Source: a virus
Virus record (IMG/VR): IMGVR_UViG_3300044972_000509
Coordinates: 1-26,154 of that record
DNA length: 26,154 bases
Direction: 5' to 3' (one strand)
Shown here piece by piece: positions 1 to 26,154 of the stretch (position 1 is the first letter of the stretch; each line of letters starts with the position of its first letter). The notes under the pieces are model-generated. The model saw only the letters and a program-made list of their open reading frames with translations. It searched no databases and had not been told where the DNA came from. The position numbers and the translations under genes were made by a program.

Positions 1-155
1 ACGGAATAGACGACAGTATGGAAAGACATACTATGTGTTCACTACAGAAAGCCGAGTGTGAATAGTCAACATGAATGTTGATATGGTCTGGGTGCCGTAA
101 TTGGCCAGACCAGAATACTAAACAAATTGGCACGATCATCCTGTTAAAATGAGAT
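1..155 (+). other. Left-edge region with possible gene end and two hairpins
   Basis: Two frames are open from the window edge: one ends in TGA at 59-61 (ending YVFTTESRV) and one in TAG at 63-65, so the 3' end of a gene cut by the window edge is possible but I cannot choose the frame. Two inverted repeats follow. The first is TCAACA/TGTTGA around a TGAA loop (66-81). The second is a perfect 8-bp pair, TGGTCTGG (84-91) with CCAGACCA (105-112), around a 13-nt loop. Neither has a T-run, so they are not classic intrinsic terminators. They may be a factor-dependent end, an RNA processing site or a small structured RNA. I see no tRNA. Confidence 0.4.
143..150 (+). promoter_or_regulatory. Weak late-like promoter octamer before the 156 gene
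   Basis: GTTAAAAT lies 5 nt before the ATG at 156. It has the same spacing as the clearer late-like octamers in the island (GTTAAATA-N5-ATG), but the last two bases are swapped. There is no good -35 box and no Shine-Dalgarno sequence. It is supported mainly by analogy. Confidence 0.3.
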
Positions 156-995
156 ATGAATTTTAAAAATTATAACCTATTTTTTCATACTGAATCGTCA
201 GTTGATCAATTGTGCTTTAATCTACGTGATAGTCCTATTACTGAAAAGTGGATTAACACATTGATAAATGCAGAGTGCAAAGACATTGTTGATGTAAACA
301 TGCATTTTGAAGGAAGTAAGGTCGAGATTGAAAATCAGCTAGAACAATTAGTTACATTAGTAGCAACAGAAAAACCAGAAATTTTAAACTTCTGGAGAAA
401 ACCGTTGACGCAGGGGATTATGAATTCTTTGCATCAATATTTTCATAAATCTGTAGAAACTGAGAATTTTTCAAGCCAGTCAATTAAAGACATTTTATGT
501 AATATAAACCCATTAATACATTACTGGGAATCACTAAAAGAAGAGTCGGCTAATTGGGTTTATTATCGATTAGATAGTAGTTATAAAGAACTGATTAGTG
601 ATGATCTTAGAGCCTATTGGAAGATAGAGGACGTACCTCCGGGTAGTTTAAGATTAGGTTACCACACAGTCGGTAAAGATCTTTGGACATGTTTTAGAGA
701 TAACGATATACAAGTAGTAAAGAACGGATTAGTTAGACCACAGTTAGATATTCATTCTCAAGTATTTTTTCGAATAGAAGAACTGATTCTGCCATATTCT
801 AGTGATGTATTATTATCAAAATTTGATCGGTGGTGTAATATGAATAATACTGTTAACTACGGAGTCCATTCAAAGGATCCAACTCATCGATTTGGAATGA
901 AACCGATATTAGGAACTTTGAAAGATTTTCCTTCAAAGGAAAAAATTGTGAGTATGTGGAAACACGCTAAGAAGATTACTTGGACACTTGAATGA
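156..995 (+). CDS. Unknown phage protein, 279 aa
   Basis: Not recognised. This is a full-length AT-rich open frame without a signal peptide or membrane segment. The N-terminal half is acidic and helix-prone. The C-terminal half is richer in aromatic residues and glycine (LGYHTVGKDLWTCF about 159-172, then a stretch with IHSQVFFRIEEL about 198-209) and is probably a folded domain. I do not see an HxD...H...R set, so it does not obviously belong with the oxygenases further right. There is no Shine-Dalgarno sequence, but a late-like octamer lies 5 nt upstream, as in the island genes. Its base composition resembles the island rather than the GC-richer gene that follows, so it may be another accessory gene. 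Confidence 0.8.
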   Translation: MNFKNYNLFFHTESSVDQLCFNLRDSPITEKWINTLINAECKDIVDVNMHFEGSKVEIENQLEQLVTLVATEKPEILNFWRKPLTQGIMNSLHQYFHKSVETENFSSQSIKDILCNINPLIHYWESLKEESANWVYYRLDSSYKELISDDLRAYWKIEDVPPGSLRLGYHTVGKDLWTCFRDNDIQVVKNGLVRPQLDIHSQVFFRIEELILPYSSDVLLSKFDRWCNMNNTVNYGVHSKDPTHRFGMKPILGTLKDFPSKEKIVSMWKHAKKITWTLE

Positions 996-1002
996 AAAGA
1001 AG

Positions 1003-1030
1003 TTGACATTGATTGATAATCATGTACAAT
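1003..1030 (+). promoter_or_regulatory. Sigma70-type promoter for the TROVE-like gene
   Basis: TTGACA (1003-1008), a 16-nt spacer and TACAAT (1025-1030). The predicted start of transcription is near 1037, giving a leader of about 55 nt before the ATG at 1092. Confidence 0.75.
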
Positions 1031-1036
1031 ATAGAT

Positions 1037-1077
1037 AGTTTAGTTACAGCAACTAAGTTTTAATTAAAGCCTAAACT
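1037..1077 (+). promoter_or_regulatory. Structured 5' leader with alternative hairpins
   Basis: The predicted 5' end, AGTTTAG (1037-1043), is perfectly complementary to CTAAACT (1071-1077), which sits just before the Shine-Dalgarno region (AAAGG at about 1079-1083). A competing 6-bp stem, TTAGTT (1040-1045) with AACTAA (1051-1056), uses the same 5' bases. Either fold leaves the ribosome site free. A 5'-terminal stem may stabilise the mRNA, or the pair may act as a switch; both are inferences. Confidence 0.45.
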
Positions 1078-1091
1078 GAAAGGAAAAGAAA

Positions 1092-2504
1092 ATGAACGCA
1101 TTTGTAAACGCAATCGCAAATCAAGAAGCCCGTACTGCCAATGGCATGAAGGCTCGTAAGTCAACAGCTAACGCCTGTGTTGACCTGTTCTACAAGATCG
1201 GCGCAAGCCGTGGTAAGAACATCACTGGCGAATTCACTGCGGCCTACGTAGAAAACTCTGACGTTGCACTTCGCATCGCACAATGGGCACGTGATGTCCG
1301 TGGTGGTGCAGGTGAACGACAAATCTTCCGTGACCTTTTGGTTCACTTGGAAAAGACTGATCCAGATGCCGCTTTGGCTTTGCTGAAGAAGGTACCTGAA
1401 GTTGGTCGCTGGGATGACATCTTTGTCTTCTCAACCCCTGCACTGAAGACAGCTGCCTACACAATGTTAGGTGATGCGCTTCGTGCCCAAAATGGTCTTG
1501 CTGCCAAGTGGACTCCACGTAAGGGCAAGATCGCGGCTGAAGTACGAGCATTCTTCGGAATGAGTCCTAAGCAGTACCGCAAGTCATTGGTAGCAATGAC
1601 CACAGTTGTTGAAACACAAATGTGTGCCGGCGACTGGGATAACATTAACTTCTCGCATGTTCCATCTGTGGCTGCTCGCAACTACAAGAAGGCATTCGGA
1701 CGTCACACTCCTCTGTTCGCAGAGTATGTGGCTAAGTTAGTATCAGGTGATAAGACTGTCAAGGTTAACGCCAACGCAATCTTCCCACATGATGTACTGA
1801 AGGGTGTTATTGGTAGCTACCGTTCTAAGTTGGACAAGACAGAAACTGACCACATTGTGGCACAGTGGGACGCTTTGCCAAACTACGTGGGAGATGCCAG
1901 CATCATGCCAATCGTAGACGTTAGTGGAAGCATGAGTTGCCCAGCAGGCAATAACACTAGTGTGACTTGTATGGATGTTTCAATCAGCTTGGGCTTGTAC
2001 CTAGCAGATAAGAACAAGGGTGTGTTCAAGGACACTTTCTTGACTTTCTCAGACAAGCCACAACTTGTTACCTTAAAGGGTAACATTGTTGACAAGGTTG
2101 CTCAAATGAGCAAGAGTGATTGGGACATGAGCACTAACCTAAACGCGGCTATGAACAAGATTCTAGACGTAGCGGTTAAGGGCGCAGTACCAGCTGGCGA
2201 CATGCCAAAGATGTTGCTGATCCTGAGTGACATGCAGTTCAACCAATGCGCCAAGCACGACGACAGCGCAATGGCAATGATCGAACGCAAGTTCGAAGCC
2301 GCTGGCTACAGCATGCCACAGATTGTTTTCTGGAACCTAAACAGTTCAGATAACGTGCCTGTTAAGGCAGACAAGAGTGGTGCCGCATTGGTAAGTGGAT
2401 TTAGCCCAAGTATAATGACTAGCTTGCTAGCCGCTGACTTGGATCAGTTCACTCCAGAAGGCATCATGCTTAAGACTGTAATGAGTGATCGTTACAAGCT
2501 CTAA
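1092..2504 (+). CDS. TROVE/DUF2828-like protein with vWA domain
   Basis: A 470-aa protein related to the DUF2828/TROVE (Ro60-like) families, which pair a helical-repeat ring with a von Willebrand A domain. The N-terminal part has the family signature ARDVRGGAGERQIFRDL (66-82), GRWDDIF (105-111) and NFSHVPSVAA (186-195). The vWA domain starts around 270 with the metal-binding MIDAS motif DVSGS (D276, S278, S280), a likely Thr near 348 and D380 in LILSDMQF. Ro-type proteins bind misfolded or small structured RNAs; whether this one does is inferred. It has its own sigma70 promoter, a structured leader and an AAAGGAAAAG ribosome site, and ends at a strong terminator. Base composition is odd: much GC-richer than neighbours, with Lys almost always AAG and Asn mostly AAC. 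That suggests either selection for high expression or recent transfer. Confidence 0.85.
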   Translation: MNAFVNAIANQEARTANGMKARKSTANACVDLFYKIGASRGKNITGEFTAAYVENSDVALRIAQWARDVRGGAGERQIFRDLLVHLEKTDPDAALALLKKVPEVGRWDDIFVFSTPALKTAAYTMLGDALRAQNGLAAKWTPRKGKIAAEVRAFFGMSPKQYRKSLVAMTTVVETQMCAGDWDNINFSHVPSVAARNYKKAFGRHTPLFAEYVAKLVSGDKTVKVNANAIFPHDVLKGVIGSYRSKLDKTETDHIVAQWDALPNYVGDASIMPIVDVSGSMSCPAGNNTSVTCMDVSISLGLYLADKNKGVFKDTFLTFSDKPQLVTLKGNIVDKVAQMSKSDWDMSTNLNAAMNKILDVAVKGAVPAGDMPKMLLILSDMQFNQCAKHDDSAMAMIERKFEAAGYSMPQIVFWNLNSSDNVPVKADKSGAALVSGFSPSIMTSLLAADLDQFTPEGIMLKTVMSDRYKL

Positions 2505-2527
2505 TTCGTTGTAGAAATACAACACTG

Positions 2528-2562
2528 AACCCAGTCGGCTTAGGTTGACTGGGTTTCTTTTT
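2528..2562 (+). terminator. Intrinsic terminator after the TROVE-like gene
   Basis: A perfect 9-bp stem, AACCCAGTC (2528-2536) with GACTGGGTT (2547-2555), around a 10-nt loop, followed by TTTCTTTTT. The 3' arm overlaps the -35 box of the next promoter. Confidence 0.85.
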
Positions 2563-2573
2563 GAGCGTATAAT
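2545..2573 (+). promoter_or_regulatory. Sigma70-type promoter embedded in the terminator
   Basis: TTGACT (2545-2550), a 17-nt spacer and a perfect TATAAT (2568-2573). The -35 box lies in the 3' arm of the upstream terminator and the T-run lies in the spacer. The predicted transcription start falls at or next to the ATG at 2580, so the message would be leaderless. Confidence 0.75.
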
Positions 2574-2579
2574 ATACAC

Positions 2580-2807
2580 ATGTACAAAGTAATAAACAAT
2601 AAAATAGAAACAGAATTTCCTAACTTAAATGCGGCAATGGCCTATGCTAAGACATTGGATGCTTTTGTCAGCATCACAGGTAGCGAATTTGAAATTGTAG
2701 GTATGTTTGGTGTAGACTCTATCAAAAATGGACTATGCCCAGATGGCATTGCTTACGATTGGAACAAGGCGAGCCGTATCGGCCGCGTTAAAAAGGAGAG
2801 AATATAA
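2580..2807 (+). CDS. Small conserved phage protein, 75 aa
   Basis: Not assigned a function. A short soluble protein with an alternating basic N-terminus (MYKVINNKIETEF), a helix (LNAAMAYAKTL, about 17-27) and a glycine/aspartate-rich C-terminal half ending in basic residues (RIGRVKKERI). No cysteines suggest a zinc site. It has no Shine-Dalgarno sequence and starts about 7 nt after a perfect -10 box, so it is probably translated from a leaderless mRNA. Its stop overlaps the start of the phosphatase gene (TAATG), so the two are translationally coupled. Confidence 0.75.
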   Translation: MYKVINNKIETEFPNLNAAMAYAKTLDAFVSITGSEFEIVGMFGVDSIKNGLCPDGIAYDWNKASRIGRVKKERI

Positions 2808-3274
2808 TGCCATGGATTGAAAATGTAGCAGCCGCTGATATCCCAATTGGGTTTCATCATGCGGCAGGAGAGAATAGTATGCTGATCAGCATTGTTGATC
2901 CAGCCAGCTGGCGCCCTGAAACCAAACATCAGTTTAAAGAGCGTCACAACTTTGAGTTCTTGGACATTGAAGAAAATGACTTTGCACTAGAAGAAGCTAT
3001 GCGTTGTAGTCATGAGCAGGCCACAGAACTTGTTCGTCTATTGCAACACGCATTGGACAATCGCATGAATGTGGTTGTTCATTGCTACGCAGGCATTTGC
3101 AGATCGGGTGCGGTCTGTGAGCTCGGAGTCATGATGGGTTTTGAAGATACTGGTCGTTTCCGCAGTCCAAATTTGTTAGTCAAGCATCGTATGATGAAGG
3201 CCCTTGGTTGGACTTATGATCCGGACGAAAAGCCAAATATTGATGACTGGAGAACGTTTAAATCAGTTGACTGA
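2807..3274 (+). CDS. Dual-specificity/tyrosine phosphatase-like protein
   Basis: A 155-aa member of the cysteine-dependent phosphatase superfamily. The P-loop signature HCYAGICRSG places the nucleophile at C93 (after H92) and the phosphate-binding arginine at R99, the classic Cx5R arrangement. D53 or D58 could be the general acid. The length matches small dual-specificity phosphatases. Such enzymes remove phosphate from proteins or from RNA 5' ends; the target here is unknown. An AAAGGAGAG ribosome site precedes the ATG, and the start overlaps the preceding stop by one base. The -35 box of the next promoter lies in its last codons. The nearby phosphoesterase and kinase make a nucleic-acid end-processing role possible. 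Confidence 0.8.
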   Translation: MPWIENVAAADIPIGFHHAAGENSMLISIVDPASWRPETKHQFKERHNFEFLDIEENDFALEEAMRCSHEQATELVRLLQHALDNRMNVVVHCYAGICRSGAVCELGVMMGFEDTGRFRSPNLLVKHRMMKALGWTYDPDEKPNIDDWRTFKSVD

Positions 3275-3295
3275 TCTGCAAGCCCGTGTTATAAT
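3267..3295 (+). promoter_or_regulatory. Sigma70-type promoter for the 3322-4588 operon
   Basis: TTGACT (3267-3272), a 17-nt spacer and a perfect TATAAT (3290-3295). The -35 box overlaps the stop codon of the phosphatase gene. Confidence 0.8.
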
Positions 3296-3321
3296 GTTAT
3301 ACTAAACAGTAAAGGACTACT

Positions 3322-3495
3322 ATGGCAGGCAAGGCAAAATCGGTTTATTTGACTATAAACCCAAAAGGTACATTTACAACAGCATTTCACAAAGTGTTCT
3401 TTGATGCTAAATCATACAACGAATACGTTAAGACAGATGAGTTCAAAGCTAAATGGCCTGCAGAAGAGTATGATATTGTAAAAGAAACTTATTAA
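3322..3495 (+). CDS. Small phage protein, 57 aa
   Basis: A 57-residue open frame beginning MAGKAKSVYLTINPKG and ending DIVKETY. It has a good ribosome site (AAAGGAC) and sits right after a strong promoter as the first gene of a tight operon, which supports it being real despite its size. It is lysine- and aromatic-rich, with a predicted beta N-terminus (KSVYLTI) and a helical middle (FFDAKSYNEYVKTDEFKAKW). No motif is recognised. Fourteen bases separate it from the next gene. Confidence 0.7.
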   Translation: MAGKAKSVYLTINPKGTFTTAFHKVFFDAKSYNEYVKTDEFKAKWPAEEYDIVKETY

Positions 3496-3509
3496 AGAAA
3501 GGAGGCAAT

Positions 3510-4115
3510 ATGCCAAGTGTATTTTTAGTCAGCGACACACACTTTGGACACACAGGTGTATGCCGCTTTACTCGTAACGATGGTGTTACAAAATTACGTC
3601 CATGGGATAGTCCTGAAGAAATGGACGAAGCTATGATCAAGGCTTGGAACGAACGTGTCAAGCCCACTGACAAAGTCTATCACTTAGGTGATGTGGTTAT
3701 CAATCGTAAGTCATTAAAGACATTAGCTCGCTTAAACGGGGACAAAGTCTTAATCCGCGGCAATCATGACATCTTCCGTGACGACGAGTATAGGACCTAC
3801 TTCCGTGAGTTACGTGCTTATCATGTGATGAGCGGTATGATTTTAAGTCATATTCCGTTACATAGTGATTCAATGGGTCGTTTTGGTACTAACATTCACG
3901 GTCACACTCACGCTAACCGTGTGAAGAAGGCCCGTGGGGTAGATGCTAAGACTGGTGCTATCTTATACAGTGACGAGAACGATGTTCGTTACCATTGTGT
4001 ATGTGTAGAACAAACTCCGGACTTTGCTCCTATCTTATTCGAAGATGTTATTGCCCGTATTGAAGCTGAAGGCGGCTCAGTAGGTTTTAAGAGTGGCAAC
4101 GGGCCAACAATGTAA
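3510..4115 (+). CDS. Calcineurin-like metallophosphoesterase
   Basis: A 201-aa metallophosphoesterase with the full set of di-metal motifs in order: D9-x-H11 (SDTHFGH), G60-D61 (LGDVV), G84-N-H-D87 (RGNHD), H114 (SHIPLH) and G131-H-T-H134. Family members hydrolyse phosphomonoesters or diesters, including cyclic phosphates on RNA; the substrate cannot be read from sequence. The start is set by a very strong Shine-Dalgarno (AAAGGAGG, 3498-3505). It sits directly upstream of a polynucleotide-kinase-like gene. That pairing resembles the phosphatase plus kinase activities of RNA end-healing enzymes, but split into two proteins. Confidence 0.88.
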   Translation: MPSVFLVSDTHFGHTGVCRFTRNDGVTKLRPWDSPEEMDEAMIKAWNERVKPTDKVYHLGDVVINRKSLKTLARLNGDKVLIRGNHDIFRDDEYRTYFRELRAYHVMSGMILSHIPLHSDSMGRFGTNIHGHTHANRVKKARGVDAKTGAILYSDENDVRYHCVCVEQTPDFAPILFEDVIARIEAEGGSVGFKSGNGPTM

Positions 4116-4123
4116 GGAATAGT

Positions 4124-4588
4124 ATGTCAACATGTTATCAATTAGTCGGAGTTCCGGGTGCTGGAAAAAGCACCTGGATCAAAGATCAAATCTGGGCATT
4201 AGGTCTAACTGTGGTCAGTACAGACTCGTGGGTAGAGTTAGAAGCACAACGACAAGGTAAAACTTATTCTGAAGTGTTTACGGACTATATGCCCACAGCA
4301 GTTGATCTAATGGCCAAACAGGTTGTAAGGGCACGTGAGCTTGGCCATACTATAATCTGGGATCAAACTAGTACTACTATAGCAAGCCGTGCTAAAAAGT
4401 TTCGCATGTTGCCCGACTATGAGCATATTGCTGTAGTGTTTAAGACCCCTGAGCATACAGAACTTATGCGTAGATTGTCTAGTCGCCTGGGCAAAGAGAT
4501 TCCCGAGCATGTTATTGCCAGTATGATTGCAAGTTGGGAAGAACCTACTGAGGAAGAAGGCTTTAAAGAAATCTGGTACGCAAGTTAA
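4124..4588 (+). CDS. Polynucleotide kinase-like P-loop protein
   Basis: A 154-aa P-loop phosphotransferase. The Walker A motif is GVPGAGKST (9-17). D34 (STDSW) is in the position of the catalytic aspartate of T4 Pnkp-type kinases. D80 (IIWDQTST) follows the second core strand. The region around R117 (LMRRLSSRLGKEIPE) resembles the lid that contacts ATP. The length equals the kinase half of T4 Pnkp, and the phosphatase half is absent. In T4 this enzyme heals tRNA cut by host anticodon nucleases; a similar anti-defence role here is inference. It is preceded by an AAGGAAT ribosome site and followed by a strong terminator. Another small-molecule or nucleotide kinase of the same fold is possible. 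Confidence 0.75.
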   Translation: MSTCYQLVGVPGAGKSTWIKDQIWALGLTVVSTDSWVELEAQRQGKTYSEVFTDYMPTAVDLMAKQVVRARELGHTIIWDQTSTTIASRAKKFRMLPDYEHIAVVFKTPEHTELMRRLSSRLGKEIPEHVIASMIASWEEPTEEEGFKEIWYAS

Positions 4589-4615
4589 AATAGGACCTTC
4601 GGGTCCTATTTTTTT
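4587..4615 (+). terminator. Intrinsic terminator with UUCG tetraloop
   Basis: AAAATAGGACC pairs with GGTCCTATTTT around a TTCG loop (4598-4601), and the T-run continues to 4615. It closes the kinase operon and marks the left edge of the accessory island. A TTGACT follows at 4614-4619, but no -10 box is well spaced from it. Confidence 0.9.
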
Positions 4616-4632
4616 GACTCGAATTTTTTAAT

Positions 4633-4640
4633 ATTAAATA
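4633..4640 (+). promoter_or_regulatory. T4-late-like promoter octamer
   Basis: ATTAAATA ends 4 nt before the ATG at 4645. T4 late promoters (TATAAATA) place the start of transcription about 13 nt after the first base of the octamer, which here lands at the ATG, predicting a leaderless mRNA. Confidence 0.55.
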
Positions 4641-4644
4641 CTGT

Positions 4645-5211
4645 ATGACTGAATGTTATTACAAATTTAATTTAGATATAGATCAAATTTTGAATCTCGA
4701 TTATATTATTAGGAAAGCCAACGAGAATGACGGTAAAGGTATGATTCTGGTCATGTCAGAGCTTGCTTTAAAACAGCCATTTTTCCAGTATCTAAAAAAC
4801 TATGGTATACGAGACTACCTAATGTTGTTCTTACGTAAATCTGGTAATCTAAATGAAAATATACATACAGATTATGTAACAGAGGACGATACACATCATT
4901 ATTCCTTTAATGTGCTGTGTCAAGGCCAGGGCACAATGACTTGGTTTAAAAGACCCGATGAGGGTAGTAAGATGTTCAGGCACCCAAATGATCCAACTAG
5001 AATTATATACGAAACGTATGAAGGTCTAACATTAGAACCTATGGATCGTTGGACTGATGGTAAAGTTGCACTGGTCAGAACAGGACTACCGCACGGTGTT
5101 AAAAATGAAGATGCTGAGAATCGAATATGCTTATGCATACGTATAGATGATTACGGATGGGAACAAGCTAAAGAAATTTACAATAACTTTTTTAAAAATG
5201 ATATATTATAA
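4645..5211 (+). CDS. Putative Fe(II)/2OG oxygenase, 188 aa
   Basis: A small cupin-fold oxygenase candidate. The iron-binding triad is H74-T-D76 (ENIHTDYV) and H150 (GLPHGV), with R160 (ENRICLCIRI) placed to bind 2-oxoglutarate. This HxD...H-x9-R pattern matches the aspartyl/asparaginyl beta-hydroxylase and prolyl hydroxylase-like groups. No substrate domain is evident. There is no Shine-Dalgarno sequence; a late-like octamer sits just before the ATG. Its end overlaps the next oxygenase gene by 14 nt, suggesting coupled translation. It is the first gene of the AT-rich island. Overall sequence similarity to the other oxygenases is low apart from the motifs. Confidence 0.7.
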   Translation: MTECYYKFNLDIDQILNLDYIIRKANENDGKGMILVMSELALKQPFFQYLKNYGIRDYLMLFLRKSGNLNENIHTDYVTEDDTHHYSFNVLCQGQGTMTWFKRPDEGSKMFRHPNDPTRIIYETYEGLTLEPMDRWTDGKVALVRTGLPHGVKNEDAENRICLCIRIDDYGWEQAKEIYNNFFKNDIL

Positions 5212-5728
5212 AAAATTAGATTTAGAATTTGAGACAGTAGCAAAAAAAACACTTGAGTACGCAACATTTCATAAAGATAAAATTAAATCTTTTTGGACAA
5301 ATATTAATTTTGAAAATTTTTCTAAACATGTTCCTGAAATAATAACAATGTTTTCTCCATTAAATATTACGCCGACTCGCATATCTTTAATTACAGCCGT
5401 TACTCCGGATAGATCCGATCCTGGAATACATAGAGACCACACAAGCATCCCTGTTAGAATTAATGTCCCCATTTTAAATTGTGAATATTCACAAACTAAA
5501 TTTTGGCGTACAACATCAGAATCAACAGTAGAATTTATTCCCGGAACTGACATTCCGTATTTTTATCTTAAAGAATCCGAGTGTGAATTAGCTGATACTC
5601 TTGTGTTAGATAGACCAACTGCGATAAGAATATCCGAACCTCACTCTGTACATGTAGGAGAAAAGGTTCCAAGATTGGCACTAACAATTGAGTTTGCAGA
5701 AGACATCGAATATCTATTAAACGATTAA
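5198..5728 (+). CDS. Putative Fe(II)/2OG oxygenase, 176 aa (paralogue A)
   Basis: The start at 5198 (MIYYKKLDLEF) is chosen over a further upstream ATG because it aligns with the start of its paralogue encoded at 5725-6249 on the other strand. The iron triad is H78-R-D80 and H149 (SEPHSV), with R159 as likely 2-oxoglutarate ligand. Signature PxRxNxPILNC follows the first motif (85-95). The two paralogues share the N-terminus (YYKxLDL), this core and the C-terminal DIxYLL. The family resembles aspartyl/asparaginyl beta-hydroxylases; the substrate is unknown. Its stop codon overlaps the stop of the opposite-strand paralogue by 4 bases. Confidence 0.75.
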   Translation: MIYYKKLDLEFETVAKKTLEYATFHKDKIKSFWTNINFENFSKHVPEIITMFSPLNITPTRISLITAVTPDRSDPGIHRDHTSIPVRINVPILNCEYSQTKFWRTTSESTVEFIPGTDIPYFYLKESECELADTLVLDRPTAIRISEPHSVHVGEKVPRLALTIEFAEDIEYLLND

Positions 5729-6249
5729 TCCAACAAGTAACTTATATCCTGCTTAAACGCAACTGTGCAAGATATTCTTGGTAGCCGGTCGTGATTAACA
5801 ACTACCTGATGCGGTTCTAACACACGCATAGCAACAGCCTGCGTTAATCTAAAACTATCCACAACTTCACAATAGTCTGGATGATATTGTACAAAACTAT
5901 TGCCGTTAGGTTGTGCTTGCGACTTCGTTGGTCCAGATGCTTTAAAATATTTAGTTTCGGTATCGTCGCAATTGAGTATTGGAAAATTTACCCTGATAGG
6001 CACATCAGTACCGTCAGTGTGTATACTTCCTATCTTATAGTGCATGATAAAAAATCCAACCATTGTAACGTCTAGTCCCATAGGTTTAAACATAGTGAAC
6101 AATTCCGGAACTTCTTTAACAATTTCTCTAGGTGCCGCAACCCAAGCACCTCGGCCTGGCGCAACAAGTTCAGGTCGTGATTCTAAAAATATTGTTATTT
6201 TGTCAGCAACACTTTGATAATTTAAGTCAAGGTATTTGTAATATTTCAT
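5725..6249 (-). CDS. Putative Fe(II)/2OG oxygenase, 174 aa (paralogue B)
   Basis: Opposite-strand paralogue of the preceding gene. The start at 6249 (MKYYKYLDLNY) is preferred over an ATG 18 nt upstream because it matches the paralogue and because a late-like octamer (GTTAAATA) would lie inside the longer version. The iron triad is H77-T-D79 and H147 (LEPHQV), with R158. The core PIRVNFPILNC (84-94) is the shared signature. An N-terminal insert around PGRGAWVAAP (31-40) and a longer QAQPNGNSF segment differ from paralogue A. The gene is divergent from the next oxygenase gene across only 30 nt and probably gives a leaderless mRNA. Confidence 0.75.
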   Translation of the reverse strand: MKYYKYLDLNYQSVADKITIFLESRPELVAPGRGAWVAAPREIVKEVPELFTMFKPMGLDVTMVGFFIMHYKIGSIHTDGTDVPIRVNFPILNCDDTETKYFKASGPTKSQAQPNGNSFVQYHPDYCEVVDSFRLTQAVAMRVLEPHQVVVNHDRLPRISCTVAFKQDISYLLD

Positions 6250-6254
6250 ACGGG

Positions 6255-6262
6255 TATTTAAC
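6255..6262 (-). promoter_or_regulatory. Late-like promoter octamer, minus strand
   Basis: GTTAAATA on the minus strand, with 5 nt before the ATG at 6249. It is back to back with the plus-strand octamer at 6267-6274, so the entire 30-nt intergenic region is two promoters. Confidence 0.6.
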
Positions 6263-6266
6263 CCCA

Positions 6267-6274
6267 TATAAATA
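6267..6274 (+). promoter_or_regulatory. Exact T4 late promoter octamer TATAAATA
   Basis: A perfect TATAAATA with GACGT between it and the ATG at 6280. The expected T4-late start position coincides with the A of the ATG. It is the best late-promoter match in the window. Confidence 0.7.
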
Positions 6275-6279
6275 GACGT

Positions 6280-6828
6280 ATGAATTTTATAAAATTAAAA
6301 AATAATCTAGACTTAGCTAACTATTCGATAGATGAAACTACTAATTCCTATGGAATGGAAGTAAATGGCGTATTTAAAGGCATCAAATACTCAAAGACCG
6401 ACACTACCCTTAAGGAATCTCTGTTTAATTTAATTCCTAAAGAGAATCGCCATTTTTTCGATATATCAGTTATGCAAGTTAACACGTACATTCCGCCGCA
6501 TACTGATAGTAATATTATGGCAACTATTAATTTCTATATTAAAACCAGCAACTGCGTAACACAATTTTATTCATTCAACACTGATGCTCCTCGAAAGGAA
6601 CAACTTAAAACTCAAACTAATGGCTACTTATTTTCAATACATGATCTAAATGCAGAAGATAAATTTGTAGCATCATCAGGTGAAATATGGCTATTAAATG
6701 TAACAAAACCGCATTCGGTGCAGCCGATAGAGAACGGACCAGTTGACCGTGTTGCTCTATGTTTATCGTCTAGGAAATATAATTTTAATGAAACAGTAGC
6801 GTTGTTACAAGCGACTGGCGCTTTATGA
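6280..6828 (+). CDS. Putative Fe(II)/2OG oxygenase, 182 aa
   Basis: A cupin-like oxygenase candidate with iron triad H74-T-D76 (IPPHTDSN) and H145 (TKPHSV), and R157 (VDRVALCLSS) for 2-oxoglutarate. The distal block SGEIWLLNVTKPHSV (133-147) closely resembles the SGEIW-type strand of aspartyl/asparaginyl beta-hydroxylases and is also seen as GELWFINGSYKHSV in the 13850 gene. It is transcribed from an exact TATAAATA with no room for a Shine-Dalgarno sequence. Its 3' end overlaps the convergent desaturase gene by 6 nt. The substrate is unknown. Confidence 0.75.
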   Translation: MNFIKLKNNLDLANYSIDETTNSYGMEVNGVFKGIKYSKTDTTLKESLFNLIPKENRHFFDISVMQVNTYIPPHTDSNIMATINFYIKTSNCVTQFYSFNTDAPRKEQLKTQTNGYLFSIHDLNAEDKFVASSGEIWLLNVTKPHSVQPIENGPVDRVALCLSSRKYNFNETVALLQATGAL

Positions 6829-7605
6829 CTTTCTAATAAGTTTGATAAGCCAATAGGTAGGATCTAATTCCCACCAGTGTTTGTGACCAAAGTTTGGATT
6901 GCCTGGATCACCATGATGATTATTGTGCCAGCACTCTCCTGTGCTTACGGGCCAAATCCATGGAACATTAACGCTGGTATCTTTCGTATCATAACTGCGA
7001 TATCCTAATTTAGGATAATGAACAATACTGGTTTGAATAGCAAAACTATGAAACGCTATCATGCATGGTAAAATCATAAAGTACAACCATAGATCGAAAC
7101 TAATCAAAGCAATAATTAAATGACTGAATATAAAAACCTTGTTGTAATGATTATGAAAAATCATTGCGTCTTTATCTTTCAGTACGTTAATAGCATACTT
7201 TAAATTTAGTGTAGCATAATTTATTCTAAACAACCATAAGAAATATGCATGCCAAAATCCATCTTTAGGGCTATGCAAGTCTTTATCAGTGTCAGAAAAT
7301 CTATGATGGTATCCTCGATGTATTGTTGTCCAAAATACGGGGCTACCTTGTCCTGCTACAGTTCCGCACCACAGGGCAAATAATTTTATTATACGATATG
7401 TTTCAAATGCTTTATGACTCATCATCCTGTGAAAACAAGCACCTACTCCTAACATTTTAAAACAGATGTAACCTAAAACGGTTGCAGTTAGCCACCATGC
7501 CGGTGCAACACCATTTACGATGTTATAGATAGCCCAGATTGCCCCCACATGCAAAGGTAACAATGTGTAAGTATTCTTTAATCTTTCTAAGGTTGATGTT
7601 TCCAC
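6823..7605 (-). CDS. Delta-9-type fatty acid desaturase 1
   Basis: A 260-aa membrane di-iron desaturase of the acyl-CoA/acyl-lipid delta-9 (stearoyl-CoA desaturase) class. All three histidine boxes are present: HRMMSH (H59-H64), HRGYHH (H96-H101) and HNNHH (H227-H231), spaced as in the family. Hydrophobic segments lie around 15-30, 36-58, 72-88, 159-185. The start is GTG at 7605, inside the end of the upstream gene (19-nt overlap), so translation is probably coupled. This class inserts a cis double bond into saturated acyl chains and works in the cytoplasmic membrane. It is one of three desaturases in the island, and the only one not adjacent to the acyl carrier protein operon. Conserved GYRSYDTKDTS before box 3 is shared with desaturase 2. 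Confidence 0.88.
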   Translation of the reverse strand: METSTLERLKNTYTLLPLHVGAIWAIYNIVNGVAPAWWLTATVLGYICFKMLGVGACFHRMMSHKAFETYRIIKLFALWCGTVAGQGSPVFWTTIHRGYHHRFSDTDKDLHSPKDGFWHAYFLWLFRINYATLNLKYAINVLKDKDAMIFHNHYNKVFIFSHLIIALISFDLWLYFMILPCMIAFHSFAIQTSIVHYPKLGYRSYDTKDTSVNVPWIWPVSTGECWHNNHHGDPGNPNFGHKHWWELDPTYWLIKLIRKS

Positions 7606-8132
7606 AGTTTTAATAATTCCTGGTTACCGTTATATACTATTGTTTGCCAGCAAGAATTGTCGGCTTCGTTGGAGCAAGTTAAGTATTTATGTCCATTTGT
7701 TTTCCAATCAATGTTATACTGCCACTTGAACTCATCTATAACAAATTTTTCCCAATTTGGAGTTTCTCTACTGATAAAGTGCAATTCACAGTCTGTATTC
7801 TTGTACAACCACTCTGACTGATTTATAGCAGTCAATCCAAAACTAGGACTCATTTTTCTTGGAAACGCTATTTTGTTATTTGCCTTCCAGCATCTATTCA
7901 TAATGCGATACACGCCCTTTGGCCAACACAATCTGCTGCCAATACTTGAGCATAATTCTGGAGTACCAGCATCGTCAAAACAGATGGTTAGAGCAACGGC
8001 AAAAGACATAGATTCGAGCCCGTAATTTTTCCAAAGTCGGTGTGTTCGATCTTGGTAATGTGTTTCTCTTAATTGGTTAAACAATGCATCAAGTTCTGCA
8101 TCGGTTCCGGGTATCCAAGTTTTGGTTTCCAT
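7587..8132 (-). CDS. Unknown protein, 181 aa
   Basis: Not recognised. The start at the ATG 8132 (METKTWIPGTD) is preferred over a TTG four codons upstream. It is a soluble protein rich in tryptophan and cysteine. The arrangement, with a central strand-like stretch SFAVALTICFDDAGTPELCSS (just after 40), a tract WPKGVYRIMNR about 69-79 and a C-terminal strand CWQTIVYNG, is compatible with an alpha/beta fold such as an acetyltransferase, but I cannot confirm this. It lies upstream of, and overlaps, the desaturase gene, so the two are probably co-expressed. I find no clear promoter octamer immediately before the start. Confidence 0.75.
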   Translation of the reverse strand: METKTWIPGTDAELDALFNQLRETHYQDRTHRLWKNYGLESMSFAVALTICFDDAGTPELCSSIGSRLCWPKGVYRIMNRCWKANNKIAFPRKMSPSFGLTAINQSEWLYKNTDCELHFISRETPNWEKFVIDEFKWQYNIDWKTNGHKYLTCSNEADNSCWQTIVYNGNQELLKLWKHQP

Positions 8133-8137
8133 TAATG

Positions 8138-8166
8138 TTGACAAGGGGTATGAAGTGTGTTATTAT
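8138..8166 (+). promoter_or_regulatory. Sigma70-type promoter inside the island
   Basis: TTGACA (8138-8143), a 17-nt spacer and TATTAT (8161-8166), giving a start of transcription near 8173 and a leader of about 24 nt. It is the only clear sigma70-type promoter within the island and drives the secreted hydrolase. Confidence 0.65.
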
Positions 8167-8196
8167 ATACGTATATTAACAACATGGTATTTAACT

Positions 8197-9015
8197 ATGA
8201 ACGGATTGATTAGAATTTTTCTTTGTTTAAGTTTAATCGGAACAGCATCTGCTCAAACTAATATTCAATTTAACAACTCGTTTTTTGGAGATACTATTAC
8301 CTATCTAAATAGTAAAAACGAAAAACAGAAGTTTGGCGTTCGGGTCTATGGCAATAATGCAAATAAGCATACTGTGATCCACTTACACGGTTGCGGCGGC
8401 GTTAAACCTTATGCTAGTTCTTGGTTCAATAAATTTAAAGAATGGGGCTATAATGTTGTAGTAGTTGATAGCTTCGGTCCTCGATGGTTGGGCGAAGCTT
8501 GTTATAACTACGAGTATATGTCTAAGAAACCTTATGAGCGTGTTGACGACATGTTTGTAGCTGCCGAATGGATTATGAAGCAACCTTGGAATAAAGGTAA
8601 ACCAGCCGCAGTAGGATTCAGTCATGGCGCTCAAGTAATACATATTGCTAGCACAAGCGAGTATGTACAAAAGTCTAAACAACTAATTAGTTCAGCTGTA
8701 GCATTCTACCCGTACTGTCATTATGATGTTGTTACAGATTGGGAAGCGGCTTGGCCAATGCAGATGCATCTAGGCAAACTTGATAACTGGACACCAGAAT
8801 GGTTGTGTACAGGCCATGCAAGATTCCAATCTGATAAATTTGACTACCAAGTTTATGAAGGTGCTCATCACGGATGGGATATAGGATTCAGTGCTACGAT
8901 GAATGCTGTTGGTAACGGCGGCTATGTAAGACCTCGAACTATTGAATACAATGCTCAAGCCGACCGAGACAGTACTGAAAATACTAAAAAATGGTTGGCA
9001 AAGTTCTTTAATTAA
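8197..9015 (+). CDS. Secreted dienelactone hydrolase-like protein
   Basis: A 272-aa alpha/beta hydrolase with a Sec signal peptide. The start at 8197 is chosen because it gives MNGLIRIFLCLSLIGTASAQ: a basic start, a hydrophobic core and an ASA signal-peptidase site near residue 19. The oxyanion region HLHGCGG (62-68) is followed by the nucleophile elbow GFSHGA (S142), the acid in GKLDNWTP (D196) and the histidine in GAHHGWD (H224/H225). This order matches dienelactone hydrolases, esterases acting on small esters or lactones, in the periplasm or outside the cell. Possible roles are cleaving an ester in the host envelope or a product of the island; both are inference. Its end overlaps the convergent acetyltransferase-like gene by 8 nt. 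Confidence 0.82.
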   Translation: MNGLIRIFLCLSLIGTASAQTNIQFNNSFFGDTITYLNSKNEKQKFGVRVYGNNANKHTVIHLHGCGGVKPYASSWFNKFKEWGYNVVVVDSFGPRWLGEACYNYEYMSKKPYERVDDMFVAAEWIMKQPWNKGKPAAVGFSHGAQVIHIASTSEYVQKSKQLISSAVAFYPYCHYDVVTDWEAAWPMQMHLGKLDNWTPEWLCTGHARFQSDKFDYQVYEGAHHGWDIGFSATMNAVGNGGYVRPRTIEYNAQADRDSTENTKKWLAKFFN

Positions 9016-9592
9016 ATTTTCTGTATTCTGGGAGTAGGATACCTTTAACAATAGCACTATCTATAGTTTTAGAATTCATTTCGAAGAGCCAATCCCATGA
9101 GTGTGTGGTGATTGGCTTTTCTAATGCTGGTACTATTTCGTCTACTACCATAACATATCGTTTACGGATAGTATCTCTCCATGCTCGATCAAACACTTTA
9201 ATTTTACTTGCTTCTATTACACGATAGTATTCATAGTATCCTACACGTTCTGCTTCTGCAATAGCATACTCTCCACAGGCAGTTCCTGTATGTATAGCAC
9301 GATAGTCTTTGTAGTCTGAAAAATAATAGCTCATAGACCATGCTTTGACTGTTATTGAAAAATCCTGACATAATACTGTTCGTAATTTACCATCTTCAAA
9401 CCACCCAATTGCATTCCTACTCTTACTGCCCCACATAAGCCAATCATGAATTATTTTATCAACCAGTATTTCTCGACGAGATTTTCCAGCCCAGGGTATA
9501 AACTCTGACAAGTCTTGCCCCATAATTGTATCTATGTTAGACAATAGTGACTTAAAGTCTTCAATATTAGTTTTGTCTAAAAGTTTTATCAT
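9008..9592 (-). CDS. GNAT-like acyltransferase candidate A, 194 aa
   Basis: Probably a GNAT-fold protein, judged from its layout: an N-terminal beta-alpha unit (MIKLLDKTNIEDFKSLL), a central strand pair (KLRTVLCQDFSITVKAW about 70-86) and a segment THTG-like to AEAERVGYY that could be the acetyl-CoA pyrophosphate loop and helix. It is a clear relative of the protein encoded at 11241-11822: shared pattern L.QxFSxT...WxMxYY, then a helix with AxAExxG, then VxxVxxVVPAxExP, and a C-terminal IVKxxLxxxxR. The start ATGA overlaps the stop of the PP-loop gene, so the two are coupled. The substrate is unknown. Confidence 0.6.
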   Translation of the reverse strand: MIKLLDKTNIEDFKSLLSNIDTIMGQDLSEFIPWAGKSRREILVDKIIHDWLMWGSKSRNAIGWFEDGKLRTVLCQDFSITVKAWSMSYYFSDYKDYRAIHTGTACGEYAIAEAERVGYYEYYRVIEASKIKVFDRAWRDTIRKRYVMVVDEIVPALEKPITTHSWDWLFEMNSKTIDSAIVKGILLPEYRKFN

Positions 9593-10536
9593 TTTGGTTC
9601 TAGCATTTCTTCAAATTCTTTAATAGGTATTTCCCAAGTACCAGTGGTTCTAAATTTTTTAGAATACTTCTTGTTTAGGTCCATACAAAGCCCGCTTAAC
9701 TGTTCGCTGCCGTGAAATTTTAATCTTGGTTCTAAATCATTCCAGCTTTTAATATACACAACAGTTTTAGTTGATCTGCTGCTCATCTTGTAGGCTATTT
9801 CATTATACACACATTTGTGCATGACTGGATCTTGGATCATAGCTAACACTATTTCAGGATTATGCATAAAGAATCCTAGGCACCCTAGTATATTATTGTT
9901 AACAGCAAATCTATTCCACGCAAGAATATATTCGTATTCTATGTAGTTCCATTGATATTTAGGTTTACTTTTATCAAATATCCAATCAATCGATATATCT
10001 TTAGACACATACAAGTCACCGTTACCCAGTACAGGAAATCCGTTTAAATTATTCCAAACATGTTTTATTAATTTCATGTGCGGCAACATTTCACTTTGTG
10101 AGCATTTCGATTGTTCAAAATATCCATCCACTTCGTTAGAGGTTAACCAATTAGGGTCTATATCGTAATAACTGTGATTCAATCCGTGCTTGTTAATAAA
10201 CTTATCAATATAATGTATTTCATGAGAGCTTAGGTCATTTTTAAATTTAAAACTAATAACTTTAAAGTCTACACCTGCATCAATAAATGCTTTAACAACA
10301 ACTTCACTATCAAGCCCGCCACTTAAAAAAATGTAAGGAATTCTACTTAACTGTTCTGCTTGGTTGGCTACTTCTTTAGCGGTGTTTATACATTCTTCTT
10401 TAAAGGTACTAGGTGTTCTTGAACACCTGCTGTATGTGCAGAAAAATTTATCAGTTTCATAATTCTTTTTTTCTGCAAATGGAACACCGTTGTAGCCAAA
10501 CGTAAAATGGTTGTCGATAGTGTAGGGTAGGCTCAT
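9589..10536 (-). CDS. PP-loop (asparagine synthase-like) ATP-dependent ligase
   Basis: A 315-aa protein with the ATP-pyrophosphatase signature SGGLDSE (72-78) after strand PYIFL, as in asparagine synthase B, QueC and related N-type PP-loop enzymes that adenylate a carbonyl before amide or nitrile formation. A second conserved-looking strand, FKVISFKF, follows (about 91-98). There is no glutaminase domain; the roughly 70-residue N-terminal part lacks a nucleophilic Cys at position 2. The chemistry is therefore likely activation of a carboxylate or carbonyl with an unknown amine. The GNAT-like gene follows immediately. A late-like octamer (ACTAAATA) lies 6 nt before the start and the gene is divergent from an oxygenase gene across 40 nt. 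Confidence 0.75.
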   Translation of the reverse strand: MSLPYTIDNHFTFGYNGVPFAEKKNYETDKFFCTYSRCSRTPSTFKEECINTAKEVANQAEQLSRIPYIFLSGGLDSEVVVKAFIDAGVDFKVISFKFKNDLSSHEIHYIDKFINKHGLNHSYYDIDPNWLTSNEVDGYFEQSKCSQSEMLPHMKLIKHVWNNLNGFPVLGNGDLYVSKDISIDWIFDKSKPKYQWNYIEYEYILAWNRFAVNNNILGCLGFFMHNPEIVLAMIQDPVMHKCVYNEIAYKMSSRSTKTVVYIKSWNDLEPRLKFHGSEQLSGLCMDLNKKYSKKFRTTGTWEIPIKEFEEMLEPK

Positions 10537-10542
10537 GGAAAA

Positions 10543-10550
10543 TATTTAGT
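10543..10550 (-). promoter_or_regulatory. Late-like promoter octamer, minus strand
   Basis: ACTAAATA on the minus strand, with 6 nt (TTTTCC) before the ATG at 10536. It forms a divergent pair with 10564-10571 in a 40-nt intergenic region. Confidence 0.5.
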
Positions 10551-10563
10551 AAAAAAAATAGTT

Positions 10564-10571
10564 GTTAAATA
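10564..10571 (+). promoter_or_regulatory. Late-like promoter octamer, plus strand
   Basis: GTTAAATA followed by GTTTT and the ATG at 10577, the same layout as the octamer before the gene at 6249 on the other strand. It predicts a leaderless mRNA. Confidence 0.6.
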
Positions 10572-10576
10572 GTTTT

Positions 10577-11266
10577 ATGAAAAATATACTCTGGGTACCA
10601 TTAGACTTACCCCCAATTAAAAAAGAAGTTACCTTAGAAAACATAGGTACATTGTTTGACTATGTTCCCAACGCTAGTCCTGAAGAACGCATAGTATTAT
10701 CAGAACAGAGACAGCACTACAAATATGCATGGAACACATTTAGATTAAGGTATCCATCATCTACAAGAACAGATTGGGAAGGACAAAATCTAGACGACAA
10801 CTGGAATTGGACTGAGGGTGCTCAAAAACACTGCCCAAATCTTGTAGAGTACATAGTAACACAGTTACCTTTTAAAAAATTAAAAGCAGTTTCTATTATG
10901 AGTTCTACTGGAGTAGTTCCGTTACATTTAGATATGCCGCTAAATGCGACTGATAGTGAAAAGAAAAATTATGTCGAAAATGAACCTAGTGTATATAGAC
11001 TGTTAATAGATGGTGATATGCATAAAGATAGTTTCTATGTAGCATCTAAATCTGTAGGTAAAAGATACGTTAGTCTGCCTGCAAGTTCACCAGGATGGGC
11101 AATGGGGTGTTACTCATGCGGCCACGGTAATGACGAAACTGTTCCGCATCAAAAACTATTAGTTTATCTAATGGGGGATTTAGATCAAAACAGACATGCA
11201 GAGTTAATCAACAGAAGTATTCTTAAATATAAAGATTTTGCTATCTTGTCAGAGGAACAGATCTAA
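10577..11266 (+). CDS. Putative Fe(II)/2OG oxygenase, 229 aa
   Basis: The start at 10577 (MKNILWVPLD) is chosen over a TTG 15 nt upstream, which would overlap the promoter octamer. The iron-binding pair is H117-L-D119 (VPLHLDMP), and the distal histidine is probably H183 in YSCGHGND, or H191. The residue after it is K193 where other members have arginine, a less typical 2-oxoglutarate contact, so this assignment is weaker than for its neighbours. R141 (VYRLLIDG) follows the first motif. An N-terminal helical extension of about 100 residues precedes the core. Its 3' end overlaps the convergent GNAT-like gene by 26 nt. Confidence 0.6.
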   Translation: MKNILWVPLDLPPIKKEVTLENIGTLFDYVPNASPEERIVLSEQRQHYKYAWNTFRLRYPSSTRTDWEGQNLDDNWNWTEGAQKHCPNLVEYIVTQLPFKKLKAVSIMSSTGVVPLHLDMPLNATDSEKKNYVENEPSVYRLLIDGDMHKDSFYVASKSVGKRYVSLPASSPGWAMGCYSCGHGNDETVPHQKLLVYLMGDLDQNRHAELINRSILKYKDFAILSEEQI

Positions 11267-11822
11267 ATTCTTGCTTGCATACTGCATGTCTAATAAACAC
11301 ACTATGAGGTTTTGGTATTTTTCCATAGGCTTGGGTATGTATTTCATATTTTGGAAACTCATTAGCAGGTACAACCACATCAGTATAGACTTCATATCGA
11401 ATCCAGTTAGGACTATACTTTTGCATCCTCGGACCATTCTTTGCATACTGTAACGGAACACTCCACCAAAAGTCATATATGCCTATAACTTCTGCATCAG
11501 CCATGGCCTTAGCAAAGCACGACTCTAATCCGGCACCGTACCCTTTACCAATCAATATGTTGTTAGTTTTAGTAGCATAATATTGCATAATCCATATAGG
11601 AATCGTAGTTGAAAATGATTGAGCCAAAATTGCCACAAGCTCGTTATTCTCTACTGCTCCTATTATTCGATCTCTATTACCTTCAGTTAATGCATATTCA
11701 GTTCGAGCAATTAAATTATCTAATACAGAGTCCTGATTATCTTGTTTGCTAAACTTCTGTCTGTTCTTCAAAAGTCCAACTACTCGATCTTTATAATCAA
11801 GTGTTAAAATTTCTGTTTGCAT
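11241..11822 (-). CDS. GNAT-like acyltransferase candidate B, 193 aa
   Basis: Paralogue of the protein encoded at 9008-9592. The GNAT-like features are somewhat clearer here: a strand LVAILAQSFS (64-73), then GKGYGAGLESCFAKAMADA (93-111), which resembles the R/Q-x-x-G-x-G/A acetyl-CoA loop and its helix. The C-terminal half contains YTDVVVPANEFP and ends IRHAVCKQEFR. The ATG directly abuts the stop codon of the upstream oxygenase gene (TAAATG), so the oxygenase and this protein are probably made together; a coupled hydroxylation and acylation is conceivable. The substrate is unknown. Confidence 0.6.
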   Translation of the reverse strand: MQTEILTLDYKDRVVGLLKNRQKFSKQDNQDSVLDNLIARTEYALTEGNRDRIIGAVENNELVAILAQSFSTTIPIWIMQYYATKTNNILIGKGYGAGLESCFAKAMADAEVIGIYDFWWSVPLQYAKNGPRMQKYSPNWIRYEVYTDVVVPANEFPKYEIHTQAYGKIPKPHSVFIRHAVCKQEFRSVPLTR

Positions 11823-12686
11823 TTATTTTATGCCCTTAATTTTTTCGTGAATATGTCCTTCAACAAGCATGTCGATTGGATGCATTTCACCGTAAAACTC
11901 ATTACTGGTCCAACTGTCTTCTTCTGCGTTGTAATCAAACCAAGGACAAAATCCCAACACTAGATGTATTCTATTCCTTACTTCGTCAGTATTTGGAAAT
12001 ACTCTATGTGGAAGATACGTATCCCATGAATACATATTCCCATAGTGCAAATGTTCAGGTGTTTGATTAAGTAGTTGAAACATAAATGTTTCGTCAGTCT
12101 TAATAGGTATATTGATTCTTAAATTTTCAAAGACTGTTTCATCTTTATGCCACCCAAACTTTGGTCTAGCTTCTTCAGTGACATATTGTGCATTAATAAC
12201 TGCTAATCTTGCTCTTACACTAGAGCTTTTAAAACTGTCAAAAAAATCCTTCAGACCAGTTTCTGTTACACATGGAGGATAATGTCTAAATGCAAGTGTA
12301 TCAAAATAGCTGTTTCTTATGGTTTTAAACTTTTGAATTTGCCCGTAAAAAAACTCATTACCGTTATTTTTTACAGTACCTAATGTTTGTTGGTTAGGAT
12401 CACAGTCTTCAGTATATTCAGGATTGTATGCTAGGCTTAATCCCCCGTATTCCCTACCGTCCCCGTCATCAGATCTCCATCCAAGGAAACCGAACTTATC
12501 AAGTGCATTTAGGGTAGTCTTGGATAGGTCGTCTATGTCAAATGTGTGATTTAAGTTGATAAGACGTGTTGTATCTACCTTGGACTGCAAAGATCGTGCC
12601 CGACGTTCGATATCAGTATTCTGTTTGATCCACCCCCATACTGAATAAGGATCTGGGACTTCTTTAACGTAGAATTTGTGTGACAT
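11823..12686 (-). CDS. Putative Fe(II)/2OG oxygenase, 287 aa
   Basis: The largest of the non-TauD oxygenases. The iron triad is H180-K-D182 (FGWHKDETVF) and H227 (YLPHRVFPN), with R237 or R239 (EVRNRIHLVLGF) for 2-oxoglutarate. The core LRINIPI (189-195) parallels the RVNFPI/RINVPI strand of the 5198 and 5725 proteins. This is the aspartyl/asparaginyl beta-hydroxylase-like arrangement. The N-terminal 170 residues have no recognised motif and may bind the substrate. A late-like octamer (AATAAATA) lies 4 nt before the ATG, so the mRNA should be leaderless. It is followed without a gap by the GNAT-like gene. Confidence 0.75.
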   Translation of the reverse strand: MSHKFYVKEVPDPYSVWGWIKQNTDIERRARSLQSKVDTTRLINLNHTFDIDDLSKTTLNALDKFGFLGWRSDDGDGREYGGLSLAYNPEYTEDCDPNQQTLGTVKNNGNEFFYGQIQKFKTIRNSYFDTLAFRHYPPCVTETGLKDFFDSFKSSSVRARLAVINAQYVTEEARPKFGWHKDETVFENLRINIPIKTDETFMFQLLNQTPEHLHYGNMYSWDTYLPHRVFPNTDEVRNRIHLVLGFCPWFDYNAEEDSWTSNEFYGEMHPIDMLVEGHIHEKIKGIK

Positions 12687-12690
12687 GAAA

Positions 12691-12698
12691 TATTTATT
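12691..12698 (-). promoter_or_regulatory. Late-like promoter octamer, minus strand
   Basis: AATAAATA on the minus strand with TTTC before the ATG at 12686. It differs from the T4 late consensus at one base and drives the 12686-11241 pair. Confidence 0.55.
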
Positions 12699-12730
12699 TT
12701 AGTGTATCTCATGGTCTTCGTTATATTGGA

Positions 12731-13048
12731 TCAAACGTCTTCGTATGTGATAGTCCAAGTGATGTTATTTTCTGTATGATACGCAGTACGATTAGTTACA
12801 TAATCTGGATGACTAGCAATCACTAACTCATCATTTTGATCGCAGTCTTCTCTGCTAACCCAAACAGTTTCTGTACGAATTGTTAAAACATCTTTATATT
12901 TTAACATAGACATAATTTTTTCTTCAAAAAATGCGGTGCGAGAAAGATCTGTAAGCGTTGCTGTAATAGGACTAGTACTTTCAAGTTGAAAGAAATGCTT
13001 AACAAACTTATTTGGAAGAGTACTAGTAATAATTTTTTTAATGGCCAT
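12731..13048 (-). CDS. Unknown small protein, 105 aa
   Basis: Not recognised. The start at 13048 (MAIKKIITS) is chosen because a Shine-Dalgarno (AGGAG, 13056-13060 on the minus strand) sits at the right distance; a longer TTG-started version would run into the promoter octamer. It is a small soluble protein, predicted mostly beta (SPITATLTDL, DVLTIRTETVWV, ITWTITYEDV), with an acidic loop EDCDQNDE (about 72-79). Unlike its island neighbours it has a real leader and ribosome site, which suggests higher or differently timed translation. A small beta-sandwich accessory or structural protein is one possibility. Confidence 0.65.
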   Translation of the reverse strand: MAIKKIITSTLPNKFVKHFFQLESTSPITATLTDLSRTAFFEEKIMSMLKYKDVLTIRTETVWVSREDCDQNDELVIASHPDYVTNRTAYHTENNITWTITYEDV

Positions 13049-13075
13049 GGAAAAACTCCTGTATTTTACTAGCAA

Positions 13076-13083
13076 TATTTATC
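13076..13083 (-). promoter_or_regulatory. Late-like promoter octamer, minus strand
   Basis: GATAAATA on the minus strand, in the 39-nt gap between two minus-strand genes. The predicted start lies near 13070, giving a leader of about 22 nt with an AGGAG ribosome site for the gene starting at 13048. Confidence 0.6.
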
Positions 13084-13087
13084 TAAA

Positions 13088-13810
13088 TTAATAGAACGCT
13101 TGTTTTGTATTGATGTAAGGTAAAAACGCTTGAAAATTAATATTGCCGAACACTCTAATTGTTATACGAATACCGGGAGTATATCCAACGCCGTGAAATG
13201 CACTATCATTAAACAGCATAGCATTACCCGGAACTTTGTAAACTTCTTTGTTTGTATAGGAATATATTTGCATAGGAATATTGCCCGTATCTGGAATAAT
13301 ACTTAACCCTAATGTTTTAGCATATTCGGTAGATAGAATAGGCGGCCCGCCTACTCCATAGTCTCGATGTGTGGGAAAAAATGTATTTTCTGTAACAAAT
13401 ACCCTAATGCAACCAACGTGAATATACGGCAAACTCTCAATACATTCTATAGTATAAGGCATATTACTTTTATATTTTTCTATCCAACTCCACGAATCTG
13501 TTGGAAGAGATTTAGTAATTATAAATTTTTCTGCATCAGGATTGTGTGTATTTTCTCTTAGATAAAAAATATATTGCCCTTGCATGCCGTTGTGTACGTG
13601 CGTTGTGCCGTCATCATCGATATAGTCTATCTTTTTGTATAGCTCATCGGTTTCTGATTTAAACACTTGTCCTGCCATTGCATTGTCAATGTGAGCCTTG
13701 TACGGTGGCGTATACTTCCAATATTGTCTTAACGATATCATCTCTAATTTGATTTTTTCATAATCAAATGGTAGATTAAGTTCGGCTGCTAAAAGATCTG
13801 TAACATTCAT
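13088..13810 (-). CDS. Putative Fe(II)/2OG oxygenase, 240 aa
   Basis: The iron triad is H148-R-D150 (FFPTHRDYG) and H206 (DSAFHGVGY), with R215 and R219 (GIRITIRVFG) available for 2-oxoglutarate. The segment KVPGNAMLFNDSAFHGV (192-208) is the typical turn and strand before the distal histidine in aspartyl/asparaginyl hydroxylase-like proteins. About 130 N-terminal residues precede the core; they include HVHNGMQGQYIFYLRENT, probably an added beta layer. The gene is divergent from the 13850 operon across 39 nt. I see no clean octamer 4-6 nt before its ATG; a candidate lies 21 nt upstream (13832-13839). Confidence 0.75.
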   Translation of the reverse strand: MNVTDLLAAELNLPFDYEKIKLEMISLRQYWKYTPPYKAHIDNAMAGQVFKSETDELYKKIDYIDDDGTTHVHNGMQGQYIFYLRENTHNPDAEKFIITKSLPTDSWSWIEKYKSNMPYTIECIESLPYIHVGCIRVFVTENTFFPTHRDYGVGGPPILSTEYAKTLGLSIIPDTGNIPMQIYSYTNKEVYKVPGNAMLFNDSAFHGVGYTPGIRITIRVFGNINFQAFLPYINTKQAFY

Positions 13811-13831
13811 GATTTAAAATTCCCACTACGT

Positions 13832-13839
13832 TATTTAAT
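13832..13839 (-). promoter_or_regulatory. Possible late-like octamer in the 13811-13849 divergent gap
   Basis: ATTAAATA on the minus strand lies within TTATTTAATAA, which is nearly symmetrical and so could serve either strand. It is 21 nt from the ATG at 13810 and about 10 nt from the ATG at 13850. The spacing is less convincing than in the other pairs. Confidence 0.35.
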
Positions 13840-13849
13840 AAGTAAATGT

Positions 13850-14398
13850 ATGAGTGCTATAAAAACCCTTAGAATGTATGCCAAAAGTAAAAAACTTCCC
13901 CAGGCTGTTAAACTAGGAAATGTTCCATGCGAGTGGATTAAGTACGCTCAAAATGTTGCAATGGCTGCTCCTAATACTAGTGAACTTGCACTTAATCAAC
14001 GAGCAGAAAAAAACATTGCAGGCACAGAAATTGTAAATTATAATCAGCTTACAGAGTTTTACAATCAGCGATATATTGATAACATTGAGTTACCTAATGA
14101 AATTAAAGAGTTACAAGGTGTGCACCATTTAAGATTTGGAGTTCTAGATGAAGGTAACACAATACCCTTCCATTTAGATGAACCCTATACTTTAAGATTT
14201 GTATGTGTAATTACCGGATCTCATAAATTTAAGTTTGAAACGGGCTCAGAATATCTAATGAAAGAGGGTGAACTTTGGTTCATAAATGGATCATATAAGC
14301 ACTCAGTTGAAAATACATTTAGTGGAACAAGAATGGCACTGCTTGGTAAGTTTGAGCATTGTGAATACAATACGAGAATAATAAATGAATTATTATGA
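13850..14398 (+). CDS. Putative Fe(II)/2OG oxygenase, 182 aa
   Basis: First gene of the seven-gene plus-strand operon 13850-18768. The iron triad is H108-L-D110 (IPFHLDEPYTLRFVCV) and H151 (SYKHSVEN), with R161 (GTRMALLGKF). GELWFINGSYKHSVEN (140-155) is a textbook aspartyl/asparaginyl beta-hydroxylase distal block. The basic N-terminus (KTLRMYAKSKKLPQAVKLG) is probably a helix. The end overlaps the radical SAM gene by 14 nt. Position next to a radical SAM enzyme and a TauD-like oxygenase suggests successive oxidations of one substrate, which is inference. Confidence 0.75.
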   Translation: MSAIKTLRMYAKSKKLPQAVKLGNVPCEWIKYAQNVAMAAPNTSELALNQRAEKNIAGTEIVNYNQLTEFYNQRYIDNIELPNEIKELQGVHHLRFGVLDEGNTIPFHLDEPYTLRFVCVITGSHKFKFETGSEYLMKEGELWFINGSYKHSVENTFSGTRMALLGKFEHCEYNTRIINELL

Positions 14399-15332
14399 AT
14401 TAGAACCTTCTAAAAATCATTTCAGCGATGTCATGGTAGATATTACACATAAGTGCAACATGACTTGTAAAAATTGTTATGTCCCTAACCGAGACATTCC
14501 GGACATGGATGCAGATAGATTAATTGAAACAATAAAACAATTTCCAAAGCGAACAATGATACGAATCGTTGGCGCAGAGCCTACTGTAAGAAAAGACCTA
14601 CCGAGTATTATACGACGAATTAGAGAAACTGGTCATAGAGCTACATTGTTAACTAACGGATTAAGATTAGCTAATAATGATTATGTTAGAGAATTAAAAG
14701 ACAACAGACTTAATCACGTTTACCTAAGTTTAAACGGAGTAGATAACGATGATTGGTACGAATCTATAGACGAAATGCGTTGCTCTGTAAAGAAGATACA
14801 AGCGTTAGAAAATTTAGTTTCTAATAAATTTGTTATAGATACTGGAACTATTATTGTAAAAGGCGTTAACGACGAAGCTCCTGCAAGGATGCTAGAACTT
14901 TATCAGCGTAAAGGAATACAACATGCTCTATGCAGGATTAAAAATGTTGGTAAATTAGGACGTAGTATGTTCGATGAAACTGCCGGAGAGCATCGCCTGT
15001 CAATTAGCACAAACTACTCAATGAACGGGTTAATCAAATTAGTTGCAGACCAAGTAGGAGTTAGTGTAGACTATATCGAAAGCTGGCGCAACAGACCTAT
15101 ATACGAAAATACAAACCCAGAAGATAGTAGTTTTATTTTTCCATTAGATCCAAGAAGTGAAGGCAAGCTCATGCATCGAAGTGGCATTTGGTTTAAAATT
15201 GCAGATTGGGATACACTAGGAAATCCGGACGGTGTACCGCTGCCGAATAATACAAGAAGAGGCCGATTAACTGAAGATTTTAAAGTGGCACCTATGGCAG
15301 AGCATGTTAAATTAAACGAGGGAGGTTACTAA
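14385..15332 (+). CDS. Radical SAM enzyme
   Basis: A 315-aa radical SAM protein. The [4Fe-4S]-binding cysteines are C24, C28 and C31 (HKCNMTCKNCY), followed by the SAM-contact motif GAEPT (63-67, GGEP in most relatives) and TLLTNGLRL (strand 4 region, just before 100). This is the MoaA/NifB/PqqE-like arrangement. There is no evident cysteine-rich SPASM tail; the last 100 residues have none of the usual CxxxxxC pattern, so it probably carries only the cluster needed for radical generation. It cleaves SAM to a 5'-deoxyadenosyl radical; the substrate is unknown. The next start lies one base after its stop, and the preceding gene overlaps it, so expression is tightly coupled to two oxygenases. 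Confidence 0.85.
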   Translation: MNYYELEPSKNHFSDVMVDITHKCNMTCKNCYVPNRDIPDMDADRLIETIKQFPKRTMIRIVGAEPTVRKDLPSIIRRIRETGHRATLLTNGLRLANNDYVRELKDNRLNHVYLSLNGVDNDDWYESIDEMRCSVKKIQALENLVSNKFVIDTGTIIVKGVNDEAPARMLELYQRKGIQHALCRIKNVGKLGRSMFDETAGEHRLSISTNYSMNGLIKLVADQVGVSVDYIESWRNRPIYENTNPEDSSFIFPLDPRSEGKLMHRSGIWFKIADWDTLGNPDGVPLPNNTRRGRLTEDFKVAPMAEHVKLNEGGY

Positions 15333-15333
15333 G

Positions 15334-16380
15334 ATGAAAACTAAAAAATTAAATGGTTTTGGTAGTTTAGGCGTAGAAGTTTATGATTTAGATTTAAAAA
15401 CTTGCAGTGATAACGACATTAAAGAACTAGGTAAGATAGTCGTAGACCAACTAGTAGTGTATGTCAATGCAGAAAACTGCACAGTCTCTCCTGCAAGGTT
15501 GAATCATATTGCACAATTGTTTGGAGATCCTTTCGGCGGCCAAGATCAAAGTGCATATAAGATGGTTGAAGAAAAGCGTAAAAATCATCAATTAGATAGA
15601 AAAGATTTAAAAGCATTGCGTGAACTTAGAAAGATTCGAGTAGGGTTAGAAGAATACCCAGGTATGATCCGCGTCACTGGTATGAAGGACGACGAGGGAG
15701 ATTACATCGGTATGTTTGCTGAGGGTGAGTTGGATTGGCATAGTGATAGACAAGGCACGGGAAATTTTGTGCCGATGATCCTGTTACAAGCTGTAGAAGG
15801 CACAGTGGGCACATCTACCGAATTTTTACAAACTGCTGATGCCTATGAGTTACTAACGCCCGAATGGAAAACTATTATTGATAACCTTATCGGCGTACAT
15901 AAGTACACTCCTGGTAAAATGGCGCCAGGATTGAATGCTAGTCAAGATAATATTTTAAGAATGAACATGTGTCCCATTGACAACAGTGAAGTTCCTATAG
16001 TATGCTTTAGCCCAGGAGGCCGAAAAGGAATTAGACTTAGCTATAATACCCTAACTCATTTTAAAGGGTTTAGTCAACAAGACAGCGATGAGATATTACA
16101 ATTTATCATGAATCATTTCTTAAAAGATGAATATGTATATCACCAAGACTGGAATAACGGAGATCTAGTATTCATGGATCAAACTATTACTGTACATCGT
16201 CGACCAACTAAAGATTGTAGCAAACGTGTAATGATTAGACAAACTTGCAATTTTGATAACATTCTTAACAGAGGAACCCAAGGATTACAAAACATTGGCT
16301 ATGAGACTCCGGGTATCATTATCGATAGTAAGATGATTACTACACAAGAATATTTTGAAAAATTTAGATACGCATATTAA
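15334..16380 (+). CDS. TauD/TfdA-family Fe(II)/2OG dioxygenase
   Basis: A 348-aa TauD-like dioxygenase. The iron triad is H136-x-D138 (LDWHSDRQ) and H288 (ITVHRRP), and R298 or R302 (KRVMIRQT) would bind 2-oxoglutarate. The Thr in VGTSTEF (156-163) matches the TauD family strand after the HxD loop, and NNGDLVFMDQ (274-283) the strand before the distal histidine. The length is slightly above TauD (about 280), because of an insert around 70-105 rich in basic and acidic residues. Family members hydroxylate free small molecules or carrier-bound amino acids. With the acyl carrier protein 10 nt downstream, a carrier-bound substrate is attractive but unproven. It has a GGGAGG ribosome site. Confidence 0.85.
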   Translation: MKTKKLNGFGSLGVEVYDLDLKTCSDNDIKELGKIVVDQLVVYVNAENCTVSPARLNHIAQLFGDPFGGQDQSAYKMVEEKRKNHQLDRKDLKALRELRKIRVGLEEYPGMIRVTGMKDDEGDYIGMFAEGELDWHSDRQGTGNFVPMILLQAVEGTVGTSTEFLQTADAYELLTPEWKTIIDNLIGVHKYTPGKMAPGLNASQDNILRMNMCPIDNSEVPIVCFSPGGRKGIRLSYNTLTHFKGFSQQDSDEILQFIMNHFLKDEYVYHQDWNNGDLVFMDQTITVHRRPTKDCSKRVMIRQTCNFDNILNRGTQGLQNIGYETPGIIIDSKMITTQEYFEKFRYAY

Positions 16381-16390
16381 AGGAAATTAA

Positions 16391-16630
16391 ATGGAAAACG
16401 TAAAAGACAATTTGTTTAAATTGATGGCAGAACAAGTGGGCAAACCGTTGTCCACTATTACACTAGAATCTACATTCGAAGAGTTAGGCGCAGACTCACT
16501 AGATGTAGTAGAAATTGCACTAGCAGTAGAAGACGAATACAATATTGAGATTCCCGACGATTCAGCCGAGGGTATTAAAAATGTAGGTGATATCGTTGCT
16601 ATTGTTGAAAAATTAGTTAACGCAAAATGA
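16391..16630 (+). CDS. acpP: Acyl carrier protein
   Basis: A 79-aa acyl carrier protein, the usual length. The 4'-phosphopantetheine attachment site is S36 in GADSLDVVE, followed by the family block ALAVEDEYNIEIPDD. The protein is acidic and predicted four-helical. After modification by a phosphopantetheinyl transferase (none seen in the window, so the host would supply it), it carries acyl chains as thioesters. It sits between the TauD-like gene and a desaturase, has an AAAGGAAAT ribosome site, and its stop overlaps the desaturase start (ATGA). Either an acyl pool dedicated to the phage pathway or a decoy for host lipid synthesis is possible. Confidence 0.92.
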   Translation: MENVKDNLFKLMAEQVGKPLSTITLESTFEELGADSLDVVEIALAVEDEYNIEIPDDSAEGIKNVGDIVAIVEKLVNAK

Positions 16631-17439
16631 ATCCAGATAAATGGTTAGGCGGATCCGTTGCAAAAAAATTAAAAATTAATTTTATAATTTCTCACGCACT
16701 TATTATGTACTGGATAGTAACAGATTTTACTTGGCTGTGTTTATTATTAGGTATTGCGTCATATGTATTCATAGGAAAGATCGGTGCTGACATTGGTTTT
16801 CATAGATATTTTACTCACAGAAGTTTTTCTGTTAGTCCGTGGATACGAAAATATCTTTTAATTAATGCAACTTTAATAGGGCATGGTAGTGTGTTACTTT
16901 GGGTAGCTACACACAGGATACATCATGCTCACGGCGACACAGCGGCTGATCCGCATAGTCCGTTACATCACGGAATTATTACTACATGGTTACGATCGTG
17001 GACTACTACTAATAGGCCTAACATGATGTTGATGAAAGACATTGTAAAAGATCAACAGATTGTATTCCTACACAGAAATTATTTTAAAGTTTTTTATTCT
17101 TGGATTTTATTACTAATAGTAGCAAGTCTAGTGCTTGGTAACATTTATCCATTGCTTTTTTTATTTGCATTTCCAAATGCAGGATTTTTTAACGAAGCAG
17201 GTATGATAAACTCAATCGGTCATATGTGGGGGTATAGAACATACGACACTAAGGACAATAGTCATAACAGTTTGTTTGTTAACATATTAACTTTTGGAAA
17301 CGGATTACATAACACGCATCATGCTAAACCTAATCTATATACCTGTGACATACACGGAAAATGGTATGAGACTGATCCGATGAAATATATTATAAAGCTG
17401 ATTTCAAATGACGGAAGCCGAGTGGAAAATAAGGTGTGA
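16627..17439 (+). CDS. Delta-9-type fatty acid desaturase 2
   Basis: A 270-aa membrane desaturase with all three histidine boxes: HRYFTH (H59-H64), HRIHH (H96-H100) and HNTHH (H228-H232). ADPHSP after box 2 and GYRTYDTKDNS before box 3 mark the acyl-CoA/acyl-lipid delta-9 subfamily. Hydrophobic spans lie near 20-55, 74-94 and 155-185. It starts inside the acyl carrier protein stop codon, so it is translated with it. That makes an acyl-ACP-derived or newly made lipid chain a plausible substrate. It has low similarity to desaturase 1 outside the motifs, so a recent duplication is unlikely. Its end overlaps the next gene by 32 nt. Confidence 0.88.
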   Translation: MNPDKWLGGSVAKKLKINFIISHALIMYWIVTDFTWLCLLLGIASYVFIGKIGADIGFHRYFTHRSFSVSPWIRKYLLINATLIGHGSVLLWVATHRIHHAHGDTAADPHSPLHHGIITTWLRSWTTTNRPNMMLMKDIVKDQQIVFLHRNYFKVFYSWILLLIVASLVLGNIYPLLFLFAFPNAGFFNEAGMINSIGHMWGYRTYDTKDNSHNSLFVNILTFGNGLHNTHHAKPNLYTCDIHGKWYETDPMKYIIKLISNDGSRVENKV

Positions 17440-18124
17440 GTTAGCTGCCTTATACAGGGTAGCTGACTTGCTAGGTTGGAGTGACAATATATTCACGCAT
17501 ATTACTGTTAGAGTGCCTGGCGAAGAATCTGCATACTTGATCAACTCTTATGGGCTGCTTTTTGAAGAAGTTACAGCAAGTAATTTAGTCAAAGTTAATA
17601 TTGGCGGTGAAAAGATTACTGATGGTAGAGTTAACAGTGTTGCGTTAACTTTACATAATATTTTACACAAAGAACGTACAGATATAAACTGTATCATTCA
17701 TACACATACTCCTGCAGGCGTGGCAGTGAGTGCAGATCCCAACGGGTTGCTTCCAATATCACAACAGTCTTTAACTATTATCAACAGTGTCAGCTATCAC
17801 GATTACGAAGGCGTATTCTTTTGGGAGGACGAACAGAAAAGATTAGTAGACGATTTAGGTAACAATGATATATTAATATTACGAAATCACGGGCTAGTTG
17901 CAACAGCAGCCAATATTCCAAGCTGTTTTAGTAGAATGTATATGCTAGAAAGTGCGTGTTCTATACAGGCCCTATGTGTCAAAAAACCAATTTTAATAGA
18001 CCATTCTACAATAAATAGATCATTAGACGAATCAATGCACGGATCAAACAATAAAAGCACAGTATTGATGTGGAAAGCTATGCTTAGAAAAATAGAAAAA
18101 TTATGCCCAGACTACAAGAATTAA
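17408..18124 (+). CDS. Class II aldolase/adducin-like protein
   Basis: A 238-aa protein of the class II aldolase/adducin family. The zinc ligands H98 and H100 are in IIHTHTPAGVAV, and H161 is in ILRNHGL. The usual catalytic Glu/Asp of true aldolases, in the position before TLH (NSVALTLHNIL, 76-86), is missing: there is valine or alanine there. This matches the adducin-like bacterial subgroup, whose reaction is uncertain. The length and the block VSYHDYEG (128-135) also match that subgroup. It overlaps desaturase genes on both sides (32 and 22 nt), implying translational coupling. It may act on an aldehyde or hydroxy-acid in the same pathway; the function is not assured. Confidence 0.8.
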   Translation: MTEAEWKIRCELAALYRVADLLGWSDNIFTHITVRVPGEESAYLINSYGLLFEEVTASNLVKVNIGGEKITDGRVNSVALTLHNILHKERTDINCIIHTHTPAGVAVSADPNGLLPISQQSLTIINSVSYHDYEGVFFWEDEQKRLVDDLGNNDILILRNHGLVATAANIPSCFSRMYMLESACSIQALCVKKPILIDHSTINRSLDESMHGSNNKSTVLMWKAMLRKIEKLCPDYKN

Positions 18125-18768
18125 ACAAATTTATTAAAACTCATAGAAATAAATCAATAGTTTTATTTCACCATTTGGCATTAGCTGCTGGATTAGTTTA
18201 CTATGACTTTGCATGGCAATATGTAATAGCTTCAATATTAAGCGGTTATATTTTCTTTGCACTATTTGGACACGGTGGCCACTTGTATATTAGTCACCGA
18301 ACATATAAAGACACGTGGTACAACGGTATATATGCGTTTTTAATTAACTTGTTTACAGCAGCAGGCGGGCCGTTTAATTTTACTGTACTACATCGTCACC
18401 ATCACAAGTATTCAGATACCGCTAAAGATCCACATAGCCCTACCCATATTGGGTGGTGGAGAGTTTATTTGTTGATGTGGAAACATGTAGAAATAAGTCC
18501 TGTGTCTGTTCGAGATATGGCCAGAAGTAAATGGCTATTGTTTTTACACAGAAATCAAGTTAAAATACATTTTATCGCAGTAGCACTATTGGCAGTTATT
18601 GATCCCAGACTTGTGTTATTTGGTATTGCCCCGAGTGTTGTTTATACTATTCATGTAAATGGCTTAGTAAATTGGTTAGGGCATAGGGACGGAGTAGCAA
18701 GGAATATACCAGAAATTGCCTGGTTAACACCGCTAAGTTGGCGTCACGGCGATCACCATAATCATTGA
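18103..18768 (+). CDS. Fatty acid desaturase 3, short C-terminus
   Basis: A 221-aa membrane desaturase with box 1 HLYISH (H60-H65), box 2 HRHHH (H97-H101) and an unusual box 3 HGDHHNH (215-221) that ends at the stop codon. Relatives normally continue for several dozen residues after box 3, as in the other two desaturases here, so this protein lacks the usual tail. Whether it is active is open: the metal ligands are present. The stop codon overlaps the -35 box of the next promoter (TTGACC at 18765-18770), so the gene seems clipped exactly at the right edge of the island. It is the last gene of the acyl carrier protein operon. Confidence 0.8.
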   Translation: MPRLQELNKFIKTHRNKSIVLFHHLALAAGLVYYDFAWQYVIASILSGYIFFALFGHGGHLYISHRTYKDTWYNGIYAFLINLFTAAGGPFNFTVLHRHHHKYSDTAKDPHSPTHIGWWRVYLLMWKHVEISPVSVRDMARSKWLLFLHRNQVKIHFIAVALLAVIDPRLVLFGIAPSVVYTIHVNGLVNWLGHRDGVARNIPEIAWLTPLSWRHGDHHNH

Positions 18769-18793
18769 CCAAAATTAAAGTATCATGTATAAT
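18765..18793 (+). promoter_or_regulatory. Sigma70-type promoter for the 18799 operon
   Basis: TTGACC (18765-18770), a 17-nt spacer and a perfect TATAAT (18788-18793). The ATG at 18799 lies where transcription should start, so the mRNA is predicted to be leaderless or nearly so. Confidence 0.75.
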
Positions 18794-18798
18794 ACAGC

Positions 18799-19335
18799 AT
18801 GACTATTTCAAAAAGCCCGGAACGACATACTTTTCAAGCGGAGAATTATATCAAACGCTGTGAAGAAGAAGGTAAAGAACCTAACGAAGATTATCTCAAT
18901 CTTTATAAATCTTATCGCCAGCGGGATGAAGAAAACATGGTTGATCCTGCTTGGCAGAAGAATAACATGCAATATGATCTTCGGTCAACTGATTGGATAC
19001 TGGCCAAGGTTCGAGAGTCCGATAGCTACGCTCAAAATCTCTATGCAGCCATTTGCAACAACGAATTCTGCAAACGTGAGATGTGGCCCATTCTTAAAGA
19101 AGAATATTGGAGTGCCAGCTGGAGATCAGCAGGCGGCATCATTGCTGACATGCGAGAAGAAGGTGATTACATCGATTGGTACTGTAGTGGTATTGGTAAT
19201 AGCGAAAATGGCTACGGCTTAGATGGTCGTCGAGCCAATGGTTATGTATCAGAAGGCGTAGTTACAGAAGAAATTCAAGACGACCTATACAAGTTAGGTT
19301 GGTCAGTAGTAGAATCAAAAGGTGATTTAGAATGA
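18799..19335 (+). CDS. Conserved phage protein of unknown function, 178 aa
   Basis: Not assigned. A hydrophilic protein: the N-terminal 60 residues are charged and helical (EDYLNLYKSYRQRDEE), and the C-terminal half has aromatic clusters WSASWRSAGGIIADMR (104-119) and GDYIDWYCSGIG (about 122-133), which look like a conserved folded domain. No catalytic pattern is recognised. The gene sits directly behind a strong sigma70 promoter without a Shine-Dalgarno sequence and overlaps the cupin gene by 4 nt (ATGA). This is the first gene of the operon carrying IF-1. Confidence 0.75.
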   Translation: MTISKSPERHTFQAENYIKRCEEEGKEPNEDYLNLYKSYRQRDEENMVDPAWQKNNMQYDLRSTDWILAKVRESDSYAQNLYAAICNNEFCKREMWPILKEEYWSASWRSAGGIIADMREEGDYIDWYCSGIGNSENGYGLDGRRANGYVSEGVVTEEIQDDLYKLGWSVVESKGDLE

Positions 19336-19739
19336 CACAGTTAACTGGATATGTTAAAAAAGGTTGGGGCTATGAGTTGATTTGGGCCACCACTGAAAAG
19401 TATTGTGGGAAAATACTATGCTTTGAGCAAGTAGGTGCAAAATTTAGTATGCACTTTCACAAGGACAAAGATGAAACTTGGTTTGTAAATGCAGGACAAT
19501 TTAGTTTAAGATACATAGATACTAAGACTGCGGAGTTAAAGCAGGTTTTGCTAAAGGAAGGCGATACCTGGCATAATCCTCCACTACAACCTCACCAACT
19601 GATTGCCATGCAACCTAACAGTATGATTTTTGAAGTTAGTACTGTAGACAGTGTAGAAGACAATTATAGAATTGTTGCTGGAGATAGTCAAGCAGTCAAT
19701 AACACCGAGATAAAAAATGACACTAACATTCAAAGCTGA
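19332..19739 (+). CDS. Cupin-domain protein
   Basis: A 135-aa single-domain cupin. Cupin motif 1 is visible as MHFHKDKDETWFV (H41, H43, E48) and motif 2 as PPLQPHQL (H88), giving a plausible metal site. The opening KKGWGYELIWATT (9-21) is the type found in mannose-6-phosphate isomerase-like and dTDP-sugar-associated cupins. A sugar-phosphate or small-molecule role is possible but cannot be fixed. The C-terminal 20 residues are hydrophilic and likely disordered. It overlaps its upstream neighbour by 4 nt and the downstream AbrB-like gene by 23 nt. Confidence 0.75.
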   Translation: MTQLTGYVKKGWGYELIWATTEKYCGKILCFEQVGAKFSMHFHKDKDETWFVNAGQFSLRYIDTKTAELKQVLLKEGDTWHNPPLQPHQLIAMQPNSMIFEVSTVDSVEDNYRIVAGDSQAVNNTEIKNDTNIQS

Positions 19740-19890
19740 AGAAATTTTTGAAGACATTCCCGGAGATCCGGATAATGTTATGATGAAGATACCTCCCGAA
19801 ATTTGTGAAGCACAGGGCTGGAAGGAAGGTGACACACTAAATGTCAAGGTAGAAAACGGCGCACTCATTATCACTAAAAGTAATGGCTAA
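19717..19890 (+). CDS. AbrB/MazE/SpoVT-like small protein
   Basis: A 57-residue protein with the swapped-hairpin pattern of AbrB/MazE-type DNA-binding or antitoxin domains: VMMKIPPEICEAQGWKEGD (21-39), then LNVKVENGALIITK (41-54). The N-terminal 20 residues are an extension. No toxin-like gene is next to it: the neighbours are a cupin and IF-1. A transcription regulator of this operon or an orphan antitoxin are both possible. It overlaps genes on both sides (23 and 8 nt). Confidence 0.75.
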   Translation: MTLTFKAEEIFEDIPGDPDNVMMKIPPEICEAQGWKEGDTLNVKVENGALIITKSNG

Positions 19891-20101
19891 AAACGACGAA
19901 CTAATTGAACTTACTGGATCAGTAGTGGATGTGTTACCGAACTCAACTTTTAAAGTTAGAGTAAATACTACACATGAAGTACTATGCTACATGGGAGGCC
20001 GATTGAAGAAACATAAGATTAAAATTATCCTAGGGGATAATGTTAAAATAGAAATGAGTCCTTATGATCTAACCAAAGGCCGTATAACATATAGACTATA
20101 G
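19883..20101 (+). CDS. infA: Translation initiation factor IF-1
   Basis: A 72-aa S1/OB-fold protein, the exact length of bacterial IF-1. It matches family landmarks throughout: the start MAKNDELIELTGSVVDVLPN, the strand FKVRVNTTHEVLCYMGGRLKKHKIKI and the hallmark end SPYDLTKGRITYR. IF-1 binds the 30S A site, together with IF-2 and IF-3, and affects start-codon and leaderless mRNA selection. A phage copy could replace or compete with the host factor. No Shine-Dalgarno sequence; translation is probably coupled to the overlapping AbrB-like gene. The HKIKIILGDNVKIEMSPYDL core leaves little doubt about the family, but in vivo function is inferred. Confidence 0.92.
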   Translation: MAKNDELIELTGSVVDVLPNSTFKVRVNTTHEVLCYMGGRLKKHKIKIILGDNVKIEMSPYDLTKGRITYRL

Positions 20102-20102
20102 T

Positions 20103-20768
20103 GTGAATACTAATCTTCATGCGGTTCGCAGTATATGTACAAGTATAATGACTGAGGCCCATACCGGTTCTAAGTTTCGCAGCCTATTGGTAAAAATCCG
20201 CAAACACTTTAAATCTTTAGATTTAGTTATACATACTAAAAGAATAAAGACGTTAGAAGTTAATGAATTTTATATTAATGCATTTTATGACAGTATAGCT
20301 GATCATGAAAATGAGTGCCCTATAGAAGTAATAGTATACCACAATATTGACTTAGAAGAGTTTTTTGAACACTCTCAAGTTGGACAATTTCTTGTTCAAC
20401 TGTATGATGCAGTAGTTCATGAATTACGACACCAAGAACAGGGTCGCGCTAGAAATTATTTGCCCAATCCATATATTGTTGATCTTGAATCTACTGCCAG
20501 CTATCTCAGAGACCCTGATGAGATAGATGCCTATGCACTAAGCATTGCTATTGAGCTAATTCGAAATTTGGGCAGGACACGTAGCATACAGTACCTACAT
20601 CGTGCAAGCCGATTGGCTAATGTTCGTCCAAAAGGCTTGTACGCAAGTCCAAACTTATTTGCATACTTTGAAACTTTTGAACATCTCAATCACCCTGTTA
20701 TCCGTAAGCTGTTAAAAAAAGTTTTTTTGAACTTGGAAACGGTTGACAAGATGGCAGTTTTCTATTAA
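20103..20768 (+). CDS. Zincin-like metallopeptidase candidate A, 221 aa
   Basis: A protein with an HExxH motif (H106-E-L-R-H110, VVHELRHQEQGR) and a downstream acidic helix DPDEIDAYALSIAIEL (137-152) that could give the third metal ligand (E140 or D142). It is related to the protein encoded at 25001-25726, which has HEIVH and KDEMGAFAFNIACEL in the same order, and both end with a HPVIRxxxKK block. The basic N-terminus is probably helical. The GTG start has no Shine-Dalgarno sequence. The next promoter's -35 box lies in its last codons. Peptidase activity is inferred from the motif only; the substrate is unknown. Confidence 0.65.
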   Translation: MNTNLHAVRSICTSIMTEAHTGSKFRSLLVKIRKHFKSLDLVIHTKRIKTLEVNEFYINAFYDSIADHENECPIEVIVYHNIDLEEFFEHSQVGQFLVQLYDAVVHELRHQEQGRARNYLPNPYIVDLESTASYLRDPDEIDAYALSIAIELIRNLGRTRSIQYLHRASRLANVRPKGLYASPNLFAYFETFEHLNHPVIRKLLKKVFLNLETVDKMAVFY

Positions 20769-20771
20769 AAT
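20743..20771 (+). promoter_or_regulatory. Sigma70-type promoter for the 20801 operon
   Basis: TTGACA (20743-20748) inside the end of the upstream gene, a 17-nt spacer and TAAAAT (20766-20771). The start of transcription should be near 20778, with a leader containing CGGAGCG before the GTG at 20801. Confidence 0.65.
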
Positions 20772-20800
20772 ACACACATACTAACAGCACGGAGCGCATC

Positions 20801-21490
20801 GTGGCAAAAGAATTTCCCCTACAGCAAGTTTTGGAATTGGCCTGTTCAGCACAGCGAATCAACGGCTCGTATCTTAAAGAACCACATGCTGTCTATTCCG
20901 CTGATAATATATACATGGGCACAAAACAAACTAACAAGATGTTGATGTTAGTCACTGCACATCCCCTTATTTGGACTGCTGATCCAAAAGACAAACCTGT
21001 AGCACTTGAAGTCTTACCCGAAGATACTGCAATGGCAGAAGAAATACAACAGTATTTTAAACGATTAATGTTTTCAGCTATTGCCGGGGATAATGAGTTC
21101 CAAACTAACATTAACAGTTTCTTGAATGCAGAAAATATTGAAAGTAAAAACTTTGGCTATATTGCCTGCCTCCCAAGTGTGTACGCTAGAGACCGGGCCC
21201 AAAACAAAATTAAAAAAGTAGCTCGAAGTGTTGAAGGCGGCTATTTGGGAGAGATAGGTAGTCAGCTTAAAGATTTAGATTGTGAAATACTTGAGTCAAC
21301 TAAGTCAAAAAACTTTGAAGGCTACAATATTTCTGCTATAATAAACAGTAAGATGGCATCGTGGCTTAATAAGACAGATCTTAAAATTGGTCCGTGTGTT
21401 ATAGTCAAAGCCAAAGTTAAAGATCATAGCAAACACTGGAAACATCAAAATGATGTGACTAGATTAAATTATGTCAAGGCAGTACAATGA
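20801..21490 (+). CDS. Unknown phage protein, 229 aa
   Basis: Not recognised. GTG start with a CGGAG ribosome site. It is a mixed alpha/beta soluble protein. The C-terminal third (KIGPCVIVKAKVKDHSKHW, about 195-213, then VTRLNYVK) looks like a small beta-barrel, possibly OB-fold, which would suit nucleic-acid binding; this is only an impression. The middle contains a basic stretch KNFGYIACLPSVYARDRAQ just before 140. It heads the nine-gene operon running to ClpP, and its stop overlaps the next start by 4 nt. Confidence 0.75.
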   Translation: MAKEFPLQQVLELACSAQRINGSYLKEPHAVYSADNIYMGTKQTNKMLMLVTAHPLIWTADPKDKPVALEVLPEDTAMAEEIQQYFKRLMFSAIAGDNEFQTNINSFLNAENIESKNFGYIACLPSVYARDRAQNKIKKVARSVEGGYLGEIGSQLKDLDCEILESTKSKNFEGYNISAIINSKMASWLNKTDLKIGPCVIVKAKVKDHSKHWKHQNDVTRLNYVKAVQ

Positions 21491-21912
21491 GTGATGAATT
21501 TGAAAAGTATGATGCTTTTGCTAAACAGATGGAAGAACGTTTTCCAAAGATGTTTGCAGAGTCCTATGGTGGTTTTGCCTGTGGTGAAGGTTGGTGGTCT
21601 ATCATCGAACTACTGTGTAGTAACATTCAACATCATATTGATTGGAAGAACAAGCAGTTGGAAGTTGTACCACAAGTAACTGTGGCACAGATTAAAGAAA
21701 AGTTCGGCGGCCTACGTTTCTACTACAACGGCGGTGATGACGAGATCCGAGGCATGGTACGAATAGCCGAGGCCTGGGCAAGTCGTAGTTGTGAAGAATG
21801 TGGAGCTCCTGGTAAAAGTAGACAAGGTGGGTGGATTAAGACTCTGTGTGATCATCACGAGGCAGAGCGTCAACAACGAAAGAAAGAATATGAAGATCAA
21901 ACTGGTCAGTGA
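21487..21912 (+). CDS. Conserved phage protein with zinc-ribbon end, 141 aa
   Basis: Function not known. The first 95 residues include GGFACGEGWWSII (28-40) and IKEKFGGLRFYYNGGDD (69-85), typical of a conserved phage domain. It ends in a likely zinc site C102-x2-C105 (CEECGAPG) with C121 and H123/H124 (CDHHE), followed by a charged helix. Such ribbons usually bind nucleic acid or protein. It overlaps its neighbours by 4 and 23 nt. Confidence 0.75.
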   Translation: MSDEFEKYDAFAKQMEERFPKMFAESYGGFACGEGWWSIIELLCSNIQHHIDWKNKQLEVVPQVTVAQIKEKFGGLRFYYNGGDDEIRGMVRIAEAWASRSCEECGAPGKSRQGGWIKTLCDHHEAERQQRKKEYEDQTGQ

Positions 21913-22738
21913 CCTCCATTTAGAGTTCAGTGACATCAACATTAAAAACGAAGAAGGCTGTGATGTCTTGATACTGTCTGGCGACATTATGATTGCTGAA
22001 GAACTCTACGACCATCCTGCTTCTGCTTTTGATCCGTGGTCAGCGGGCGCAGTTGCAGATCTTGGACGTAAGCAAGAGCGTGTGCAGAGATTCCGTGACT
22101 TCTTAAAGCGTGTGAGTTTTCAGTTCCCGCATGTGATTTATATTGCAGGTAATCATGAGTTCTATCACGGCAAGTGGGAACGTACATTAAAAGTTTTACA
22201 TGGCGAGTGCGCAAAGTTCCCTAACGTCTACTTCTTGGAACAAGAGTGCAAGACCATTGACGATGTTACCTTTATTGGTGGCACACTTTGGACTGACATG
22301 AACAAAGGTGACCCGTTGACTCTGCATGCCGTGCGCGACATGATGAGTGACTTCCGTGTGATTCTCAAAGAGAACGAAGGTTATACTAGGCTCAAGCCCG
22401 CAGACACTTGCGTTCGTCATAAGAAGATGCTACAATACATTAAAACAGTTGTTGCAGAACAACATGATAGAAAGTTTGTTGTAGTCGGACATCACAGTCC
22501 TAGCAAACTGTCTACTCATGAACAGTATGCTAATGAACACCTAATGAACGGTGCTTACAGCAGTGACTTGAGCGAGTTCATTATGGATCACCCACAGATC
22601 AAATTGTGGACACATGGACACACGCATCATCCTTTCGACTATGTCGTTGGGGAGACACGTATTGTTTGCAACCCTCGTGGCTATGAAGGTTACGAGCCAG
22701 AGAGTGGCTGGAACCCTAACATTGTAATAGAGGTATAA
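21890..22738 (+). CDS. Metallophosphoesterase 2, 282 aa
   Basis: The start at 21890 (MKIKLVSDLHLEF) is chosen because it puts the first metal motif at the N-terminus; an upstream ATG adds 33 residues of read-through of the overlapping gene. Motifs in order: D8-x-H10, G31-D32 (SGDIM), G87-N-H-E90, H201-H202 (GHHSPS) and G243-H-T-H246. This is the full calcineurin-like set. It belongs to a different branch from the 201-aa phosphoesterase at 3510, being longer with an insert. The substrate is unknown; it could act on nucleotides or nucleic acid ends. The next gene follows after 1 base with a GAGG ribosome site. Confidence 0.88.
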   Translation: MKIKLVSDLHLEFSDINIKNEEGCDVLILSGDIMIAEELYDHPASAFDPWSAGAVADLGRKQERVQRFRDFLKRVSFQFPHVIYIAGNHEFYHGKWERTLKVLHGECAKFPNVYFLEQECKTIDDVTFIGGTLWTDMNKGDPLTLHAVRDMMSDFRVILKENEGYTRLKPADTCVRHKKMLQYIKTVVAEQHDRKFVVVGHHSPSKLSTHEQYANEHLMNGAYSSDLSEFIMDHPQIKLWTHGHTHHPFDYVVGETRIVCNPRGYEGYEPESGWNPNIVIEV

Positions 22739-22739
22739 A

Positions 22740-23264
22740 ATGAAAACTGATTGGACTAAACTAACTCCTTATACATTCCCATTAAAAGGTATGTCACAAC
22801 CTAAGGAAATTTGCGAGGTTGTGAAACAACTTGGTATTGACAAGTACATCTACGAAATTCGCAATAACATTACTATTAAGTACGGTATGAGTGCCGATAA
22901 TGAAAAGTTTTATGGTGCTAGAATTTATCGACAGGTTGGACATTTACCCAGTTGGGGCAACAGTAAATTAGTTGGAGAGAATGGTAAAGAATTTTTAGAT
23001 ATTAACGCTGAGTTTAAGAACAGGTATGGTTCAAATATTAACCACAACGATATAATAGTCACAGTGTGGGGATTTGATACTTATCCATGGAGAACTCTTA
23101 ACGTTCGAAAAGAACTCATCGAAGCGGAAAGTTATCTAATTAGTCAATACGAGATGATTCATCAAGAGAAACCAGTGGGTAATTTATTTGATGAATCATT
23201 CTGGGAAAATAAATCTGCACCAATTAAGTCGGTGTATGATAGTATGTTTGAGGAACAAAAATGA
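22740..23264 (+). CDS. GIY-YIG-like nuclease domain protein, 174 aa
   Basis: Resembles the GIY-YIG fold: strand KYIYEIRN (35-42), then IKYGMSADN (46-54, in the place of the second YIG-like strand), R61 in ARIYRQVGHLP as likely catalytic arginine, then VWGFDTYPWRTLN and a helix ELIEAESYLISQY whose glutamate would bind the metal. Known family members are homing endonucleases or DNA-repair nucleases. The exact GIY and YIG triplets are degenerate, so the call is tentative. The start overlaps the small coiled-coil gene downstream (ATGA). Confidence 0.55.
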   Translation: MKTDWTKLTPYTFPLKGMSQPKEICEVVKQLGIDKYIYEIRNNITIKYGMSADNEKFYGARIYRQVGHLPSWGNSKLVGENGKEFLDINAEFKNRYGSNINHNDIIVTVWGFDTYPWRTLNVRKELIEAESYLISQYEMIHQEKPVGNLFDESFWENKSAPIKSVYDSMFEEQK

Positions 23265-23404
23265 ATATTGTAGAACTAACAAAAACAACAGCACAAAATA
23301 TGCACGAGTTGTTACTGCAATTAGCAAGTCATATTGAAAAACTTGAAGCTGAAAACGCAGACCTTAAAAAGAAATTGAGTGCGCATGATGACGACCTTAA
23401 GTGA
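23261..23404 (+). CDS. Small coiled-coil protein, 47 aa
   Basis: A 47-residue protein whose middle and end (HELLLQLASHIEKLEAENADLKKKL, read as heptads) form a clear coiled-coil leucine-zipper-like helix. It sits in the operon with an ATGA start overlapping the upstream stop, and it overlaps the next gene by about 20 nt. A phage accessory or oligomerising factor is likely. Both overlaps and the amphipathic pattern support it being real. Confidence 0.7.
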   Translation: MNIVELTKTTAQNMHELLLQLASHIEKLEAENADLKKKLSAHDDDLK

Positions 23405-23672
23405 AAAAGATGTAAAGATATTTAAGAAATGGCTTAAAAGTCATTTGGTTTACGGACCTACTACTATAATCTTTACTAAAAAGGACGGTACTGAACGAAC
23501 TATGACTTGTACTACTAGTCCAGACCTTGTTCCTGTTGAGCCAATTGTTGAAAGTCTTGAGAAGAAAGAAAAGAAAATCAACGAAGAAGTTATGCCAGTC
23601 TATGACTTAGATGCCAAGGGATGGCGTAGCTTCCGTTGGGATTCAATTAAACAAGTAAGGTTTACACTATGA
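23385..23672 (+). CDS. SH3-like barrel phage protein (DUF2693-like), 95 aa
   Basis: The start is taken at the first of two adjacent ATGs (23385); a GTG two codons upstream is possible. The pattern LVYGPTTIIFTKKDGTERTM, then PVYDLDAKGWRSFRWDSIKQV, matches the small SH3/Sm-like barrel family widely found in phages (DUF2693 or WYL_2-like), whose function is not established. It is overlapped by the coiled-coil gene and overlaps the next start by 4 nt. Confidence 0.7.
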   Translation: MMTTLSEKDVKIFKKWLKSHLVYGPTTIIFTKKDGTERTMTCTTSPDLVPVEPIVESLEKKEKKINEEVMPVYDLDAKGWRSFRWDSIKQVRFTL

Positions 23673-23896
23673 GACAATACATCGAAGACACTTGTGAAAT
23701 CATCTGCGATACTAACGGTCGAAAGATTGTCGCAGATGTCCTGGACTTTAAGGATCGCCAGTATCTTAAAGTAAGTGTTGACAAGAGTGTCAAGGTTCAG
23801 TTACAATGGAACGGTAAGTTTTACGAAGGTAGTGTAGCCGGTCTGACATTTAGTACAGACGGTCCTACTGTTAACAATTATAGGCAAGGAAGATAA
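23669..23896 (+). CDS. Small unknown phage protein, 75 aa
   Basis: Mostly beta by pattern (EIICDTNGRKIVADVLDF, YLKVSVDKSVKVQLQW), so probably another small barrel. No recognised motif or cysteine pairs suitable for zinc. It overlaps the upstream gene by 4 nt. The next gene starts one base after its stop, and the ribosome site of that gene (AAGGAAG) lies in this coding end. Confidence 0.65.
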   Translation: MRQYIEDTCEIICDTNGRKIVADVLDFKDRQYLKVSVDKSVKVQLQWNGKFYEGSVAGLTFSTDGPTVNNYRQGR

Positions 23897-23897
23897 A

Positions 23898-24323
23898 ATG
23901 AAAATTGGTTTAAGCTATAGCCGTTGCATTTTAGATATTGTTGAAGGCCGTGTGAATATAGACGATGTACTGGTATTGATTACCCGTACAGATTTTGATC
24001 CACGAGATGATGAACAATGGGAAGGTATTTGGCAAGGATACACACTTGGCGGAATGAGTAATCCAGAATGGGGCCACTATGACTTTAACAGTAAAGATGA
24101 CGAAGACAAGTTCCGTAGCGTAAGCATCATGCTCTACACAGATGGCAAGATACATCAGCCACGCCAATTTGGCGCCCACCCGAGACGTAGGCCAGAATTC
24201 TGGTTAGAAACAGTTCTTCCAACTGAAGAATTAGAAAAGAACCCTGCGGCTAAAATTGCTTGGGATAAGTTCCAAACAGTTGCCAGTTTAACCAACGTAA
24301 ATTTAGATAAGGATTACCAATAA
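23898..24323 (+). CDS. Conserved phage protein of unknown function, 141 aa
   Basis: Not assigned. The sequence is acidic, with a tryptophan-rich middle (QWEGIWQGYTLGGMSNPEWG, about 40-59) and a segment FRSVSIMLYTDGKIHQPRQFG. Probably a single alpha/beta domain. An AAGGAAG ribosome site precedes the ATG; its stop overlaps the ClpP start (TAATG), so ClpP is probably translated by coupling to this gene. Confidence 0.7.
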   Translation: MKIGLSYSRCILDIVEGRVNIDDVLVLITRTDFDPRDDEQWEGIWQGYTLGGMSNPEWGHYDFNSKDDEDKFRSVSIMLYTDGKIHQPRQFGAHPRRRPEFWLETVLPTEELEKNPAAKIAWDKFQTVASLTNVNLDKDYQ

Positions 24324-24943
24324 TGCCACGCTTGATACCTACAGTTATAGAAACAGAAGCTCGCGGAGAACGTGCTTATGACATCTACAGTCGATTACTT
24401 AAAGATCGTATTATCATGCTTGACAGCGAAGTAGACGAACATAGCTCAAGTATTCTAGTGGCACAGTTGCTATTCCTTGAAAGCCAGGGCAACGAGGACA
24501 TCACGTTCTTTATTAACAGCCCAGGTGGCAGTGTCACAGCAGGACTAGCTATCTACGATACTATGCAGTTTATTCGACCAGATGTGGCTACCTATGTTAT
24601 GGGGCAGGCCGCAAGTATGGGCTCGTTCCTAGCACAAGCGGGTGCGGCAGGCAAGCGTTTTGTCCTTCCAGAAAGCCGTACAATGATACATCGTGTTAGC
24701 TCAGGTACACGTGGTACTAGCGGATCAGTACATGTACAAGAGCTACAGTTTGAAGATGCTAAACGTAGCTTTGAAGAAAGTCAAAGACTGAATAAACGCC
24801 TAACTGAACTGTATGTACGTCACAATACTGCGGGCAAAACCTATGATGAGCTGTTTAGTAATATGAAGTTTGACACTTTTTTAAGCGCAGATGAAGCTGT
24901 AGCCTATGGGTTAGCAGATAAGGTGATCTCAAAACGCCCATAA
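24323..24943 (+). CDS. clpP: ATP-dependent Clp protease, proteolytic subunit
   Basis: A 206-aa complete ClpP, the usual length. The catalytic triad is S98 (GQAASMGS), H123 (RTMIHR) and D184 (KFDTFLSADEAVAYGLAD). The N-terminal segment and the FFINSPGGSVTAG handle region are intact. ClpP forms a tetradecamer that needs an AAA+ unfoldase; no ClpX or ClpA is in the window, so it may use the host's. In phages it could process virion proteins or degrade host regulators. It is the last gene of the 20801 operon and is followed by a possible weak hairpin at 24943-24976. Confidence 0.93.
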   Translation: MPRLIPTVIETEARGERAYDIYSRLLKDRIIMLDSEVDEHSSSILVAQLLFLESQGNEDITFFINSPGGSVTAGLAIYDTMQFIRPDVATYVMGQAASMGSFLAQAGAAGKRFVLPESRTMIHRVSSGTRGTSGSVHVQELQFEDAKRSFEESQRLNKRLTELYVRHNTAGKTYDELFSNMKFDTFLSADEAVAYGLADKVISKRP

Positions 24944-25000
24944 AGTGCGTAGTTATTAGGGGCTGACACTACACTTAAATATGTATAATAGGAGAGTACT
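24944..25000 (+). promoter_or_regulatory. Intergenic hairpin with possible -10 box and ribosome site
   Basis: AAGTG-cg-TAGT (from 24943) can pair with ACTACACTT (24968-24976) around a 14-nt loop. A perfect TATAAT (24984-24989) follows, but the nearest -35-like box (CTGACA, 24963-24968) is 15 nt away, so a promoter is uncertain. GGAGAG before the GTG at 25001 is a good ribosome site that overlaps this region. No strong T-run is present, so termination after ClpP is not clear. Confidence 0.35.
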
Positions 25001-25726
25001 GTGTCAAAGAAACCATTTAACTGGTCGATGTTAGACAGAGATAACTTGTACACTATGATGTACGAGTTAAAGCCTTATGTAGTGGGCAAACGCCTTGCCA
25101 TTAAAACCTTACAAAAACTACTGAGTGATCATCTCAAATGGCATCTTCCTATTAGAGTTAGATTACAGCGTGATTCAAAACACGACAAGGGTGTTGTTTA
25201 CATAGGTGGCGTGTACTATGCAGACTACGATCAAGAAGGATATAGACAGATTGAAGTAAATTTCAGCTATAGATCTACCAGTGCTGAAATTAAACTTTCA
25301 GACAGCCGTTGGGATAGAATGTGTAGATTGTTTGCGGATACTATCCTACACGAAATTGTACACATGAGACAATATCGTACAAGAGAATTTAAACAGATTC
25401 CAGGATACCTAAGCACAGCCTACTATGCCAGAGATCGCCGAGAGCAAGAATACTACGGTCATAAAGATGAAATGGGCGCATTTGCTTTTAATATTGCCTG
25501 CGAGTTAAATGATAAATTTGGCAACGATTTTGATGCTGCCAAACACTATTTGGACAGTAATTTATCCAAACGTGCCAAAAAAACCTGTTGGTACAAGTAC
25601 ATGAAAACATTTGATTGGAATCACAACCATCCAGTTATACGCTCAATGAAAAAGAAAATTGTCCGAAACCTGCCATATGCACAACTCGGCAAGCCATTTA
25701 AGACACCAGACCACTTGACTTATTGA
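25001..25726 (+). CDS. Zincin-like metallopeptidase candidate B, 241 aa
   Basis: Paralogue of the protein at 20103-20768. The motif H117-E-I-V-H121 (ILHEIVHMRQYR) is followed by KDEMGAFAFNIACEL (155-169), where E157 could be the third metal ligand. Before it is a beta region VVYIGGVYYADYD (65-77) like the upper strands of zincins. The basic C-terminus (SMKKKIVRNLPYAQLGKPF) differs from A. GTG start with GGAGAG ribosome site. The -35 box of the ligase promoter lies in its last codons. Peptidase activity is inferred from the motif only. Confidence 0.68.
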   Translation: MSKKPFNWSMLDRDNLYTMMYELKPYVVGKRLAIKTLQKLLSDHLKWHLPIRVRLQRDSKHDKGVVYIGGVYYADYDQEGYRQIEVNFSYRSTSAEIKLSDSRWDRMCRLFADTILHEIVHMRQYRTREFKQIPGYLSTAYYARDRREQEYYGHKDEMGAFAFNIACELNDKFGNDFDAAKHYLDSNLSKRAKKTCWYKYMKTFDWNHNHPVIRSMKKKIVRNLPYAQLGKPFKTPDHLTY

Positions 25727-25743
25727 TCCTTAGACTGTATAAT
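25715..25743 (+). promoter_or_regulatory. Sigma70-type promoter for the DNA ligase gene
   Basis: TTGACT (25715-25720), a 17-nt spacer and a perfect TATAAT (25738-25743), with a leader containing GAAAGG before the ATG at 25773. Confidence 0.8.
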
Positions 25744-25772
25744 ATATAAATTAAACAGCAGAAAGGTCTAAC

Positions 25773-26154
25773 ATGTTCGATCCGTGTCAAAATGTAATTT
25801 CCACCCTTGAAGACCATAATAGTCGTTTGGACAAAGAAGCTATTATTTTGGCGCAAGCTGAAGCTGGTAATAGTGAATTCTTTCAAGGCGCACGTCTTGC
25901 TCTAGACCCTATGATTACATTTGGATTGAAACAGATCCCGGAGAAAAAAGATGAAGATGGTGCTGGCTTATCTTGGGATAGTTTTAGTCTCATTATTACT
26001 GGTTTTGTTAATCGTAGCCTCACAGGTAACCTTGCCCGTGACACTGTTGCTAAAATGATGGCCAGTGCCACTCGGGCACAATGGAATGGTTGGTATCGAC
26101 GCATACTGATCAAAGACCTGCGATGCGGCACAAGCGAAAAAACCATCAATAAGG
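25773..26154 (+). CDS. ATP-dependent DNA ligase, N-terminal part (cut by window end)
   Basis: The first 127 residues of a T4 gp30-type ATP-dependent DNA ligase; the right window edge cuts it. The DNA-binding N-terminal helical domain is recognisable, with the signature RILIKDLRCGTSEKTINK (about 110-127), which corresponds to MRDLECGASVSIANK in T4 ligase. The active-site lysine motif should follow just beyond the edge. It joins nicked DNA during replication and repair. It has its own sigma70 promoter and a GAAAGG ribosome site. Confidence 0.85.
   Translation, partial: MFDPCQNVISTLEDHNSRLDKEAIILAQAEAGNSEFFQGARLALDPMITFGLKQIPEKKDEDGAGLSWDSFSLIITGFVNRSLTGNLARDTVAKMMASATRAQWNGWYRRILIKDLRCGTSEKTINK

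Follow-up and report, generated by a model that had tools for sequence, protein, structure and literature searches.

Late genes of bacteriophage T4 are transcribed from promoters consisting of a single box, TATAAATA, which is recognised by the late sigma factor gp55 acting with gp33 and gp45. The box occupies positions -13 to -6 (PMC1524935). In T4 we find it mostly 23–29 nt before the ATG, with a Shine-Dalgarno (SD) leader between the two. Cyanophages (Kyanoviridae) such as Syn9 and P-SSM2 carry similar TAAATA-type boxes upstream of late genes, mostly 20–27 nt before the ATG. Leaderless mRNAs are described from a different setting. In several cellular bacteria, and in a few phage transcripts such as that of lambda cI, a -10 box of a host sigma factor lies just upstream of the ATG, so that the mRNA starts at AUG and has no SD. 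Here we describe a class of late-type promoters in a group of T4-type phages, including cultured phages of the abundant ocean bacterium SAR11, in which the box lies mostly at exactly 5 nt before the start codon, a position predicted to give leaderless mRNAs. These sites share with T4 the TAAATA core, usually preceded by A, and late virion genes among their targets, but differ in their distance to the ATG. They differ from the leaderless genes of cellular bacteria and lambda cI in the inferred use of a phage sigma-like factor for a set of lytic late genes. T4 late promoters and leaderless mRNAs are each known; a systematic class of late promoters fused to start codons was not found in our searches of the open-access literature for leaderless T4-type late mRNAs, where absence is not proof. 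The leaders reported for phage AR9 are 26–491 nt long.

TAAATA boxes adjoin start codons in the window

The starting point was a 26,154-nt virus record (IMGVR_UViG_3300044972_000509, positions 1 to 26,154), referred to here as the window. The original prediction held that octamers ending in TAAATA lie 4–6 nt before six ATGs, two pairs of which are divergent, and that a seventh octamer precedes a leader with an SD. This observation is correct in every particular. On the plus strand, ATTAAATA-CTGT-ATG (4633–4647; octamer 4633–4640, gap 4) begins a 188-aa ORF at 4645. Just upstream, an intrinsic-terminator-like hairpin with a T run, AAAATAGGACC-TTCG-GGTCCTATTTTTTT (4587–4615, plus strand), separates this promoter from the gene ending at 4588. 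On the minus strand, GTTAAATA-CCCGT-ATG (6247–6262, gap 5) begins a 174-aa ORF at 6249; its divergent partner, TATAAATA-GACGT-ATG (6267–6282, plus strand, gap 5), begins a 182-aa ORF at 6280, and its octamer at 6267–6274 is exactly the T4 consensus. The second pair comprises ACTAAATA-TTTTCC-ATG (10534–10550, minus strand, gap 6), at the start at 10536 of a 315-aa ORF with a weak QueC/Asn-synthase-like match, and GTTAAATA-GTTTT-ATG (10564–10579, plus strand, gap 5), at the start at 10577 of a 229-aa ORF. The divergent gaps are 30 nt (6250–6279) and 40 nt (10537–10576). Lastly, AATAAATA-TTTC-ATG (12684–12698, minus strand, gap 4) begins a 287-aa ORF at 12686.

The contrasting site, GATAAATA at 13083–13076 on the minus strand (feature 13046–13083), is followed by 27 nt to an ATG at 13048; with +1 placed six nt past the octamer, the predicted leader is 22 nt and contains CAGGAG, as had been claimed. 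We found two further probable leadered late promoters that the original prediction had missed. One lies before the GTG at 25001 (24976–25003, plus strand; TAAATA at 24976–24981, gap 19 nt with AGGAG), and a more tentative one before the ATG at 13810 (13808–13837, minus strand; TAAATA at 13837–13832, gap 21 nt, weak SD).

A motif frequency no higher than in shuffled sequence had been put forward in advance as a result that would count against the prediction. The bare TAAATA-N4-6-ATG pattern occurs 7 times in the window, against 2.42 ± 1.49 in dinucleotide shuffles, and 2 of 100 shuffles reach 7. The raw pattern alone is thus only modestly unusual and was too weak to decide the matter. However, 6 of the 7 hits sit on start codons of ORFs of 174–315 aa. 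Measured against TAAATA at other distances upstream of the same ATGs, 6 occurrences at gaps of 4–6 nt has a Poisson P of about 4e-8. All six starts lack an SD of 4 nt or more, whereas many other genes in the window have one.

A 5-nt spacing class in related T4-type phages

To establish whether the pattern extends beyond one record, we sought relatives. Searches with the window's own late genes returned only a near-identical contig, weak 34% hits in Roseobacter phages, or nothing. A DNA ligase fragment at the right end of the window was a more useful anchor, recovering 80 contigs of uncultivated phages, some of 120–233 kb. In these, the distance from TAAATA to the ATG of ORFs of at least 80 aa is bimodal, with a narrow peak at 4–6 nt (maximum at 5) and a broad one at 16–25 nt. 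The other AT-rich hexamers tested do not show this pair of peaks, apart from ATAAAT, which overlaps the same box.

We then examined whole records: five related uncultivated T4-type phages (G001–G005) and, as named comparisons, T4, Syn9, P-SSM2, the pelagiphage HTVC008M, Mosig, Melnitz, Rhizobium phage TM61 and 400 kb of Agrobacterium phage Atu_ph07. HTVC008M and Mosig are cultured on Pelagibacter HTCC1062. In G001–G005 the distances form one sharp peak at exactly 5 nt and a broad one, usually with an SD, at about 16–29 nt. Counts at exactly 5 nt were 15 in G002, 11 in HTVC008M, 8 in G005, 6 each in G003 and Mosig, 5 each in G001 and G004, and 3 in Melnitz, compared with 4 in P-SSM2, 3 in T4, 2 in Atu_ph07 and 0 in Syn9 and TM61. 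With a flat background estimated from other distances, P ranges from about 2e-4 to 7e-13 in G001–G005, HTVC008M and Mosig, the enrichment being weaker in Mosig than in HTVC008M. Some genomes share orthologues (G002 and G004), so the sites are not all independent. P is borderline in Melnitz (0.014) and P-SSM2 (0.009), and unremarkable in T4, Syn9, Atu_ph07 and TM61. We set the T4 hits aside as background owing to their number, their mostly purine -1 base and their location; the P-SSM2 sites likewise mostly lack the -1 pyrimidine described below. Among all 4096 hexamers at the 5-nt position, TAAATA ranks first both in the relatives (42 seen, 4.8 expected) and in HTVC008M (11 seen, 0.85 expected), ahead of SD hexamers. 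Chance occurrence of an AT-rich hexamer beside ATG in AT-rich phage DNA, which the modest raw count in the window and the background-like hits in T4 and P-SSM2 might suggest, is refuted for the group by these values and by the orthologue conservation below, and we consider it highly improbable.

The predicted transcription start falls on the start codon

Given the position of the T4 box at -13 to -6, a 5-nt gap makes the A of ATG +1; gaps of 4 and 6 nt, as at three of the window sites, are one base off. Two features that were not used to find the sites agree. First, the base before the ATG is a pyrimidine in 57 of 59 sites with the 5-nt gap, against an average of about 53% in the same genomes, and in 16 of 17 distinct 5-nt sites from further loci. 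All six window sites have T or C at this position. A pyrimidine at -1 and a purine at +1 is the usual preference of bacterial RNA polymerase, and excluding a purine at -1 would stop initiation one base early. In the leadered class of these phages, which we inspected as a check on the start offset, we saw no clear initiator signal at the predicted start, though T4 shows a weak one. Second, start codons at the 5-nt gap are ATG 59, TTG 1 and GTG 0, against 132, 15 and 10 in the leadered class at 16–29 nt, as expected of leaderless mRNAs.

An SD of 4 nt or more occurs in 7 of 75 leaderless-type starts and in 92 of 130 leadered ones; we do not use this contrast as main proof because it is partly forced by the position of the promoter. 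The TAAATA core is present by construction, and is preceded by A in 69% of 5-nt sites, but T at the first position of the octamer (-13) occurs in only 31% and is not conserved here. Absence of a -35 element was not tested separately. One alternative is that the AT-rich element acts in translation, for example as an S1-binding or unstructured stretch before the ATG, on longer mRNAs that start elsewhere. Many sites follow a gene on the same strand, making read-through mRNAs possible, and AT-rich starts without an SD exist. Nevertheless, a specific hexamer at a fixed 5-nt gap, with a pyrimidine at -1 and almost only ATG, is not what a general AT-rich enhancer would give, and permuted hexamers are not enriched likewise. 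In addition, the divergent pairs need promoters within 26–40 nt, and gp25 orthologues keep the same box either close to the ATG or upstream of an SD leader. We consider this alternative unlikely.

Target genes and conservation of the geometry

In HTVC008M, the sites coincide with independently annotated starts: a 2OG oxygenase (6280), CsgF (7562), a cyclase (11972), tape measure (16007, minus strand), gp2 (18916, minus strand), gp4 (18943), tail tube cap (19456), gp25 (31132), a baseplate wedge protein (49760), a small ORF (75559), gp3 (75830) and a regulator (142360). In Mosig they include a fatty acid desaturase, an Asp/Arg hydroxylase, a nitroreductase, an LpxH-like hydrolase and gp2. The class covers virion genes and auxiliary metabolic genes.

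The geometry is conserved at orthologues of the baseplate wedge protein gp25 and of gp2. TAAATA-N5-ATG is kept at gp25 in the G002/G004 group and in the sequences labelled here L056, L076–L078, L082 and L186–L188. By contrast, L189–L191, Melnitz, Atu_ph07, Phosso and PA5oct have the same promoter with a longer, usually SD-bearing leader, and Mosig has a gap of 8. The gp25 gene, leaderless-type in some phages and SD-led in others, constitutes a natural experiment. In the G002/G004 group an alternative in-frame ATG lies 6 nt further upstream; however, the N-termini (FKGFST) align with those of SD-led orthologues, which supports the leaderless-type ATG as the true start. The gp2 gene has the 5-nt gap in 18 of 29 readable loci, including a relative at 36% identity, and a gap of 8 in six. 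Overlapping divergent gp2/gp4 promoters, like the two pairs in the window, recur in 22 loci down to 67% gp2 identity. Not every family behaves in this way: the cyclase family, chosen because HTVC008M and Melnitz share the geometry, proved variable, with the 5-nt gap in 8 of 64 readable loci and no TAAATA in 43.

These alignments bear on the possibility that the true starts lie further downstream, giving the promoters ordinary leaders. Starts of the poorly conserved window genes could not be checked by homology, but the N-termini of gp25, gp2 and gp4 align, and the HTVC008M annotation chose the same starts. We therefore regard this possibility as very unlikely.

Late sigma factor and phage-encoded bS21

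Homologues of gp55 are clear in G001–G004 (E down to 3e-79 with phrog_12791) and detectable in Mosig and Melnitz, while HTVC008M has an annotated gp55 and a putative gp33. None was found in G005 or in the window, which is a fragment whose late genes have almost no sequenced relatives; whether the phage of the window itself encodes gp55 is left undecided by this search. Its absence from the fragment, together with the -10 boxes found just upstream of ATG in leaderless genes of several bacteria, could suggest promoters of the host's main sigma factor instead. This reading is improbable, as the enriched hexamer is TAAATA and not a TATAAT type, the genes include late virion genes, and gp55 homologues are present in relatives. 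We also used ClpP to infer the host, but the best hits, at about 50%, were to varied, mostly beta- and gammaproteobacteria and were not decisive.

The ribosomal protein bS21 is encoded by G001, G002, G005, G008, HTVC008M, Mosig, Melnitz and Atu_ph07, but not by T4, Syn9 or P-SSM2. A speculative extension, which the evidence does not exclude but which we consider doubtful, is that this lineage runs a second, dedicated translation route for many late genes, with phage bS21 tuning host ribosomes towards the leaderless mRNAs. Since Atu_ph07 lacks the leaderless class and G003, possibly incomplete, lacks bS21, this is a lead only.

A model for leaderless late transcripts

We conclude, with good though not complete confidence, that these are T4-type late promoters, in which a gp55-recognised -10 box with a TAAATA core is positioned so that initiation falls on, or within a base of, the A of the start codon. 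The resulting late mRNAs would be leaderless and translated by direct binding of ribosome and initiator tRNA to a 5′-terminal AUG. Our analysis demonstrates the sequence pattern, its spacing, statistics and conservation, and the gp55 homologues in related phages. That RNA polymerase with gp55 starts where it does in T4, that the mRNAs are leaderless, and that they are translated as such, we infer; the offset is carried over from T4 with E. coli RNA polymerase, and no transcript 5′ ends have been mapped for any of these phages. The interpretation offered in the original prediction, of T4-type late promoters with transcription starting on or next to the ATG, is accordingly supported, although its phrase of routine leaderless translation of a whole gene set is too strong as worded. 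Leaderless-type promoters coexist with SD-led late promoters in the same genomes, and in HTVC008M the capsid, sheath, tube and portal genes keep SDs.

If this view is right, part of late gene expression in phages of SAR11 and of other uncultivated aquatic phages bypasses SD-based initiation, which is unusual for phages, and promoter and start annotation would be corrected in many environmental phages. It may also explain why late promoter prediction was unsuccessful in pelagimyophages (PMC7029224). In this model the leaderless design packs promoter and translation start into about 14–17 bp, which would let two divergent genes share 26–40 nt, and suggests that such promoter-start cassettes could help genes to move between phages. 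An LpxH-like phosphoesterase carries a promoter with the 5-nt gap both in G005 and relatives and in Mosig, which would fit promoter and gene moving together.

Ribosomal protein bS21 is encoded by most phages that have the predicted leaderless class of late promoters, and not by T4, Syn9 or P-SSM2. The gene lies at 91228-91431 in the cultured pelagiphage HTVC008M, at 9983-10132(-) in Mosig and at 34209-34367 in Melnitz, and in the related uncultivated T4-type phages G001, G002 and G005 it lies at 169278-169433(-), 217601-217759 and 26575-26730, respectively. However, Atu_ph07 has bS21 without the class, so the link is only a lead. In addition, a smaller group of starts, at HTVC008M 59714, in loci L344-L350 and at Mosig 89800(-), lies 7-8 nt after TAAATA, which would give leaders of 2-3 nt.

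An LpxH-like phosphoesterase, with the N-terminus SIFISD.H, carries a TAAATA-N5-ATG promoter in two distant phage groups (G005 68808, locus L060 3646, locus L073 5108 and Mosig 94129), possibly moving as a promoter-gene cassette.

Within the window, positions 4645-14395 hold a run of short, fast-diverging ORFs with almost no sequenced relatives beyond one near-identical contig; the one at 13850 has an Asp/Arg hydroxylase/cupin match. At 14385-18768, a radical SAM protein, an acyl carrier protein and a fatty acid desaturase are encoded side by side, with a further desaturase-like ORF at 18103. A relative of the radical SAM gene has a leaderless-type promoter in G002 (101834, minus strand). Lastly, window positions 1092-2504 encode a protein of phrog_850 (RNA-binding protein), with relatives in 677 phage records.
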